Of a stretch of 64,000 nt of DNA, positions 1-64,000 are shown piece by piece (positions within the stretch are counted from its first letter, which is position 1; each line of letters begins with the position of its first letter). A program made the translations under genes and the position numbers. Origin of the DNA: Burkholderia sp. lig30 (lineage in GTDB: Bacteria; Pseudomonadota; Gammaproteobacteria; Burkholderiales; Burkholderiaceae); NCBI RefSeq assembly GCF_000687455.2, contig NZ_JGVW01000109.1:1-64000 (forward strand), written 5' to 3'. The notes under the pieces were generated by a model. It made no database searches. It had not been told where the DNA came from and worked only from the letters and a program-made list of their open reading frames with translations.

Positions 1-24
1 GCAATCCGGGCGTTCCGGATGCGC

Positions 25-68
25 ACAAAAACAAAACGGTGCGACGGCCGCCTGGCCGTTCGCACCGT
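25..68 (-). terminator. Rho-independent terminator of the H-NS-family gene
   Basis: A long hairpin (positions 36-49 pairing with 54-68, one bulged base, 4-base loop) is followed on the minus strand by a T-rich run (complement of the A-rich bases 26-35). It lies just downstream of the leftward gene ending at 103, as expected for an intrinsic terminator. Confidence 0.75.
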
Positions 69-102
69 CAGTCAGCGCATCGGAGGTGAGACTTTACGGG
101 AA

Positions 103-396
103 TCAGTCCTTGATCAGGAAACGCGCGCGATTCTTGCCGAGCCACGCCGGCGCGCGGCCTCGGCCGCTCCACGTCTCGCCGGTCTTCGGGTTCAGATACT
201 TCGGCGGCAACGGACGCTTGGGCGTGGCAGCCACCGCGGCCGCAGGACGAAAACCGAGCTCTTCCGGCGTAATGTCGAATTCCTCGATTTTCGCCCTGAT
301 CTCGGCAATCGCATCGGTTACCGCCTTTTCGCGTTCCTTATCGATCTTCTGCTGCAGTTTTTCGAGTTGCGCTGTGAGTTGCCTGTAGGTCGCCAT
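103..396 (-). CDS. H-NS family nucleoid-associated protein
   Basis: 97-residue protein of the H-NS histone family, which binds AT-rich DNA and silences transcription. The N-terminal half (about residues 1-45) is a charged, heptad-like helix suited to oligomerisation. The C-terminal segment carries the family DNA-binding signature around PKTGETWSGRGRAPAWL (about residues 70-86). The length is typical of short Burkholderia H-NS paralogues. A strong terminator follows it. The particular paralogue and its targets cannot be told from sequence. It is one candidate silencer for AT-richer DNA such as the cluster at 42-57 kb, but that is only inference. Confidence 0.9.
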   Translation of the reverse strand: MATYRQLTAQLEKLQQKIDKEREKAVTDAIAEIRAKIEEFDITPEELGFRPAAAVAATPKRPLPPKYLNPKTGETWSGRGRAPAWLGKNRARFLIKD

Positions 397-500
397 ATCG
401 ATGGGACTCCCTGTGATTTATTTATAAAAGATAGTTGACTCGGCGCGAATGGAAAAGTGCCATTTACGATTCAGCGCCATCGCCTTTTACGATGACGGCA

Positions 501-788
501 TCAATTTCCACGCTTGCTCGTGCATGCGAAAAGCAGGCTACGCACGCCGCTGTCGACCGTTCGCCGAATCTCGTCGAAATCGCCATTGCAGGTGGCGCGC
601 GCGACGTCCATGCAATTGTCCCAGGAATCGCCGCTCGTACACTGCACAAGCGTGGTCGGACGCCCGTCCGAAGTGAACAGCGGCGCACTTCCGCCGCATC
701 CGCCGAGTCCCGCCATTAAAGCAATCAACCCCGCCCTTCGCAACAACGCGCCGTGCTGCCGACAGACCGACGCAAGGATGTGTTTCAT
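501..788 (-). CDS. Small putative lipoprotein
   Basis: 95-residue protein with a basic N-terminus, a hydrophobic segment and a lipobox-like LGGC near residues 28-31, indicating export and lipid attachment. The mature part is short and contains four further cysteines (for example VQCTSG, DNCMD, ATCNG, FACTS), so disulphides are likely in the periplasm. I chose the ATG at 788 because it sits directly before the signal peptide; an in-frame ATG upstream adds an unlikely leader. No domain is recognised and function is unknown. Confidence 0.6.
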   Translation of the reverse strand: MKHILASVCRQHGALLRRAGLIALMAGLGGCGGSAPLFTSDGRPTTLVQCTSGDSWDNCMDVARATCNGDFDEIRRTVDSGVRSLLFACTSKRGN

Positions 789-976
789 TGTTCTTTCCGT
801 CAATCGTTTTTCAAAACGTCCGGAGTATGCCATGCATGCGCGCGCACACGTCAATCATCCCGGCCCGGCGTCCACCGCGGATGCGCGTGCGGCCGGCGCG
901 GATCGTCTGCAATACGCACGAATCCCTGCGCGACGTCAGGCAGCGCCGCCAGCGCGCACCGCACTGCCGCGCGGCA

Positions 977-2434
<1,458 letters not shown>

Positions 2435-2466
2435 GGTGTCGTCGTCTCCGCTTGTCGTGATGCGCC

Positions 2467-2582
2467 GTCTCCAAAGCGGGACGATTATCTCATTCCCGAG
2501 ACATCCGGCAATGCCCCGTCAATAAACGGTCAGGATGCCAATTCGAGTTTTCCGTCCGAACATTTCGTCTCCCGAACGAGAC
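2467..2582. promoter_or_regulatory. Upstream activator sites for the sigma-54 activator
   Basis: Two inverted repeats fit GTCTC-SS-GAAY-GAGAY: 2567-2582 (plus strand) and 2487-2502 (read on the minus strand). A third, weaker copy is GTCTC-CAAAGC-GGGAC at 2467-2482. Start-to-start spacing is 20 and 80 bp, close to whole helical turns. They lie 86 bp or more upstream of the -24/-12 element, the usual arrangement for enhancer-binding sites. Binding by the neighbouring activator is inferred. Confidence 0.65.
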
Positions 2583-2667
2583 GTTTTCTGTAGAATCGAC
2601 TGACAATTGACCGGCGCTGGCCCGCCGGCCACCGGCGGACACGCGTCCGGCGGCGCACTCCGGCCGA

Positions 2668-2683
2668 TGGCACGAAACCTGCA
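2668..2683 (+). promoter_or_regulatory. Sigma-54 (-24/-12) promoter of the GntP permease gene
   Basis: TGGCACG-N4-CTGCA matches the sigma-54 consensus, with the invariant GG (2669-2670) and GC (2681-2682) separated by exactly 10 bases. It is 73 bp upstream of the permease start and next to a sigma-54 activator gene, which strongly supports function. Confidence 0.8.
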
Positions 2684-2755
2684 CGAACGTGAGCCGGCCC
2701 GCGGCGCGGCATGCCGCACGCGGCCGAACGACAACCAAAGCAATAGGAGACTCTC

Positions 2756-4159
2756 TTGTCATTCGTGATCGTCCTCGCCGCGCTGGCGTTCCTGATGTTC
2801 GCCGCATACCGCGGCTACAGCGTGATCCTGTTCGCGCCCATCGCCGCGCTCGGCGCGGTGCTCATGACCGATCCGGCCGCGGTCGCGCCGGTGTTCTCCG
2901 GCATCTTCATGGAGAAGATGGTCGGCTTCGTCAAACTGTATTTCCCGGTGTTTATGCTCGGCGCCGTGTTCGGCAAGGTGATCGAACTGTCCGGCTTCTC
3001 CGAGGCGATCGTCCATGCGGCAATCCGCTACATCGGCCGATCGCGCGCCAATGCGGTGATCGTCGCGGTGTGCGCGCTGCTCACCTACGGCGGCGTGTCG
3101 CTGTTCGTCGTCGTGTTCGCCGTGTATCCGTTCGCGGCCGAGCTGTACCGCCAGAGCAACATTCCGAAGCGGCTGATGCCCGGCGCGATCGCGCTCGGCG
3201 CGTTCTCGTTCACGATGGATTCGCTGCCCGGCACGCCGCAGATCCAGAACATCATCCCGAGCACGTTCTTCAAGACGACCGCGTGGGCCGCGCCCGCGCT
3301 CGGCACGATCGGCTCGGTGTTCATCGTGGCCGTCGGCCTGACGTACCTCGAATGGCGCCGCCGCGCCGCGATGGCCAGGGGCGAAGGCTACGGCACATCG
3401 CTCCTGAACGAGCCGGAGCGCGTCGAGACGGCGTCGCTGCCCCATCCGCTGCTCGCGATCTCGCCGCTGATCCTGGTCGGCGTCGCGAACTTCGCGCTCA
3501 CCAAGCTGATTCCGGTCTGGTACGGCGCCGCGTCGTATACGGTCGCGCCCGACGTGCTGCCCGGCGTGCATACGCCGGTGACGACGTCGATCAAGACCGT
3601 CGTCGCGATCTGGTCGGTCGAGGCCGCGCTGCTGCTCGGCATCCTGCTCGTCGTCGCCACGGCGTTCCGCCGCGTCAGCGATCGTTTTGCCGCCGGCTCC
3701 AAAGCGGCGGTCGGCGGCGCGCTGCTCGCCGCGATGAACACCGCGTCGGAGTATGGCTTCGGCGGCGTGATCGCCGCGCTGCCGGGCTTTCTCGTCGTCG
3801 GCGACGCGCTCAAGAGCATCCCGAACCCGCTCGTCAACGCGGCGGTGTCGGTCAGCTCGCTGGCGGGCATCACCGGCTCGGCGTCGGGCGGCATGAGCAT
3901 CGCGCTCGCCGCGATGTCGGACCTGTTCGTCAAGGGCGCGCAGGCGGCCAACATTCCGATGGACGTGCTGCACCGGGTCGTCGCGATGGCCAGCGGCGGC
4001 ATGGACACGCTGCCGCACAACGGCGCGGTGATCACGCTGCTCGCGGTCACGGGGCTCACGCACCGCGAATCGTATCGCGACATCTTCGCCGTGACCGCGA
4101 TCAAGACGCTGGCGGTGTTCTTCGTGATCGCCGTGTATTACGCGACCGGGCTCGTGTGA
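2756..4159 (+). CDS. GntP family permease
   Basis: 467-residue, highly hydrophobic inner-membrane protein of the gluconate permease (GntP) superfamily, with about 12 predicted membrane spans. Family-like features include the conserved SFTMDSLPGTPQIQN segment near residues 160-176 and glycine/serine-rich re-entrant regions near the C-terminus (SSLAGITGSASGG). Translation begins at a TTG preceded by AGGAGA. Control by the divergent sigma-54 activator is indicated by the promoter at 2668. GntP members of this length carry gluconate or small hydroxy or keto acids such as 3-hydroxybutyrate; the substrate here is not determined. Confidence 0.9.
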   Translation: MSFVIVLAALAFLMFAAYRGYSVILFAPIAALGAVLMTDPAAVAPVFSGIFMEKMVGFVKLYFPVFMLGAVFGKVIELSGFSEAIVHAAIRYIGRSRANAVIVAVCALLTYGGVSLFVVVFAVYPFAAELYRQSNIPKRLMPGAIALGAFSFTMDSLPGTPQIQNIIPSTFFKTTAWAAPALGTIGSVFIVAVGLTYLEWRRRAAMARGEGYGTSLLNEPERVETASLPHPLLAISPLILVGVANFALTKLIPVWYGAASYTVAPDVLPGVHTPVTTSIKTVVAIWSVEAALLLGILLVVATAFRRVSDRFAAGSKAAVGGALLAAMNTASEYGFGGVIAALPGFLVVGDALKSIPNPLVNAAVSVSSLAGITGSASGGMSIALAAMSDLFVKGAQAANIPMDVLHRVVAMASGGMDTLPHNGAVITLLAVTGLTHRESYRDIFAVTAIKTLAVFFVIAVYYATGLV

Positions 4160-4504
4160 CGCGCGCCGTTCGGCGCATGAGATGAGACAGCCGCCAAAGT
4201 CTGTCGTCGCCGTCAGGCTTTGGTGGGCAATGCCACTTGGACCGTCATCAGGCTTCGCTGGCCCAACGCCCGGCCAAGGCGGTTGCGGCCAATCATCGCA
4301 ACGCTGAAATTCCGTCGAAGATCCTTCACAATACCGGGCGGCGACGCGTTCGCGTCCTGTTCCAGCGAGGGCCACCCGCACCATCCACACGCACGTCACG
4401 GCGTCGTGATCGAATCGCCTTTCCCGCGCGCGCCGCCTGCCGGCGATCCGCACCGGCGACCGCCGTCCGCCCTACCCGAACCCGCAGCCCCAGACAGGCC
4501 GTCC
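4160..4504. other. Intergenic region, no gene seen
   Basis: 345 bp between the permease stop and the cyclase start. The cyclase frame is open upstream to 4220, but that extension is arginine- and proline-rich, precedes a clean membrane domain and is unlikely to be translated. No terminator, repeat or RNA was recognised. Confidence 0.4.
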
Positions 4505-5650
4505 ATGCTGACACCGGCGATCACGATCCTGATTCCCTCGCTGACGAGCCTGATCATCACGGTGCTGCTGGCATCGCTGCGCGGCTCGAACGTGCCCGGA
4601 ATCGCCGACTGGATCTGGTCGAACGTGCTGCTGGCCGTCGCGCTGCCGCTGCTGCTGTTCCGCCACCTGCTGCCGGACGCGATCGCGATCCTGTTGCCCA
4701 ACATCCTGCTGATGGCCGCGACCGCGCTGTACTACGCCGGCTGCAGCCGTTTCGTCGGCAAGCGGCCGAACTGGCCGATCGTCGCGCCGCTCGCAGCCGG
4801 CGTCTGCGCAGGGTTCGTGTATTACATCTTCGTCGTCGACCACATCCCGGCCCGGGTGTTGCTGATCTCGTGCTATTCGGGCGTGCTGCTCGCGCTGGCG
4901 GCCGAACGGCTGCTGACGCGGCCCGCCCGGCCGCAATCCGCGCGGTTGCACGATCTGTCCGCCGCGATCGCCATCGGCTCTTTGCTGGTCCATGTCGCGC
5001 GCGCCGTCTATTTCCTGCCGCTCGACGCTCGCACAGGCGAGCTGCTGTTCATGTCGAAGGGCAACGTCGTGCTGATGATCGTCGCGGCGGCCACGCTGCC
5101 GATGCTGTCGATGGCGTCGATCATGCTCGTGCATGATGCGCTGCTCGCCGAGGCTCGCCATGCGGCGGACCGCGACTTCCTGACGGGCACGATGTCCCGC
5201 CGCGCGTTCGAACATCGTGTCGAACGTCATTTCCCGTCCCAGCCGGCCCACGCCGCCGGCCTGGCGGCGCTGATCCTGATCGACATCGACCACTTCAAGT
5301 CGATCAACGATACGTACGGGCACGCCGGCGGCGACACGGTCCTGCGGGAATTCGGCGCGGTGGTCCAGGCGAACCTGCGCGGCGACGCGACGGTCGGCCG
5401 GATCGGCGGCGAGGAGTTCGCGGTGTTCGTGCCCGAGCTATCGCTCAAGGAAGCGCTGCGGATCGCGGAACGGCTGCGGCACGCCGTCGAACAGACGCCG
5501 GTCATCACCGCGCAAGGGACGTGCCGCTATACGATCAGCTGCGGCGTCGCCGTCCTTGCCGCCAGCCAGGGCTACGAACAGCTGTACGCGCAGGCAGACG
5601 CGAACCTCTATACGGCGAAGCATTCGGGCCGCAACCGCGTGGCCGCGTGA
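4505..5650 (+). CDS. Membrane-anchored diguanylate cyclase (GGDEF)
   Basis: 381-residue protein predicted to make cyclic-di-GMP. Residues 1-215 form about six membrane helices. The GGDEF domain follows from about 225, with the DIDHFKSINDTYGHAGGD substrate region and the active-site signature as GGEEF, which is compatible with catalysis. I see no RxxD product-inhibition site immediately before the signature. The start at 4505 is chosen because it opens the first membrane helix. The 3' end overlaps, tail to tail, the degenerate chemoreceptor remnant on the other strand. Both c-di-GMP signalling and chemotaxis functions are therefore adjacent here. Confidence 0.93.
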   Translation: MLTPAITILIPSLTSLIITVLLASLRGSNVPGIADWIWSNVLLAVALPLLLFRHLLPDAIAILLPNILLMAATALYYAGCSRFVGKRPNWPIVAPLAAGVCAGFVYYIFVVDHIPARVLLISCYSGVLLALAAERLLTRPARPQSARLHDLSAAIAIGSLLVHVARAVYFLPLDARTGELLFMSKGNVVLMIVAAATLPMLSMASIMLVHDALLAEARHAADRDFLTGTMSRRAFEHRVERHFPSQPAHAAGLAALILIDIDHFKSINDTYGHAGGDTVLREFGAVVQANLRGDATVGRIGGEEFAVFVPELSLKEALRIAERLRHAVEQTPVITAQGTCRYTISCGVAVLAASQGYEQLYAQADANLYTAKHSGRNRVAA

Positions 5651-6048
5651 GCGCGCCTGCCCGCGTGAGGCGCGGCCTCCTCCACCCATGCCGCGTTTTG
5701 CTGCGTGACTTCGTCCATCTGCCCGACCTTCGTGAAGGACTCGACGTATTGCGCGCGCGCCTGCTTGAGCTGGCTCAGGAGCGTCTTGCCTTGCTGCGCG
5801 CGAATGAGCTTTTCGAGGGTCTGCACGTTGCCGTTGACCCGATCCTTGTTCTCCGCGATTTTGCGGAAGACCTGGTCTTTGCGGTCCTGCTCGCTGGTGA
5901 CGATCAATTCCAGGGTCCGGCGTGCGTTGGATCGCATCGTGCTGTCGATTGCGTTCGCTGCCTGAGCGTTGACCCAGTCGGATTCGATCAGCTCGTCGTT
6001 CAGGTTTCCGATGTTGATGAAGCGCGATGAGCCGCCATCGCACTCCAC
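5608..6048 (-). pseudogene. Chemoreceptor (MCP) remnant with internal deletion
   Basis: The reading frame encodes a four-helix-bundle ligand-binding fragment typical of methyl-accepting chemotaxis proteins (about residues 17-110). It then jumps, at VGQMDEVTQQNAA, straight into the short motif that lies at the end of the signalling domain in the intact receptor next door (residues QVGQAVVQMDEVTQQNAAL). The first membrane helix, the HAMP domain and nearly the whole signalling hairpin are missing. The 3' end runs over the end of the cyclase gene. It is best read as a deletion derivative of a former tandem receptor gene and not as a functional protein. Confidence 0.8.
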
Positions 6049-6087
6049 CGTACATATTGGGAAATCATCCAGTCCGAATCCTCCCGT

Positions 6088-7842
6088 TCAGAAGGTCTCC
6101 CAACTGGAATTCGCCAGGTCGGCTTCGGCGGAAGATCCCGATCGCGGCAGGCTGGCACCCGTGGGCGCCACCGCACGCGGCGCTTTGACAAAGGCGCTCG
6201 CCGCGCGTGTGCGGGACAAGGCTGCCGGTGCCCTGTCCGCACGCAGCGTACGCGCCAACGTTGGCGTCGACGACACGACTGACACTGACGCGTCATGCGC
6301 AAAAGTAAACGAGGAAACAGCCTCCTTCATCCGGCCGGCCTGCACGTCGAGCGCTTGCGCGGCGGCGGCGGCCTCCTCGACCAGCGCCGCGTTCTGCTGG
6401 GTGACCTCGTCCATCTGGACGACCGCCTGGCCGACCTGCTCGATGCCCCGGCTCTGCTCGTCGGATGCGGCGGTAATTTCGCCGGCCAGATCGAACACCT
6501 GCCGGATCGCCTGCTGAACCTTCGCCACCGTATCGCCCACCTCGGTCGCCTGGCGGGAGCCCGACTCGACTTGCTCAAGCGACGCCTCGATCAGCACCTT
6601 GATTTCCTTTGCGGCCGCGGCCGAACGCTGCGCCAGGCTTCGCACCTCCGACGCGACCACCGCGAAGCCACGCCCCTCCTCTCCGGCGCGGGCCGCCTCC
6701 ACGGCGGCATTGAGCGCAAGGATGTTGGTCTGAAACGCGATGCCTTCGATCAGGCCGATGATCTCCGAAATCCTGCCCGCGCCCCGGCTGATCTCGGTCA
6801 TGGTCGTCACCATTTCCTGAACGGACCGGTTGCTCGCGTCTGCCAGTCCGGTCGCATTCACGACCACCGCATTCGCCTGGCGGGCGTTATCGGCGTTTTG
6901 CTTCACCGTCACCGTCAGTTCGGTCATGCTGGCCGCGGTTTCCTCGAGCGAGGCCGCTTGCTGCTCGGTACGCGCGGACAAGTCGAGATTTCCGGCCGAG
7001 ATCTGCCGCGACGCCGTGCTGACGCTGTCGGCGGCGACATGGACCTGCGCCAGCACCTGGCCGATACGGTCCATCAGGTTGTTGAACGCGACCGCGGTCT
7101 GGCCGATCTCGTCCAGGTGCTCGACCGGCACGCGCCGGGTGAGATCGAGAGAGGCATTGACGTCCTGCAGCGTTTTCTGGATGCCCCCGATACCGCGGCC
7201 GAGCGAACTAATCTGCACCAGCACGTATGCCCAGGTCACGAGTGCGCCGACCACGAGCATCGAAATCATCATGGTCATCATGCGCTGATAGGCCGCCGCA
7301 TCACGCTCGCGCGCCGCTTTCGATTCGCTGTTCAACAACGCGCTGAGCTTCATCACGTTCTGAAAAAGACTCACGCCGTACGGACGGACTTCGTTCGTCT
7401 CCACCGTCATTGCTTCCGGCACGTTCCCGGCCTGGAACAACTGCACGGCTTTCGATAGCGCCACACTGAATTTTTCGTGATTCCGCACGATCTCGTCCGC
7501 CAGCGGCTTGATGGCATCCGCCTTGTCGCTGCGCTCGAACAGCGCGAACTGCTCGTCGCTCGATTTCTGAAGATGCCGAATGAAATCAAATCGCTGCCGG
7601 CGCTCCGCCTGATCCGACAGGGCCATCGCCTCCATCACCTGGATGACCTCGACCAAGGTCGCGATGTAGGAACTCTCGATATATTGCGCGGGCAGCGTGA
7701 GTTGCTCATAGGTCTGCCGCGCTCGAATGTCGGCATTTCGGATTCCGTTCATTCCGATACCGGCAACGACGAAACACAACGTTCCAAGCATGGCGAAAGC
7801 AAGGACAACACGTGTCTTCAAGCTGCGATCAAGGCGATTCAT
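6088..7842 (-). CDS. Methyl-accepting chemotaxis protein
   Basis: 584-residue transmembrane chemoreceptor. There is an N-terminal signal-anchor helix (about 10-30), a periplasmic helical sensor domain to about 190, a second membrane helix (about 191-212) and a HAMP region. The cytoplasmic signalling domain has the highly conserved hairpin tip around EGIAFQTNILALNAAVEAARAGE (split across about residues 363-385). The extreme C-terminus ends SWETF, close to the NWETF pentapeptide that tethers CheR/CheB in Tar-like receptors. The ligand is unknown. A remnant of a second receptor lies immediately downstream. Confidence 0.95.
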   Translation of the reverse strand: MNRLDRSLKTRVVLAFAMLGTLCFVVAGIGMNGIRNADIRARQTYEQLTLPAQYIESSYIATLVEVIQVMEAMALSDQAERRQRFDFIRHLQKSSDEQFALFERSDKADAIKPLADEIVRNHEKFSVALSKAVQLFQAGNVPEAMTVETNEVRPYGVSLFQNVMKLSALLNSESKAARERDAAAYQRMMTMMISMLVVGALVTWAYVLVQISSLGRGIGGIQKTLQDVNASLDLTRRVPVEHLDEIGQTAVAFNNLMDRIGQVLAQVHVAADSVSTASRQISAGNLDLSARTEQQAASLEETAASMTELTVTVKQNADNARQANAVVVNATGLADASNRSVQEMVTTMTEISRGAGRISEIIGLIEGIAFQTNILALNAAVEAARAGEEGRGFAVVASEVRSLAQRSAAAAKEIKVLIEASLEQVESGSRQATEVGDTVAKVQQAIRQVFDLAGEITAASDEQSRGIEQVGQAVVQMDEVTQQNAALVEEAAAAAQALDVQAGRMKEAVSSFTFAHDASVSVVSSTPTLARTLRADRAPAALSRTRAASAFVKAPRAVAPTGASLPRSGSSAEADLANSSWETF

Positions 7843-8427
7843 TCGCTGGGGTTCCTCTTGCTTTTTCTATTCAGGTCGTGCCGGCATGCATGTCACCGGA
7901 CTGGCGCCGCTAACGTGGCAATCCATCGATCATTTGACGCACGATCTTGTCCTGCCTCGGGTTGCGCATGGACATCACGCAAGCCGCATGCCAATCCAGA
8001 TCGGCATGCGCACCACCGGCGTATCGCACCGGAATGGCCAGTGTCCGCAGGGGAAGCCGTCTGCAGCGCGCGGCACACCGCTCGTGCGCAGGGTTCGCCG
8101 AAGCGGGAACCGATTGATGAAATGATCAAGATCGCGAATGGCGGGTGCTTTCAATTTGATGAAAACAGCATCCGTGATTACCCTGAATGGCACCCACGCC
8201 GGCGGAGACGGTTGCGCGTACACCTTCATGCACGATCGCACGGCCGCCCTGTCGAGCCTAAAGTTTCCGCACGCGTCTCCGATAACCCGAATGTCGGTGC
8301 TTGAACCACGATGGCGTATTGCGCGCACATCGTTACATTTTTTATAACACCAGCATCCCAAGGAGACCGGTAAAGCGCGGCTGACGGGGAACACCCCGAG
8401 TCGACCACGCTCAACCTCACACATCAC
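7843..8427. other. Intergenic region, no gene seen
   Basis: 585 bp between the chemoreceptor start and a small secreted protein gene. Open frames here are short, arginine-rich and lack codon bias or recognisable domains on either strand. The part before 8428 must hold the promoter for the secreted protein. I identify no RNA, repeat or terminator. Confidence 0.4.
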
Positions 8428-8790
8428 ATGATCAAGCGCTACGCAACGAACCTCGCCTTGTCGTCTGCATTGCTTGCCGTTTGCTGCACGGCATTCGCTG
8501 CCCCGGCCATCCCCGCGCAGTTCCGCGGAATCTGGACGGCGCCGTCCGAATGCCCGGTCTACAAGCAGTCCGGCGCGACGGACACCGGCGTCTCCGTGAC
8601 GCCGACCGGTGTTCAGCAGTATGAAACCTACTGTGAGCTCAAGAAAGTCGTGCGCACAGACGCCAGCACCTTTGCCGGACGCTTCACGTGCAACGTCGAA
8701 GGCGCAACGTCGACCGAAACGATCAAGCTGACGCTTGCCGGCGGTCAGCTTCGGTACAACGGCGCCGCCGCGCTGTCGCCGTGCCGATAA
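8428..8790 (+). CDS. Small secreted hypothetical protein
   Basis: 120-residue protein with a clear signal peptide: KR near the N-terminus, a hydrophobic stretch and likely cleavage after AFA (about residue 24). The mature domain has four cysteines (SECPVY, TYCELK, FTCNV, LSPCR) that could form two disulphides. No known domain is recognised. Its neighbour at 8917 is also exported and small, but the 126-bp gap does not establish an operon. Confidence 0.65.
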   Translation: MIKRYATNLALSSALLAVCCTAFAAPAIPAQFRGIWTAPSECPVYKQSGATDTGVSVTPTGVQQYETYCELKKVVRTDASTFAGRFTCNVEGATSTETIKLTLAGGQLRYNGAAALSPCR

Positions 8791-8916
8791 CGCAAACACA
8801 CGCGTGACGACAGACACACGCCGCGTGACGACATGCCCCGGGCCTGCATAAAGAGGGCGTGCGCGCTTCCTTTCGGGCCGTTCAATCGCCGTTCCACCAC
8901 AACTTACCGTTATTCC

Positions 8917-9405
8917 ATGAAGACACTTCTCAAGATCTCGATCGTTGCCGCCGCGCTGACCGCTTCCGCCTTCACGCAAGCCGCGGGATGGAAATTCGAC
9001 CGTGACCAGAACCAGCACCAGGACGATGCGCTGTTCGCGCACGGCTCGTCGGAAAAGGTCGCCGCGGTGGTCGGCAAGAGCTTCGCCGTCGACGTCGGCT
9101 GCTATTCGGTCACGCCGAGCCAGTCCGGCATGTTCATCCGGATCTCCGGCCCGAGGACGATGGACGATGCGGGCACGTCGGCCGCATTGCAGATCAACGG
9201 CAAGCGCTACCCGCTCAAGATGGCGTTCGTCAACAACGCCGAAGGCTGGATCTGGCAGGACGACGGCACCGACTGGCGCAGCGGCCTGTACCAGGCGCTC
9301 GAGAGCGGGAAATCGCTGAAGGTGACGATGCTCGGCACGACCGAGGCGATCCCGATGACCGGCGCCCAGGGCGCGATGGCGAGGCTCAAGCAGGCCTGCA
9401 ACTAA
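8917..9405 (+). CDS. Small secreted hypothetical protein
   Basis: 162-residue exported protein. The start at 8917 opens a typical signal peptide ending near TQAAG (about residues 20-24). The mature part contains two cysteines, one near VGCYSV and one at the C-terminus, which may pair. No family is recognised. Codon usage matches the surrounding chromosome. It is likely periplasmic. Confidence 0.65.
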   Translation: MKTLLKISIVAAALTASAFTQAAGWKFDRDQNQHQDDALFAHGSSEKVAAVVGKSFAVDVGCYSVTPSQSGMFIRISGPRTMDDAGTSAALQINGKRYPLKMAFVNNAEGWIWQDDGTDWRSGLYQALESGKSLKVTMLGTTEAIPMTGAQGAMARLKQACN

Positions 9406-9439
9406 CCCCGGCGCGACAGCCGGCGGGATCGGCGATGCC

Positions 9440-9745
9440 GGCGGCGTCCGGCATCGCCCGGCGCCGGTTCGCATAGCGATCCGCCTGCCGCGTCGCAAAA
9501 GCGCCGAGGGCCGACGCGATCGACAGCAGCCCCTTCGCGACGTACAGGACGATCAGCGCGCCTGCGAGATCGCCGACGCACATCGCCACGAATCGCCGCG
9601 CGAGGTGATCGGTATCGCCTTGCAGCGCGAACCAGACGTGATGATCTCCTGATTGAGCCACAGCGACACGACGAACGCGGCGGCCGTGCCCGCCACCGGC
9701 CAGAAATGCAAACGTAAGCCAGACGTTGACGTAAAATGAGCGCCG
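9440..9745 (-). pseudogene. Possible frameshifted small membrane protein
   Basis: Within the 423-bp gap 9406-9828 the minus strand holds two membrane-helix-like pieces in different frames. One contains FWPVAGTAAAFVVSLWLNQ (near 9650-9710), the other GALIVLYVAKGLLSIASALG (near 9490-9560). Joined by a one-base shift they would give a small two-helix membrane protein. The interpretation rests on hydrophobic pattern only. No homologue is recognised, and sequencing error is an alternative. Confidence 0.3.
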
Positions 9746-9828
9746 AGCCCGCTCAGCCATGCCTCGTGACCGGCGCAACAGGCTCTCGTACCGCCGCTAT
9801 TCCTGCATGAACGGAGAGTGCCGCAGCA

Positions 9829-10176
9829 ATGCCGCGTCCAGCCGAAATCTATCTGCGATTCCTGCAGCTCGCCGATGCACTGCGCGGCCTCCCGTCCCTT
9901 CCGTCGCTCGACCCGCTCGAAGAGCGCATCCTCGATTTCATCGCGCGCGCCACGCACGCCAACGAGCGCCTCTCGGTGCGCGACATGATGAACCATCCCG
10001 AGCTCGCGTCGCCCGCCACGCTGCATGCCCGCATCACGTCGATGCGCGACAAGGGCTGGATCATGCTGAGCGACACCGACGATGCACGGCGCAAGCAGAT
10101 CGAGCTCACGCCCGCCGCGCTGCGCCATTTCGACAAACTGTCCGAGTGCCTGCTCAAGGCAACGCGGCACAAATAA
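9829..10176 (+). CDS. Winged-helix (MarR-like) regulator
   Basis: 115-residue cytosolic protein. Residues 25-105 fit a winged helix-turn-helix: LEERILDFIARATHAN, a recognition-helix region ending SPATLHARITSMRDKGWI, and a wing with SDTDDARRKQIELTPAA, the last resembling the MarR D-x-R-x4-LT motif. It is shorter than most MarR proteins, lacking part of the dimerisation helices. No divergent partner gene is present, so its target is unknown. Confidence 0.7.
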   Translation: MPRPAEIYLRFLQLADALRGLPSLPSLDPLEERILDFIARATHANERLSVRDMMNHPELASPATLHARITSMRDKGWIMLSDTDDARRKQIELTPAALRHFDKLSECLLKATRHK

Positions 10177-10433
10177 GGGCATTCCCGCCATCGCCGGCTG
10201 CGCTGTCGCTCGCGTTTTCCCCGATACCCAACCGCTTCCGCCAACGCCGTCCGGAGGCTTTTTGGGTGCCACATCATCGGCATGAAACGTCAGACGCCGC
10301 GCCGGTACAGCCCTCATTTCGGGCCGTACGAAAATGCTCCGTCGCTGCCGCCGGTTCGCGTTAAACTCTGTGACGCTGTTTGCAACAACGACATCTTCGC
10401 CATTACGGCACAAACGACACGAGGATTGGTTCG

Positions 10434-10703
10434 ATGCGCACTACCGGCTCATCCGGGGCTATGACCCTGCTCACCGAACACGACCCGGCCGACGGCCGCG
10501 AACTGCGCTCGTTGCGCCTGGAAGCCACTGCCGACGGCAAGAGCGTGCTGCTCGTCGAAATCGACGAACGCAAGCCCGGCGTGCATCGCGAGGTCCGCTA
10601 CGAAATCACGCCCGCCGAGCTGATCGCCGCGATCCGTTCGAACGGCACCGAGCTGCATGGGGAAAACCATGGCGCGGCATTGCTCGCGCGCAGTTCCACC
10701 TGA
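10434..10703 (+). CDS. Small hypothetical protein
   Basis: 89-residue acidic protein with no signal peptide or membrane helix. The sequence LRLEATADGKSVLLVEIDER suggests a small beta-sheet-rich fold, followed by a helix (ITPAELIAAIR). The start at 10434 is preferred over the upstream in-frame ATG at 10380 because the extension has no coding bias. Function is unknown. Confidence 0.55.
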   Translation: MRTTGSSGAMTLLTEHDPADGRELRSLRLEATADGKSVLLVEIDERKPGVHREVRYEITPAELIAAIRSNGTELHGENHGAALLARSST

Positions 10704-10836
10704 CCCGCCCGGCCGGTGAGCCGCGCACCGCGCGCCGGCTCACCGTCATCGTCGCGCCCCGCCGCCGTCTTGAAAATGGCCGATAATCGGACCACCTGAA
10801 CGCCGTCCACACGCGTCCGATCCTTCGTATCCCGTC

Positions 10837-11829
10837 ATGCTTCGTGACCTTGTCGCCCAGTACGGGCCGCTCCTCGTATTCGCCAACGTGCTCGCCGCCG
10901 CGCTCGGACTGCCGGTGCCCGCGATGCCGACGCTCGTGCTGTTCGGCGCAATGGTCGCGCTGCATCCGGCGGCCATCGGCGCGCAACTCGCGACCGTGCT
11001 GCTGCTGTCCGTGCTCGGGGCGCTGATCGGCGACACCGTGTGGTACGCGGCAGGCCGCCGTTATGGCGGCAGCACGCTGAAAACCCTGTGCCGGCTGTCG
11101 CTGTCGCGTGACAGTTGCGTGAAAAAAACCGAGCGGTTCTTCGGCCGCTACGGCGTGCGGGTGCTCGCGGTCGCCCGCTTCATCCCGGGCCTGTCGCTCG
11201 TGTCGGTGCCGATGGCCGGCGCGCTCGGCACGCGCTATCGCACGTTCGCCGGCTACGACGCGCTCGGCGCGGCGCTCTGGACCGCCTGCGGGCTGATCGC
11301 GGGGCTGGCGTTCCACCGGCAGATCGACTGGCTGTTCGCCGGCGCGAGCCGGCTCGGCCGCGCGGCGCTGCTGATCGTGCTCGCGCTGCTCGCCGCGTAC
11401 ACGGCGGTCCGCTGGATGCGTCGCCGCGCGCTGATCCGCCAGCTCGCCAACGCGCGGATCGGCGTCGACGAGCTCGACGCGCTGCTGGCCGATGCGGCGT
11501 CGCCCGTCATCCTCGACGTGCGCTCCGTCGAACACCGCAAGCTCGACCCGTTCGCGATTCCCGGCGCGCAGTTCGCGGACGAGCGCCATATCGACGACAT
11601 CGTCGCGCGTTACCCGCTGACCCAGAAGTTCGTCGTGTACTGCTCGTGCCCGAACGAGGTATCGGCGGCGCTGATGGCCAAGCGCCTCCTCGACGCGGGC
11701 TTCACCGACGCGCTCGCGCTGCGCGGTGGCCTCGACGCATGGCGCGACACCGGGCGCGCGTTGACGTCGCTCGCCGTCGGCGTGCCGGCGGGCGGCGCGT
11801 ACGGAATGCATGCACTGAAAACGGATTGA
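10837..11829 (+). CDS. DedA family membrane protein fused to a rhodanese domain
   Basis: 330-residue inner-membrane protein. Residues 1-205 are a DedA/VTT-type domain with the family features GDTVWYAAGRRYG and FGRYGVRVLAVARFIPGL, ending in a membrane helix near 185-200. Residues 215-310 form a rhodanese domain with the active-site loop VVYCSCPNEVSA, where the first cysteine is the likely sulphur carrier. DedA proteins take part in membrane lipid transport and cation or antibiotic resistance; the rhodanese may add thiol or sulphur chemistry on the cytoplasmic face. The fusion partnership is seen directly; the joint function is inferred. Confidence 0.9.
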   Translation: MLRDLVAQYGPLLVFANVLAAALGLPVPAMPTLVLFGAMVALHPAAIGAQLATVLLLSVLGALIGDTVWYAAGRRYGGSTLKTLCRLSLSRDSCVKKTERFFGRYGVRVLAVARFIPGLSLVSVPMAGALGTRYRTFAGYDALGAALWTACGLIAGLAFHRQIDWLFAGASRLGRAALLIVLALLAAYTAVRWMRRRALIRQLANARIGVDELDALLADAASPVILDVRSVEHRKLDPFAIPGAQFADERHIDDIVARYPLTQKFVVYCSCPNEVSAALMAKRLLDAGFTDALALRGGLDAWRDTGRALTSLAVGVPAGGAYGMHALKTD

Positions 11830-12076
11830 GCGCCGAAGGCATCGTTCCCGCACGCGACAGCGGCCGGCGCGCGCCGCGGACAGACAGATAGGACTGCGAC
11901 GAATTTGGCGTCGCAATGGCACTCGGCGCCACGAATCGACAGGCGGGCGCCGGCACCGGCTCGGTAATTTCCCTCAGGCGGCGTTGGGCCGCCCGCATTC
12001 CGCTGCGGGCGGCGCAACGCCGTCCTACACTGGAATCAACGCTCCACAAAGAAGCGGCATTCACAGGGAGAGATCG

Positions 12077-12283
12077 ATGAAGAACCGGACGACGCGGCTG
12101 CTGCGCCAGCTCGCGGATATCCGCCGCGCGCAGCGCTGCACCGCGTTGCGCGCCGCGCGAGCCGCGGCGGACGTGGATCGCACGCTGGCGGAACCCGCCG
12201 AAGGCGAAGCCGGGCAGGACGACGACGACACGCAGGAAGCAGCGCCCGCCACCCCCGGCGAACGCAGCCGCCCGCCGCACTGA
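12077..12283 (+). CDS. Small hypothetical protein
   Basis: 68-residue soluble protein: a basic, arginine-rich N-terminal half and an acidic, proline-containing tail (EGEAGQDDDDTQEA). The ATG at 12077 has a good AGGGAGA ribosome-binding site 8 bp upstream. No domain is recognised. Confidence 0.45.
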   Translation: MKNRTTRLLRQLADIRRAQRCTALRAARAAADVDRTLAEPAEGEAGQDDDDTQEAAPATPGERSRPPH

Positions 12284-12312
12284 CGCGTGGCTCGCGGCGA
12301 ACCCGCCGGACG

Positions 12313-13209
12313 TCAGCGCACCGGCACGCGCCGCAGCGTCAATGCGCTGTGCGCGGCGGTCAGCGCGACCGCCAGCCAGATCGGCCCGTAAGTGGCGAGC
12401 TGCGCGGCCGTCAGCGTCTCGCCGAGCAGCAGCACCGCCACCGCGACGAGCAGCACCGGCTCCACATAGCCGAGGATGCCGAACAGCACCATCGGCAGCA
12501 TCCGGCTGGCCTTCAGATAGCTCGCGAGCGCGACCGTGCTGAGCGCGCCGAGGCCCGGCAGCAGCACCGCCCACAGCAACGGGCGCGCGCTGACCGGCGT
12601 CGCGCTCGTCGCGGCCATCGCCGCCGCCACCGGACACAGCAGCGCGACCTCGGCGGCGAACGCCGCGAGCGAATCGACGTTGATTCGCCGCCGCAGCACG
12701 AAATACGGCGGATACCCGAGCGCGACGACGAGCGTCGGCCAGGCGAACGCGCGCGTCGCCCACACCTCGTGCGCGACGCCCAGCGCCGCGCATCCGACCG
12801 CCAGCCATTGCAGCGGATCGAGCCGTTCGTGGTAATGGAAGCGGCCGACGAGCACCATCGTCAGCGGCAACAGGAAATAGCCGAGCGACACCTCGAGCAT
12901 CCGCCCGTGCAGCGGCGCCCAGAGAAACAGCCAGAGCTGCACGCCGAGCAGCGCGGCGCTCACGGGCAGCGCGAGCCACAGCGCGCGGTCGCGCACCATG
13001 CGCCCGGCGAGCGCGACCAGCGCCGGCCAGCGGCCGCGCAGCGCGATCAGCGCGAGCGCGCCCGGCGCGGTCCACAGAATCCGCCACGCGAATATGTCGA
13101 GCCCCGAAAGCGGCGCGAGCAGCTTCGCATACACCGACATCAGCGCGAACAGCGACGACGCCGTCACCGACAGCGCGATGCCGCGCCCGGTCTCCGGATA
13201 GCCCGTCAT
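12313..13209 (-). CDS. rarD: EamA family transporter, RarD type
   Basis: 298-residue drug/metabolite transporter superfamily protein with ten predicted membrane helices in two EamA repeats. The N-terminal region GIALSVTASSLFALMSVYAK and the central WLFLWAPLHGRMLEVSLGYF are characteristic of RarD proteins. The substrate is unknown; RarD was named for chloramphenicol resistance, but most members are uncharacterised. The acylphosphatase gene starts just upstream on the same strand (its stop is 7 bp before this start), so the two may be cotranscribed. Confidence 0.85.
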   Translation of the reverse strand: MTGYPETGRGIALSVTASSLFALMSVYAKLLAPLSGLDIFAWRILWTAPGALALIALRGRWPALVALAGRMVRDRALWLALPVSAALLGVQLWLFLWAPLHGRMLEVSLGYFLLPLTMVLVGRFHYHERLDPLQWLAVGCAALGVAHEVWATRAFAWPTLVVALGYPPYFVLRRRINVDSLAAFAAEVALLCPVAAAMAATSATPVSARPLLWAVLLPGLGALSTVALASYLKASRMLPMVLFGILGYVEPVLLVAVAVLLLGETLTAAQLATYGPIWLAVALTAAHSALTLRRVPVR

Positions 13210-13216
13210 CGCGCGC

Positions 13217-13513
13217 TCAATGTTGCTGGAAACGCTCGTAGCGCTTGTCCGAATGCCGCTCCTCGAACGTCACTTCGGTCACCCGCGCCGACGGCGGCCC
13301 GTGCCGAAGCCACGCGAGCATCCGGTCGAGCTGGGCGGCCGGCCCCTGGATCAGGGCCTCGACGCTGCCGTCGTCGAGATTGGCGACCCAGCCGCGCAGC
13401 CTCAGCGCATGCGCCTCGCGCACCGTCGCATGACGAAAGCCGACACCTTGCACGATGCCGCGCACCCGCACGTAGTAGGTCTCGATCCGTTCGTCCAGTT
13501 CGTCGTGGCTCAT
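13217..13513 (-). CDS. acyP: Acylphosphatase
   Basis: 98-residue enzyme that hydrolyses acyl-phosphates. The signature GIVQGVGFRHATV (residues 19-31) holds the phosphate-binding arginine, and GWVANLDDGSVEA (41-53) holds the catalytic asparagine; both are intact. The start at 13513 gives the family length; a longer frame upstream runs into the divergent hpnA promoter. It precedes the RarD gene by 7 bp. Confidence 0.93.
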   Translation of the reverse strand: MSHDELDERIETYYVRVRGIVQGVGFRHATVREAHALRLRGWVANLDDGSVEALIQGPAAQLDRMLAWLRHGPPSARVTEVTFEERHSDKRYERFQQH

Positions 13514-13658
13514 CGCAGCCTCCCGTCTTTCCCATTCAAGCCCGGCATTGTAGACGTGTGCGGCGCAGCATGTCAGCGCCGCCTCCGCGCGCCGAACACG
13601 TACAATCTCGCACGACGCACAACTGCCGCGCGGTCCGCGCGTGCCCCAAAGGACTTGC

Positions 13659-14666
13659 ATGACTGACACCTCACGCGATCTCGTTCTGGTCACCGGCGCT
13701 TCCGGTTTCGTCGGCTCGGCCGTCGCGCGCATCGCGCAGCAGAAAGGCTACGCAGTGCGCGTGCTCGTGCGCCCGACGAGCCCCCGCACCAACGTCGCGG
13801 ATCTCGACGCGGAAATCGTCACCGGCGACATGCGCGACGAGGCATCGATGCGCGCCGCGCTGCGCGGCGTGCGCTACCTGCTGCACGTCGCCGCCGACTA
13901 CCGGCTGTGGGCACCCGATCCGCACGAGATCGAGCGCGCCAACCTCGAAGGCGCGGTCGCGACGATGCGCGCCGCGCGCGCGGAAGGCGTCGAGCGGATC
14001 GTCTACACGAGCAGCGTCGCGACGCTGAAGGTGACGAGCGCGGGCATCGCCTCCGACGAGACCGCGCCGCTCACGGCCGACCAGGCGATCGGCGTCTACA
14101 AGCGCAGCAAGGTGCTGGCCGAGCGCGCGGTCGAGCGCATGATCGCCGACGAAGGGCTGCCGGCCGTGATCGTCAACCCGTCGACGCCGATCGGCCCGCG
14201 CGACGTGAAGCCGACGCCGACCGGCCGCATCATCGTCGAGGCGGCGCTCGGCAAGATTCCGGCATTCGTCGACACCGGCCTGAACCTCGTGCACGTCGAC
14301 GACGTCGCGAACGGCCATTTCCTCGCGCTGGAACGCGGCCGCATCGGCGAGCGCTACATTCTCGGCGGCGAGAACCTGCCGCTGCAGACGATGCTCGCCG
14401 ACATCGCGCAGATGACGGGCCGCAAGGCGCCGACCCTCGCGCTGCCGCGCTGGCCGCTGTATCCGCTCGCGCTCGGCGCGGAGGCGGTCGCGAAGTTCAC
14501 GAAGAAGGAGCCGTTCGTCACCGTCGACGGGCTGCGGATGTCGAAGAACAAGATGTATTTCACGTCGGCGAAGGCGGAGCGCGAGCTGGGCTACAACGCA
14601 CGGCCGTATCGCGAGGGCCTGCGCGACGCGCTCGACTGGTTCTGCGAGGCGGGCTACCTGAAGTGA
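13659..14666 (+). CDS. hpnA: Hopanoid-associated sugar epimerase HpnA
   Basis: 335-residue extended short-chain dehydrogenase. The NAD(P)-binding motif is GASGFVGSAV (about residues 14-23), and the catalytic Tyr-Lys pair is YKRSK near residue 148. The region NPSTPIGPRDVKPTPTGRI is characteristic of HpnA. HpnA is linked to conversion of hopanoid side-chain sugars. Other hopanoid genes lie nearby (hpnB at 17254, hpnH at 19842) together with ispH, so this part of the chromosome is a loose isoprenoid/hopanoid neighbourhood. Confidence 0.88.
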   Translation: MTDTSRDLVLVTGASGFVGSAVARIAQQKGYAVRVLVRPTSPRTNVADLDAEIVTGDMRDEASMRAALRGVRYLLHVAADYRLWAPDPHEIERANLEGAVATMRAARAEGVERIVYTSSVATLKVTSAGIASDETAPLTADQAIGVYKRSKVLAERAVERMIADEGLPAVIVNPSTPIGPRDVKPTPTGRIIVEAALGKIPAFVDTGLNLVHVDDVANGHFLALERGRIGERYILGGENLPLQTMLADIAQMTGRKAPTLALPRWPLYPLALGAEAVAKFTKKEPFVTVDGLRMSKNKMYFTSAKAERELGYNARPYREGLRDALDWFCEAGYLK

Positions 14667-14764
14667 CGCGCCGGGCGGCACGCCCTGCACTTTGTTACAC
14701 GCGACGCGCGAACCGGCATCGGCGCAGCAGGTAAAATCGTGGGTCTTACGTAGAGATATCACGC

Positions 14765-16051
14765 ATGAACCTGAACGATCAGATCGATGCGCTCGACGCC
14801 GGCGTCGATCAACTCATCCACGCCGCCGACGCCGCCGGGAACGCGGCGCGTCAAGCCGAGGAAGCCGCGCGCGCGGCAGCCGCGGACGCTGAAGCCGCTG
14901 CGCAGCGTCACGCCATCGCCACGACCGAGGCGGATGCCGCCGCGCAACGCCATGCCGCCGCCACGGCCGAAGCGGAAGCCGCCGCGCAGCGCCATGCCGC
15001 CGCCGTGGCCGAAGCGGAAGCCGCCGCACAACGCCATGCCGCCGCCGCCGCTGACGCCGAGGCCGCCGTCCAGCGTCACACGGCGGCCGCCACGGACGCC
15101 GAAGCGATCGTGCAGCGCCACGCCACGGCGATTGCCGAAGCCGAGGCCACCGCGCAGCGCCATGCCGCCGCGATCGCCGAGGCCGAAGCCACAGCGCAAC
15201 GCCATGCCACCGCGACTGCCGAGGCCGAAGCCACGTCGCAGCGCCACGCCGCCGCCATCGCCGAGGCTGAAGCTGCCGCGCAGCGTCATACCACCGCGAT
15301 CGCCGAGGCGGAAGCCACGTCGCAGCGCCACGCCGCCGCCATTGTCGAGGCCGAAGCTGCCGCCCAGCGCCACGCCACCGCGACCGCCGAGGCGGAAGCA
15401 GTCGTGCAGCGCCACGTCATCGCCACAGCGGAAATGGAAGCCACCGCATCCCGGCCGGCAGACGCCACCACTGATTCTGCGATCGAATCCGCTGCGGCCG
15501 TTGCCGATGCGCCCGCCACGTCCGGCGCCGAAGCGACGCACGACGCAGCCCCGGCCGTCGAAATCGCCGCGGCAGTCGACGCCGGCGCCGCTGGGTCCGC
15601 CGCCGACGACGCGGCAATCGCCGTCGCGCCCCATGAAGCGGCACCGGCCGAAGCCGCGCCCGCCGCTCACGCACAGGCGGCTCCCGCCGACGCGGCCGAA
15701 CACGACGCACCCGCGGCACCCGAGGAAAATTCGACGCTGCAGGTGTCGCGCCCGAGCCAGAACGAGATCACGCTGTCCATCAACGGCCAGTCGATCACGT
15801 TGCATCCGGAGCAGTTGGGCCAGTTGATCGAGGAACTCGCGCACGCGCGCGCGTCGATGCAGCCCGAGCAGCCGACGGGCATCCCGAGCGGCTGGCGATT
15901 CGTGTCGACGAAGAACCCGATGATGGCGGTGCAGAAGCAATCGAACGGCGACCGCCTCCTGGTCGCGCGCCATACCGGCTACGGCTGGGTGCCTTTCACG
16001 TTCTCGCCGGACGTGGTGATTCAGATGTACATGATGCTCACGCAGCGGTGA
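14765..16051 (+). CDS. Alanine-rich protein with 14-residue tandem repeats
   Basis: 428-residue protein of unknown function in three parts. Residues 1-43 are helical. Residues 44-225 consist of thirteen 14-residue repeats of the type AxxQRHAxAxAEAE, predicting a long alanine/glutamate helix or coiled coil. Residues 230-315 are low-complexity Ala/Pro/Asp-rich. Residues 320-428 form a conserved-looking folded domain (NEITLSINGQSITLHPEQLG and GWVPFTFSPDVVIQMYMML). There is no signal peptide or membrane helix. A good codon bias throughout supports expression. It could be a structural spacer that presents the C-terminal domain. Confidence 0.8.
   Translation: MNLNDQIDALDAGVDQLIHAADAAGNAARQAEEAARAAAADAEAAAQRHAIATTEADAAAQRHAAATAEAEAAAQRHAAAVAEAEAAAQRHAAAAADAEAAVQRHTAAATDAEAIVQRHATAIAEAEATAQRHAAAIAEAEATAQRHATATAEAEATSQRHAAAIAEAEAAAQRHTTAIAEAEATSQRHAAAIVEAEAAAQRHATATAEAEAVVQRHVIATAEMEATASRPADATTDSAIESAAAVADAPATSGAEATHDAAPAVEIAAAVDAGAAGSAADDAAIAVAPHEAAPAEAAPAAHAQAAPADAAEHDAPAAPEENSTLQVSRPSQNEITLSINGQSITLHPEQLGQLIEELAHARASMQPEQPTGIPSGWRFVSTKNPMMAVQKQSNGDRLLVARHTGYGWVPFTFSPDVVIQMYMMLTQR
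14894..15439 (+). repeat. Thirteen tandem 42-bp repeats within a coding region
   Basis: Thirteen in-frame 42-bp units (14 codons) begin at every AxxQRH motif from 14894 to 15439. Units differ at several codons but keep QRH and the AEAE end. The exact multiple of three keeps the frame whatever the copy number, so length variation between strains is expected. Confidence 0.9.
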
Positions 16052-16184
16052 GCGCGGGGCGGTGATCCGCCGCCCCGTTCGCGCCGGGCGCTGCAGAAGG
16101 ACGCATACCCTGAGAAACAGAGGCCCGCATATTGAGAAAATCACGGGTTTCGCGCCCTGATGGCTCAACGTCATTGCGTATCCA

Positions 16185-16210
16185 AGCCCCGGTCAAGCAA
16201 CCGGGGTTTT
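16185..16210 (+). terminator. Intrinsic terminator-like hairpin
   Basis: CCCCGG (16187-16192) pairs with CCGGGG (16201-16206) and is followed by TTTT. It lies about 135 bp downstream of the repeat-protein gene and 26 bp before the truncated ArsR coding region, so it may be the end of the upstream unit. Confidence 0.5.
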
Positions 16211-16235
16211 GTGTTTGCAGGAAGAGCCCCCGACG

Positions 16236-16520
16236 ATGGCCATCAGCAAGCATCTGCGCGTTCTCGCACGCGCCGGCCTCATCACTGAGGGGCGCGACCG
16301 CCAGTTTCGCCCTTGTCGCATCGCGCCTGCGCCGCTCAAGCAGGCCGCCGACTGGGCACTGCAGTACCGCGCCCTGTGGGAGCAGCGCCTCGACCAGCTC
16401 GACAGCTACCTGCAGCAACTGCAACAGGAGCCGGCCAGGGACTCTCCCGGAAAGGCTGCACCGAAGACCACGTCCGAAGTTTCCTCAACCCGAACCAGGA
16501 AGACTCGCCACCATGACTGA
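16236..16520 (+). pseudogene. 5'-truncated ArsR family regulator
   Basis: 94 residues that correspond to the C-terminal part of an ArsR-type repressor: AISKHLRVLARAGLITEGRD is the recognition helix and wing, and the tail WEQRLDQLDSYLQQLQ is typical of the ArsR proteins paired with SRPBCC genes. The first two or three helices, including the usual ADPTRR region, are absent; upstream is a terminator-like hairpin and no matching frame. Without its N-terminal half it probably cannot dimerise normally. It overlaps the SRPBCC gene by 8 bp, the arrangement of the intact regulator-enzyme pair. Confidence 0.7.
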
Positions 16521-17037
16521 CAAACTTTCCGTTCCCTTCGTCATCGAGCGCCGCTTCGCTGCGCCGCGCGAACTCGTATACGCCGCGTTGACTGAAGCCG
16601 AGCATTTGAGTGCGTGGATGAGCCCACCCGGGATGGAAATGTCCCACTGCACGGTGGATGCGCGTATCGGTGGCGTCTTTCACTACGCGATGAAGCCGCG
16701 TAGTGCGCCCGACGCTCCGGCGATGTGGGGCAAGTGGACGTTCCGCGAATTGACGCCCCCCGAGCGCATCGTCGTCGTCGTGCAGTTCAGTGATGCCGAA
16801 GGCGGCGTGACGCGACATCCGATGTCCGCGCTATGGCCACTTCATACGCTATCGACAACCACGCTAAGCGAAATCGAGGGGGGCACCACGTTACTGCATC
16901 TCGAATGGCGCGCGCTGGACGCCAGCGAAGCCGAAGAAGCCATCTTCGACGCGTCGCACGCCAGCATGTCTCAAGGCTGGGGCGGAAGCATGGACGCGCT
17001 CGACAAGTACCTCACGCAGCAGCAAGCCGAGCGCTGA
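16513..17037 (+). CDS. SRPBCC (AHSA1-like) domain protein
   Basis: 174-residue START/SRPBCC-fold protein: VERRF-type opening (FVIERRFAAPRELVYAALTEAEHLSAWM), a beta-rich middle with FRELTPPERIVVVVQF, and the C-terminal helix GWGGSMDALDKYL. Such proteins bind hydrophobic ligands in a deep cavity and are often cotranscribed with an ArsR repressor. Here the repressor gene just upstream is truncated, while this gene appears complete. The ligand is unknown. Confidence 0.85.
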   Translation: MTDKLSVPFVIERRFAAPRELVYAALTEAEHLSAWMSPPGMEMSHCTVDARIGGVFHYAMKPRSAPDAPAMWGKWTFRELTPPERIVVVVQFSDAEGGVTRHPMSALWPLHTLSTTTLSEIEGGTTLLHLEWRALDASEAEEAIFDASHASMSQGWGGSMDALDKYLTQQQAER

Positions 17038-17053
17038 GTCGAGAGACAAGAAA

Positions 17054-17077
17054 GAAGCGCACTTTACGGTGCGCTTC
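17054..17077 (+). terminator. Hairpin downstream of the SRPBCC gene
   Basis: A perfect 9-bp stem, GAAGCGCAC (17054-17062) with GTGCGCTTC (17069-17077), lies 16 bp after the stop codon. No clear T tract follows, so it may act as a weak or Rho-assisted terminator or as an mRNA-stabilising structure. Confidence 0.45.
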
Positions 17078-17253
17078 CATCCCTGGTGATGGAAGCGCAT
17101 TCGAGTACCTGCGGAAATGGTCGATGCGTTTCCTGTTGCCGGAAGAAACGGGTCAGCATATGCGCCCTGCTTCTCGGGATTTTCTTCCCCCATCGCCCGC
17201 CGAGCCTTGTCTGACAAGAGCCACTTTCCCGGGAGATGGGTTCATCTACACGC

Positions 17254-18444
17254 TCAGCGGTCCTGCACCGGCGCCTGCACGCGGGCCTTCCACTGGCCGC
17301 CCTTGCCGCGCCAGTAGCGCCATGCCGACGCGAAGGTCGCGCCGACGTAGAACAGCGCGACGAGCGGCAGCACCGGCGCCCACCACGGCGAACGCCGGTA
17401 GTAGCGCAGCATCGGCGCGTAGGCGGTGCACATCGACGCCCACGCGAGCCACGCCGGCCAGGCGCGCGCGCCGTAGACGAGCGACGCGACCGGCGGCACC
17501 AGATAGATGATCGTCATGCCGAGCAGCGTGCCGGCCAGCAGCCACGACGAATAGTGCAGCTGCGTGAAGGCCGTGCGGGCAATCATGTTCCAGATGTCGC
17601 GCCAGCTGTCGTACGGGCGCAGCGACACGCTGCGGTCCGCCAGGTCGAGACGGATCGGGTGGCGCCCGTCGCCGCGATGCTTGATCTGCGCGGCGAGGCT
17701 GCAATCGTCGATCAGCGCGCCGCGGATCGACTCGATGCCGCCCGCCTCTTCCAGCGCGGTACGCTTCACGAGCATGCAGCCGCCCGCCGCGCCGGCCGTC
17801 TTGTTGCGCGGGTTGTTGATCCACGAGAACGGATAGAGCTTCGCGAAGAAAAACACGAACGCGGGAATCATCGCCTTTTCCCAGAACGAGTCGCATCGCA
17901 GCCGCACCATCAGCGACACGAGATCTCGGCCTTCGGCCTGCGCGCGGGTGACGAGCTGGGTCACGGCGTCGGCCGGATGGCCGATGTCCGCATCGGTCAG
18001 CAGCAGATAGTCGGCCGGCAGCCCGAGCGTACGCACCGCCGCGATCCCCTGCGACTGCGCCCAGACCTTGCCCGACCAGCCGGCCGGCAGCGGCTTCGCG
18101 CCGAGCACCGTCAGGCGGTCGGCGCGGCCGATCGCAAGCGCCGCGGCGCGTGCGGCATCGGCGGTGCCGTCGGTGCTGTGGTCGTCGACAATGATCAGAT
18201 GAAATTCGCCCGGGTAATCCTGTTCGAGCAGCGAGGTCGCGGCCTCGGCGATCACGTCGGCTTCATTGCGGGCCGGCACGACCGCCACCACGGCCGGCCA
18301 GCCGTCGGCCGCCGCGGTGCCGCGCGCCTCCGGCGGCAGCGGCCGCGCGGGCTGCGCGCGCCAGAAGCCGCCCCGGCCCGCCAGCAATACAATCCAGATC
18401 AGCAGCGACAGGCACGACAGCAGAAAAACGACCGCGAGCATCAT
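17254..18444 (-). CDS. hpnB: Hopene-associated glycosyltransferase HpnB
   Basis: 396-residue family 2 glycosyltransferase with an N-terminal membrane anchor (about residues 2-22). The GT-A domain shows VVAVVPARNEADVIAEA, the nucleotide-sugar motif IIVDDHSTDGTADAA and the DxD region LLTDADIGHP. Three or four membrane helices follow at the C-terminus. The family is associated with hopanoid gene sets, although its exact substrate is not established. Two adjacent ATG codons (18444, 18441) could start it. Confidence 0.82.
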   Translation of the reverse strand: MMLAVVFLLSCLSLLIWIVLLAGRGGFWRAQPARPLPPEARGTAAADGWPAVVAVVPARNEADVIAEAATSLLEQDYPGEFHLIIVDDHSTDGTADAARAAALAIGRADRLTVLGAKPLPAGWSGKVWAQSQGIAAVRTLGLPADYLLLTDADIGHPADAVTQLVTRAQAEGRDLVSLMVRLRCDSFWEKAMIPAFVFFFAKLYPFSWINNPRNKTAGAAGGCMLVKRTALEEAGGIESIRGALIDDCSLAAQIKHRGDGRHPIRLDLADRSVSLRPYDSWRDIWNMIARTAFTQLHYSSWLLAGTLLGMTIIYLVPPVASLVYGARAWPAWLAWASMCTAYAPMLRYYRRSPWWAPVLPLVALFYVGATFASAWRYWRGKGGQWKARVQAPVQDR

Positions 18445-18887
18445 TGCCGCCCCTCCTGCCGCACGGCGCGGCGGCCGACGGCCGGACGGCCCGCAGAGGG
18501 TGCCGGGACGGCAACAAGGGTCTGGTACGGGGCGCGCGGTGCGGCGCCGGCGGTCCGGCGCGCGTGCGGCGCGGGGCAATGCGCGTAAGAATCGATGATC
18601 ATCGAGTAGGCCTTGAGATGTGCTCGACCGTCAGGCAACCGAAAGGAAGTCTGCAAAACCGTCTAGTTTACTGGGTTCCGCGCACATGGGCGCCGACACC
18701 GGCGAGTTGCGCGGATTGCAACACGATTGCAGGGGCATCGAAGCACGGTTGACCCGATAGGGTTAAAATGCGCGATTAAATTTGGGATGCCGGGTCGTTC
18801 CTGCATTCATAACATCTAAGTTGGGGCGATCGGGCCGGCCTGCCGGCTCTCTCGAACCCCGCGTCAGTCGTCGGAGTTCGCTCAGAT
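18445..18887. other. Intergenic region between hpnB and ispH, no gene seen
   Basis: 443 bp between the divergent hpnB and ispH genes. It must contain promoters for both, and the part nearest ispH is AT-richer (around 18765-18790). I could not assign convincing -35/-10 pairs and see no repeat, RNA or small gene with coding bias. Confidence 0.4.
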
Positions 18888-19829
18888 ATGCGAGTCATCC
18901 TTGCCCAGCCCCGCGGCTTTTGTGCGGGGGTTGTCCGTGCCATCGAGATTGTCGATCGCGCGCTGCAACAGCACGGCGCGCCGGTTTACGTGCGTCATGA
19001 AATCGTCCACAACCGGCATGTGGTCGAAAACCTGCGTGATAAAGGGGCGCGATTCGTTGAAGAACTCGACGAGGTGCCTCACGGCGCTGTCGCGATCTTC
19101 AGCGCGCACGGTGTCGCCCAGACGGTCGAGCGCGATGCGGAAGCACGCGGTCTCGACGTGCTCGACGCGACCTGCCCGCTCGTCACGAAAGTGCACGTGC
19201 AGGGCCGCCAGTACGTCGCGGCCGGCCGCCGGCTGATCCTGATCGGCCACGCGGGCCATCCGGAAGTCGAAGGCACGGTCGGCCAGATTCCGGGCGAGGT
19301 GATCCTCGTCCAGAGCGAGGCCGAGGTGGACACGCTGACGCTGCCGGTCGACACGCCCGTCGCGTACGTCACGCAGACGACGCTGTCGGTCGACGACACG
19401 CGCGGCATCATCGAGGCGCTGACGCGCAAGTTCACCGACATCGTCGGGCCGGACACGCGCGACATCTGCTACGCGACGCAGAACCGCCAGGCCGCGGTGC
19501 GCGAGCTGAGCGCGCAGGTCGACGTGCTGCTCGTCGTCGGCGCGACCAACAGCTCGAACTCGAACCGCCTGCGCGAGATCGGCACCGAAAGCGGCGTGCC
19601 GAGCTATCTCGTCGCCGACGGCTCGGAAGTGAAGGCCGAGTGGTTCGCGAACGCGCAGACGGTCGGCCTGACCGCGGGCGCGTCCGCCCCCGAGGAGATG
19701 GTCGAGGATGTGATCGGCGCGCTGCGCGCGCTGGGGCCCGTCGAGGTCACGACGATGGCGGGCCGTGAAGAAAAAGTCGAATTCAAGCTGCCGGCGAAGC
19801 TCATGCAAGCTGTCGCCCGCGAAGTTTAA
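18888..19829 (+). CDS. ispH: 4-hydroxy-3-methylbut-2-enyl diphosphate reductase (IspH/LytB)
   Basis: 313-residue iron-sulphur enzyme that makes isopentenyl and dimethylallyl diphosphate in the last step of the MEP pathway. The opening [19 protein letters not shown] contains the first cluster cysteine; the others are in [11 protein letters not shown] and [10 protein letters not shown]. The histidine-containing substrate motifs ([15 protein letters not shown]) and TNSSNSNRL are present. The hpnH gene follows after 12 bp, coupling isoprenoid supply to hopanoid side-chain assembly. Confidence 0.97.
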
Positions 19830-19841
19830 GGAGGACATCCC

Positions 19842-21002
19842 TTGTCTATTCCGCTGCTCCAGCAAGCCCGTGTCGGCGCGTACATCGTGCGCCAACACCT
19901 GTCCGGCAACAAACGCTATCCGCTCGCGCTGATGCTCGAGCCGCTGTTCCGCTGCAACCTCGCCTGTAACGGCTGCGGCAAGATCGATTATCCGGATCCG
20001 ATCCTGAACCAGCGCCTGTCCGTCGAAGAGTGCCTGCAGGCCGTCGACGAATGCGGCGCGCCCATCGTGTCGATCGCGGGCGGCGAGCCGCTGCTGCACA
20101 AGGAGATGCCGGAGATCGTCCGCGGCATCATGAAGCGCAAGAAGTTCGTCTATCTGTGCACGAACGCGCTGCTGATGGAAAAGAAGATGGACGAGTACGA
20201 GCCGAGCCCGTACTTCGTCTGGTCGGTCCACCTCGACGGCGACAAGGAGATGCACGATCACTCCGTGTCGCAGGACGGCGTCTACGACAAGGCAGTCGAG
20301 GCGATCAAGGAAGCGAAGCGCCGCGGCTTCCGCGTGAACATCAACTGCACGCTGTTCAACGACGCGATCCCCGAGCGCGTCGCGAAGTTCTTCGATACGC
20401 TGAAGCCGATCGGCGTCGACGGCATCACCGTGTCGCCGGGCTATGCGTATGAGCGCGCGCCGGACCAGCAGCACTTCCTGAACCGCGAGAAGACGAAGAA
20501 CCTGTTCCGCGACATCTTCCGGCGCGGCGAAGGCGGCAAGCGCTGGTCGTTCAGCCAGTCGACGCTGTTCCTCGACTTCCTGGCAGGCAACCGCAGCTAC
20601 AAGTGCACGCCGTGGGGCAACCCGGCGCGCACGGTGTTCGGCTGGCAAAAGCCGTGCTACCTGGTCGGCGAAGGTTACGTGAAGACCTTCAAGGAGCTGA
20701 TGGAAACGACCGAATGGGACAACTACGGCGTCGGCAACTACGAGAAGTGCGCGGACTGCATGGTCCACTGCGGCTTCGAGGCGACGGCGGTGATGGACAC
20801 CATCTCGAACCCGCTGAAGGCGCTGCGCGTCAGCATGGGCGGCATCAAGACGGAAGGCCCGTTCGCGCCCGACGTCCCGATGGACAAGCAACGTCCGGCC
20901 GAGTACGTGTTCTCGCGTCACGTCGAGATCAAGCTCGAGGAAATCCAGCGCGCCGGCAAGGGCAAGCTGCAGAAGCCGGCCAAGCCGGCAGCGGCGGCGT
21001 AA
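19842..21002 (+). CDS. hpnH: Adenosyl-hopene transferase HpnH (radical SAM)
   Basis: 386-residue radical SAM enzyme that attaches an adenosyl group to diploptene, the first committed step of extended (C35) hopanoids. The cluster motif is CNLACNGC (CxxxCxxC, about residues 42-49). The SAM-binding glycine-rich segment is SIAGGEPLLHKEMP. A C-terminal cysteine set (CADCMVHCGFEA) is typical. Translation starts at TTG with GGAGG 8 bp upstream, immediately after ispH. A strong terminator follows. Confidence 0.95.
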   Translation: MSIPLLQQARVGAYIVRQHLSGNKRYPLALMLEPLFRCNLACNGCGKIDYPDPILNQRLSVEECLQAVDECGAPIVSIAGGEPLLHKEMPEIVRGIMKRKKFVYLCTNALLMEKKMDEYEPSPYFVWSVHLDGDKEMHDHSVSQDGVYDKAVEAIKEAKRRGFRVNINCTLFNDAIPERVAKFFDTLKPIGVDGITVSPGYAYERAPDQQHFLNREKTKNLFRDIFRRGEGGKRWSFSQSTLFLDFLAGNRSYKCTPWGNPARTVFGWQKPCYLVGEGYVKTFKELMETTEWDNYGVGNYEKCADCMVHCGFEATAVMDTISNPLKALRVSMGGIKTEGPFAPDVPMDKQRPAEYVFSRHVEIKLEEIQRAGKGKLQKPAKPAAAA

Positions 21003-21046
21003 GCCTGCACGGCATGGCGCGGGCCTGACGCCCGCGTCGTCGCGCA

Positions 21047-21064
21047 CCGTCAGGCCTGACGGTC
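21047..21064. repeat. 18-bp perfect palindrome
   Basis: ACCGTCAGG-CCTGACGGT is perfectly self-complementary with no spacer. It lies between the hpnH stop codon and the strong terminator. It may contribute to transcript 3'-end structure; a protein-binding role cannot be excluded. Confidence 0.5.
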
Positions 21065-21069
21065 ATCGA

Positions 21070-21104
21070 AAAAGGCGCCATGAATCCGGTTCATGGCGCC
21101 TTTT
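21070..21104 (+). terminator. Strong bidirectional terminator after hpnH
   Basis: A perfect 15-bp stem (21070-21084 with 21090-21104, core GGCGCCATGAA) with a 5-base loop is flanked by A and T runs (TTTTGCTTTT). It closes the ispH-hpnH unit. Confidence 0.9.
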
Positions 21105-21225
21105 GCTTTTCCGGGCGGCGGCGGCCGCGCGCGCAGCGCGGATTGCCGGGCGGCGGGATAATGGCCGTTCATCGCAGGCGCCGCGTGCGGCGGCGCGCGC
21201 GTTCGCATTCTTTTCGAGTCCCTCC

Positions 21226-21579
21226 ATGCCTTCAGCCGACATCAATGCCATCGAAAGCTGGCACGCGCACGTCTACTTCGACGCCGACAGCCGCGACGCC
21301 GCATGGGCGCTTCGGGAAACGATCGGGCAACGCTTCGGCGCGAGCGTGGCGCTCGGCCGCTTTCACGAGCGCCTCGTCGGGCCGCATCCGGCGTGGTCGT
21401 ACCAGATCGCGTTCGAGCCCGCGCGATTCGCCGAGATCGTGCCGTGGCTCGTGCTGAACCACGGCGCGCTCGACGTGTTCGTGCATCCGAATACGGGGGA
21501 TGCGCTGCGGGATCATCGCGATGCGGCGGTGTGGATCGGGAAGTCGTATGCGTTGAATCTGGCGGCGCTCGGGGGATGA
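21226..21579 (+). CDS. DOPA 4,5-dioxygenase family protein
   Basis: 117-residue protein of the short DOPA-dioxygenase family of non-haem iron extradiol enzymes. The histidine-rich motifs WHAHVYFD (about residues 12-19), RFHERLVGPHPAWSYQ and LNHGALDVFVHPNTGD are all present. The length is usual for the bacterial members. The biological substrate in bacteria is mostly unknown. It stands alone, followed by a strong terminator. Confidence 0.85.
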   Translation: MPSADINAIESWHAHVYFDADSRDAAWALRETIGQRFGASVALGRFHERLVGPHPAWSYQIAFEPARFAEIVPWLVLNHGALDVFVHPNTGDALRDHRDAAVWIGKSYALNLAALGG

Positions 21580-21602
21580 CGCGCGTGCCGCGCTTCAAAG
21601 AC

Positions 21603-21639
21603 AAAGGCGTCATGGCCCGCAAGCCATGACGCCTTTTTT
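21603..21639 (+). terminator. Strong bidirectional terminator
   Basis: AAAGGCGTCATGGC (21603-21616) pairs with GCCATGACGCCTTT (21623-21636), followed by further T residues. It lies between two converging genes and can serve both. Confidence 0.9.
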
Positions 21640-21664
21640 GCTTCATCAGCGCCGCTTCACCCGC

Positions 21665-21871
21665 TCAGCAGCACTTCCCCGCCCCCGATCCGTACCGTGC
21701 ATTCTGACGCTCGCGGAAGAACTCCTCGTACGTCATCACCGGCCGGTCCGGGTGCGTCTCGCGCATGTGCGCGACGTAGGTATCGTAGTCGGGCAGGCCG
21801 ACCATCAGCCGCAACGCCTGCCCCAGATAGCGCCCTGCGCTGCGCAGATCGCTTCCCAGATCGCTGAACAT
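21665..21871 (-). CDS. YbdD/YjiX family small protein
   Basis: 68-residue protein with the family motif [18 protein letters not shown] and [16 protein letters not shown]. YbdD/YjiX proteins are almost always encoded directly after cstA or btsT, as here (12 bp after the cstA stop), and are thought to assist the transporter. The terminal GKCC cysteines are typical. Confidence 0.9.
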
Positions 21872-21883
21872 CGCGGCCTCCCC

Positions 21884-23962
21884 TTAACGCCCGCTGCCGA
21901 GCGCCTGCGCGGCCGGCAGCGTCTCGTACGGCGTCTCGCGCACCGTCGGCTTGGCCTCGCGGCGTGCGCGCACCACGGCGAGCGCGCCATAGATCGCGAT
22001 GCTCACCACGACGAAGATGAACAGCCCGGCGAGCGCGGCGTCGATATAGTCGTTGAAGATGATGCGCTTCATCTGCGCGATCGACTTCGCCGGCGCGAGC
22101 ACCTTGCCTTCGTCCACGGCGGCCTGCAGCTTCGCCGCATGCGCCATGAAGCTGACCTTCGGATTCGCGTCGAACATCTTCTGCCAGCCCGCCGTCAGCG
22201 TGCAGATCAGCAGCCACACGGTCGGCACGAGCGTCACCCACGCGAACCGCTCGCGCTTCATCTTGAACAGCACGACCGTGCCGAGCACCAGCGCGATCGC
22301 CGCCAGCATCTGGTTCGAAATGCCGAACAGCGGCCAGAGCGTGTTGATGCCGCCGAGCGGATCGACCACACCCTGATACAGGAAGTAGCCCCACGCGGCC
22401 ACGCACAGGCCCGTCGCGGTCAGGTTCGCCGGCAGCGATTCGGTGCGCTTGAGCGCCGGATGGAACGTGCCGAGCAGATCCTGCAGCATGAAGCGGCCCG
22501 CGCGCGTGCCCGCATCGACTGCCGTCAGGATGAACAGCGCCTCAAACAGGATCGCGAAGTGATACCAGAACGCCATCATCGCCTCGCCGCCGATCACCTG
22601 GTGCAGGATCTGCGCCATGCCCACCGCGAGGGTCGGCGCGCCGCCGGCGCGCGCGACGATCGTCGTCTCGCCGACGGCCTTCGCCGTTTGCGTCAGCATG
22701 TCCGGCGTCAGCATGAAGCCCCATTGCGTGACGGTGTGCGCGACCGCGTCCGGCGTCGTGCCGAGCACGGCGGCCGGCGCGTTCATCGCGAAGTAGATGC
22801 CCGGCTCGATCACGCAGGCCGCCACGAGCGCCATGATCGCGACGAACGATTCCATCAGCATCGCGCCGTAACCGATGAAGCGCGCGTTGGTTTCGTTATC
22901 GAGCAGCTTCGGTGTCGTGCCCGACGCGATCAGCGCGTGGAAGCCCGACACCGCGCCGCATGCGATCGTGATGAACAGGAACGGGAACAGGTTGCCCGAC
23001 CACACCGGGCCGGTGCCGTCGACGAACTTCGTCAGCGCAGGCATCTTCAGTTCCGGCGCGACGATCAGGATGCCGATCGCCAGGCCGACGATCGTGCCGA
23101 TCTTCAGGAACGTCGACAGGTAGTCGCGCGGCGCGAGCAGCAGCCACACCGGCAGCACCGACGCGACGAAGCCGTAGCCGATCAGGATCCAGGTGAGCTG
23201 CGTGCCGCTGAACGTGAACCACGCGGCGAGCGTCGCCGAGTCGTGCACGTTCTGGCCGAACGCGATTGCCGCCATCAGGCCGATGAAGCCGATGATCGAC
23301 ACTTCGCCGATGCGGCCCGGACGGATGTAGCGCGTGTAGACGCCCATGAACAGCGCGATCGGAATCGTCGCGGCGACGGTGAACGTGCCCCACGGCGAGT
23401 TGGTCAGCGCCTTCACGACGATCAGCGCGAGCACCGCGAGGATGATCACCATGATCAGGAACGCGCCGAACAGCGCGATCACGCCGGGCACCGTGCCCAG
23501 CTCCATCTTGACGAGATCGCCGAGCGAGCGGCCGTCGCGGCGCGTCGAGATGAACAGCACCATGAAATCCTGCACCGCGCCGGCGAACACGACGCCTGCC
23601 AGGATCCACAGCATGCCGGGCGTGTAGCCCATCTGCGCGGCGAGCACCGGGCCGACGAGCGGCCCTGCGCCGGCGATCGCGGCGAAGTGGTGGCCGAACA
23701 GCACGTACTTGTTGGTCGGCACGTAGTCGAGGCCGTCGTTGTGCCGCACGGCGGGCGTCATCCGCAGGCCGTCGAGCTGCATCACCTTGCTGGCGATGAA
23801 ACGGCTGTAGAAGCGATACGCGATCAGATATACGCAAACGGCGGCGATCACGATCCAGAGTGCACTGACCCGCTCGCCGTGCGCGAGCGCGATCGTGCCG
23901 AACGCGAACGCACCCAACAGCGCGACCGCAATCCAGATCAAGTAACTGGAAGCCCGATTCAT
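21884..23962 (-). CDS. cstA: Carbon starvation protein A (CstA/BtsT family transporter)
   Basis: 692-residue inner-membrane protein with more than fifteen membrane helices. It carries characteristic CstA segments such as NKYVLFGHHFAAIAGAGPL and GFHALIASGTTPKLL. Members import peptides or, for BtsT/CstA, pyruvate. AGGAGA precedes the ATG. The upstream region carries a 16-bp palindrome (24121-24136). It is cotranscribed with the YbdD-like gene. Confidence 0.95.
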   Translation of the reverse strand: MNRASSYLIWIAVALLGAFAFGTIALAHGERVSALWIVIAAVCVYLIAYRFYSRFIASKVMQLDGLRMTPAVRHNDGLDYVPTNKYVLFGHHFAAIAGAGPLVGPVLAAQMGYTPGMLWILAGVVFAGAVQDFMVLFISTRRDGRSLGDLVKMELGTVPGVIALFGAFLIMVIILAVLALIVVKALTNSPWGTFTVAATIPIALFMGVYTRYIRPGRIGEVSIIGFIGLMAAIAFGQNVHDSATLAAWFTFSGTQLTWILIGYGFVASVLPVWLLLAPRDYLSTFLKIGTIVGLAIGILIVAPELKMPALTKFVDGTGPVWSGNLFPFLFITIACGAVSGFHALIASGTTPKLLDNETNARFIGYGAMLMESFVAIMALVAACVIEPGIYFAMNAPAAVLGTTPDAVAHTVTQWGFMLTPDMLTQTAKAVGETTIVARAGGAPTLAVGMAQILHQVIGGEAMMAFWYHFAILFEALFILTAVDAGTRAGRFMLQDLLGTFHPALKRTESLPANLTATGLCVAAWGYFLYQGVVDPLGGINTLWPLFGISNQMLAAIALVLGTVVLFKMKRERFAWVTLVPTVWLLICTLTAGWQKMFDANPKVSFMAHAAKLQAAVDEGKVLAPAKSIAQMKRIIFNDYIDAALAGLFIFVVVSIAIYGALAVVRARREAKPTVRETPYETLPAAQALGSGR

Positions 23963-24308
23963 GGCGTCTCCTGTCTATTTATTGATTTTGCGCGGTTGCA
24001 TGACCGCGCTCCTGTGACGGCAAGGCGTCGTGCATCGGCCTCGCTATGGGCGATGCGGTGGAAACGTAGTATTCCGCGTTCCGGGGCACTCTTACAAGCG
24101 GATAACTACGTATCCGGGCCTACGTAATATTACGTACGAAGTGCGAACGACGAGCGGCGCCGTGAGTCGTCTCCTTGACGCAAGGAGACTGTTTCACCAC
24201 CGATCCTGTTTCCGCGTGACGCTTCTACGGCCGGGCGATCGACGTTTGCCGCCGCGCGATGCATACGCTTCGTGCCGGCCCTGACCACAGCCATCGATAC
24301 CCCGTCGT
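23963..24308. other. Regulatory region upstream of cstA, no gene seen
   Basis: 346 bp between the cstA start and the stop of the cytochrome gene. No coding frame is convincing. It contains the palindrome listed separately and further ACGTA copies near 24065 and 24107. Confidence 0.45.
24121..24136. promoter_or_regulatory. 16-bp perfect palindrome upstream of cstA
   Basis: TACGTAATATTACGTA is perfectly symmetric. Additional CTACGTA and ACGTAG words occur within 60 bp. The site is about 160 bp upstream of cstA, so it is a candidate operator for a dimeric regulator. The regulator is unknown. Confidence 0.5.
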
Positions 24309-25136
24309 CTATCGACGACGCGCGGACATGTATTTCAGGTAGTCGATGATCGCATCGAGATCGGCGTCGCTCATCACCGCCGGCTCGAAGCCGTGCATCT
24401 TCATGTCGGGCCATGCGCGGACCGTATCCGGACGCCGGATCAACGCCCGCAATGCCCAGGGCTGGAAATATTCGGTCGGATTGTGCGGCTGATTCAGATC
24501 GGGGCCGAGCGATGCGTCGCCGATGCCGTTCATGCGGTGGCAGACCATGCATTGCGTCGCGAAGAGCGTGCCGCCCCGCCGTATCGGCGACGCGGCCGGG
24601 ACATCGTCGCCGACCGACAGTTGATGCCAGCGATCCTTGCGCGCCGGCACGGCGCGTATCGACGCGACCTGAAACGGCCATTGCTCGCTCAGCACGCCCG
24701 CGGCCGCCGGATCGAGCCACACGAGATAAAACGGGCCGATCGCCTGACCCGCAGGCGTTTTCGGCCACGGCTTGCCGGGCGTCTCGATCGCGAGATACGG
24801 CACCGCGCGTTGCGTGCCGTCGTTGAAGACCAGGGCCGCCGGCACGGTCGTGACGAAACCGTCCCGGGCAACGACCTGAAGGTCCTCGCCGTCCGGCAGC
24901 CCGTTGCCGCCCAGAAGCGCGCGCAACGGCACCGCCCGGTAAGTCATGGTGCGCCGGTAGGAAACGTCGCCCGGCACGTCTATCGTGCGGACGTCGGGCC
25001 GGGCCAGCAATTCTTCGGTCGTCAGCGTCTTTTCATGGCCGAGGTTCACGATCAGCTCGGCCGCCATGATCGGTGCGGAGAACAGCAACGCAGCGGCCAA
25101 TGCGAGCATCGGCACCCGTCGACGATTCATGTTCAT
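24309..25136 (-). CDS. Periplasmic c-type cytochrome with N-terminal oxidoreductase-like domain
   Basis: 275-residue exported protein. A signal peptide ends near IMAAE (about residue 26). Residues 30-165 resemble the small periplasmic molybdopterin-type oxidoreductase fold (SYRRTMTYRAVPLRALLGG and PAGQAIGPFYLVW), without a recognised cofactor cysteine. Residues 180-275 form a class I cytochrome c domain with the haem motif CMVCH and a likely axial methionine in WPDMKMHGF. It probably passes electrons in the periplasm. The partner is unknown. The start at 25136 opens the signal peptide. Confidence 0.82.
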   Translation of the reverse strand: MNMNRRRVPMLALAAALLFSAPIMAAELIVNLGHEKTLTTEELLARPDVRTIDVPGDVSYRRTMTYRAVPLRALLGGNGLPDGEDLQVVARDGFVTTVPAALVFNDGTQRAVPYLAIETPGKPWPKTPAGQAIGPFYLVWLDPAAAGVLSEQWPFQVASIRAVPARKDRWHQLSVGDDVPAASPIRRGGTLFATQCMVCHRMNGIGDASLGPDLNQPHNPTEYFQPWALRALIRRPDTVRAWPDMKMHGFEPAVMSDADLDAIIDYLKYMSARRR

Positions 25137-25352
25137 TGGCGTCCTTCCGAATCGGCTTGACCGCTGCCGGCTGCAGCGTGACGCGCATCGTAGCACGCGG
25201 GTCCGGACGCAAAGTCGTATGGGAGCGCCGCTCGAATACGACGCCGATTCGGTGCCGGCCCCCCGCGAGCCGATCGCAACGCTGCGATTTCCGCGCCTGC
25301 GGCATACTGACGAACGCCTCTGTTGAAACGGTCCCGATAACGCGCGTCGCCC

Positions 25353-26084
25353 ATGCTCCTCCACTTCGGCCAGAACCGCTCGGCCAGTCTCGATCGCCGC
25401 CTGGCGTGCAGCCTCGCATTCGTCGCCGGCGCACTGAACTCCGCCGGGTTCTATTCGCTTGGCTTCTTCGCCGCCAACATGACGGGCAACGTGTCGGCAG
25501 GCGCCGACAAGATCGCGTTGGGCGACATGGTCCAGGGCGCCGCCTACCTGCTGCTGCCGGTCGCGTTCATTTTCGGCGCCGCGCTCGCGGCGGCGCTGGT
25601 GGACTACGGGCTGCGGCGCGGCATCAACCGGATCTACGCGTGGAGCATCCTGTCCGAAGCGTTGATGCTGGCGCTGCTCGGCGTCATCGACATCCTGCAC
25701 CACAACCACAGTACGGTCCTGGTGCTGGGCCTCAGCATCGTCATGGGGTTTCAGAACGCGGTCGTCACGCGCATTTCGAATGCGCAGGTCAGAACGACAC
25801 ACGTGTCCGGCATGTCGACGGATATCGGCATAGGAATAGGACTGCTGGCGGCGCGCACGCTTCAGGGCGAAGCCCACCCGGAAAGGAAAACGCTCATCGA
25901 GCGGCTACGCCTGCATGGCTTCACGGTGCTATCGTTTTGCGCGGGCGGCGTGCTGGGGGTCGTCGCAGACAAGATCATCGGCCCGGGCCTGCTGTTTGCC
26001 GCCGCCATCCTGCTGATCGTGCTCGCCCTCCCCAGCCTCCTGTCGCCTCGCACGGAAGGCGGTGGCGATGGCGTCGGAAAATGA
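25353..26084 (+). CDS. YoaK (DUF1275) family membrane protein
   Basis: 243-residue integral membrane protein with about six helices. The family motif SLGFFAANMTGNVSAGADKI (about residues 36-55) and GFQNAVVTRISNAQVRTTHVSG are conserved. DUF1275/YoaK proteins are of unknown transport function. It ends 18 bp before the stop of the convergent DAHP synthase gene. Confidence 0.88.
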   Translation: MLLHFGQNRSASLDRRLACSLAFVAGALNSAGFYSLGFFAANMTGNVSAGADKIALGDMVQGAAYLLLPVAFIFGAALAAALVDYGLRRGINRIYAWSILSEALMLALLGVIDILHHNHSTVLVLGLSIVMGFQNAVVTRISNAQVRTTHVSGMSTDIGIGIGLLAARTLQGEAHPERKTLIERLRLHGFTVLSFCAGGVLGVVADKIIGPGLLFAAAILLIVLALPSLLSPRTEGGGDGVGK

Positions 26085-26102
26085 CGACGCCATCGCCGCG
26101 TC

Positions 26103-27233
26103 TCACGCGTTGCGCGAGTACACGCGACGGTGGCGCACCGCCTCGGCGAGCACGTCGAGCACCGGCTCGGTTTGCGGCCAGCTCAGGCAGGCATCGGTGA
26201 TCGACACCCCGTACTGCAACGGCACGCCCGGCTTGAGATCCTGGCGGCCCGCTTCGAGGTTGCTTTCGATCATCACGCCGACGATGCGATGCTCGCCCTG
26301 CGCCAGTTGCCGCGCCAGATCCTGCGCGACGTCGATCTGGCGCTCGTGCGACTTGTTCGAATTGGCATGCGAGCAATCGACCATGACCTGCTCGCGCAGC
26401 CCTGCCGCGCGCAGCACCGCGCAACTCGCTTCGATGCTCGCGGCGTCGTAGTTCGGGCCGTTCTTGCCGCCGCGCAGGATCACGTGCGCGTCGTCGTTGC
26501 CGCGCGTCTCGAAGATCGCGGCCATCCCCATCTTGGTCATGCCCATGAACGCGTGGCTCGCGCGCGCCGCGATGATCGCGTCCGACGCGACCTGGACGCC
26601 GCCGTCGGTACCGTTCTTGAATCCGATCGGGCAGCTCAGGCCCGACGCGAGCTGGCGGTGGCTCTGGCTTTCGGTGGTGCGCGCGCCGATCGCGCCCCAC
26701 GCGATCAGGTCCGCGATGTATTGCGGGCTCAGCAGGTCGAGAAACTCGGTGCCGGCCGGCAAGCCCAGCGCGTTGACGTCGAGCAGCAGCTGTCGCGCGC
26801 AGCGCAGGCCTTCGTTGATACGGAAGCTGCCGTCGAGCCGCGGATCGTTGATGTAGCCCTTCCAGCCGACCGTCGTGCGCGGTTTTTCGAAATAGACGCG
26901 CATGACGATCAGCAAGTCGTCCTTCAGCGCGTCGGCCGCCACCTTGAGGCGCCGCGCATAGTCGAGCGCCTGGTTGTGGTCATGGATCGAGCACGGCCCG
27001 ACGACCACGACCAGCCGGTCGTCCCGGCCGTGCAGGATGCCGCCGATCGCCGCGCGCGTGGCTTCGACGAGGGTCTGGACGTCGGACGGCACCGGCATCT
27101 CGTCCTGCAGCAGCGCAGGGGAAATGAGCGGACGGACCGCGCCGATGCGAACGTCGTCGATGCGCGTCGTGTCCTGGGTCGCGTCGGCGACGCCTACCTC
27201 GCGATCGTGTGATGGATTGTCGAGGTTTTTCAT
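26103..27233 (-). CDS. 3-deoxy-7-phosphoheptulonate (DAHP) synthase, class I
   Basis: 376-residue enzyme that condenses phosphoenolpyruvate and erythrose 4-phosphate in the first step of aromatic biosynthesis. Motifs include VVGPCSIHD, the PEP-binding LSCPIGFKNGTDG and DCSHANSNK. The ATG at 27233 has GGGAGG about 7 bp upstream and is preferred over an in-frame ATG at 27254. AroF, AroG and AroH isozymes cannot be told apart here. Confidence 0.95.
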   Translation of the reverse strand: MKNLDNPSHDREVGVADATQDTTRIDDVRIGAVRPLISPALLQDEMPVPSDVQTLVEATRAAIGGILHGRDDRLVVVVGPCSIHDHNQALDYARRLKVAADALKDDLLIVMRVYFEKPRTTVGWKGYINDPRLDGSFRINEGLRCARQLLLDVNALGLPAGTEFLDLLSPQYIADLIAWGAIGARTTESQSHRQLASGLSCPIGFKNGTDGGVQVASDAIIAARASHAFMGMTKMGMAAIFETRGNDDAHVILRGGKNGPNYDAASIEASCAVLRAAGLREQVMVDCSHANSNKSHERQIDVAQDLARQLAQGEHRIVGVMIESNLEAGRQDLKPGVPLQYGVSITDACLSWPQTEPVLDVLAEAVRHRRVYSRNA

Positions 27234-27367
27234 CTGGGCCTCCCGGGCATTCATGACAACCCGAATTATGGCACCCGCGTTGTCGTCGCAGCGCGGGAAC
27301 CGTGCGGGAAGGCTGAGCGGCGTCAGATGTGCCGGCGCGACGCGCCGGCGAGCGACGACGCGCGCGA

Positions 27368-28072
27368 TCAGGACGGGCGCGTGAACTGATCGACCGGGAT
27401 ACCCAGTTCGGATGCCATGCGCTCGACGAGCGCCTGAAGCCGGGTCAACTCGTCGGCCATCCGCTTCTGCTCGGCTTTCAGCGCTTCGAACTCGGAGGGC
27501 GGAACCGACGCCGCATCGGCATCACCCGCCGCCTCCTCGCTCACGGCGACCTCGCCGCACAGCAGATGCATCCAGCGGTTTTCCCGCGCGCCCGCCGCGC
27601 GCGGCAGCTTGACGACGAGCGACGGCTGGCGCGCGGCGAGCTCGTCCAGAAACGCCTCGACCGACGAGATGTCGGCGAAGCCATGCAGGCGCGCCGTATT
27701 CAGTCGCAACTCCGCGGCGGTCTGCGGGCCGCGCAGAAGCAGGATCGTCAGCAGCGCCGCCGCCTGGCTCGGAATGCCGAGCACGCGGGTCATGTTGTGC
27801 TCGAAGCGCGGCACGCGGCTGCTGCTGCCTTCCATCGCGAGGCTAAGATGCTTCAGGCTGTCGATCGCGGTCAGCACCTCGTCCTCGGTGACGTTCATCA
27901 CCGGCGCGCGCGCGGTCTTCTGGTTGCAGCCGGCAGTCAGCGCGTTGAGCGAAAGCGGATAGGTATCCGGAACCGTGTGCTGCTTTTCCACCAGCACGCC
28001 GAGGATGCGGGCCTCGAGCGCGGTGAGGGCACGGATGGATGAGTACGAAGGAGCGTCCGGAGTAGTGTTCAT
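27368..28072 (-). CDS. YceH (DUF480) family protein
   Basis: 234-residue protein with two winged-helix domains and a C-terminal coiled coil. The opening TALEARILGVLVEKQHTVPDTYPLS and NQKTARAPVMNV are diagnostic of YceH/DUF480. The C-terminal segment (about residues 195-225) is helical with leucine heptads. The family role is not settled. It is divergent from the motor operon starting at 28368. Confidence 0.88.
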   Translation of the reverse strand: MNTTPDAPSYSSIRALTALEARILGVLVEKQHTVPDTYPLSLNALTAGCNQKTARAPVMNVTEDEVLTAIDSLKHLSLAMEGSSSRVPRFEHNMTRVLGIPSQAAALLTILLLRGPQTAAELRLNTARLHGFADISSVEAFLDELAARQPSLVVKLPRAAGARENRWMHLLCGEVAVSEEAAGDADAASVPPSEFEALKAEQKRMADELTRLQALVERMASELGIPVDQFTRPS

Positions 28073-28367
28073 GTGTGACGGCACAATGTGCTGCGTATAT
28101 CGATGAGCGGATCGCGGGCCTGCCGGTGAGGCTCGGCGGATGGCCCATATGATAGCCGGTGTCGCGGCGTGCGATGATCGCCGCCCGGTGCCTCCCGGCA
28201 TGCGCGTCGCCGGAAGGCCGCCGGACCGGCACGGCGGCCGAACCGCACGCCTCGGAACGGCGTGCGCGTGCGATGCCGAAACACGCCGCTGCCCGGCCCC
28301 TTTTCGAGTTCTGACAATCCCGGCCTCGCCGACGTGTAAACTGCTGCCTTTTTTCGACTCTTGCGGT

Positions 28368-29108
28368 ATGGTGCAAGCCCCCCAGCGCCCGGCCTTGAGT
28401 GCCCCGACCCTCATTCGCCTGATCGCGCGCGTTGCGGACGCCGACGTTTCCGAACCCAGGCAATCGCTGTCGGACCGGTTGAGCCAATGGCTCGGCTGGA
28501 CCGACGCGATCGCGCTGTCCACGGTGCTGAGCGGCAATCCGCCGGCCGTCGCCGCCGTCGCCCACGCGTCGGTCGGCGACGCGGAGAGCCTGTGCGCCCG
28601 CGTTCGCGTTTCGTTGCGGAATGCGATCACCGGCGACAGCGCGTCCGCCGCCGACCGGCGCGGCACGCGCGCGCATGCGCCCGCACGGCAGGCGCCGATG
28701 GATACGGCGGACGATTACCCGGTGTTCCGTCAGCACTATCTGTCCGTGCAGCAGACGATGGAAACGGAGATCGGCAATCTGCGCGGCCGCCTGCGGGTCA
28801 TGCTGGCCGCCAGAGCGCCCCGCATGGCGCGGCTCGCGACCGTGGATGCCGTGATGGAGCGCGTGCTCGGCGCGCGCGAACGGAGCCTGCTGGCCGGCGT
28901 GCCCGCGCTGCTCGGCGCGCACTTCGCGCGCTTGCGCGACGCCGAACGGCAGAGGCTCGCGGATGCCGACGCGCCGGAGGGCGCACCGGTCACGCCCGGC
29001 GCATGGCTGAACGTGTTCCGCAAGGATATGCAGAGCGTGTTGCTCGCCGAGCTCGATGTCCGGTTTCAAACGATCGAAGGGTTGCTCGCGGCCATTCGCA
29101 CCAGCTAA
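28368..29108 (+). CDS. DUF3348 family protein
   Basis: 246-residue cytosolic, mostly helical protein without membrane helices. It matches the DUF3348 pattern: N-terminal PTLIRLIARV and SLSDRLSQWLGWTDAIALS, and a C-terminal helical half with ERSLLAGVPALLGAHF. It is the first gene of a compact four-gene operon; the next start is 11 bp after its stop. It invariably seems to accompany the DUF802 channel protein, so it is a likely cytoplasmic partner of the motor complex. No enzymatic motif is seen. Confidence 0.8.
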   Translation: MVQAPQRPALSAPTLIRLIARVADADVSEPRQSLSDRLSQWLGWTDAIALSTVLSGNPPAVAAVAHASVGDAESLCARVRVSLRNAITGDSASAADRRGTRAHAPARQAPMDTADDYPVFRQHYLSVQQTMETEIGNLRGRLRVMLAARAPRMARLATVDAVMERVLGARERSLLAGVPALLGAHFARLRDAERQRLADADAPEGAPVTPGAWLNVFRKDMQSVLLAELDVRFQTIEGLLAAIRTS

Positions 29109-29118
29109 CGAAGACGCT

Positions 29119-31794
29119 ATGTCCAGATTTCGCATTGATCTTGTAGTTTTTGGGGCTGGTCTGGCCGCCGTGTGCTGGATCGCCGCCGGTTATGCCGGCT
29201 CGAACCCGCTCGCTGCGGCCGTCACGCTGTTGATTGGCGCGTGCTACGTGACGGGCGCGCTCGAACTGCGGCGCTACCGGCAGGCCACGTCCACGCTTGC
29301 GCACGCCGTCGCGGGCCTGTCCGAGCCGCCGCCCGTGCTCGGCGCGTGGCTCGACCCGTTGCACCCGAGCCTGCGCAGCGCGGTGCGCGCGCGCGTCGAG
29401 GGCGAGCGCGCGGCGCTGCCGGGACCGGCGCTGACGCCCTACCTGGTCGGCCTGCTGGTGCTGCTGGGCATGCTCGGCACGCTGCTCGGCATGGTCGCCA
29501 CCCTCAAGGGAACCGGCGCCGCGCTGGAAAGTGCGACCGACCTGAACGCGATCCGCGCTTCGCTGGCCGCGCCGATCAAGGGGCTCGGGTTCGCGTTCGG
29601 CACCTCGATCGCGGGCGTGGCCACTTCCGCGATGCTCGGCCTGCTGTCCGCGCTGTGCCGCCGTGAGCGGCTCCACGCGGCGCAGCAACTCGACGTGAAG
29701 ATCGCGACGACGTTGCGCAGCCACTCGCAGCGCCATCAACGCGAAGAAACCTTCAGGCTGCTGCAGCGGCAGGCCGACGTGATGCCCGCGCTGGTCGATC
29801 GGCTGCAGACGATGATGACGGCGATCGAGCAGCAGAGCATCGCGGCGAACGCGCGGCAGATCGCCAGCCAGCAAGTGTTCTTCGACAAGGCGGAGGCCGC
29901 GTGCAACCGCCTCGCGACGTCCGTGGGACAGTCGTTGAACGAGAGCGCCGCCGAAAGCGCGCGCGCCGCCGGCGCCGCGCTTCAGCCGGTCATGGAAGCC
30001 ACGATGGCGGGGCTTTCGCGCGAGACGGCCGCGTTGCACGATTCGGTCACGCATGCGGTGCAGCAGCAGCTCGACGGACTGTCGACCGGCTTCGCCGCGA
30101 CGACCACGACCGTGTCGGGCATCTGGAAGGACGCACTGGCCGAGCACCGGCAATCGAGCGAGGCGCTTTCCGGGCACCTGCGCACCGCGCTGGACCGGTT
30201 CACCGAAACCTTCGAGCAACGCTCGGCCAACCTGCTCGAGGGCGTCTCGGCACGGCTCGAAGCAGCGGAACGCGGCGTATCGGACGCGTGGAACGACGCG
30301 TTGTCGCGGCAAGAGCAAGCCAGCGACAAACTGGCGGGCCGCAACGAGCACGCGCTCGCGGCAGCCGCGGCGACCTTCGAACAGCACGCCGCATCGCTGC
30401 TGCGCACCGTGAGTCAGTCGCACGCGGACCTGCAGGCGGAACTGGCGTCGCGCGACCAGCAGCGGCTGGCCGCATGGACCGAGGCGGTCGGCTCGATGAC
30501 CGCCTCGCTGAACAAGGAATGGGAAGTCATCGGCGCAAACGCGGCCGCGCGCCAGCAGGCAATCTGCGACACGCTGGCCCGGACCGCACATGACATCGCC
30601 GCGCAGACGCAGACACACGCCAGCGACACGATCACCGAGATCTCGCGCCTCGTGCAAACCGCATCGGAAGCGCCGAAGGCCGCCGCCGAGCTCGTCGCCG
30701 ATCTGCGCCAGTCGCACGCAGACCTGCAGGCGGAACTGGCATCGCGCGACCAGCAACGCTTGACCGCATGGACCGAGACCGTCACGTCGATGGCCGCCAC
30801 GCTGAGCAAGGAATGGGAAGCGACGGGCGCGAGCACCGCCACGCGCCAGCAGGCAATCTGCGACGCGCTGGCCCGCACCGCGCGCGACATCGCCGCGCAG
30901 ACGCAGACACACGCCAGCGACACGATCACCGAGATCTCGCGGCTTGTGCAGACCGCGTCGGAAGCGCCGAAGGCCGCCGCCGAGCTCGTCGCCGAACTGC
31001 GCCAATCGCACGCGGACCTGCAGGCCGAACTGGCGTCGCGCGACCAGCAGCGCTTGACCGCGTGGACCGAGACCGTCGCGTCGATGGCCGCCACGTTGAG
31101 CAAGGAATGGGAAGCGACGACCGCGAACACCGCCACGCGCCAGCAGGAAATCTGCGACGCGCTGGCCCGCACCGCACACGACATCACCGCGCACACGCAG
31201 GCGCACGCCAGCGATACGATCACCGAGATCTCGCGCCTCGTGCAAGCGGCATCGGAGGCGCCGAAGGCCGCGGCGGAAGTCATCGCCGAGCTGCGCCAGC
31301 GGCTCTCCGACAGCATGGTTCGCGACACCGCGATGCTGGACGAGCGCAGCCGCCTGCTGGCAACGCTGGAGACCCTGCTCGACGCGGTCAACCATGCGTC
31401 CACCGAGCAGCGAGGCGCGGTCGATGCGCTCGTCGCGACGTCGGCGGATCTGCTGGATCGTGTCGGCACCCGCTTCAACGACAAGGTCGATGCGGAAACC
31501 GAAAAGCTGGACGCGGTGGCGGCGCAGGTCACCGCGAGCGCCGTCGAGGTCGCGAGCCTCGGCGACGCATTCGGGCTGGCCGTGCAGTCGTTCGGCCAGT
31601 CCAACGACATGCTGATGACCCAACTGCAGCGCATCGAAGCCGCGCTCGACAAATCCCTTGCGCGCAGCGACGAACAGCTCGCGTACTACGTCGCGCAGGC
31701 TCGGGAAGTCATCGATCTGAGCATGATGTCGCAGAAGCAGATCGTCGAAGACCTGCAACAGCTCGCCGACCAGCGGGCATCCGCCGGAGCATAA
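29119..31794 (+). CDS. MotA/TolQ/ExbB-like channel protein with long DUF802 repeat tail
   Basis: 891-residue inner-membrane protein. Helices lie near residues 5-24 and 30-48. The proton-channel signature spans about 110-210 (LLVLLGMLGTLLGMVATLKG and GLGFAFGTSIAGVATSAMLG), as in MotA, ExbB and TolQ. From about 230 to the end it is a continuous helical, coiled-coil-like cytoplasmic tail of roughly 650 residues. The tail contains three nearly identical 98-residue repeats (about residues 433-726) of DUF802 type. The MotB-like gene follows after 4 bp. The arrangement is that of ZorA, the long-tailed motor subunit of the Zorya defence system, but function here is unproven. Confidence 0.85.
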   Translation: MSRFRIDLVVFGAGLAAVCWIAAGYAGSNPLAAAVTLLIGACYVTGALELRRYRQATSTLAHAVAGLSEPPPVLGAWLDPLHPSLRSAVRARVEGERAALPGPALTPYLVGLLVLLGMLGTLLGMVATLKGTGAALESATDLNAIRASLAAPIKGLGFAFGTSIAGVATSAMLGLLSALCRRERLHAAQQLDVKIATTLRSHSQRHQREETFRLLQRQADVMPALVDRLQTMMTAIEQQSIAANARQIASQQVFFDKAEAACNRLATSVGQSLNESAAESARAAGAALQPVMEATMAGLSRETAALHDSVTHAVQQQLDGLSTGFAATTTTVSGIWKDALAEHRQSSEALSGHLRTALDRFTETFEQRSANLLEGVSARLEAAERGVSDAWNDALSRQEQASDKLAGRNEHALAAAAATFEQHAASLLRTVSQSHADLQAELASRDQQRLAAWTEAVGSMTASLNKEWEVIGANAAARQQAICDTLARTAHDIAAQTQTHASDTITEISRLVQTASEAPKAAAELVADLRQSHADLQAELASRDQQRLTAWTETVTSMAATLSKEWEATGASTATRQQAICDALARTARDIAAQTQTHASDTITEISRLVQTASEAPKAAAELVAELRQSHADLQAELASRDQQRLTAWTETVASMAATLSKEWEATTANTATRQQEICDALARTAHDITAHTQAHASDTITEISRLVQAASEAPKAAAEVIAELRQRLSDSMVRDTAMLDERSRLLATLETLLDAVNHASTEQRGAVDALVATSADLLDRVGTRFNDKVDAETEKLDAVAAQVTASAVEVASLGDAFGLAVQSFGQSNDMLMTQLQRIEAALDKSLARSDEQLAYYVAQAREVIDLSMMSQKQIVEDLQQLADQRASAGA
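30415..31296 (+). repeat. Three tandem 294-bp repeats within the channel-protein gene
   Basis: Units begin at 30415, 30709 and 31003, each exactly 294 bp (98 codons), opening QSHADLQAELASRDQQRL and ending ELVAxLR. A fourth start at 31297 diverges after the glutamine. The near-identity suggests recent duplication or ongoing homogenisation. Confidence 0.92.
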
Positions 31795-31798
31795 GCCC

Positions 31799-32446
31799 AT
31801 GCGCGAGGAAATCGACGGCGACGTTGAGAGCACTGCGCCGATCTGGGCCGCATTCGGCGACCTGATGTCGGTGCTGCTGGGCGCCTTCGTGCTGATTCTG
31901 GTCGGCGTCATCGGCACGCAACTGGAACTCTCGACCCGGCTCCAGGAAGCGGTCAAAGAGCGGCAGGCGGAAGCGCAGCAGCGCAAGACGCTGGAGCAGG
32001 CGCTGGCGGGGCCGCTGGCGGCGGGACGGGTGACGCTCGTCAACGGACGCATCGGCATCAGCGGCAGCGTGCTGTTCGCGCTGAACTCCGATCAGTTGCA
32101 GCCCGAAGGGCGGGCGTTGCTGAAGAGCCTGGCGGGACCGCTGTCCGCCTACCTGAAGGCGCGTGACGAGATCCTGATGGTGAGCGGCTTCGCGGACGAC
32201 CAGCAGGTGCGCTCGAGCAATCACCGCTTTGCCGACAACTGGGAGCTGTCGGCCCAGCGCGCGTTGACGGTGACGCGCGCGTTCGTCGACGAGGGCATTC
32301 CCGCTGCGTCGGTATTTGCGGCCGCGTTCGGCTCGGAGCAGCCGGTGAGTTCCAATGCCGATAACGAAGGGCGAGCCAGGAACCGGCGCGTGGAGATCGC
32401 ACCTGTTCCGCGATCGACCGCTTCCAGCGGTGGGCGCCGTGAGTAA
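31799..32446 (+). CDS. MotB/OmpA-like stator protein
   Basis: 215-residue protein with one N-terminal membrane helix and a C-terminal OmpA-type peptidoglycan-binding domain (about residues 90-205). The stretch WAAFGDLMSVLLGAFVLIL (about 15-33) places an aspartate at residue 21 at the helix entrance, the position of the proton-carrying aspartate of MotB. The OmpA domain shows LFALNSDQLQPEG, VSGFADDQQV and NRRVEI. It would anchor the channel complex to the cell wall and couple ion flow, like ZorB. It is 4 bp downstream of the channel gene and overlaps the next one. Confidence 0.87.
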   Translation: MREEIDGDVESTAPIWAAFGDLMSVLLGAFVLILVGVIGTQLELSTRLQEAVKERQAEAQQRKTLEQALAGPLAAGRVTLVNGRIGISGSVLFALNSDQLQPEGRALLKSLAGPLSAYLKARDEILMVSGFADDQQVRSSNHRFADNWELSAQRALTVTRAFVDEGIPAASVFAAAFGSEQPVSSNADNEGRARNRRVEIAPVPRSTASSGGRRE

Positions 32447-33116
32447 CGGCGAGACACGCGCGCGGGCCGTGATCGACGCGTGGCGCGAACGCGGCGCCGA
32501 TCGCATGGACCCGGTCCGGTTTCGTTTCATCGATGCGCTGGATCGGCGCGCGGCCGGTCACGGCGGCGAGGCGCGGCGCATTCTCGATGAGCGGCTGTCC
32601 AGGTTGATGGCGAACTATGCGGCGGATATCGCGCGCGCCGACGCCGCGGGCGAGGTTGAGGGCCGTGTTCGCGATGCGGACGGTATGGCGTTGCCGGCGG
32701 ATCAGCCTGCCCGCGGCGCGCTCTCGGGACTCGTCGATTACATCACGAGCCGTGCGCCGACAGGCGGGAGCGTCCGCGTGAGTCAGGCCGCGCCCGGGAC
32801 CGCACCGTCGCCCGAACCGGAGATGCTCGATTACTTCAGGGAAACCTGGTCGAGGGTCCGTGCGGAAAAGCAGCTTCGCCAGTCGCTCGGTCAGGCGCCG
32901 AGGAATGCCGGCCCGCTCAATTCGAGCAGCCTCGTGCATCGGTCGCTGTCCCTGATGCGGGAGCTGTCGCCCGAGTATCTCAAGCAGTTCCTGTCGTATG
33001 TGGATACCTTGTCGTGGCTCGAGCAATTCGGCAACGGCAACGGCGACGTCGCGGCGGGGAAGGATGGGCCTCGCGCGAAGAGCGGCAGGAAGGTGACGCG
33101 GAGCAAGGCGCGTTAG
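32439..33116 (+). CDS. DUF2894 family protein
   Basis: 225-residue cytosolic protein ending the motor operon. Features of DUF2894 include ARAVIDAWRERGADRMDPVRFRF (split) near the N-terminus, EMLDYFRETWSRVRAEKQLRQSL and the helical LSPEYLKQFLSYVDTLSWLEQF. The tail is basic. The GTG at 32439 is the preferred start: it overlaps the stator gene by 8 bp. Function is unknown; it may recruit DNA, protein or envelope partners for the motor. Confidence 0.78.
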   Translation: MSNGETRARAVIDAWRERGADRMDPVRFRFIDALDRRAAGHGGEARRILDERLSRLMANYAADIARADAAGEVEGRVRDADGMALPADQPARGALSGLVDYITSRAPTGGSVRVSQAAPGTAPSPEPEMLDYFRETWSRVRAEKQLRQSLGQAPRNAGPLNSSSLVHRSLSLMRELSPEYLKQFLSYVDTLSWLEQFGNGNGDVAAGKDGPRAKSGRKVTRSKAR

Positions 33117-33256
33117 CCCGCTCGCCGGGCTTGCGCGTCGGTGTCGTCAGCCGCTTTCGACCGGCCGGGGCGACACCCCCAAAATCGCATGGCGCGCGCG
33201 ACAGCGGAGCATCGCCTCCCGTATACTCTGGCGCCCATCCACTCAATGCCCAATCC

Positions 33257-34006
33257 ATGCGGAAATATTTCGCAGGCGTGCTGTTGGCACTCGCGACGCA
33301 CGCATTCGCATCAGACAACTGTTCCCAGTTCAGCCCGCAAGGCGAGCCGCCCGTTCTGGTCAATGCCAAGATGGCCGCGAAAGCGCGTCTACTTTGCTAT
33401 TCGGATTTCGAGGTGCTGCATTCGGGAATCACGCATGGCCCGCTGTGGTCCGCGGAACACCTGACGCGCGATCACCTGGCCGCCGCCAAGGGCGAAGTCC
33501 GCACCAATCGCTTTTTCGAAGAACGCCGCCTGCCCGACGGCGAGGGCGCACGGCTCTCGGACTACCGCAAGAGCGGCTATGATCGAGGACACATGAGCCC
33601 GGCGGGCGACCGCTGGAACGATCAGGCGATGGCCGAGTCCTTTTCGCTCGCGAACATGATCCCGCAGAACCCGACCAACAATCGCCGTCTGTGGGCGCAT
33701 ATCGAGGAAGCCGTTCGTCGCATCGGCATGAACGCCGAGGACACTTACGTCGTCACGGGGCCGATGTTCAAAGGGGCCGATCTGCAGACGATCGGGGAAA
33801 CGGGCGTGATCGTCCCGACCCAGATTTTCAAGGTAGTCTATGTTCCGGAGAAGCGGCTCGCGTTTGCGATCGTGGTGAACAACACGGCCGCCAACCACTA
33901 TGACGTTGCGACCGTGCATGAGCTCGAGGCGCAAAGCGGATTGCGCTTCCCCGGCATTCCGGAATCGTTGAAAGATACCCGTATTGGAGGTCTGAATGGA
34001 GTTTAA
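33257..34006 (+). CDS. Secreted DNA/RNA non-specific endonuclease (NUC family)
   Basis: 249-residue exported nuclease. A signal peptide (residues 1-18, cleavage after AFA) precedes the NUC domain with the catalytic DRGHMSPAGD motif and the metal-ligand region LANMIPQNPTNNRRLW. These are the features of Serratia-type and NucA nucleases, which cleave DNA and RNA outside the cytoplasm. A longer frame upstream to 33014 overlaps the previous gene and is unlikely. It is 140 bp after the motor operon. A small gene overlaps its stop. Confidence 0.93.
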   Translation: MRKYFAGVLLALATHAFASDNCSQFSPQGEPPVLVNAKMAAKARLLCYSDFEVLHSGITHGPLWSAEHLTRDHLAAAKGEVRTNRFFEERRLPDGEGARLSDYRKSGYDRGHMSPAGDRWNDQAMAESFSLANMIPQNPTNNRRLWAHIEEAVRRIGMNAEDTYVVTGPMFKGADLQTIGETGVIVPTQIFKVVYVPEKRLAFAIVVNNTAANHYDVATVHELEAQSGLRFPGIPESLKDTRIGGLNGV

Positions 34007-34259
34007 GGCGTTTGCGGATGATTCTTGCATCCTGAATATCCACGGCGACGATTTCACCGTGACGAACGACCTGGAGCGTGTGGTGCTTTCAGGGACGCTG
34101 GAGGTCACGCGCGACAAGGTCGGGCTCGAGGCGGCGCTTGCGCTGCAGCACGCGATCACGAGCATCGTCGAAGCGCTTCAGCATGATCCTTCGCTTCCGG
34201 AGCATATCAGCGAGGAGCCGCCCGCGCCGACGGGGACGGTCAAGAATCCGTTTGCGTGA
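33996..34259 (+). CDS. Small hypothetical protein overlapping the nuclease gene
   Basis: 87-residue soluble protein with alternating strands (CILNIHGDDFTVTNDLERVVLSG) then a helix (LEAALALQHAITSIVEAL). Its ATG lies within the last codons of the nuclease gene (11-bp overlap, preceded by GGAGG), indicating translational coupling. No family is recognised. A role with the nuclease, for example as an inhibitor, is speculative, since the nuclease has a signal peptide and this protein does not. Confidence 0.6.
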   Translation: MEFKAFADDSCILNIHGDDFTVTNDLERVVLSGTLEVTRDKVGLEAALALQHAITSIVEALQHDPSLPEHISEEPPAPTGTVKNPFA

Positions 34260-34349
34260 CGGGTTGAAGGCAGACACCGCGGATGTGAAGCGAGGCTCGA
34301 AATTCATATCCGCGGTACGCGGGCGCTGAAGAGGGCGCCCTGCCTGTCG

Positions 34350-34725
34350 TTTGACGAGACAACGCATGGAGCGTCCGGACGCGTAGGCGCTCGCTGCCGT
34401 GACGATGAGAATCGCGCCACCGGGCTGAAGCATGCTGAGTGTCTTGCCGTAGGCCAGAAAACCTACTATCACGGCGACCAGCGGGCAGACGAAGCTTAGG
34501 ACAACGATACTCTAGATCTTCGCTCGCTGAAATGCCCCGTACAAAAGCACGTACATGAACGTCGCATGAACAAGACCAAGGGCCAGAATGCCCCCCGATC
34601 TCTCCGTACGACGACGGCAGCACATGAAAATCTGCCAACGGCAGAAACACGATGGTCCCGACAATCCTATGCCCGACCGCGAAATGTAGAATAGCGCCCG
34701 TCAAGACCCAACAGGCATAGCAAAG
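34350..34725 (-). pseudogene. EamA (drug/metabolite) transporter remnant
   Basis: Minus-strand pieces in two or three frames read like the second half of an EamA transporter: ACWVLTGAILHFAVGHRIVG near 34650-34710, then GILALGLVHATFMYVLLYGAF in another frame, then an in-frame stop, then VAVIVGFLAYGKTLSMLQPG and a helix ending at SAYASGRSM. The N-terminal half is missing. It sits back to back with the intact TetR gene at 34729, so it was probably that regulator's target. Confidence 0.7.
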
Positions 34726-34728
34726 GCC

Positions 34729-35295
34729 ATGAGCGAAAAAAAAGAGAGCATCCTCATTGCGGCGACCAGACTCTTCGCGTGCAACGGATACCATGCCGTT
34801 GGCGTCGACCGGATCATTGAGGAATCCGCTGTTTCAAAGATGACCTTCTATAAGTACTTCCCATCGAAGAAGGACATGATGATCGCGGTACTCGAACGTC
34901 GGGCGGAAGATGCGTTTACTTCGCTTGCGAATTTTGTTAAGCCAAAGCGCTCTGCAATGGCAAGAATTCGCGCGGTGTTCGAATGGCACACGCAGTGGTT
35001 CAAGGACAGCGACTTCACGGGTTGCATGTTCATTGCGGCGACCGCCGAATATCACGACCTGGATGTGGATATCGTGGCCGTAGCGACGAAACAGAAGCGC
35101 AGCCTCGTCGAATTCATCGGTCAGTTGGCGACGGACGTCATGCCGACTGATCAGGCGCAAAAATTTGCCGCGCGATGCGTCATTTTGCTCGACGGTGCCA
35201 TCGTTAACGCGCAGGTTCTCGGAAACCGTCATGCCGCAGACGAGGCGTGGTCGATTGCCCGAATGCTGCTTCAGGCGAACGGCATCGACGCATAA
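34729..35295 (+). CDS. TetR family transcriptional regulator
   Basis: 188-residue repressor-type protein. Residues 7-53 form the TetR DNA-binding domain (ILIAATRLFACNGYHAVGVD and SKMTFYKYFPSKKDMM). The ligand-binding helical domain follows and contains the TetR_C motif FTGCMFIAATAEY. It is divergent from the decayed EamA exporter, a common exporter-repressor pairing; the remaining target may be itself or the diiron gene downstream at 35431. The AT content is somewhat higher than in the neighbouring core genes. Confidence 0.9.
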   Translation: MSEKKESILIAATRLFACNGYHAVGVDRIIEESAVSKMTFYKYFPSKKDMMIAVLERRAEDAFTSLANFVKPKRSAMARIRAVFEWHTQWFKDSDFTGCMFIAATAEYHDLDVDIVAVATKQKRSLVEFIGQLATDVMPTDQAQKFAARCVILLDGAIVNAQVLGNRHAADEAWSIARMLLQANGIDA

Positions 35296-35430
35296 CCGCG
35301 GCGGCCGGCATTCTTGATGAACTTGACTGAAGACAGACCGTTCTGTATAAATATCGTCCAAGCCATTCCGAAACTCGATAGCCTTGCGCAAGGCTAATCG
35401 ACGGCCAAAATCCAATAAGGAAAAAAAGAC

Positions 35431-36522
35431 GTGTACGAAGTTGAAGTTGCGCTTGACGGCAATCCACACAACGGTCATGTTTTCGCGCGAATGAGTCCGG
35501 CCGCCTCACCGGCGGCCGGCAGTCCGATGCCGCTGACCCATGCGGTGAAGTCGTTGTTCGACAAGCCGCATCGTGGCGAGTCGGTCAGCACGATCATCGA
35601 GTCTCTTTCCGCGATTCAGAACGTCGTAGAAGCGCAACTTCGCAAACTCACGGATCAGCATTGTTCTGAAACAATGCTGGATATTCATTACGCGCTGTTT
35701 CTGCTTCAGCAGGTTCACTTTGCCGGAGCAAACGATCGTCGCGCATTTTTTCAGTTCGACCCGGTCGTGGTCTGGCTTCGCGAACGGCTCCAGGATTGGT
35801 GGCTCGAACGTGAGAAAGCGCAACTTTCACCGCCCATCCTGTCGCAAAATAATTTCATCGGCGATCTGAAGAAGATTTGCCTCGAGCATCCGGGCGCGCA
35901 GCATCCGTTGTTCGATTTTCTGGAGCAGGAAGCGACGTCCGCTCAGCTCGCCGTGTTCTTCGAAAGCGACGCCCAGCTCAATACGCGCTTTTTCGATCTC
36001 CTGGCATTTTGTCTCGTCGGCAGCCACGGCACCGCCAAGGCCGAACTCGCGCAAAACCTCTGGGATGAAGCAGGGCGCGGCGATCCGCAATCAGCCCATG
36101 TGGCGATGTTCGAGGAAATTCTCGCCAGGCATGCCGTGTCCGCTCAATGGCGATACGGGTTGAGCCTGGCCTGGGAAGGCCTGGCGGGGCACAATCTGTT
36201 TGTGGCGCTGTGCGTCGGACGCAAGCATCAGCACAAGGCACTGGGCCTGATGGCCGCAACGGAACTCATCGATCCCGCCTCCTATACCAAGCTCGTTGCC
36301 GGATGCCGTCGCCTCGGCATGCCCGTGCCTGCGTACTATTCCGAACACGTCGAGATCGACATCGTTCACGGCGATGGATGGCTGGACAATGTGATCGCAC
36401 CGATCGTCCGGCGAGCGCCGCATGTGGGCACGGAAATCACGCTCGGCGCCATGTTGCGGATGTCCAGTTGCCAAAGCTATTACGATCAGCTGCTGCACAA
36501 ACTCCGCGCGGTAACGGGCTGA
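35431..36522 (+). CDS. Heme-oxygenase-like diiron oxidase family protein
   Basis: 363-residue soluble protein of the iron-containing redox enzyme (haem-oxygenase-like fold, HDO) type. The C-terminal half holds likely metal ligands in MFEEILARHA, SLAWEGLAGHN and the HDO signature H-x3-D-x2-H in EHVEIDIVHGDGW. The N-terminal 130 residues (after SPAASPAAGSP) are helical and specific to this subfamily. Such enzymes carry out N-oxygenation, C-C cleavage or desaturation with O2. Translation begins at GTG after AAGGAAAA. It stands alone 135 bp downstream of the TetR gene. The substrate is unknown. Confidence 0.75.
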   Translation: MYEVEVALDGNPHNGHVFARMSPAASPAAGSPMPLTHAVKSLFDKPHRGESVSTIIESLSAIQNVVEAQLRKLTDQHCSETMLDIHYALFLLQQVHFAGANDRRAFFQFDPVVVWLRERLQDWWLEREKAQLSPPILSQNNFIGDLKKICLEHPGAQHPLFDFLEQEATSAQLAVFFESDAQLNTRFFDLLAFCLVGSHGTAKAELAQNLWDEAGRGDPQSAHVAMFEEILARHAVSAQWRYGLSLAWEGLAGHNLFVALCVGRKHQHKALGLMAATELIDPASYTKLVAGCRRLGMPVPAYYSEHVEIDIVHGDGWLDNVIAPIVRRAPHVGTEITLGAMLRMSSCQSYYDQLLHKLRAVTG

Positions 36523-36827
36523 TATAACGGCCAGCAAGCCGAACCTGGGGTTACCGCTGCGGTGATTCGTGCTGCCCGCCGGCTTGGCTTTCCCTTCTCG
36601 TAGCCGAGATGACGTGTTGGCCCGCCGCCCGGCGCGCGCTCAGAGATTACTTTCCTGTGCGCGGCAAGTTGCTCGTTGATCGCCGCCCAGTCCAATGTCC
36701 CGGGCACCAGCGCCTTGATCAGCTCCGGGTCCAGTCAATCCCATGCCAGCTCTACCGTCGTTTCTACGTTACGTTTGCGTGGCACATGGCCGTACGGCTT
36801 TCGATCTGGCCGGGCCTTGACCTTCAC
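36486..36827 (-). pseudogene. Unidentified small gene interrupted by a stop codon
   Basis: The minus-strand frame from a GTG at 36827 reads VKVKARPDRKPYGHVPRKRN..., meets an in-frame TGA (plus 36735-36737), then continues LDPELIKALVPGTLDWAAINEQ and LGYEKGKPSR. Both halves have the same frame and coding-like composition, so a point mutation probably broke one gene. It starts just past the stop of the gene at 36838-37290, as a second gene of that pair would. I do not recognise the family; a mobile-element origin is possible. Confidence 0.45.
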
Positions 36828-36837
36828 ACGACCCGGC

Positions 36838-37290
36838 TCACGCCGCCATACGCTGAGGCGAGCCCGAGGCGCCCCCGGCGGCGCCCCAATACGCCGCCAC
36901 CCGGCCCACCACCTCAGCCACGACCGCGCGCGGCGCGACGCGCAGCTGGCGCTCGTACAGCGCGATCAACGCGCCGATCGCGTCTGCGGCTTCCGGCTTT
37001 GCAGCCCCGCACTGTCCTGCCGCGATCGCAACCGGATCGCATTCGTTGATCGCTTCCTGCGCCGCGGCGAATACCGATCGGCTCTCCGGCGCGGCGCCCA
37101 CACCAGCCGCCATCATGAAATGGACCGTCACGAGACAGTTCGTCAGCGCCGCGATCGTGTCCGGCGTACCTAGTCCGGATCGGAGCGTACAAAGCGCCCC
37201 GTAGCATTCCAGCGAGATACGGTCGCGATCGGCGGACGGCAAGGGCAAAAGATCGCGTTTCGTTCGTCCGGCTGTAAGCAAGGGTTTCAT
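36838..37290 (-). CDS. Hypothetical protein (accessory-element type)
   Basis: 150-residue soluble, helical protein, opening MKPLLTAGRTKRDLLPLP and continuing RDRISLECYGALCTLRSG, then an alanine-rich helical region with GALIALYERQLRV. I recall similar small proteins in Burkholderia accessory regions, but no domain or function can be assigned. Its downstream neighbour on the same strand is broken by a stop codon. Confidence 0.55.
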   Translation of the reverse strand: MKPLLTAGRTKRDLLPLPSADRDRISLECYGALCTLRSGLGTPDTIAALTNCLVTVHFMMAAGVGAAPESRSVFAAAQEAINECDPVAIAAGQCGAAKPEAADAIGALIALYERQLRVAPRAVVAEVVGRVAAYWGAAGGASGSPQRMAA

Positions 37291-37416
37291 GTGGATAGCG
37301 GGCGGGCCACGGTGAAGTCAGTTCTCGCGATTACGGCAGGTATGCAGGAATCCTTGAGCCCGACACCGCAAATGTTCGCGGATCGCCGCGCGCCTGATCA
37401 GGCAGTTACGCCCGCC

Positions 37417-38184
37417 TCACCCCACCGACACGTCCCGCACATCCGCCGTAGGCACCGCCCCAAATGCCTCGCTCAGCGCATAGCCAATCAACTTCCGCGC
37501 CGCCTCCTCCGGCGTCGTCAGCCCCCCGCTCTCCTTGAGGTGTTCAAACCGCTCGCGCGACGGGAAATTCTCCTTGCTGCTGGCGCGAATCGTCGCCTGC
37601 ATCCCCGTATCGACCACGCCCGGCGCGACACTGCACATTCGCAACGCGCGGTTCGCATCCAGCGCAACCGCCCGCGCGTGATGATCGAGCGCCGCCTTCG
37701 TCGCGCAATACACGCTCCAGCCCGCATACGCATTGCGCGCCGCCCCGCTGGAAACATGCACGATCCGGCATTCCGCGCCATCGGCCACGGCCCTGGCGAT
37801 CGCACTCGACAGCATCATCGGCGTCGCGACATTCAGGCTGACCGCACGCGCGACCATACCCGGATCCTGCGTCTCGAGCGGCCCGATCGGCTCCACCGTG
37901 CCCGCATTGTTGAACAGCAGCACGCACCTCGCCCCATCGACAAAGCGACGCAACGCATCGCCGGCCAGCCACGCTGCCACGCGCGACGAATCCGACAGAT
38001 CCAGCTCGACCTCGTCAAAGCGCCCGCCGGCCTGTCCGCCGAGCGAACGATGCCGGCTGCGCGACACCCCGAGCACGGCGATGTCCTGCCGCAGCAGTTG
38101 CTCGGCAAGTGCGGCGCCGAGTCCGCGCGTGTGTCCGGTGACGATTGCGCGAATTTCCGGCGCGGAAGAAATCGAAGTGCCCAT
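37417..38184 (-). CDS. Short-chain dehydrogenase/reductase (SDR)
   Basis: 255-residue classical SDR. The coenzyme motif is TGHTRGLGAALAEQL (TGxxxGxG) near residue 15, followed by NNAG (LLFNNAGTVEPIG). The catalytic Ser is in HVSSGAARN and the Tyr-Lys pair in YCATK. The C-terminal VAPGVVDTGMQATIR is also typical. The start at 38184 is chosen at the beginning of the Rossmann fold. The substrate is unknown; it stands alone. Confidence 0.88.
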   Translation of the reverse strand: MGTSISSAPEIRAIVTGHTRGLGAALAEQLLRQDIAVLGVSRSRHRSLGGQAGGRFDEVELDLSDSSRVAAWLAGDALRRFVDGARCVLLFNNAGTVEPIGPLETQDPGMVARAVSLNVATPMMLSSAIARAVADGAECRIVHVSSGAARNAYAGWSVYCATKAALDHHARAVALDANRALRMCSVAPGVVDTGMQATIRASSKENFPSRERFEHLKESGGLTTPEEAARKLIGYALSEAFGAVPTADVRDVSVG

Positions 38185-38481
38185 ATCGAGTCGAGAAATA
38201 GCGGAGATTGAACGACGCGGCACGCGAGGCCGACGCGGCGGGGCCCGATAAGCGCGCCAGGAAGCAGCCCGCGGCAGCACGATGCATCAGCGTATTGGAA
38301 AATGACAGCCACTGCGGCCAACGAGCCGATTGCAGGCTAAGCGACGCGCAGGCAGATGTCCAGCGCCGGCGTGCGGGGCATTCGGGGCTTCGTGGAACGA
38401 GACGATGACAGCGCAGTCCGGCCGCTATTGAACCGGCAAGCGCCCCACACCGCACGCAAATGACAAGCAGACGGGAAAAAG

Positions 38482-38525
38482 CGCCTAGCCGTGAAGGCTA
38501 GGCGAAGTCACCAGTGTCTGGTGAC
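38482..38525. repeat. Two adjacent perfect hairpins
   Basis: CGCCTAGCC (38482-38490) pairs with GGCTAGGCG (38496-38504), and GTCACCAG (38507-38514) pairs with CTGGTGAC (38518-38525). They are separated by 2 bases and have no T tract. They lie in the 482-bp gap between the SDR and DUF4148 genes, which otherwise shows no gene. Confidence 0.6.
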
Positions 38526-38543
38526 GGAGGTAACGGATAGCGC

Positions 38544-38583
38544 GCCGGCTCGCCACCGCAAATCATCGCGGCGGCGAGCCGGC
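38544..38583 (-). terminator. GC-rich hairpin downstream of the DUF4148 gene
   Basis: GCCGGCTCGCC (38544-38554) pairs with GGCGAGCCGGC (38573-38583), with a further short inner stem. It is about 84 bp beyond the stop codon of the leftward DUF4148 gene and could terminate it, although the T tract is lacking. Confidence 0.45.
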
Positions 38584-38666
38584 TTCGAATGCGATGCGCG
38601 CAGAACGCGCGCACGGGATGACATCAGTCGGCCCGGTCACGAACCCCGGGCCTTGCGCGGTACAGC

Positions 38667-39014
38667 TTAATGACCGCGATACAGCGACTTCATTTCGTCC
38701 TGGCTCGCCGGACGCATCTGCACACGCGAGCCGGATGCCGATGCGCCTTGCGCGTCGGCGCCGTACCCGCTGTTGTCGGCACCTTGCGCGCGGGCTGCAG
38801 CCTCACGTTGTTGCGCGACGCGTGCGGTCGCAGCCGCAATGGCGTCCGGGTAAGAGGCGTCGTCGCGCACGGCCGGGTTATAGCCCGCCTTTTCCAGTTC
38901 GACCAGTTCAGCGCGAACTTGCGCGCGGGTCATCGGCGCGGTGTTCTGCGCAAACACGGCAACCGGGGCTGCAAGCGCAGCGGCAACGACAACGGCTTGA
39001 ATCAGGTTCTTCAT
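38667..39014 (-). CDS. DUF4148 family small exported protein
   Basis: 115-residue protein. A signal peptide ends at VFAQN (about residue 22). The mature part begins with the DUF4148 motif MTRAQVRAELVELEKAGYNP, followed by an alanine/arginine helix and a flexible tail. These proteins are abundant in Burkholderia and are periplasmic; function is unknown. Confidence 0.85.
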   Translation of the reverse strand: MKNLIQAVVVAAALAAPVAVFAQNTAPMTRAQVRAELVELEKAGYNPAVRDDASYPDAIAAATARVAQQREAAARAQGADNSGYGADAQGASASGSRVQMRPASQDEMKSLYRGH

Positions 39015-39386
39015 GATGCTTACCTCGATATTTTGTGTGGTCCGGTTACGAGCACCTTGTCCGTAACCGATGACTGAATTCTAGGTAAGCACCTGCATAA
39101 GAGTAACGGCGGTACGGGGAAGACATTGTTCCCGAATCCCTGAAAAATCCATCGGCGAACCCGATGCCGCCGGATCGGCATGGGACGCACCGCAACGGCA
39201 CGATCGCGCCGCGCTGACACGGTCGCACCGCTGGAACGCGCCGCCGGATTTACGCGGCAACAGACTTTACACGTTGTTACGCTAGCGCCTCGGACGCGCA
39301 TGCCGGCTTTCCTTATACTCACGCCCGTTCGCACCCTACCCCATCATCCCCGCCGCGAACGCGAAGCCGATGCAGGAAATACGACG
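39015..39386. other. Intergenic region, no gene seen
   Basis: 372 bp between the divergent DUF4148 and glycine-zipper lipoprotein genes. The lipoprotein frame remains open upstream to 39180, but that part is arginine-rich and lies before the signal peptide. No promoter could be set with confidence. Confidence 0.4.
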
Positions 39387-40037
39387 ATGCGCATGCCCTC
39401 CACGAAGACCGTACTGTTCACCGCTCTTGTCGCCGTCGCGGCGCTGCCGTTGACCGCGTGCGTCGCACCGGGATATGGCCCGTACGGCGCGCAATCGGGC
39501 TATCCGGGGCAACCGCAGTATGCGGCGCCGGGCTATGCGCAGCCGGCCTATGCGCAGCCGGGTTACGTCCAGCCCGCCTATCCGTCCAATAGCGCGCCTG
39601 CTTATCCGGCAAATACAGCGCCTACGTATCCGTCGAACGCCGCCCCCGCCTATCCGCAGCAATACGACTCGCAGAACGGCGGCCAATACGGCACGCCGAA
39701 CGGCATGCAGTACGGCACGGTCACGAACATCCGGCCGATCGGCAACGCAACGAGCCCGTCCGGCATGGCCGGCACCGTCGTCGGCGCGCTGGTCGGCGGC
39801 GTGCTCGGCAACCAGATCGGCCGCGGTCACGGCCGCGATGCGGCGACGGTCATCGGCGCGCTCGGCGGCGCCTACGCGGGCAACCAGCTCGGCCAGCAGA
39901 TGGGCCAGCCGAACAGCTATCGCGTCGACGTGCAGGTCGGCGACGGCTCGATGCGCGCGTTCGACGTGCAAACGCCGGGCGATCTGCATCCGGGCGACCG
40001 CGTGCGGATCGACGGCAGCCAGTTGTCGCGCTATTGA
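39387..40037 (+). CDS. Glycine-zipper 2TM outer-membrane lipoprotein
   Basis: 216-residue lipoprotein. The signal sequence has the lipobox LTAC at about residues 21-24. Residues 26-95 are a Pro/Tyr/Ala-rich low-complexity region with repeats of the type QPxYAQPGY and APAYPxN. Residues 125-170 contain the glycine-zipper pattern GTVVGALVGGVLGNQIG and GALGGAYAGNQLG typical of SlyB/PcP-like 2TM proteins. The C-terminal domain is a small beta fold (YRVDVQVGDGSMRAF). It is predicted to sit in the outer membrane and affect envelope integrity. Confidence 0.88.
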   Translation: MRMPSTKTVLFTALVAVAALPLTACVAPGYGPYGAQSGYPGQPQYAAPGYAQPAYAQPGYVQPAYPSNSAPAYPANTAPTYPSNAAPAYPQQYDSQNGGQYGTPNGMQYGTVTNIRPIGNATSPSGMAGTVVGALVGGVLGNQIGRGHGRDAATVIGALGGAYAGNQLGQQMGQPNSYRVDVQVGDGSMRAFDVQTPGDLHPGDRVRIDGSQLSRY

Positions 40038-40389
40038 TGCGCATCGCGCGCCGCGGTGGCCGGGCGGCTAGCGCTTGGCGCGCGGCACGGCATCGGCCGG
40101 CGTCATCTCCCGCCGCTCGTCGCGCAACGACTGAAACGCCGTCGCCGGCGTTTCGGTGTCGCATTCGCCCCTCCACTCCCCCTTCCCCACAACGCACACG
40201 ATTGATGTGAGCACTCGCTCACATCGGCACGACGCATCGAGACAGCCGCCGCCACATCGGAATCTTTATGCGCACAAACTCGCCTCCGCCGGCACGCTCT
40301 CCTCGTTATTTCGTCGGAATCGACCCTGCACCTGGAATATGACAAGCTCGCGATAGCGTCATCCAACAACCCAGTTCGAGGAGCGTCAA
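40038..40389. other. Intergenic region, no gene seen
   Basis: 352 bp between the lipoprotein and the aminotransferase gene. It holds a GAGTGCTCA-like AT-richer part near 40195-40230 (GTGAGCACTCGCTCAC, an imperfect inverted repeat). No small gene or RNA is recognised. Confidence 0.35.
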
Positions 40390-41748
40390 TTGCAGATCCG
40401 ACACGGAGTCGACCTCACCCGCGCCCGCGCGCTGTTCGACCGCGAGCGCCGTGCCTTCACCGAAGCGATGCCGAAATCCCGCGCGTTGTCGGCGGAAGCG
40501 GCCGAGCATTTGCTCTTCGGTGTCCCGTTGCACTGGATGCAGGACTGGTCGACGCCGTTCTCGCTGTACGTCGATTACGCGCGCGGCGCGCACTTCACCG
40601 ACGTCGATGGCCATCGCTATGCCGATTTCTGTCTCGGCGATACGGGCGCGATGTTCGGCCACGCGCCGGAGCCTGTCGCCCGCGCGCTTGCCGAACAGGC
40701 GACGCGCGGCTACACGACGATGCTGCCGAGCGGAGACGCGGCCTGGGTCGCCGCCGAACTGGCGCGGCGCTTCAAGCTGCCCTTCTGGCAATTCGCGCTG
40801 AGCGCGAGCGACGCGAACCGCTTCGTGCTGCGCTGGGCGCGCGCGGCGACGGGACGCAGGACGATCGTCGTCTTCAACGGCTGTTATCACGGCACGGTCG
40901 ACGACGTGTTCGTCGATCTGGTCGATGGCCGCGCGGTGCAGCGCGACAGCCTGCTCGGCCAGGCGCACGACTTGCTCGCGTACACGCGCGTCGTCGAGTT
41001 CAACGACCTGGACGCGCTCGAAGCGGCGCTGAAGACTGGGGACGTAGCGTGCGTGCTGGCGGAACCGGCGATGACGAACATCGGCATGGTGCTGCCCGAT
41101 CCCGGCTTCTGGCGCGAGGCACGCGCGCTCACGCGCCGTTACGGCACGCTGCTCGCAATCGACGAGACGCACACGATCAGCAGCGGCCCGGGCGGGTACG
41201 CGGTCGCGCATGGTCTCGAACCGGATCTGCTGATCGTCGGCAAGCCGATCGGCGGCGGCGTGCCGTGCGCAGTCTATGGTTTCAGCGCCGAATTCGCCGA
41301 ACGCGCGAAACAGGCAAAGCTGAACGCGCCGCCCGGTCACTCCGGCATCGGCACGACGCTCACCGCGAACATGCTCGCGATGCATGCGATGCGCGCGACG
41401 CTCGCCGACGTGATGACCGACGCGGCCTACGCGCACATGTTCGAGCTGGCCGCGCGTCTCTCATCGGGGCTGGAACGGGCGATCGCCGAACATGGGCTGC
41501 CGTGGTGCGTGACGCGAATCGGCGCGCGCACGGAGTTTCAGTTCTCGCCCACGCCGCCGCGCAACGGCACGATCGCGGGCCAGCAACTCGACAGCGAGCT
41601 CGAACATATCGTCCATCTGTACCTGCTCAATCGCGGCGTGCTGATCACGCCGTTCCACAACATGATGCTCGTGTGCCCGGAAACCACGGCGGCGGATGTG
41701 GATCTGCTGGTCAAGCAATTCGATGCGTGTCTTGGTGAGCTGATGTGA
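40390..41748 (+). CDS. Class III aminotransferase, glutamate-1-semialdehyde aminomutase-like
   Basis: 452-residue PLP enzyme of fold type I. The cofactor region shows IDETHTISSGPGGYA, with the PLP lysine in IVGKPIGGGVPCA. The N-terminal FTDVDGHRYADFCLGDTGAMFGH and GYTTMLPSGD match the GSA-aminomutase-like (HemL-type) subgroup. Translation starts at TTG with GAGGAG upstream. A true HemL for haem synthesis is normally elsewhere and shorter at the N-terminus, so this is probably a catabolic or biosynthetic transaminase. It lies 0.9 kb from the biosynthetic cluster, but no evidence links them. Confidence 0.87.
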   Translation: MQIRHGVDLTRARALFDRERRAFTEAMPKSRALSAEAAEHLLFGVPLHWMQDWSTPFSLYVDYARGAHFTDVDGHRYADFCLGDTGAMFGHAPEPVARALAEQATRGYTTMLPSGDAAWVAAELARRFKLPFWQFALSASDANRFVLRWARAATGRRTIVVFNGCYHGTVDDVFVDLVDGRAVQRDSLLGQAHDLLAYTRVVEFNDLDALEAALKTGDVACVLAEPAMTNIGMVLPDPGFWREARALTRRYGTLLAIDETHTISSGPGGYAVAHGLEPDLLIVGKPIGGGVPCAVYGFSAEFAERAKQAKLNAPPGHSGIGTTLTANMLAMHAMRATLADVMTDAAYAHMFELAARLSSGLERAIAEHGLPWCVTRIGARTEFQFSPTPPRNGTIAGQQLDSELEHIVHLYLLNRGVLITPFHNMMLVCPETTAADVDLLVKQFDACLGELM

Positions 41749-41988
41749 TGCGGCAATGCCGTGCGTGAACGTGCTCGCCGGCCGCTCGGGAGCGGTGAGC
41801 CGTTCGGCAGGGTGAAGGCCACATCCGCGCGTTGACAGGAGAGTCCCTCTGAAGAAGCACTGGCCGCATCGGCTGCAATCGATACGGCCGCAGTGCTCAT
41901 TTACAACCGTCGCCAATCGTCACCGCTTCGGTGGCGGGCTAACGAAGCGGCGGCATTCGTTGTTGCATAACGTTTTGCGCAGCAGCGT

Positions 41989-42294
41989 TCAGCCCACCAC
42001 GACTTTGACCGGCGTGCCAATGCGAGCCAGCATGTCCACCAACGAGTCAATCGTGAACTTGCTCGTCTTCTTGTTCACCACGTCCGACACGCGAGGCCGC
42101 GTCACGTGCAATATCTCCGCAGCCTCCGCTTGCTTGAGATGGTGAACCTCGATCCACGAGGCAAGCTCGCCCATGAGCTGCTCCTTGAGCGTCGCCGTCT
42201 GATTGATGAGCGCCTGCGATTCGGCTTGATATTGCCGCGCCTCTTCGGGCGCGAAGCCGAGTTCCGCGAACAGATTCGCTCCCGGCTTCGTCAC
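41989..42294 (-). CDS. XRE family (HigA-like) antitoxin-type regulator, apparently orphan
   Basis: The conserved part is about 101 residues: TKPGANLFAELGFAPEEA, then a helix-turn-helix ELASWIEVHHLKQAEAAEIL and HVTRPRVSDVVNKK. This is the pattern of XRE antitoxins that partner RelE/HigB-like toxins. The frame stays open upstream to an ATG at 42555, but that extension does not look like the family; a GTG at 42294 sits at the expected start. No toxin gene is recognised next to it, so the operon appears decayed or the gene was recruited alone. Confidence 0.65.
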   Translation of the reverse strand: MTKPGANLFAELGFAPEEARQYQAESQALINQTATLKEQLMGELASWIEVHHLKQAEAAEILHVTRPRVSDVVNKKTSKFTIDSLVDMLARIGTPVKVVVG

Positions 42295-42601
42295 ATGCCG
42301 GATATAGGGCAAGAACAAACGATCCGCCCAATCAGGTAGACTAACAAATCGCTTGCGAAGTGTTACCCTCTTCTCGGCAAGTGACGTTGAATCCCTCAAA
42401 AAACAACGCACGTCCGCAGCATCACCATCCTTAATGCCGTCGGGGCTCGTTGCAATGATCAAACGTTGCCTAGTGAGATGGGCGGCGGAATCTGGAAATC
42501 GGGCGTTAGGAGTGATTGAATAAAACAGATGAAAATAAACGGAAAGCCTTGACATACTTCCCTGAAAAACGAGAGCGGTAGAAGAGAATAATTGCGCCTC
42601 A

Positions 42602-43453
42602 ATGTCCCTGCGAACTTCACCCCTCTATCGGGCCGACGTGTGGCTGTTGCAGACGCCTCCGCATTCACTGGCTCCGGTCACCCCCTATCTGGATCTGCTG
42701 AGCAAAGCAGAACAAGAAGCCGCACAACGAATTCTGATCACCAGCGAAAAGAATCTGTTCATACGGTCCAAGGCGTTTCTACGCATGTTGCTGTGCGCCC
42801 GCACGCACGTCGCACCCGATCAGTGGCGCTTCGGCTGCAACGCATTTGGGCGTCCATTCGTCGAATCGCCGCTAGCGTATAGCCACCTGCATTTCAACGT
42901 CTCTCACACGAAGGGCCTCACCGCCTGCGTGATCTCGGAACTGGTAGAAATTGGAATCGATGTCGAAAACGTCGCGCAAGAAAGAGACTTTCTCGCAATG
43001 GCGCGCGGCTTCTTTGCACACAGCGAATCCGAACGGCTCGCGGCGACGCCCGAGGCCGACCTGAGTCGGAACTTTTACGCCTATTGGACGCTGAAGGAGG
43101 CCTATGTTAAGGCCAAAGGGATGGGGCTATCCATACCTTTGTCGTCCATGTCTTTCGATCTGTCCGATGCGTCGGGCATTGCATTTCATGCCGAAGCGGA
43201 AGCGCATCCGGACGGATGGCGCTTCCTGAGTACGCCGGTAGCCGACGAAGCGATGCTTGCACTTGCCATTGGAATCGATGCGGACACCGAGGTGGAAATT
43301 GCGATGCATCGGGTCGCCCCAGAATTTCTAGGTGGCTTAAATGTCGAATCGAGCTACACGTGCGCACTGCGCCTGATCCGCTCAAGAAGTTGTGTCAGTA
43401 CCCGACCTGGGCCGACCTCGATGAATTCCGTTTCGCCTCGATCGAGCAAATAA
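42602..43453 (+). CDS. 4'-phosphopantetheinyl transferase (Sfp type)
   Basis: 283-residue enzyme that converts apo-ACPs to holo-ACPs. Motifs are FNVSHTKGLTACVIS, the Mg-binding GIDVENV, and WTLKEAYVKAKGMGL, all intact. It is the expected activator of the two ACPs of the adjacent operon. The last 40 or so residues (after MHRVAPEFLGG) do not look like the family and are read from the complement of the malonyltransferase gene: the two coding regions overlap tail to tail by 100 bp. The original stop may have been lost in a rearrangement. Confidence 0.9.
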   Translation: MSLRTSPLYRADVWLLQTPPHSLAPVTPYLDLLSKAEQEAAQRILITSEKNLFIRSKAFLRMLLCARTHVAPDQWRFGCNAFGRPFVESPLAYSHLHFNVSHTKGLTACVISELVEIGIDVENVAQERDFLAMARGFFAHSESERLAATPEADLSRNFYAYWTLKEAYVKAKGMGLSIPLSSMSFDLSDASGIAFHAEAEAHPDGWRFLSTPVADEAMLALAIGIDADTEVEIAMHRVAPEFLGGLNVESSYTCALRLIRSRSCVSTRPGPTSMNSVSPRSSK

Positions 43454-44208
43454 CGAATCGTGTCGGTCCACCGCACGGGAGCCGTCAGTTGCTGCTCCAG
43501 ACATGCTCGAACGCCGTCTGCGGCATACGGCCTTGCTCCGATATTAGCAATGACCGGTGTGGTGGGGTCGCGAAACGCCACCGTCGCCAATCGCTTGCCG
43601 AACTCGACGCGTGCCTCTTCCATCAAGGGCGAATGAAATGCGCCGCTCACATTGAGTTCCACGCACGCCGCGCCAAAGCGGTCCGCCAGCCACTGCAACG
43701 CGACGTGTAATTGGGCTGTCTCGCCCGAAATCACCGTTTGCGTCGGCGCGTTGAGATTGGCGACGTAGACGCGATCGAGCTGTGCCTCGCGCAACCCGGC
43801 ACGGATGTCCTGCTCGCCGATGCCCAATACCGCCGCCATGCCGCCCTTTCGCGCCTCACTCATGAGACAGCCGCGCAGCATCGTCAACTCGACGCCAGTG
43901 GCAAAGTCGATCGCGCCGGCGGCATGCAGCGCGTTGTACTCGCCAAGGCTATGGCCGATAAAGTATCGCGGCTTCGAGACGCCCTCCTCTTGCATCGCCA
44001 AGTAGTGCAATGCGTTGACCGTGAAAAGCGCCGGCTGCGTGTAGCGCGTGTTGTCGAGCTTGCCCTCCGTGTCGGCCTGGCACAGTGCCTCCATCGAGTA
44101 GCCTACGATACGGCTCGCCACGGCGGCTTCACCCGGAAACCGCGCGAATAGCTCGCCCCCCATACCCTTCTTTTGCGAGCCCTGGCCGGGAAACATGAAT
44201 ACGGACAT
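43354..44208 (-). CDS. Malonyl-CoA:ACP transacylase (FabD-like)
   Basis: 284-residue transacylase that loads malonyl units on ACP. The opening VFMFPGQGSQKKGMG, the nucleophile motif GHSLGEYNA and the catalytic histidine region GAFHSPLMEEA are intact. It is the last gene of the twelve-gene leftward operon. A dedicated MAT in addition to the housekeeping FabD supports a self-contained chain-building pathway. Its 3' end overlaps the convergent PPTase gene by 100 bp. Confidence 0.92.
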   Translation of the reverse strand: MSVFMFPGQGSQKKGMGGELFARFPGEAAVASRIVGYSMEALCQADTEGKLDNTRYTQPALFTVNALHYLAMQEEGVSKPRYFIGHSLGEYNALHAAGAIDFATGVELTMLRGCLMSEARKGGMAAVLGIGEQDIRAGLREAQLDRVYVANLNAPTQTVISGETAQLHVALQWLADRFGAACVELNVSGAFHSPLMEEARVEFGKRLATVAFRDPTTPVIANIGARPYAADGVRACLEQQLTAPVRWTDTIRYLLDRGETEFIEVGPGRVLTQLLERIRRSAHV

Positions 44209-44253
44209 ACGTTTTTCTCGTTACGTGAACCGGCCGCACGCGGCGCCCCCTCG

Positions 44254-45894
44254 TCAACCGGCCGGCTGACTCAGCCGGTCCACCAGCGCTTGCGCCACGG
44301 CACGCCGATCAATCTTGCCGTTGCCGTTCAACGGGAACCGCTCCATGAAGACGACTTCATCAGGCAGCATATAGTCGGGTAGCCGTTGCCGCAGCTCGCC
44401 TATCAAGCGCTGGCCTTCGCGCTCATCGTGCACCTTGGCCTCGCACACTGCGATGAGGCGTTCGTGCGGCGCTTGCGGCGGCCATGGCACGGCCACAGCG
44501 TTCGCATCGGCGCTGCAGGCACGCAGCGCCTGCTCGACTTCTCCCAACTCGATTCGATAGCCTCTGACCTTCACCTGATGATCGACGCGTCCGACGAAAC
44601 GCAGGCAGCCGCGCGCATCGAAGACCGCCCGGTCACCTGTTCGATAGAAACGTTGGCCGCTCGATGCGTCTTCGACGAAGCGCTTTGCGTTCTCCTCAGG
44701 CGAGTCGAGATAGCCCAGCGCCACTTGCGGCCCGCCGATGCATAACTCGCCAATTTCCTCGCCGGCGACAGCCACCCCGTTCTCGTCCCTCACGCTTGCG
44801 TGAAGCCCTCGGAACACGTTGCCAATCGGCACGACCTGCTCGTCGGCAAGCGCCCGGTCTTCGGTGCTCCACGCATACTCGGTGCAGCAGACCGTGGCCT
44901 CAGTCGGGCCGTACAGGTTGACAAGCTTCCCGGCCGGCGCCGCCGCCTGCCATACGCGCGCGGCCTGGACGATCAGCGCCTCGCCGCAGAAAAAGCTGTA
45001 TCGCAGGCCGCCGAAGGCGCCCGGCTTCAGTTGTCGCGCCGCCTGCATCGCCGTCACGGCGGATGGAACGGAAAACCACACCGTCAGACGCGAGCGGTTG
45101 ATATAGCGCGCAGGCAATACCTTATCGCCACCGGAAGGTACGCAGATGCAGCCCCCCACCTCCAGACACGCGAAGACGTCGAACACTGACAGATCGAACG
45201 TGAAATCGAAGTTCTGCGAAAAGCGGTCGGCCACCGTGAATGCATACCGGTCCGCTATCGCATCGAGAAAGTGGCGCACGTTGCCGTGGCTCACCATCAC
45301 GCCTTTAGGACGCCCCGTACTGCCAGACGTGAACAGCAAATAAGCCGGCGTATCGCGATGAATCTCCAGCGAGAGCGATTCGCTCGCCATCGTTTCGGGC
45401 GCCACCCGTCTGAAAACATGCGATGGCCAGGCTTCCTCCAAGGCTTCGACTTGCACCGCCGCGCTTTCTTCGGCAACATCGACAAGAACGGTCAATCGCC
45501 GCCCCGTGTGCGCAAGCATTGCGGGCAACGCACGCAGGCCTTCCTCGTCGGCAAAGACCAGCGACGTGCCGCTGCGCTCGATCATGTCGGCAAGCCGAAG
45601 TCCCGGCGCCGAGCAGGACAATGGCATGTAGCCCTTGCGGGCGGCTAGGATGCCCAACATGGCCGCATAGCCGTGAAGCCTTTTGCCGGCCAGCATGCCG
45701 ACCCACGGCGAGTCGGCGCCATCCGCACCGCAGGCCTCGACGGCGCCAGCGATGCTCAGCGCGAGACTTCGCATGTCGCCATAACTGAAGGTCCGATCCC
45801 CGAAGTCCAGCGCGATGCTCGCGGGACTCGCCGCCGCGCGCTCGAAAAAGCCCGCGTGCATAGCGTGGCATATCGTTTCTACGTTGCAGCTCAT
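44254..45894 (-). CDS. Free-standing amino acid adenylation enzyme
   Basis: 546-residue NRPS-type A domain without attached carrier protein. Core motifs are A3 LFTSGSTGRPKGVMVSHGN, A5 NLYGPTEAT, A7 YRTGDRAVF, A8 GRVDHQVKVRGYRIELGEVE and A10 NGKIDRRAV. Aligning by eye to GrsA gives a pocket of D-L-F-F-F-C-L-V-C-K. The Asp at the first position indicates an alpha-amino acid; the ends of the code resemble the proline-activating PltF/RedM type, while the centre is more aromatic. It probably loads the ACP encoded next to it (45953). The exact amino acid is not predictable from this. Confidence 0.9.
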   Translation of the reverse strand: MSCNVETICHAMHAGFFERAAASPASIALDFGDRTFSYGDMRSLALSIAGAVEACGADGADSPWVGMLAGKRLHGYAAMLGILAARKGYMPLSCSAPGLRLADMIERSGTSLVFADEEGLRALPAMLAHTGRRLTVLVDVAEESAAVQVEALEEAWPSHVFRRVAPETMASESLSLEIHRDTPAYLLFTSGSTGRPKGVMVSHGNVRHFLDAIADRYAFTVADRFSQNFDFTFDLSVFDVFACLEVGGCICVPSGGDKVLPARYINRSRLTVWFSVPSAVTAMQAARQLKPGAFGGLRYSFFCGEALIVQAARVWQAAAPAGKLVNLYGPTEATVCCTEYAWSTEDRALADEQVVPIGNVFRGLHASVRDENGVAVAGEEIGELCIGGPQVALGYLDSPEENAKRFVEDASSGQRFYRTGDRAVFDARGCLRFVGRVDHQVKVRGYRIELGEVEQALRACSADANAVAVPWPPQAPHERLIAVCEAKVHDEREGQRLIGELRQRLPDYMLPDEVVFMERFPLNGNGKIDRRAVAQALVDRLSQPAG

Positions 45895-45952
45895 GGGCCG
45901 TCATCCGTCTCTCGTTGATGCGCCGGCAACCGGCGCAGAAATCGCCGCGCGC

Positions 45953-46213
45953 TCAGTTGCCGAAGTGCTCGCCGATATGCGCGGGCGTCGCGAAGAATTG
46001 CGTCGACATCTTCTGGTCCGGCACGCTCACGTCCAGTTCGACCTCGAGCGCCGTGATGAACTCGACGAAGGTGACGGAATCCAGGATCCTAGAATCGAAC
46101 AACGGCGTGTCCGGCTCAATGTGAATGTCCAGTTCTTTGTGCGCCATGATGTGCTCCAGGATACCGATCACCTTCGCGACGAACGCGTTCTTTTCTGCAA
46201 TGCCGTTTTCCAT
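45953..46213 (-). CDS. Acyl carrier protein (partner of the adenylation enzyme)
   Basis: 86-residue acidic helical protein with the phosphopantetheine serine in RILDSVTFVEF (about residue 45). It lies between the thioester reductase (3 bp away) and the adenylation enzyme genes, so it is the likely peptidyl carrier for the activated amino acid. Its sequence is distinct from the second ACP at 49990, suggesting a separate job. Confidence 0.9.
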   Translation of the reverse strand: MENGIAEKNAFVAKVIGILEHIMAHKELDIHIEPDTPLFDSRILDSVTFVEFITALEVELDVSVPDQKMSTQFFATPAHIGEHFGN

Positions 46214-46216
46214 GAC

Positions 46217-47362
46217 TCAGGCCTTTACAAATTTTGGCGACAGCCCCCAGTTCATCTCGATGCAATGGTCGAGAATTCGAGGATAGTAGCCTTCGTAGTC
46301 GGGAACGGTGTCCATGTCCACGCCGAGCGCGGCGTTCAGCTTGTCGCGCTTGAACACCTTCGGGCAGAAGCATTCCTCCGCGCAGCTGTCGAGTATCCGG
46401 ACGACCTTCATGAACTCCATGTTCTCGATCGTCAAGATCGTCTTTTTGTAGAGCTGGTAGGTCGGCCACGTGACGATGTCCGGAGAGTTGTACGATCCTT
46501 TTCGCCACGACGCCGAATGCTTCGCGTAGGTTTGTGCCGTTAACTCGAGCCAGCGCTCCGTCGTGGGAGATCTTTCCCCGGCACTGATCTGGTATGTATC
46601 CCCGCCCTTGAAGTGCTCACCGAACAGTGTCATGAAGCATTCGGCAGAGTAGTCGTATGGCAGAAAATCCAGCGGACAGCTCGAGATGCCCGGGAAGCAT
46701 GGCGCGATGCCCCGGTACATGAACATCAGGTAGCGGTGTATCGCCCCATAGTCGTTCACATAGCCATCGCGCAAACACCCCATCAGCAGCGACATCCGAT
46801 AAACCGTAATCGGCAGGCGCGACATGTACTGGCGAATCAGCAGTTCGGCTTCGTACTTCGACTCCTCATAGCCCATCGTGACGAACCCCTCGCTGTGCTC
46901 CAGCTCGTGCTCGAAGATGTCGCCGCTGCGCCGTCCCGCCACATAGAGCGTACTGACATGTGCGAATTTCCGCAGACGCGCGCAATCGGTTGCAAGACGA
47001 AGAACGTTGCGCGTGCCCTCGACGTTGATGATGCGGCTGCTGTCGAGCGGCTCGTCGAAGTCGACGGTCGCCGCGCTGTGAATGATCTCCTCGACGCCGT
47101 CGCACAATGACTGCACCTGCGCGACGGACAGGCCTAAGTGCGGCTTCGTGATGTCGCCGGCGAGCGGCGTGAAGGCCGGCACGTCCTCGGGCTTCACTTC
47201 GCCATCCGACGCGATCGCAAGGAGCCTGGTCCATCGCTCCACGAGCTTTTGCGGATCGCTCGCGCGAATCAGCGCGACGACCTCCTTGTCCTTGTAATCG
47301 CGCAACAGGATGCGGAGGATCTCAACTCCGAAGGCTCCTGTAATTCCCGTAACAAATAACAT
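46217..47362 (-). CDS. Free-standing thioester reductase (extended SDR)
   Basis: 381-residue NAD(P)H-dependent reductase of the type found as R domains in NRPS and carboxylic acid reductases. The coenzyme motif is FVTGITGAFGVEILR at the N-terminus. HVSTLYVAG supplies the Ser/Thr, and YEESKYEAE holds the Tyr-Lys pair. R domains release carrier-bound acyl chains as aldehydes or alcohols. With no thioesterase in the cluster, this is the best candidate for product release or for reduction of the amino acyl-ACP. Confidence 0.85.
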   Translation of the reverse strand: MLFVTGITGAFGVEILRILLRDYKDKEVVALIRASDPQKLVERWTRLLAIASDGEVKPEDVPAFTPLAGDITKPHLGLSVAQVQSLCDGVEEIIHSAATVDFDEPLDSSRIINVEGTRNVLRLATDCARLRKFAHVSTLYVAGRRSGDIFEHELEHSEGFVTMGYEESKYEAELLIRQYMSRLPITVYRMSLLMGCLRDGYVNDYGAIHRYLMFMYRGIAPCFPGISSCPLDFLPYDYSAECFMTLFGEHFKGGDTYQISAGERSPTTERWLELTAQTYAKHSASWRKGSYNSPDIVTWPTYQLYKKTILTIENMEFMKVVRILDSCAEECFCPKVFKRDKLNAALGVDMDTVPDYEGYYPRILDHCIEMNWGLSPKFVKA

Positions 47363-47386
47363 GCGGTACCCCTTGCCCTAAATGCC

Positions 47387-48367
47387 TTAAGCCTCAAGAA
47401 TCATGCAGCCCCAATGCGCGCCGAGCCCAAACGTGTAGAGCATCGTCAGGTCGCCTTCGGACAGACGCCCTTCGGCCGCCGCATCCTTGAGGTTGATGAA
47501 GTTGTCGGCGGCGATCGAATGACCCATCTGTGCGATGTTGCCGGTGTACACGTGCTCGATCGGATAGCCGATCAAGTCGCTCAGAATCTGCCAGCTGCGC
47601 AAGCTAACGTTGTGCGGAATCATCAGCGAGATGTCGTCTAGCTTCATGGCCGCATTCTTCAACGTCTTCTGGACGATTCGGCTTCCGGTAGTGAAGTACG
47701 ACGCCATCATCTCGTTCTGGCGGCGATCGCTGTCCCAGTAGTAGCCGCGCGTCATCGCCTCGTACGTGACGATTCGGTTGCGCGTCTCGCCGCGCTTGAC
47801 GACGACGGCGCATGCCGAATCGCTGACGACGTTGTAGACCACTTCCCGCTTGTAACCATCGGGAAACTTGTCGACGTTCACACACACGGCGATGTCCTTG
47901 CGTTCCTCGATCATCAGCGCACGAGCGGTCCAGATCGCCGTCATGAGCGACGAGCAGCTGACTTCGCTCAAGCCCATCGTCTTCGCGTTCACGAGGCCTA
48001 GCTCATCCTGGATTCGTGCGCTGGAATTCATGAACTGCTGCAGATGCCGGTTCTCGTTGGTCGTCGGTGCCGAGTAGTTCGGCGGCACGAGCGAACTCTC
48101 CGAGATCGCGGTGGCATTGATGAGGAGATCGACATCCGCGGGATCTATATTCGCTTGCTTGAGCACGCGGCCGACCACTTCGGCGGCGGCCGCCGTAGCG
48201 GGACGGTCCCACATGAGGCCGTACTCGAAGCCCAGTTCTTCCATGGCCTCGGGCGTACTGATCAGCAGCCCCTTGTCGTGCAACTCGCGCACTGAATGGC
48301 GAATCGGCGGTACCAAATACTCGATGGCATGGATACCGAACGCGTTCGATTGATCGATGGTCGACAT
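47387..48367 (-). CDS. KASIII-like ketosynthase with altered catalytic triad
   Basis: 326-residue thiolase-fold enzyme related to FabH. The nucleophile is Cys138 (SEVSCSS) and the first histidine is His252 (IPHNVS). The position of the usual Asn, in the motif G-N-x-x-x-A, is His283 here (MGHSIAADNF), giving Cys-His-His. KASIII enzymes start chains from acyl-CoA or join acyl groups. The change suggests either an unusual starter or an acyl-transfer role. The start lies a few bases from the ICMT-like gene stop, inside the same operon. Confidence 0.88.
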   Translation of the reverse strand: MSTIDQSNAFGIHAIEYLVPPIRHSVRELHDKGLLISTPEAMEELGFEYGLMWDRPATAAAAEVVGRVLKQANIDPADVDLLINATAISESSLVPPNYSAPTTNENRHLQQFMNSSARIQDELGLVNAKTMGLSEVSCSSLMTAIWTARALMIEERKDIAVCVNVDKFPDGYKREVVYNVVSDSACAVVVKRGETRNRIVTYEAMTRGYYWDSDRRQNEMMASYFTTGSRIVQKTLKNAAMKLDDISLMIPHNVSLRSWQILSDLIGYPIEHVYTGNIAQMGHSIAADNFINLKDAAAEGRLSEGDLTMLYTFGLGAHWGCMILEA

Positions 48368-48369
48368 GC

Positions 48370-48966
48370 TTATCGCCCCGCCACGTTCGAAGACTTGTTG
48401 ATCGGAATGAACGCCCGCACCCGTGCCTTGTAGTCATCGAACTGCTTATCGAATTTCTGCTTCATCGCCTTGGACTCGCAGGTTGCCAAGTAGATGTTGA
48501 AGCAGATCATGTAGGCGAAAATGCTGGCGATGGTGTATGACACGTATTCCGGGTAGATCGACATGCTCGGGAAAATCACGAAGAACGCGCCGATCTCGAA
48601 CAGGATCGTCCCGGTGTAGAGCGGATGACGCAGGCGCGAATAAATTCCGTGGTTAACGATGGTTGTCTCGGGTAGGTGATAGCCCGCCCAAGTATGGTAG
48701 CGGCCGAGAGTCAGCTTGGCGGCCATGACAAGGGAGGCTCCGGCTGCGGTAACCACGAGCGCGACGATATCGAACCATTCGATCGCCTTCAGCGTGATGA
48801 GCAGGTACGCGTATAGGACCAACATCGTCAGGGAAAGCAGCTTCATAATAGAAATCCACGGCCCGGTGATGAGCGGCTTCATGCCTTTCTTGTGGCGAAT
48901 ATCGAAAACGTAGAAGACGAATACTGCAAACACGACGAGCGCTACCGCCATGAATATGGTAATCAT
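48370..48966 (-). CDS. ICMT/PEMT-like membrane methyltransferase
   Basis: 198-residue membrane protein with about four or five helices. The C-terminal half holds the isoprenylcysteine carboxyl methyltransferase family motif RLRHPLYTGTILFEIG and the downstream YLATCESKAMKQKFD region that binds S-adenosylmethionine. The family methylates carboxyl, thiol or amine groups of lipophilic substrates at the membrane. In this cluster it may make a methyl ester or methylate another group on a fatty product; the acceptor is unknown. Confidence 0.85.
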   Translation of the reverse strand: MITIFMAVALVVFAVFVFYVFDIRHKKGMKPLITGPWISIMKLLSLTMLVLYAYLLITLKAIEWFDIVALVVTAAGASLVMAAKLTLGRYHTWAGYHLPETTIVNHGIYSRLRHPLYTGTILFEIGAFFVIFPSMSIYPEYVSYTIASIFAYMICFNIYLATCESKAMKQKFDKQFDDYKARVRAFIPINKSSNVAGR

Positions 48967-49053
48967 TTTTATGCCTGTTAGGATAACTATGAAATATGAA
49001 ATGATCTTTCAATCATAATGCAGGCCTGCTCAGCGGTTGACGGCCTTGCGGCG

Positions 49054-49947
49054 TCAGTGGACGGCAAGCCTCATCTTGTCCAAGAATGCGCGTGCGTTCG
49101 CACGCCAAGCATTCTCAATTTCGATTCGCCGCGGAATGGTCTGCGCTTCTTGCGCAACTGCCGTCGGATTCTTGATGCCGATCTTCTTATAGACGACAGG
49201 CGAATAGAGGCTCTTCACCGCAACCCGGCCATAGTCGTCCAGAAGCTTCGCGATCAGCTTCATCTCGTCGCGAAGGCCCGCCGCTTCCAGCCGCTTGACG
49301 CAGAACTCGATCACTTCGCGGTCGAACGCCATGTGACGCGCTTCTTCGTCGTGGTGAAAGCGATGAATCTGCCGGACCGTGACATCGAGCCGCTCATCGC
49401 GCATCGCACCGGTATTCAGGTAGTCGAGGAACATTTCCAGGACGAAGACGCGGCCAAAGAACAGCAGTTCGGTCCCGACGTCGCTCAGTCTGGGCTCTTC
49501 CACCTGAATGGCGTAGTCCTTCATCACTCCATCACCGTAGCGATAGCAATAACCCGCGAGCATGTGCGTGTGGGCGTTTTCTTCGTGAATGAAATGCTGC
49601 AGGTAGTTGCCAATATCCCACGAGCCACCGAATCTCGACGGCACGTAGAGCCGTTCCTCCAAGCCCTGCACAAGCTTTCTTTCACCGTGTATGTTGATGG
49701 AAAAGAAGTTGACTGTCTCCAGCAGCCCCAGCGTCCATTTCTGCTCGGCGCTCAGGCTGGCATAAATGGGGTGGTGGTAAAGACTCAGGAGTTCCTCCGG
49801 AAACTGAGGACGACTCCTGTCCAGCTCCGCCTGATATGTGACGCGCGTAAACGGCTGATGCAATCCCTTGCCGGGACTAAGCGAAATTACAGAAAGCCGC
49901 GTGGCCACGTCGTTCAGTCTGGCTTGCCAATCCTCTAGCGTATCCAT
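49054..49947 (-). CDS. AurF-like diiron N-oxygenase
   Basis: 297-residue helical oxygenase. The residues fit the seven-ligand diiron site of AurF: E89, E123 and H126 (ENAH), E171 (VLEMF), and H198, E202, H205 (HxxxExxH in HHDEEARH). AurF and relatives oxidise amines to hydroxylamine, nitroso or nitro groups. Its position between the two ACP groups, together with an amino acid-activating enzyme, suggests oxidation of an amine on the building block or product. It is the strongest sign that the product carries an oxidised nitrogen. Confidence 0.85.
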   Translation of the reverse strand: MDTLEDWQARLNDVATRLSVISLSPGKGLHQPFTRVTYQAELDRSRPQFPEELLSLYHHPIYASLSAEQKWTLGLLETVNFFSINIHGERKLVQGLEERLYVPSRFGGSWDIGNYLQHFIHEENAHTHMLAGYCYRYGDGVMKDYAIQVEEPRLSDVGTELLFFGRVFVLEMFLDYLNTGAMRDERLDVTVRQIHRFHHDEEARHMAFDREVIEFCVKRLEAAGLRDEMKLIAKLLDDYGRVAVKSLYSPVVYKKIGIKNPTAVAQEAQTIPRRIEIENAWRANARAFLDKMRLAVH

Positions 49948-49989
49948 ATGCGTGTATTCCCGATTTGCCGATTGCGCAGCGCCAGACGA

Positions 49990-50250
49990 TTACTCCGTGA
50001 CCTTCTCGTCGACGATCTGCGCCAGCAGATTGATCAGGTCGTCGAGGCATTTGAGTTGGCCCAGCTTGTCGCGCGGAACCTGCACGTTGAGCTTGCGCAT
50101 GCTGGCTGAGACGACTTCGAGTATGTCGATGCTCGTCGCGCCCAGCTCTTTCATCGACTGGCGCGTGTCGATCTCCTGGTACTTCAGTTCGGGCAGCGTG
50201 CGCTTGACGAAGCCGACAATGATTTCGCGGATTTCTTGAACATCAGCCAT
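49990..50250 (-). CDS. Acyl carrier protein
   Basis: 86-residue acidic carrier protein with the attachment serine in LGATSIDILEVV (about residue 38). Its neighbours are the enoyl reductase-like SDR, ketoreductase, ketosynthase and dehydratase, so it is the likely carrier for chain elongation. Confidence 0.9.
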   Translation of the reverse strand: MADVQEIREIIVGFVKRTLPELKYQEIDTRQSMKELGATSIDILEVVSASMRKLNVQVPRDKLGQLKCLDDLINLLAQIVDEKVTE

Positions 50251-50261
50251 CTGGTTGCTCC

Positions 50262-51089
50262 TTAGGTTGAAATTGAACGGTCAGCTACCTCGCGCTGCTG
50301 ATCCGAGTAAATCCTCATGAATGTGTCGAAGAAGTGGAATCCCTTGTCGACGGAAATCACTTCGCCGCGCACCGCATCCATGTATCCGCTGCACAGGCCG
50401 AGGATCGCGCTAGCCACGGCGCGCGGGTCGAGGTAGTAGCGGTCGAGCTCGAACTCGCGCGCCTTGTCGGCGAACGCGTCGCCGAACGTGAGGCGCATCG
50501 ACTCCGACTTGACCATGCCCGCTCGCACCACGTTGATGCGGATATCCTCGTCGTACAGCCGGTAGTTCGCGTACCGGCACAGTGTTTCGAGGACGCTCTT
50601 GGACGCCGACATGAAGTCGTAGTTATGCAGGTACTGCCCCGCCCCGGCGCTCGACATACCAATCGCGTACTTTGGATAGGCGCCGAAGGTCCGCTTGATC
50701 CGCTTGATGCCGCCGTAGAGCGGCCATGCGCTCGATTCGATCGACTGGAACAGCGCCCGCTTGTAATAGCTCTCGAAGTCGGGCACGAGTTGCGCGACCG
50801 AAACGTTCGAAATCCATGCCGCAACCTGGTCGTGCTCCACCCTGATGGCGTCGAACAGCGCCTGCGTCTGCTCTTCGTTCGCCGCGTTGCACTGAATGAT
50901 GCACGGCCGCAACGCACCGATAGCCTCGAAGCGCCGGTACACCTCGTCCAGATCGGCGCTGCCGAGATGAAACGTCAGATAGCAACGTGCGCCTTCGGCC
51001 GCGAAGGCCAGCGCCGTTTCCAGCCCGATGCCGCGCGTCGCGCCCGTCACGACGACGGCTTGATTGTCGTAATCGACCAAGGTCTTCAT
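50262..51089 (-). CDS. SDR with FabL-type Tyr-x6-Lys motif, candidate enoyl-ACP reductase
   Basis: 275-residue SDR. The coenzyme motif is TGATRGIG. The active site reads NYDFMSASK: the lysine is preceded by methionine at the usual Tyr-x3-Lys position and by tyrosine seven residues earlier, giving Tyr-x6-Lys. This spacing marks enoyl-ACP reductases of the FabI/FabL type, and TGxxxGxG with Tyr-x6-Lys is the FabL combination. It would saturate the double bond left by the dehydratases. The ATG at 51089 is used; the frame continues upstream into the FabG gene. Confidence 0.8.
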   Translation of the reverse strand: MKTLVDYDNQAVVVTGATRGIGLETALAFAAEGARCYLTFHLGSADLDEVYRRFEAIGALRPCIIQCNAANEEQTQALFDAIRVEHDQVAAWISNVSVAQLVPDFESYYKRALFQSIESSAWPLYGGIKRIKRTFGAYPKYAIGMSSAGAGQYLHNYDFMSASKSVLETLCRYANYRLYDEDIRINVVRAGMVKSESMRLTFGDAFADKAREFELDRYYLDPRAVASAILGLCSGYMDAVRGEVISVDKGFHFFDTFMRIYSDQQREVADRSIST

Positions 51090-51099
51090 CACAGCCCTC

Positions 51100-51840
51100 T
51101 CAGGGTACCCAGTCCAGCGCGGAAGTGACCGGCAGGCAGGTTCCATTGATGTATGCCGCCTCGGGCTGCGCGAAAAACATGACTGCGGAGGCCACCTCGG
51201 CGGCGCTGCCGACGCGGCGCAGCGTGCTATGGGCTTCCCAGAATCTGCCGTGCACATCGGACATGTTTTCGCGCGACATGTCGGTATCGATCATGCCCGG
51301 CGCGACAACGTTGCTCGTGATGCCACGCTTGCCGTATTCCTTCGCGATGGTACGCGACAGCCCGAGGAGCCCGGCTTTCGTGGCCGCGTAGTTCGCCTGC
51401 CCCGACAGGCCGTCCCGGCTCAGCGAGGACAGGAACACGAAGCGGCCGAAGCGCTTCTCAAGCATCGCTGGCACGAACGCACGCGCCACATGGAACGCTC
51501 CCGTGAGATTAACCTCCAGCACGTCGGACCACTCCTCGTCCGACATCGACATCAGCAGCGCGTTGCGATTCACCCCTGCGTTCGAGACCACGACGTCGAC
51601 CGTGCCGAAGTCGCGCAGCACACTGTCGGCGAACGCATCCACCGCGGCGGAGTCGCGCACGTCGAGCGGATACGCCTTGCATGCGGCATCCGCGTGAATC
51701 GAGCGGGCATGCTCAACGATGCGCTGCGCCGCCGCCTCGTTCGTGTTGTACGTAAACGCGACGCTGTGCCCGGCGGCGACCGCCTGTGCGACGATCTCGG
51801 CGCCAATGCCACGGGAGCCGCCGGTAATGACGAAGATCAT
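51100..51840 (-). CDS. 3-ketoacyl-ACP reductase (FabG-like)
   Basis: 246-residue classical SDR: ITGGSRGIGAEIV for NADPH, SNAGVNRNALLM, catalytic Ser in FLSSLSRDG, Tyr-Lys in NYAATK and the end PEAAYINGTCLPVTSALDW. It reduces the beta-keto group after each condensation. The ATG at 51840 overlaps the ketosynthase stop by 4 bp, so the two are translationally coupled. Confidence 0.92.
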   Translation of the reverse strand: MIFVITGGSRGIGAEIVAQAVAAGHSVAFTYNTNEAAAQRIVEHARSIHADAACKAYPLDVRDSAAVDAFADSVLRDFGTVDVVVSNAGVNRNALLMSMSDEEWSDVLEVNLTGAFHVARAFVPAMLEKRFGRFVFLSSLSRDGLSGQANYAATKAGLLGLSRTIAKEYGKRGITSNVVAPGMIDTDMSRENMSDVHGRFWEAHSTLRRVGSAAEVASAVMFFAQPEAAYINGTCLPVTSALDWVP

Positions 51841-53138
51841 CGCTTTTCCTCCGTTTCCGGTGCTTTCAAGATCGAAACGCAATTGATGCCGCCGAAGCCG
51901 AAGGAGTTCTTCATCAAATAGCGGATCTCCAGTTCACGGTTCGCGTTCGCGGTCACGTCGAGCGTCACCCGCGGATCGAGTTCGTCGACGTTGATCGTCC
52001 TATGTATCTTGCCGCGCTGCATCTGCAGCACCGCCGCCACAAGCTCGACGACCGGCGCCGACCAGCACGTGTGCCCGAGCAGGCTCTTGGGCGCATTGAT
52101 ATGCAGATTGCGCGCGTGCTCCCCGAATACGTTCTGGATGGCCCGTAACTCGCTGAGGTCGCCTTGCGGTGTCGAGGTGGCGTGCGCGCTCACGTAGTCG
52201 ATTAAGAAGGGCTCGATCTGCGCGGAGCCGAGCGCCCGGCGCATCGCTTCGGCTTGCCATTCGGCCGACGGCGTCGGCAAATGACTGGCCGACGAGGTCG
52301 CCTCCGCCGCCAAAACCTGCGCGTAGTAAGTCTGGCCGGCGGACCTCGCCGCCTGACGCTTCTCCAGGACGAGCGCCCCGCCCCCGTGCGCTGGGACGAA
52401 TCCTTCGCGCCGCATGTCGTACGGGCGGCTTGCCCGATGCGGCGAATCGACGAACCCGTCGAAGGAGATCGCGCCGAGCAGCGCCATGCCGTGCAGCATG
52501 ACCGGCGACCAGTCGAACACGGGGCCGACGACAATCACCGTCTCGAGGCCATGATGCTTGAGTTCGTCGATGGCGTTGCGCACAGCGACGTTTCCGCTCG
52601 CGCACGCCGCGCCGATCGTATAGACGGGGCCATAGATGCCCAGCACCTCCGAAACCGCCGCCGCATGGTCGGTGTCGAGCGTCTGCAGACCGTACAGCGA
52701 ATCGATGTAGTCGGGCTCGCGATCGAATTGCGTTCGATTGTCGAAATCATAGTTGACGTTGATGTTGTGTCCCGAGACGATCACGCCGATACGCGCGGGG
52801 TCCATCTTGCGCTCGAACAGGCCCGCATCGGCGCAGGCGTCCACGGACAGCGTCGTCGTGATCTTGGTGCTCCACGGCAGCTTGACATGCAGCTTGCGCA
52901 GGCGCCGCCAGACGTCGCCGGGAATCCGCCCCTCAAGCGATTGCAACTTCGCCTCGAGATCGTAGGCGCCCAGGTCCGCGCCGATCTTCGAATAGATTCG
53001 CGAAGCGTCGATCGAATGCCAGTTAGAAAGCGCGGACTTGCCGTCGTACATCGCATCGATGAAGCCGTCCAGCGTGTCGCCGAGTGGCGTGTTGATCGAC
53101 ATTCCCGTTATCACGATTTCGTCACGCTCACTCACCAA
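51837..53138 (-). CDS. Beta-ketoacyl-ACP synthase (KAS I/II type), divergent
   Basis: 433-residue ketosynthase with an intact triad: Cys179 (IGAACASG), His319 (VSAHATST) and His356 (KSLLGHTCW). It is clearly divergent from housekeeping FabF, with an insertion-like N-terminal region (residues 45-95) and SGHNINVNYDFDN before the active site. Since all three residues are present it is a condensing enzyme and not a chain-length factor of the Cys-less type, although it may pair with the second KS (53889). It overlaps the dehydratase upstream by 11 bp. Confidence 0.9.
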   Translation of the reverse strand: MVSERDEIVITGMSINTPLGDTLDGFIDAMYDGKSALSNWHSIDASRIYSKIGADLGAYDLEAKLQSLEGRIPGDVWRRLRKLHVKLPWSTKITTTLSVDACADAGLFERKMDPARIGVIVSGHNINVNYDFDNRTQFDREPDYIDSLYGLQTLDTDHAAAVSEVLGIYGPVYTIGAACASGNVAVRNAIDELKHHGLETVIVVGPVFDWSPVMLHGMALLGAISFDGFVDSPHRASRPYDMRREGFVPAHGGGALVLEKRQAARSAGQTYYAQVLAAEATSSASHLPTPSAEWQAEAMRRALGSAQIEPFLIDYVSAHATSTPQGDLSELRAIQNVFGEHARNLHINAPKSLLGHTCWSAPVVELVAAVLQMQRGKIHRTINVDELDPRVTLDVTANANRELEIRYLMKNSFGFGGINCVSILKAPETEEKR

Positions 53139-53649
53139 CGTACACCTCCACGATCACAGTAGTCCGCACCGCGCCGTCACTCCCCACGATTCGGCCACCG
53201 AAAACAGACAGGAATGGCGACACCTCGAATGTCTTCACTTCGATATTCACCATCTCGCCGGGCTTCACCTCTCCGGTGAATTCGGCGTACAGCACTTTGA
53301 TTGCCCTCACTCGCGCGCCGGCTGCACTCGCCTCAGTGACAGTGTTGTGCGAAGCGATTTTCACGAGGCAAACGCCGGCCTGGGCAATCGCTTCCACGAG
53401 GAGTACACCCGGATAAACGGGATCGCCCGGAAAATGTCCTTCGAATACGGGGTCGTCGTGATCGATGGACATTGTCGCCGCAATCGCAGTTCGATCATGG
53501 GAAATATGCGTCAAGCCGCTGATTAGCAGCATATTTCCCCGATGCGGCAGAAGGTCTTTTATATCCACCCGTATTTCAATTGGCTGGTTTACCAAAACCT
53601 CTCGACTTTCTTTAATCCAATTATCAAGAAATTCTCTCAGCACTCTCAT
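53128..53649 (-). CDS. 3-hydroxyacyl-ACP dehydratase (FabZ-like)
   Basis: 173-residue hot-dog fold enzyme with the FabZ signature HFPGDPVYPGVLLVE: His72 and Glu86 have the usual spacing of 14. The first 25 residues are an extra helical leader. It is the first gene of the leftward operon, so the promoter must lie in 53650-53888. It dehydrates 3-hydroxyacyl-ACP to enoyl-ACP. Confidence 0.9.
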   Translation of the reverse strand: MRVLREFLDNWIKESREVLVNQPIEIRVDIKDLLPHRGNMLLISGLTHISHDRTAIAATMSIDHDDPVFEGHFPGDPVYPGVLLVEAIAQAGVCLVKIASHNTVTEASAAGARVRAIKVLYAEFTGEVKPGEMVNIEVKTFEVSPFLSVFGGRIVGSDGAVRTTVIVEVYVGE

Positions 53650-53698
53650 TCCTTATTTTCTATTTCGCAAAACTCTAACACTGCGCCCAACACGGAAA

Positions 53699-53718
53699 AC
53701 CTATAAAAAATACCAGTA
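53699..53718. promoter_or_regulatory. Degenerate lux-box-like site in the divergent promoter region
   Basis: ACCTAT-N8-CCAGTA keeps five of the six bases of the CTG-N10-CAG core in correct register (CTA-N10-CAG). It lies 50 bp upstream of the leftward operon and 170 bp upstream of the rightward ketosynthase. A chance match is possible. Confidence 0.35.
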
Positions 53719-53888
53719 CACGGAGGCCGAAAGCCACACCATAATCGGCTGACGGAATGGTGCACAGATGCTTGGGAGCGAGTCCGTCTGGATTACCGAC
53801 GCAACTTCAATCTCAGGATCGCGTGCATGGAGGCAATCAGCTATTTTCGAAAACATGACGTTTCCATGCGATATCAAATAGGAAAAAG

Positions 53889-55130
53889 ATGAACAAACGA
53901 AGAGTCGTTGTCACCGGTCTTGGTGCCATTTCTCCGGTCGGAATCGGCGTCGAGGAAAATTGGTTGAATGTTGTTGCTGGCCGCAGTGGGATCGGCCGGG
54001 TCACTTTTTTCGATACGACGGATTTTCCGGCGCAAATCGCAGGCGAGATCAAGGGGTTCGACGCTACCCACTTCATTTCCGAAAAAGAGGTCCGTCATAT
54101 GGACCGCTTCATTCAGCTCGGCGTCGTGGCCGGCATGGAGGCATTCGCCGACAGCGGCCTCAACGTGACCGATGCGAACGCCCACCGGATCGGTGTTCAC
54201 GTCGGCTCGGGAATCGGCGGCGTCCAGACCATCGTCGATACCGCCTTCACGATGAAGGACAAGGGGCCGCGTCGGGTGTCACCGTTCTACGTGCCGTCGT
54301 CCATCATCAATATGGTCGCGGGCCATCTCTCGATCCTGTACGGGCTCAAGGGGCCTAACCTCGCCATGGCGACAGCGTGCTCGACGGCGACGCATGCGAT
54401 CGGCGACGCCGCCCGGCTGATCGAGTATGGCGATGCCGACGTAATGATCGCTGGCGCCGCGGAAGCGGCCATTACAGAGAGCAGCCTCGCGGGGTTTGGC
54501 CGGGCCAAGGCGCTATCGACGCGCAACGACGACCCCGAAACGGCGAGCCGCCCCTGGGACGCCGAGCGCGACGGCTTCGTGCTGGGTGAAGGTGCGGGCA
54601 TCGTCGTGCTCGAAGAACTGGAGCACGCGCGCCGGCGCGGCGCCCGGATTTACGCGGAACTGGCCGGATTCGGCCTGAGCGGAGACGCATTCCATATCAC
54701 TAGCCCGTCGGAAAACGGAGAGGGCGCGGCGCGCTGCATGCTCAATGCCTTGCGCAATGCGGGCGTCACAGCAGATAGCGTGCAATACGTCAATGCGCAT
54801 GGCACATCGACGCCGCTTGGCGATCTTGCTGAAACTGCCGCGTTGAAGGCTGCCTTCGGTACGCACGCCAAGGGCCTCGCGATCAGTTCGACGAAATCGG
54901 TGACGGGGCACCTGCTAGCCGCAGCGGGCGGCATCGAGGCCGTCTACACCTCGCTCGCCATACATCACCAAGTCGCGCCGCCCACCGCTAACCTGACCCA
55001 ACCCGACCCGGAATGCGACCTCGACTACGTGCCAGTCACCGCCCGGCACATGCCGATCGACGTCGCGCTCTCAAATTCGTTCGGCTTCGGCGGCACGAAT
55101 GGAACGCTGGTGTTCCGCCGGCTCAGGTGA
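53889..55130 (+). CDS. Beta-ketoacyl-ACP synthase II (FabF-like)
   Basis: 413-residue ketosynthase close to FabF: Cys164 (ATACSTATHA), His304 (NAHGTST) and His341 (KSVTGHLL), with the C-terminal NSFGFGGTNGTLVF. It is divergent from the main operon across a 239-bp regulatory region. It may elongate the chain alone or with the divergent ketosynthase at 51837. Confidence 0.93.
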   Translation: MNKRRVVVTGLGAISPVGIGVEENWLNVVAGRSGIGRVTFFDTTDFPAQIAGEIKGFDATHFISEKEVRHMDRFIQLGVVAGMEAFADSGLNVTDANAHRIGVHVGSGIGGVQTIVDTAFTMKDKGPRRVSPFYVPSSIINMVAGHLSILYGLKGPNLAMATACSTATHAIGDAARLIEYGDADVMIAGAAEAAITESSLAGFGRAKALSTRNDDPETASRPWDAERDGFVLGEGAGIVVLEELEHARRRGARIYAELAGFGLSGDAFHITSPSENGEGAARCMLNALRNAGVTADSVQYVNAHGTSTPLGDLAETAALKAAFGTHAKGLAISSTKSVTGHLLAAAGGIEAVYTSLAIHHQVAPPTANLTQPDPECDLDYVPVTARHMPIDVALSNSFGFGGTNGTLVFRRLR

Positions 55131-55214
55131 TGCAGCCGCTTCTGCAAACATAGTCAAGGTAGTGTTGAAAGACTAGACGCGCAATGCCCATCGCACCAGC
55201 CCACCAGCCGATTC

Positions 55215-55730
55215 CTAAGCGACGGCCAGGCTGCGCGACACCATCGCGACATTCAATTCGACGTTTAAAATTTTGATGCCGCCAGCGTCCCGCGCGATGG
55301 CCGTCGCCTCGTAGTACTTTCCTTCCATCACGGGCCGCACGTCGACGTCGAACCAGACCATTTCTCCCGGCCGCACTGATTGATGCAAACGACATGCCTT
55401 GAGGCCCGCGAGCACTGGCATCTGCTCAGGCACTTCATCGCCGCCCTCCTCCTTCGAAACCGTGCCAAGCACCACTCCAACCGCTTGAGCCGCAGCCTCG
55501 ACCAAGAACACGCCTGGAACAATGGGAAGTCCCGGGAAGTGCCCTTGCAGATGCGGGTGAGCGGCATCCCAGCAAGCCTGCGCGTTCACATGCCACCCTT
55601 GCACAGTCGCCGTGTGCAGGAACAGTGCGTGATCGCGATGCTGCAAGAGCCATTCGATCGCAGCCCGGTCGCAAACGACCGCGCCCGTTTCGTCGGCACG
55701 CTTCGCCTGTGACAAGGTGTTGAATTCCAT
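55215..55730 (-). CDS. 3-hydroxyacyl-ACP dehydratase (FabZ-like), second copy
   Basis: 171-residue hot-dog protein with HFPGLPIVPGVFLVE (His64, Glu78). It is only distantly similar to the first dehydratase. It lies 49 bp downstream of the luxR gene on the same strand and is probably cotranscribed with it, so its expression may follow the regulator. It converges on the FabF-like gene. Confidence 0.88.
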   Translation of the reverse strand: MEFNTLSQAKRADETGAVVCDRAAIEWLLQHRDHALFLHTATVQGWHVNAQACWDAAHPHLQGHFPGLPIVPGVFLVEAAAQAVGVVLGTVSKEEGGDEVPEQMPVLAGLKACRLHQSVRPGEMVWFDVDVRPVMEGKYYEATAIARDAGGIKILNVELNVAMVSRSLAVA

Positions 55731-55779
55731 CGGAAATATCCCTTTATGCCCCCGCGCGGCAGCGCGTTTGGGCGGAGGT

Positions 55780-56553
55780 TCAAAGAGGTGCGACCAAGCC
55801 TTCGGAAATGGCGCGAATCACGGCTTGCGCACGCGTTTGCACGCCGAACTTCCTGGTCACGTTGTAGACATGGAAATTGATCGTCGCCTCCGAGCATGAA
55901 AGAATTCGCGACATCTCCCAGCTCGTCTTTCCTGCCGTCACCCATCTCAGGCATTCGAGTTCGCGCGGCGTCAGAGCGGTGACAGGCCCTCCAGTCTCTT
56001 CGATACGGGAGACGTTGAAATACGATTCGCATGCGAAATCGCGAAGCAATGACAACGAGGCACGAATCCGCACATCCTCGCGAGGGGGGCCATCCGAGGC
56101 GAAGCAAAGTATGCCAGCCTGCCCCTGCGGCCCGTAAATCGGATAGCCGATACCCGATCGAAGTCCGTACCGGCTGCCCTCTTCATAGAATTCCCGCTGC
56201 CGATCGGAGGCGAATGTCGTTTCATCCCACAGCAGCGGATGCACATGGCGGTGACAGTGCAGTGCGATCGGATCGATTTCGTAATAACACCTGTCATACA
56301 GGTGGCGCCACGCTGTCGAGAAATTGGTTTGAACAAAGGCCGATCGGCACGATACAGCCCTCGATGATTTTATACCGAAATAAACGAAAGGAAATCCATA
56401 CTGACGAGCCAACTTGAACATGGATGCCGACCATTCGCTCATATTTTTGCATTCGAGCAACTCAAGCATTGCATTCAAATTTTCGACCTCATCCATCGAA
56501 AGCACGATATTAATTAAAACATCAACTGACACATCAATATATCGATATACCAA
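55780..56553 (-). CDS. LuxR family quorum-sensing regulator (orphan in this window)
   Basis: 257-residue regulator. The N-terminal autoinducer-binding domain keeps the residues that line the acyl-homoserine lactone pocket: Trp82, Tyr86, Asp94, Pro95, Trp109 and a Gly near 134. The C-terminal GerE helix-turn-helix (about 190-250) reads LTPRELECLRWVTAGKT and SEATINFHVYNVTRKFGV. No luxI homologue is in the window, so it either listens to a distant synthase or to outside signals. A lux box lies about 280 bp upstream. It is the obvious regulator of the cluster. Confidence 0.92.
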   Translation of the reverse strand: MVYRYIDVSVDVLINIVLSMDEVENLNAMLELLECKNMSEWSASMFKLARQYGFPFVYFGIKSSRAVSCRSAFVQTNFSTAWRHLYDRCYYEIDPIALHCHRHVHPLLWDETTFASDRQREFYEEGSRYGLRSGIGYPIYGPQGQAGILCFASDGPPREDVRIRASLSLLRDFACESYFNVSRIEETGGPVTALTPRELECLRWVTAGKTSWEMSRILSCSEATINFHVYNVTRKFGVQTRAQAVIRAISEGLVAPL

Positions 56554-56941
56554 TATAATGCCACGAATTATAAATTTGATTGATCAATAAATCTTGTTAA
56601 CCGCGGCGACGAAGTGTTGCCTAAATCAACGCTCAGGCTCACAAAAAACCTCACCTGGGAAAATCGAAATTTCGCTTTGTTAGCGGAATCACCAATGAGC
56701 CGCTTGACAAGTCTAAAGTAAAACCCATGAAACCGAGCAGCTCGCATTTTCGCGCAGCCTCAAACGCCACACCGAAATAAAAAACAATACCCATCGGGAA
56801 ATACAGAATAACATCAATATCAATTAAATGAAAACCTGTTCACTCTGACAGGTTTCCATATAGCACCTTACGCAGGGCGCCTTTGATTTCTCAAAAAATT
56901 AAGAATCCAACCTACTATTTTCTGGATAAGATTTTCAGCGC
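56554..56941. other. AT-rich intergenic region upstream of luxR
   Basis: 388 bp, clearly AT-richer than the rest of the window and without a coding frame. It contains the lux box (56834-56853). A TATTCT sequence on the minus strand (56805-56810) could be a -10 element for luxR, placing the box near -44 to -45. Confidence 0.5.
56834..56853. promoter_or_regulatory. Lux box with perfect half-sites
   Basis: ACCTGT-N8-ACAGGT: both 6-bp half-sites are identical to those of the Vibrio fischeri lux box, and the CTG-N10-CAG core and the 20-bp length are exact. It is upstream of luxR (start 56553) and of the rightward frame at 57021. Confidence 0.8.
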
Positions 56942-57020
56942 ATGACATATATCAGCACCGGCGTCCTGAAGGCAGAATGTCGGCTCCTTTTTCGCCGGCC
57001 TCTTCGCCCTCTGTTCGCCT

Positions 57021-57743
57021 ATGTGTGTCCAGTGCGCGGATTCAGCGGATGCCACCAACGCGCACTACGAGTCGGGTCTCGACATCCAGACCCCATCGGT
57101 ACGCTTACCGCGCCGCTTACGAACACGGGCAATCGAGTCGACGGCGGCATGTCCACATGCCTACAAGTGGGCTTGGGCACGGGTTTCGGGCAGTACGGCA
57201 TCATTCTCGCCGAACAATCTGCCGGAATACACGCCGTCATCGCAAGACGTGTCGGCAATTCAGAATTTCGGAGTCTATACGGTCAAGCTGTATGACACGA
57301 CCGGCACCGAGATCCGTTCGGACCCGATGAACATCGCTCACAACTACGCGGCTGCGGCAAGCGGCACCTTGGCGTGGCAGACACTCGGTAACAATGTGAT
57401 CGCGAACTATCTGACGCTGGGTGGCTCCGGTACACAAAGTCCATCACGCACGCCGGCCACGCTCGACTGGATGACTTCGGCTGGCTCGCTCTATCCGAAT
57501 TTCCGGTCTTCGATCAATTCGCTCGGCGCGGCCCAGACCAGCATACCGGCCGCAACCTACGGTGCGACCGTGTGGGGAGCAGGTACTGGCAACACGCCGT
57601 CTCCGTTCACGTTCAACACGTCGTTCACCGACGTGCCGACCTCCACTACCGCCGCGACGGCAGAGCAAGCCGTTCAGGTGCAGTTCGGCTGGCAGGCTGA
57701 TGGCGAGATCTACTGCAACACCTGGCAATACGGCAATCCGTAA
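57021..57743 (+). pseudogene. Frameshifted hypothetical protein, possibly exported
   Basis: The frame to 57743 has a convincing C-terminal part from about 57240 (NFGVYTVKLYDTTGTEI, NTSFTDVPTSTTAATAEQ, WQADGEIYCNTWQYG), Thr/Ser/Asn-rich like an extracellular or pilus-type beta protein. The 5' part is split over three frames (GTLTAPLTNTGNRVDGGM near 57090-57150 lies in another), and no signal peptide is continuous. A frameshifted gene is the simplest reading. It lies between the lux box region and the IS remnant. Confidence 0.5.
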
Positions 57744-57932
57744 TGCTGGCCTGTCGCCACGGCGGAACCCACTACAAAACGAGTTCCTCTTTTTTGTCAT
57801 CGCCATCGACGTCAGTGGCCGGGTCCCTTCAATCAGAAACCCTTGGCGACATTGCCTCGCCGAGCAGCTCTCAAACTGTTTCCTGGAACGAGCATTATTG
57901 TGACCGGAAACCACCACTTCCGACCGGACTAA

Positions 57933-58703
57933 GAGCCGCTAACACAACTGGATGAGGCGGTGAACCAGACGTATCGTTCGGTGCATGGCGAGAAGAAAAG
58001 TCAGAAACGAGTTGTGGGCGGCGTTGGAGCCGTTGATTCCGGTATTTGTGTCGTCACCGAAAGGCGGGCGTCGCCGTTCAGTTGATGGTCGCACGGCCCT
58101 GAACGGAATTCTGTACGTTCTGCACACGGGTATTCCATGGGAAAAATTGCATCTGCCCATGTAGACGAAGCTGCGTGCATATGACCAGAACGATTGAGAA
58201 CGGGCCAGCATCGATGGAGCCAGCGTGCCCAGCCCCGGGGGGCAGGGAAACCGGGCCGAACCCAACAGACCGTGGCAAGCTCGGAAGCAAGCGACACCTC
58301 ATCGTAGATGCCCGAGGCGTTCCGCTGGCGCTGACCGTGACAGGTGCCAATCGGCATGACTCAGTGGCGTTCGAGCGGACGATTGATGCAATCCCGGCCG
58401 TGCCGAACTTGAATGGGCGGCCGCGTAAACGACCGGGCAAGCTGCACGCCGATGAGGGATATGACTTCAGCCGGTGCCGGCAATACCTGAGGCAGCGAGG
58501 CATCATCGCTCGACGAGGTGTGGAGAGCAAGGGGCGCTTGGGCAAAGCACCGATGGGTTATCGAGCGCACCCATGCGTGGTTTGCCGGCTTCGGCAAGCT
58601 GCGCATTCGCTTTGAGCGACGGCTGGATATTCATCTTCCCTGGCTTTCACTGGCTGCTGCCAGCTTCTGCTCTCGCTTCGTCGATGACTTGTGTTAGATA
58701 CTC
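57933..58703 (+). mobile_element. Degenerate IS5-type insertion sequence with TAA target duplication
   Basis: 771-bp element bounded by imperfect 15-bp terminal inverted repeats: GAGCCGCTAACACAA (57933-57947) and the complement of 58689-58703, GAGTATCTAACACAA (12 of 15 identical). TAA flanks both ends (57930-57932 and 58704-58706), the 3-bp duplication usual for the IS1031/IS5 group. The transposase inside is broken, so the copy cannot move by itself. Confidence 0.8.
57985..58696 (+). pseudogene. IS5-family transposase, internally deleted and frameshifted
   Basis: The N-terminal piece (57985-58164) reads RRKVRNELWAALEPLIPVF and GILYVLHTGIPWEKL, then stops at TAG. A large internal part is missing. 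The DDE-domain part resumes in other frames: RASIDGAS, RGKLGSKRHLIVDARGVPLA, LHADEGYDFSRCRQYLRQRG, then after another shift VIERTHAWFAGFGKLRIRFE and the usual end RFVDDLC. Several frameshifts and a deletion make it non-functional. Confidence 0.85.
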
Positions 58704-58851
58704 TAAATTTAACGAAATAAAAACAACACACCAAAAATCGGATTTGTCCGATTGCCAAATTGGCGGAGTCTATCCACGCGCGCGACACTACTTATTCCTC
58801 AGCCTCGCGATTCCACCGCACATTCATCTGGATATCGAATCATGCCGCCAC

Positions 58852-59622
58852 TCACCGCCACCCTTCGAGCCTGAGCGTCGAGCGCACGAGCCGCTGCTCC
58901 TCCTGCTCGATCTCGCGCAGATAGTCGACGCACTGACGGATGTGCTCGCTGGCCGCCTTGCGCGCCTGCTCCGGCAGCCGGCCGGTCACGGCGTTGTAGA
59001 GCCGTGCGTGCTGGCGGTCGATCTGCTTTTTCATCGGCTCGCGGTGATACAGGTTATTGACCGACGCGAACACCGAGCTCAGCAGCAGATCGGTGAGCGA
59101 CTGCAGCGTGTTGACCAGCACCGGGTTGTGCGACGCTTCGCAGATCGCGAGGTGGAACGCGTGGTCGAGCTTCGCACGCGCGGCCGTATCGAGATCCTGC
59201 GCGTCGGGCGCGGTCATCTCTTCATATCGCCGCGTGATCAGGATGAAATCGGCCGGCGTGCCGCGCAACGCCGCGAGGCGCGCTGCTTCGGCCTCCAGCA
59301 TCCCGCGCACCTCGAACAGATCGAAAAGCGTGCGCGGCTGCGAGCCGAGCAGATGCATCATCGGCGTGACCGCTCGCTGCGGGGTCAGGCTCGCGACGAA
59401 TGAGCCCTTGCCGTGCGTCGTCTCGATGATGCCCCGCGCACGCAGCAGCTTCATCCCCTCGCGCACCGCCGTGCGCGACACGCCGAGCTTCTCGGTCAGG
59501 CGCCGCTCGGACGGCAGCGCCTGCCCCGCCTTCAGCACGCCGTCGACGATCAGCTTCTCGATGCGCTCGGCCACGACGTCCGCGACGTACCGCGCCGGCG
59601 GCTCCCGATCCTGCATTTCCAT
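58852..59622 (-). CDS. GntR family regulator, FadR subfamily (glycolate operon type)
   Basis: 256-residue regulator. The winged-helix domain (about 8-75) shows LPSERRLTEKLGVSRTAVREGM and GIIETTHGKGSFVA. The FCD ligand-binding domain (about 95-235) has metal-binding-type histidines (DHAFHLAICEASHNPV and EHIRQCVDYL). It is divergent from glcDEF, and two identical operator-like sites lie in the gap, so it probably senses glycolate, lactate or a related acid and controls both directions, as GlcC or LldR does. The start is at 59622 (or the ATG two codons on). Confidence 0.88.
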   Translation of the reverse strand: MEMQDREPPARYVADVVAERIEKLIVDGVLKAGQALPSERRLTEKLGVSRTAVREGMKLLRARGIIETTHGKGSFVASLTPQRAVTPMMHLLGSQPRTLFDLFEVRGMLEAEAARLAALRGTPADFILITRRYEEMTAPDAQDLDTAARAKLDHAFHLAICEASHNPVLVNTLQSLTDLLLSSVFASVNNLYHREPMKKQIDRQHARLYNAVTGRLPEQARKAASEHIRQCVDYLREIEQEEQRLVRSTLRLEGWR

Positions 59623-59636
59623 ACTGGTATGACCAC
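59623..59636. promoter_or_regulatory. GntR/FadR-type operator, site 1
   Basis: ACTGGTATGACCAC contains the palindrome TGGT-N3-ACCA, the usual half-site arrangement for FadR-subfamily regulators. It directly abuts the regulator start codon, suggesting autorepression. Confidence 0.75.
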
Positions 59637-59728
59637 TTTTTGGCGATAGGGCGGATTGTCCCATAAACCCTTGTCGTTGTTGGGTTTAATGGCAACGCCA
59701 TACACACCGAAAAGCCCTTCTAGTAAAA

Positions 59729-59742
59729 ACTGGTATGACCAC
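59729..59742. promoter_or_regulatory. GntR/FadR-type operator, site 2
   Basis: An identical 14-bp copy of site 1, 106 bp away (about ten helical turns), and 98 bp upstream of glcD. The pair could support looping or independent control of the two promoters. Confidence 0.75.
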
Positions 59743-59840
59743 GCATTCGGGATCTGGACAGGCACGCGCCCGCCCACAAGAATGCGGGACGTTCGGCGAT
59801 CCGCGCATCGCACGATTCAAGACCTGGCGGAGACATCCCA

Positions 59841-61340
59841 ATGAGTTTCGACTACGACGAACAGATCGACGGGCCGCTGCCGTCCGTCGACCGGCACGCG
59901 ATCGCCGCCGCGCTGCGCGCAGCGGCGCCCGGCCTCGACGTGCTGCACGAGCCCGAGGCGCTGAAGCCATTCGAATGCGACGGCCTGTCCGCGTACCGGA
60001 CGGTGCCGCTCGTCGTCGCGCTGCCCGCCACGATCGACGAGGTGCGCGCGGTGCTGCGCGTCGCATCGGCGCATCGCGTGCCCGTCGTCGCGCGCGGCGC
60101 GGGCACCGGCCTGTCGGGCGGCGCGATGCCCCTCGAAAAAGGCATCCTGCTCGTGATGGCGAAGTTCAACCGGATCATCGAGATCGATCCGGACGCCGGC
60201 ATCGCCCGCGTGCAGCCGGGCGTGCGCAATCTCGCGATCTCGCAGGCCGCCGCGCCGTACGGGCTGTACTACGCGCCCGACCCGTCGTCGCAGATCGCCT
60301 GCTCGATCGGCGGCAATGTCGCGGAAAACGCGGGCGGCGTGCATTGCCTGAAATACGGGCTGACGGTGCACAACGTCCTCAAGGTCGAGATCCTGACGAT
60401 CGACGGCGAACGCCTGACGCTCGGCGCCGACGCGCTCGACAGCCCCGGCTTCGACCTGCTCGCGCTGTTCACCGGCTCGGAAGGCATGCTCGGGATCGTC
60501 GTCGAAGTCACGGTGAAGCTGCTGCCGAAGCCGCAGAGCGTGAAGGTGCTGATGGCGAGCTTCGACGACGTCGGCCGGGCGGGCGCCGCGGTGGCGGCGA
60601 TCATCGGCGCGGGCGTCATCCCGGGCGGCCTCGAAATGATGGACAACCTCGCGATCCGCGCCGCCGAGGATTTCATCCACGCGGGCTATCCGGTCGACGC
60701 GCAGGCGATCCTGCTGTGCGAGCTCGACGGCGCCGCGTCCGACGTCGACGAGGATGCGACGCGCGTCGAGGCGCTGCTGCGCGACGCGGGCGCGAGCGAG
60801 ATCCGCGTCGCGCGCGACGAGGCCGAGCGCCAGCGCTTCTGGGCCGGGCGCAAGAATGCGTTCCCCGCGGTCGGCCGCCTGTCGCCCGACTACTACTGCA
60901 TGGACGGCACGATCCCGCGCCGCGAGCTGCCGCGCGTGCTCGAAGGCATCGCGGCGCTGTCCGCCGAATACGGGCTGCCGGTCGCGAACGTGTTTCATGC
61001 GGGCGACGGCAACATGCACCCGCTGATCCTGTTCGACGCGAACCGCTCCGGCGAGCTGGAACGCGCCGAGGCGCTCGGCGGACGGATTCTCGCGCTGTGC
61101 GTCGCGGTGGGCGGCAGCATCACCGGCGAGCATGGCGTCGGCCGCGAAAAGATCAACCAGATGTGCGTGCAGTTCAACGCGGACGAGATCACGTTCTTCC
61201 ATGCGGTCAAGGCGGCGTTCGATCCGGCGCGCCTGCTCAATCCGGGCAAGAACATCCCGACGCTGCATCGCTGCGCCGAGTTCGGCGCGATGCACGTCCA
61301 CCACGGCCAGTTGCCGTTTCCCGAACTGGAGCGATTCTGA
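59841..61340 (+). CDS. glcD: Glycolate oxidase subunit GlcD (FAD-linked)
   Basis: 499-residue FAD-dependent oxidase. The FAD_binding_4 domain contains PVVARGAGTGLSGGAMPL and the phosphate-binding SSQIACSIGGNVAENAGG. The C-terminal FAD-oxidase domain ends with GEHGVGREKINQM. It oxidises glycolate (or a related 2-hydroxy acid) to the 2-keto acid together with GlcE and GlcF. Its stop overlaps the glcE start (TGATG). Confidence 0.95.
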   Translation: MSFDYDEQIDGPLPSVDRHAIAAALRAAAPGLDVLHEPEALKPFECDGLSAYRTVPLVVALPATIDEVRAVLRVASAHRVPVVARGAGTGLSGGAMPLEKGILLVMAKFNRIIEIDPDAGIARVQPGVRNLAISQAAAPYGLYYAPDPSSQIACSIGGNVAENAGGVHCLKYGLTVHNVLKVEILTIDGERLTLGADALDSPGFDLLALFTGSEGMLGIVVEVTVKLLPKPQSVKVLMASFDDVGRAGAAVAAIIGAGVIPGGLEMMDNLAIRAAEDFIHAGYPVDAQAILLCELDGAASDVDEDATRVEALLRDAGASEIRVARDEAERQRFWAGRKNAFPAVGRLSPDYYCMDGTIPRRELPRVLEGIAALSAEYGLPVANVFHAGDGNMHPLILFDANRSGELERAEALGGRILALCVAVGGSITGEHGVGREKINQMCVQFNADEITFFHAVKAAFDPARLLNPGKNIPTLHRCAEFGAMHVHHGQLPFPELERF

Positions 61341-62407
61341 TGCGACGCGAATTCGAATCGATGGACGACAGCGCCGCGCTGATCGGGCAGGTGGAGCGGG
61401 CGATCCGCGCGCGGCAGCCGCTGCGGATTCGCGGCGGCGACACCAAGGCCGGCCTCGGGCGCACGGTGGACGCACCGGCGATCGACACGCACGGACACCG
61501 CGGCATCGTCAGCTACGACCCGACCGAACTCGTCGTCACGGCCCGCGCCGGCACACCGCTCGCCGAGCTGGAAGCGGCGCTCGATGCGGCCGGGCAGATG
61601 CTGCCGTGCGAGCCGCCGACGTTCGGCGGCGCGGCGACCGTCGGCGGGATGGTCGCGACGGCGCTGTCCGGGCCGCGCCGCCCGTGGGCCGGCGCGGTGC
61701 GCGACTTCGTGCTCGGCTGCCGCGTGCTGACCGGGCATGCGAAGCACCTGCGCTTCGGCGGCGAGGTGATGAAGAACGTCGCGGGCTATGACGTGTCGCG
61801 CCTGCTCACGGGCAGCTACGGCTGCCTCGGCCTCGTGACGGAAGTGTCGCTGAAGGTGCTGCCGAAGCCGCGCGCCTGTGTCGACCTGGCGCTCGCGCTG
61901 GACGAGTCGAACGCGCTGGCGCAAGTAGCCGCGTGGCGCCGCGCCGGACTGCCGCTCGCGGGCGCATGCCATGCGGACGGCGTGCTGCGCGTGCGCCTGG
62001 AAGGCGGCACGGGCTCGGTGCGCGCCGCACGCCGCGCGATCGGCGGCGACGAGATGGACGGCGCATTCTGGGCGCAGCTGCGCGACCTGCGCCTGCCGTT
62101 CTTCGCCGATCCACGCCCGCTGTGGCGCCTGTCGCTGCCGGCGGCGGCACCCGCCGATGCGCTCCCCGGCGCCGCGCTCGTCGACTGGGGCGGCGCGCAG
62201 CGCTGGCTGAAGAGTGACGCGGAGCCTGCTGCGCTGCGCGCGCTCGCCGCGCAATGGGGCGGCCATGCGACCTGCTTCACGCCCGGCGTGACGGACACGC
62301 CGTTCCATCCGCTGCCGCCCGCGCTGCTGCGCGTGCACCGGCAGTTGAAGGCGCAGCTCGATCCGCACGCGATTTTCAATCCCGGCCGGCTTTACGCCGA
62401 CTTCTGA
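61340..62407 (+). CDS. glcE: Glycolate oxidase subunit GlcE
   Basis: 355-residue FAD-binding subunit, a shortened relative of GlcD. It has IRGGDTKAGLGR at the N-terminus, LPCEPPTFGGAATVGGMVAT and FGGEVMKNVAGYDVSRLLTG, and ends HAIFNPGRLYADF. The ATG at 61340 overlaps the glcD stop by one base, so translation is coupled. The next gene follows after 13 bp. Confidence 0.93.
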   Translation: MRREFESMDDSAALIGQVERAIRARQPLRIRGGDTKAGLGRTVDAPAIDTHGHRGIVSYDPTELVVTARAGTPLAELEAALDAAGQMLPCEPPTFGGAATVGGMVATALSGPRRPWAGAVRDFVLGCRVLTGHAKHLRFGGEVMKNVAGYDVSRLLTGSYGCLGLVTEVSLKVLPKPRACVDLALALDESNALAQVAAWRRAGLPLAGACHADGVLRVRLEGGTGSVRAARRAIGGDEMDGAFWAQLRDLRLPFFADPRPLWRLSLPAAAPADALPGAALVDWGGAQRWLKSDAEPAALRALAAQWGGHATCFTPGVTDTPFHPLPPALLRVHRQLKAQLDPHAIFNPGRLYADF

Positions 62408-62420
62408 CGCGAACACGCCG

Positions 62421-63641
62421 ATGCAAACCAATCTCAGCGAAGCGAGCCGGAACCTCGCCCGGGCCGACGAGGCGGAAGCGATCCTGCGCGCGTGCGTGCA
62501 TTGCGGCTTCTGCAATGCGACCTGCCCGACCTACCAGGTGCTCGGCAACGAGCTCGACGGGCCGCGCGGCCGGATTTACCTGATCAAGCAGATGCTCGAA
62601 GGCGAGCCGGTGGGCGACACGACCCGCGCGCACCTCGACCGCTGCCTGGGCTGCCGCAACTGCGAAACGACGTGCCCGTCGGGCGTGCGCTATCACGCGC
62701 TGCTCGACATCGGTCGCGCCGAGGCCGACAAGCGTGCGAAGCGCCCGGCGCGCGAGCGCTTGTTGCGCGCCGGCCTGCGCCACGTGGTGCCGCGCCCGGC
62801 GACCTTCGCCGCGCTGCTGATGGCGGGTCGCGCGCTGCGGCCGCTGCTGCCCGGCGCCGTGCGGCGCAAGATCCCGGCGGCCGCGCCCGCCGCCGCGCCG
62901 CGGCCGCCCGTGCGCCATGCGCGGCGCGTGCTGATGCTCGAAGGCTGCGTGCAGCCGTCGTTGTCGCCGAACACCAACGCCGCCGCCGCGCGCGTGCTCG
63001 ACCGGCTCGGCATCGGCGTGACGCCGGCGCCGCAGGCCGGCTGCTGCGGCGCGACCGACTATCACCTGAACGCGCACGAGGCCGGCCTCGCGCGGGCGCG
63101 CCGCAACATCGACGCATGGTGGCCCGCGATCGACGCGGGCGCCGAGGCGATCGTGCTGACGGCGAGCGGCTGCGGCGCGTTCGTCAAGGAATACGGCGAC
63201 CTGCTGCGCTTCGACCCCGCCTATGCGGACAAGGCGCGCCGCGTCAGCGCGCTCGCGCGCGATCTCGTCGAAGTGATCGCGGCCGAGCCGCTCGACGCGC
63301 TGGCCGCGCAGATCCCGCGCCGCGTCGCATTCCATTGCCCGTGCACGCTGCAGCACGCACAGCGCCTCGGCGGCGCGGTCGAGGCGGTGCTGCAGCGGCT
63401 CGGCTTCGATCTCGCGAGCGTGGCCGATTCGCACCTGTGCTGCGGCTCGGCGGGCACCTATTCGCTGACTCAGCCGGCAATCGCGACGCGCCTGCGCGAC
63501 GAACGGCTCGCCGCGCTCGAAGCCGCGCGCCCCGAGCTGATCGTCACCGCGAACGTCGGCTGCCAGACCCATCTGAACAGCGCGGGCCGCACGCCCGTGC
63601 GTCACTGGATCGAGCTGGTCGACAGCCAGCTCGTCACCTGA
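62421..63641 (+). CDS. glcF: Glycolate oxidase iron-sulphur subunit GlcF
   Basis: 406-residue electron-transfer subunit. Two 4Fe-4S motifs (CVHCGFCNATCP near residue 27 and CLGCRNCETTCP near 76) are followed by two CCG domains (GCCGATDYHLNAHE and CCGSAGTYSLTQP). It passes electrons from GlcDE to the membrane quinone pool. It is the third gene of the operon. Confidence 0.95.
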   Translation: MQTNLSEASRNLARADEAEAILRACVHCGFCNATCPTYQVLGNELDGPRGRIYLIKQMLEGEPVGDTTRAHLDRCLGCRNCETTCPSGVRYHALLDIGRAEADKRAKRPARERLLRAGLRHVVPRPATFAALLMAGRALRPLLPGAVRRKIPAAAPAAAPRPPVRHARRVLMLEGCVQPSLSPNTNAAAARVLDRLGIGVTPAPQAGCCGATDYHLNAHEAGLARARRNIDAWWPAIDAGAEAIVLTASGCGAFVKEYGDLLRFDPAYADKARRVSALARDLVEVIAAEPLDALAAQIPRRVAFHCPCTLQHAQRLGGAVEAVLQRLGFDLASVADSHLCCGSAGTYSLTQPAIATRLRDERLAALEAARPELIVTANVGCQTHLNSAGRTPVRHWIELVDSQLVT

Positions 63642-63657
63642 CCCGGAGGAACCCGTC

Positions 63658-64000
63658 ATGCAAACCAAACCCGCGCTCGGCAGCATCGAAGTCGACCGCA
63701 TCGTCGCCGCCGCGCGCGCCGAAGCCGAACGCCACGGCTGGGTGGTCACGATCGCCGTCGTCGACGACGGCGGCCATCCGCTCGCGCTCGCGCGCCTGGA
63801 CGGCGCAGCGCCGGCCAGCGCCTACATCGCCCAGGAAAAGGCGCGCAGCGCGGCACTCGGCCGCCGCGAAACGAAGGGATATGAGGATATGATCAACGCT
63901 GGCCGCACCGCCTTCCTCAGCGCACCGCTCGCCGGGATGCTCGAAGGCGGCGTGCCAGTGACGGCCGGCGGCCAGATCGCGGGCGCGATCGGCGTGTCCG
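63658..64000 (+). CDS. glcG: GlcG/HbpS family protein (truncated by window end)
   Basis: The first 114 residues of a GlcG-like protein are visible: VTIAVVDDGGHPLALARLDGA, YIAQEKARSAALGRRE and GGVPVTAGGQIAGAIGVS. The family is small (about 130-150 residues), and members are found next to glcDEF. Its biochemical role is unclear; homologues bind haem or corrinoids. The gene follows glcF after 16 bp with GGAGGA upstream, so it belongs to the operon. The C-terminus lies outside the window. Confidence 0.9.
   Translation, partial: MQTKPALGSIEVDRIVAAARAEAERHGWVVTIAVVDDGGHPLALARLDGAAPASAYIAQEKARSAALGRRETKGYEDMINAGRTAFLSAPLAGMLEGGVPVTAGGQIAGAIGVS

What the first reader, a model, noticed from the sequence alone, without database searches (positions are those of the whole stretch)
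42602..56553. Cryptic amino acid-linked dissociated FAS/PKS cluster with an N-oxygenase
Seen: a near-contiguous set of PPTase, MAT, A domain, two ACPs, thioester reductase, KASIII, ICMT-like methyltransferase, AurF-like oxygenase, enoyl reductase-like SDR, KR, two KS, two DH and LuxR. Known: each family has a defined role in chain building, amine oxidation or reductive release; the Burkholderia fragin (ham) pathway also uses an AurF-like enzyme, and other Burkholderia make polyenes with discrete FAS-like enzymes. Inference: the combination of a full reducing FAS set with a free A domain, R domain and N-oxygenase predicts an N-oxidised lipid (for example hydroxylamine, nitro or N-N bonded) that I cannot match to a known product.
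Basis: partly seen in the sequence, partly recalled or inferred. Interest (0 to 1): 0.9.

Follow-up and report, generated by a model that had tools for sequence, protein, structure and literature searches.

The report
Predicted glycine-nitronate lipid gene cluster
A set of sixteen genes, met in these searches in only two distant bacteria, looks built to oxidise the nitrogen of glycine and join it to a fatty chain made on the spot, which would give an unusual nitrogen-oxidised lipid.

Summary
Twelve genes, including A and AurF, form one minus-strand run with gaps of at most 87 bp; eleven keep order and orientation in a Hyphomicrobiaceae MAG at 41-68% identity, so this is one inherited unit. New here: (1) the A domain has the glycine determinants of AlmE; (2) ACP2, not ACP1, matches a carrier family that sits beside AurF-like enzymes and class-II aaRS-like ligases; (3) the AurF homologue keeps all seven AurF metal ligands and lacks the CylC halogenase motif; (4) 14 of 14 loci with this AurF subtype have an amino-acid-activating enzyme close by, against 0 of 6 with remoter homologues. 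This fits published glycine-nitronate chemistry better than fragin. Best reading: Gly-ACP2 is N-oxidised to a nitronate-type unit, KASIII joins it to a chain from a dedicated FAS, R reduces and ICMT methylates. A distant cluster has an aaRS-like ligase and a FAAL-like ligase instead of A and FAS. Substrate, order of steps, KASIII reaction and product are inferred. New variant of a known kind.

The parts
42602..43453 (+). 4'-phosphopantetheinyl transferase (activates the carrier proteins)
   Evidence: Pfam ACPS 63.4 bits; no homologue found in L004 or the rest of its contig
43354..44208 (-). FabD-like malonyl transferase (MAT)
   Evidence: TIGR00128 fabD 293.6 bits, over cut-off; no homologue found in L004
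44254..45894 (-). Free-standing A domain, predicted glycine (code DLFFFCLVCK)
   Evidence: AMP-binding 218 bits; nearest solved chains of residues 1-345: 8k4r, 6akd, 4oxi; code; 48% to L004, 41% to the Azospirillum A beside AurF
45953..46213 (-). ACP2, predicted aminoacyl carrier
   Evidence: PP-binding 29 bits; HMM of carriers beside AurF: 30.2 bits, against 0.2 for ACP1
46217..47362 (-). Free-standing thioester reductase (R)
   Evidence: NAD_binding_4 171 bits; TIGR01746 132 bits, below its cut-off; 62% to L004
47387..48367 (-). KASIII-like enzyme (KS3), C138/H252/N277
   Evidence: ACP_syn_III_C 63 bits; 68% to L004; residues; low-confidence model matches FabH chains first
48370..48966 (-). 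ICMT-like membrane methyltransferase
   Evidence: ICMT 31.6 bits; 49% to L004
49054..49947 (-). AurF-like diiron N-oxygenase
49990..50250 (-). ACP1, FAS/PKS-type carrier
   Evidence: PP-binding 25 bits; 63% to L004; not matched by the aminoacyl-carrier HMM
50262..51089 (-). Enoyl-reductase-like SDR (Y-x6-K)
   Evidence: adh_short_C2 112 bits; best NCBIfam FabL-like, below cut-off; 54% to L004
51100..51840 (-). Ketoreductase (KR)
   Evidence: adh_short_C2 185 bits, KR 63 bits; 63% to L004
51837..53138 (-). Ketosynthase b (PRK07103-like), active-site Cys present
   Evidence: ketoacyl-synt and C-terminal domain, PRK07103 330 bits, below cut-off; 65% to L004
53128..53649 (-). Hotdog dehydratase 1 (FabZ-like)
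   Evidence: FabA-like 72 bits; 47% to L004
53889..55130 (+). Ketosynthase a (FabF-like), divergent from the main run
   Evidence: TIGR03150 fabF 636 bits, over cut-off; 45% to L004 but 61% to an ordinary-looking FAS block of Ideonella, so the least cluster-specific gene
55215..55730 (-). Hotdog dehydratase 2
   Evidence: FabA-like 49.7 bits; in L004 only a 28-residue match inside DH1
55780..56553 (-). LuxR-type regulator with autoinducer-binding domain, no LuxI beside it
   Evidence: Autoind_bind 93 bits, GerE 68 bits; the one LuxI over cut-off in the genome is on another contig

Best explanation
The cluster makes a glycine-derived, N-oxidised (nitronate, nitro or oxime) lipid. The PPTase activates two carriers. 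The A domain loads glycine on ACP2. The AurF-like diiron enzyme oxidises the carrier-bound amine towards a nitronate. MAT, KSa, KSb, KR, DH1, DH2 and the ER-like SDR build a chain on ACP1. KS3 forms the bond between the two halves. R releases the product as aldehyde or alcohol, and the ICMT-like membrane enzyme methylates it, possibly at the nitronate or oxime oxygen. Favoured mode (about 0.37): the acyl chain from ACP1 is joined to the glycine unit on ACP2, and R reduces the ACP2 thioester. Alternative mode (about 0.28): the glycine unit primes the chain. Shown: gene content, tight run, conservation, catalytic residues, glycine-type code, carrier type. Inferred: substrates, order of steps, the KS3 reaction, the product, the site of methylation.
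For: Same unit in L004, 12 of 16 genes at 41-68% identity. Code DLFFFCLVCK in the window, DLFFLCLIAK in L004; PMC11253843 names L248 and C316 as glycine determinants of AlmE, and both positions are kept. ACP2 matches the aminoacyl-carrier HMM at 30.2 bits, ACP1 at 0.2. Seven AurF ligands kept; fold nearest CmlI and AurF. In 14 of 14 loci with the EENxH AurF subtype an amino-acid-activating enzyme lies within 3.4 kb (9 aaRS-like, 5 with A domains); in 6 of 6 with the DExRH subtype no aaRS-like gene, no such carrier and no A domain was found in the stretch held. An Azospirillum plasmid has A (same code as L004), carrier, SAM methyltransferase and AurF in a row, close to the set that PMC9967187 describes for enteromycin-class compounds: glycine, diiron oxygenase, nitronate O-methyltransferase. 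Five of the 14 have a nitronate monooxygenase near AurF (L005, L008, L013, L014, L015). G075 keeps KS3, AurF, aminoacyl carrier, R, ICMT and PPTase but has an aaRS-like ligase and a FAAL-like ligase with another ACP in place of A and FAS, which fits a coupling role for KS3.
Against: No product or activity is known. Six AurF relatives in aaRS- or A-linked loci (L013-L016, L032, L033) have Ile where AurF has E101, so the subtype is not uniform and its chemistry may differ between branches. The A code also fits D-Ala: DltA has the same L and C (PMC11253843); 6akd/IdnL7 takes Gly, Ala and Ser. With the whole A domain as query, two-domain LgrA chains rank first. The best plasmid relative of the A domain (Solidesulfovibrio, 43%) has no oxygenase annotated near it. 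Unrelated carriers of L017/L018 score 8-15.5 bits on the carrier HMM. The methyltransferase is ICMT-like, unlike the SAM methyltransferase of Azospirillum, and could act on a carboxylate. KS3 of G075 and G827 lacks the His and Asn of the triad. G075 matches for ICMT and PPTase are weak (E 0.003 and 0.008). He and Ryan 2021 is not held; its content is recalled, plus what citing passages say.
Confidence: 0.65

Rival explanations
1. Priming mode: KS3 transfers the glycine-derived unit from ACP2 onto malonyl-ACP1, the FAS set extends and reduces it, and R releases an omega-nitronate (or nitro/oxime) fatty aldehyde or alcohol. (A sub-version of the best explanation; its odds are part of the 0.65.)
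For: KASIII enzymes are the usual primers (recalled); the window and L004 KS3 keep the C-H-N triad. In the dob pathway a carrier-bound hydrazonoacetyl unit, made from lysine and glycine, is proposed to be extended with malonyl by a PKS (PMC13061610, passages).
Against: The distant cluster in G075 keeps KS3 with no elongating KS, KR, DH or MAT found in the 19.9 kb held, and its KS3 has no His/Asn in the triad.
Confidence: 0.28
2. Ham/Pvf-like: A, ACP2 and R act as a split NRPS with reductase; AurF makes an N-hydroxy aminoacyl unit and R releases an N-hydroxy amino aldehyde that is later N-acylated with the FAS chain.
For: HamD is an NRPS with a reductase domain, and HamC, an AurF homologue, oxidises the tethered valine (PMC11659414, passages); R, ACP2 and A are neighbours here and in L004.
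Against: Glycine-type A code; no cupin, haem-oxygenase-like or cyclase gene among the 16; tblastn of the AurF in plasmid records, which include Burkholderia megareplicons, gave 15 records and none of Burkholderia at E 1e-5. HamC itself was not compared directly.
Confidence: 0.13
3. The AurF-like enzyme acts on the fatty chain (CylC-type halogenase or C-H oxidase), and the A domain only supplies an amino acid cap.
For: CylC-type enzymes are AurF-like, and NocO chlorinates an ACP-bound dodecanoyl chain (PMC12101540, passages).
Against: CylC enzymes have QExxH; the window has EENAH, with an acid kept at the AurF D135 position, as in 14 of 14 EENxH relatives. All seven AurF ligand positions are kept.
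Confidence: 0.05
4. The FAS chain and the amino-acid module are two pathways that happen to share an operon, or the cluster is silent in this strain.
For: The amino-acid half occurs without the FAS half in G075; expression is unknown.
Against: All 16 reading frames are open, gaps in the main run are at most 87 bp, and the interleaved order (ACP1-AurF-ICMT-KS3-R-ACP2-A) is the same in an alphaproteobacterial MAG.
Confidence: 0.12

Closest known systems
Glycine-derived nitronate pathway (enteromycin carboxamide; He and Ryan, Nat Chem 2021: title seen in a reference list, content recalled; described in passages of PMC9967187)
   Same: Carrier-bound glycine, AurF-like diiron oxygenase, a methyltransferase, amino-acid-activating enzyme beside the carrier
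   Different: There the unit goes into amide or NRPS/PKS products; here it is tied to a dedicated reducing FAS, a KASIII, a reductive release and an ICMT-like methyltransferase, with no nitronate monooxygenase
ham/pvf clusters (fragin, valdiazen)
   Same: AurF-like enzyme; amino acid on a carrier with reductive release
   Different: No N-N bond partners seen here; glycine-type code; discrete A, ACP and R; full FAS set
dob cluster (4-diazo-3-oxobutanoate, PMC13061610)
   Same: Carrier-bound nitrogen unit with carbon from glycine, AurF/CmlI-like FDO, C-C bond by a ketosynthase
   Different: dob builds a hydrazone by way of N-hydroxylysine; no such genes among the 16 here
AlmE, IdnL7 and (recalled for 8k4r) VinM stand-alone A domains
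   Same: Nearest solved relatives of the substrate-binding half of the A domain; small amino acids
   Different: Those serve lipid A glycylation or a starter-unit dipeptide in macrolactams, not N-oxidation
Class-II aaRS-like amino acid:carrier ligases (Mocibob and others 2010, named in PMC2922099)
   Same: Presumably the same job as the A domain here; same carrier family beside AurF
   Different: The window and L004 have an A domain in that place

Membership tests
Glycine-nitronate pathway (carrier-bound) | AurF-like diiron oxygenase with N-oxygenase ligand set | tested here: met
Glycine-nitronate pathway (carrier-bound) | Enzyme that activates glycine | tested here: inconclusive
   Code has AlmE's D, L and C, but DltA (D-Ala) shares L and C; no assay
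Glycine-nitronate pathway (carrier-bound) | Dedicated aminoacyl carrier | tested here: met
   ACP2 30.2 bits, L004 ACP2 24.7 against an HMM of 5 such carriers; ACP1 0.2; other carriers 3.5-15.5
Glycine-nitronate pathway (carrier-bound) | Nitronate O-methyltransferase or nitronate monooxygenase | tested here: inconclusive
   ICMT-like methyltransferase present, its substrate unknown; no NMO among the 16 genes
Glycine-nitronate pathway (carrier-bound) | Nitronate formed in vitro | not testable with these tools
   needs enzymes
ham/pvf (diazeniumdiolate) clusters | HamA/HamB/HamE-type partners in the cluster | tested here: not met
   No haem-oxygenase-like, cupin or cyclase family among the 16 genes
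ham/pvf (diazeniumdiolate) clusters | NRPS with A, carrier and reductase | tested here: inconclusive
   A, ACP2 and R are adjacent but separate genes
CylC-type dimetal halogenase | QExxH motif | tested here: not met
   EENAH in the window; motif from PMC12101540
AurF/CmlI arylamine N-oxygenase | Fold and ligands | tested here: met
AurF/CmlI arylamine N-oxygenase | Aryl amine substrate made by the cluster | tested here: not met
   No pabB or aminodeoxychorismate-type gene among the 16; A code is that of a small amino acid
Discrete (type II) reducing FAS/PKS | KS, KR, DH, ER, ACP, MAT as separate genes | tested here: met
   ER by Y-x6-K and a FabL-like score below its cut-off

The most novel reading that the evidence does not exclude
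KS3 joins a long acyl chain to a carrier-bound nitroacetyl (nitronate) unit without decarboxylation, because the nitronate is already a stabilised carbanion, and R then reduces the ACP2 thioester. The product would have the carbon skeleton of a sphingoid base with a nitro (or O-methyl nitronate) group at C2: a route to nitro-sphingoid lipids that uses no serine palmitoyltransferase. The loss of the His and Asn, which serve malonyl decarboxylation in FabH (recalled), in the G075 and G827 KS3 would then make sense.
Probability: 0.25. Interest if true: 0.85.

Novelty: new variant of a known kind. Interest (0 to 1): 0.62.

Why it matters
It predicts a lipid with a glycine-derived nitronate or nitro head, a kind of product that the text searches made here did not show; it names the carrier that bears each half and gives a concrete 15N-glycine test. 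It also shows A domains and aaRS-like carrier ligases in the same place beside the same AurF subtype, which bears on what the aaRS-like ligases are for.

Tried and rejected

Papers: passages only were seen of PMC13061610 (plus abstract and section list), PMC11659414, PMC12930378, PMC11284099, PMC11253843, PMC9967187, PMC2922099, PMC12101540, PMC8406957; others in search listings. Recalled, from no call: 8k4r as VinM; the content of He and Ryan 2021 beyond its title; the roles of the FabH His and Asn; that KASIII usually primes; FabZ, FabI and carrier motifs. 6AKD as IdnL7 and 4OXI as AlmE come from PMC11253843.
Full report
1. What is there. DH1, KSb, KR, ER, ACP1, AurF, ICMT, KS3, R, ACP2, A and MAT run on the minus strand from 53649 to 43354 with gaps between -11 and 87 bp. 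KSa is divergent on the plus strand, DH2 and LuxR lie beyond it on the minus strand, and the PPTase faces the end of the run.

2. It is one inherited unit. One of them, L004 from a Hyphomicrobiaceae MAG, holds homologues of 12 of the 16 genes at 41 to 68% identity; eleven (DH1 to A) have the same order and orientation. KSa lies upstream, on the same strand as the rest rather than divergent; as KSa is closer (61%) to an ordinary-looking FAS block of the Ideonella genome than to L004's copy (45%), it is the weakest of the twelve. PPTase, MAT, DH2 and LuxR were not found in that locus or in the rest of its contig. The other five loci show AurF without the FAS set in the DNA held.

3. It is rare and looks acquired. 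KS3 was found in 1 of 399 genomes of the order, 2 of 398 of the phylum and 1 of 297 of the order of L004's genome; each count includes the own or L004's genome. An AurF search of 101 relatives matched only the own genome, G075 and, weakly, G073, the last two of other families. The 16 genes have 52-65% G+C against 67% and 70% for the flanking aminotransferase and glcD. Both flanks align at 87% with two congeners, G009 and G024, but nothing over 150 bases between window 41749 and 58844 does; in those congeners the same flanks enclose about 25 and 45 kb of other DNA. A DDE transposase fragment lies at 58175-58615.

4. What the A domain loads. The nearest solved relatives of residues 1-345 are 8k4r, 6akd (IdnL7: Gly, Ala, Ser) and 4oxi (AlmE: Gly); with the whole protein the two-domain LgrA chains come first. 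The ten-position code reads DLFFFCLVCK, in L004 DLFFLCLIAK. PMC11253843 attributes AlmE's choice of glycine to L248 and C316; the alignment puts L and C at these places in the window. D-Ala (DltA) shares them, so glycine is favoured, not proven.

5. Which carrier does what. An HMM of five carriers that lie beside AurF scores ACP2 30.2 bits and L004 ACP2 24.7, but ACP1 0.2 and L004 ACP1 -0.6; four other carriers used for comparison score 3.5 to 15.5. So ACP2 is most likely the aminoacyl carrier and ACP1 the fatty one.

7. Company of this AurF subtype. I examined 20 loci: the window, L004-L008, L028 (the same contig as L009), L026 (G075) and 12 of the 15 plasmid records. Fourteen have the EENxH subtype. 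In nine an aaRS-like ligase is present (L005, L007, L008, L013, L014, L015, L026, L032, and L028 cut by the contig end); the other five have A domains (window, L004, L006, L016, L033). All lie within 3.4 kb of AurF. Twelve of the 14 have the carrier type (all but L006 and L016). The six remaining loci (L034-L039) have the DExRH subtype and none of the three genes, with about 4 kb held on each side (L039 only 1.5 kb on one side). Five of the 14 have a nitronate monooxygenase near by (L005, L008, L013, L014, L015). In the Azospirillum plasmid, A with the code DLFFLCLIAK, carrier, SAM methyltransferase and AurF stand in a row before an NRPS and a PKS, and that A domain is third in the list of 2,706 plasmid records for the window's A; the first (Solidesulfovibrio) has a carrier but no oxygenase annotated near it. 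[quoted passage not shown]

8. A distant cluster that tells the roles apart. G075 (same order, L026) has KS3 (26%), AurF (33%), the aminoacyl carrier, an aaRS-like ligase, R (21%), PPTase, a rubrerythrin-like protein, a second ACP, an ICMT-like protein, a FAAL-like AMP-binding protein (by its DIP2-like C-terminal match, under that family's cut-off) and an MMPL transporter, and no elongation enzymes in the 19.9 kb held. The aminoacyl half with KS3, R and ICMT is kept, while the source of the amino acid (A or aaRS-like) and of the fatty chain (FAS or FAAL-like) differ. This argues that KS3, R and ICMT work where the two halves meet. Its KS3 keeps Cys but has Gln and no Asn where the window has H252 and N277.

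9. Mechanism. Gly to ACP2; N-oxidation by AurF; chain on ACP1; union by KS3; reductive release; methylation. The first two steps rest on codes, residues and company; the rest on family knowledge. Coupling (0.37) is preferred over priming (0.28) because of G075.

10. Verdict. The parts are known; the combination of the glycine-nitronate cassette with its own FAS, KASIII and R was not seen in the text searches made (and the nine others), so I call it a new variant of a known kind.

Noticed in passing
L040 13500-31968 (Streptomyces sp. NBC_00335 plasmid): A cluster with pabB, KS/CLF, FabI, FabG, AurF-like oxygenase, aminoacyl carrier and aaRS-like ligase: perhaps a p-aminobenzoate-primed chain with a glycine-nitronate end.
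   Followed up: partly
L026 9289-19819 (G075): KS3-AurF-carrier-aaRS-like-R-PPTase-rubrerythrin-ACP-ICMT-FAAL-like-MMPL cluster without FAS genes; product unknown.
   Followed up: partly
L013, L014, L015, L016, L032, L033: AurF-like proteins with Ile at the place of AurF's metal ligand E101, while another Glu twelve residues earlier is kept in all 19 aligned relatives.
   Followed up: partly
window 58175-58615: DDE transposase fragment (DDE_Tnp_1, 40.6 bits) between the cluster and glcDEF.
   Followed up: partly
window 55780-56553: LuxR-type regulator without a LuxI beside it; the genome's one LuxI over the cut-off lies on contig C95.
   Followed up: partly
L017 and L018: Agrobacterium vitis and Rahnella megaplasmids with KASIII-like, several AMP-binding, carrier and P450 genes and no diiron oxygenase annotated in the stretch shown; unknown product.
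   Followed up: no
window 34001-36000: Local drop of G+C to 56%, not examined.
   Followed up: no
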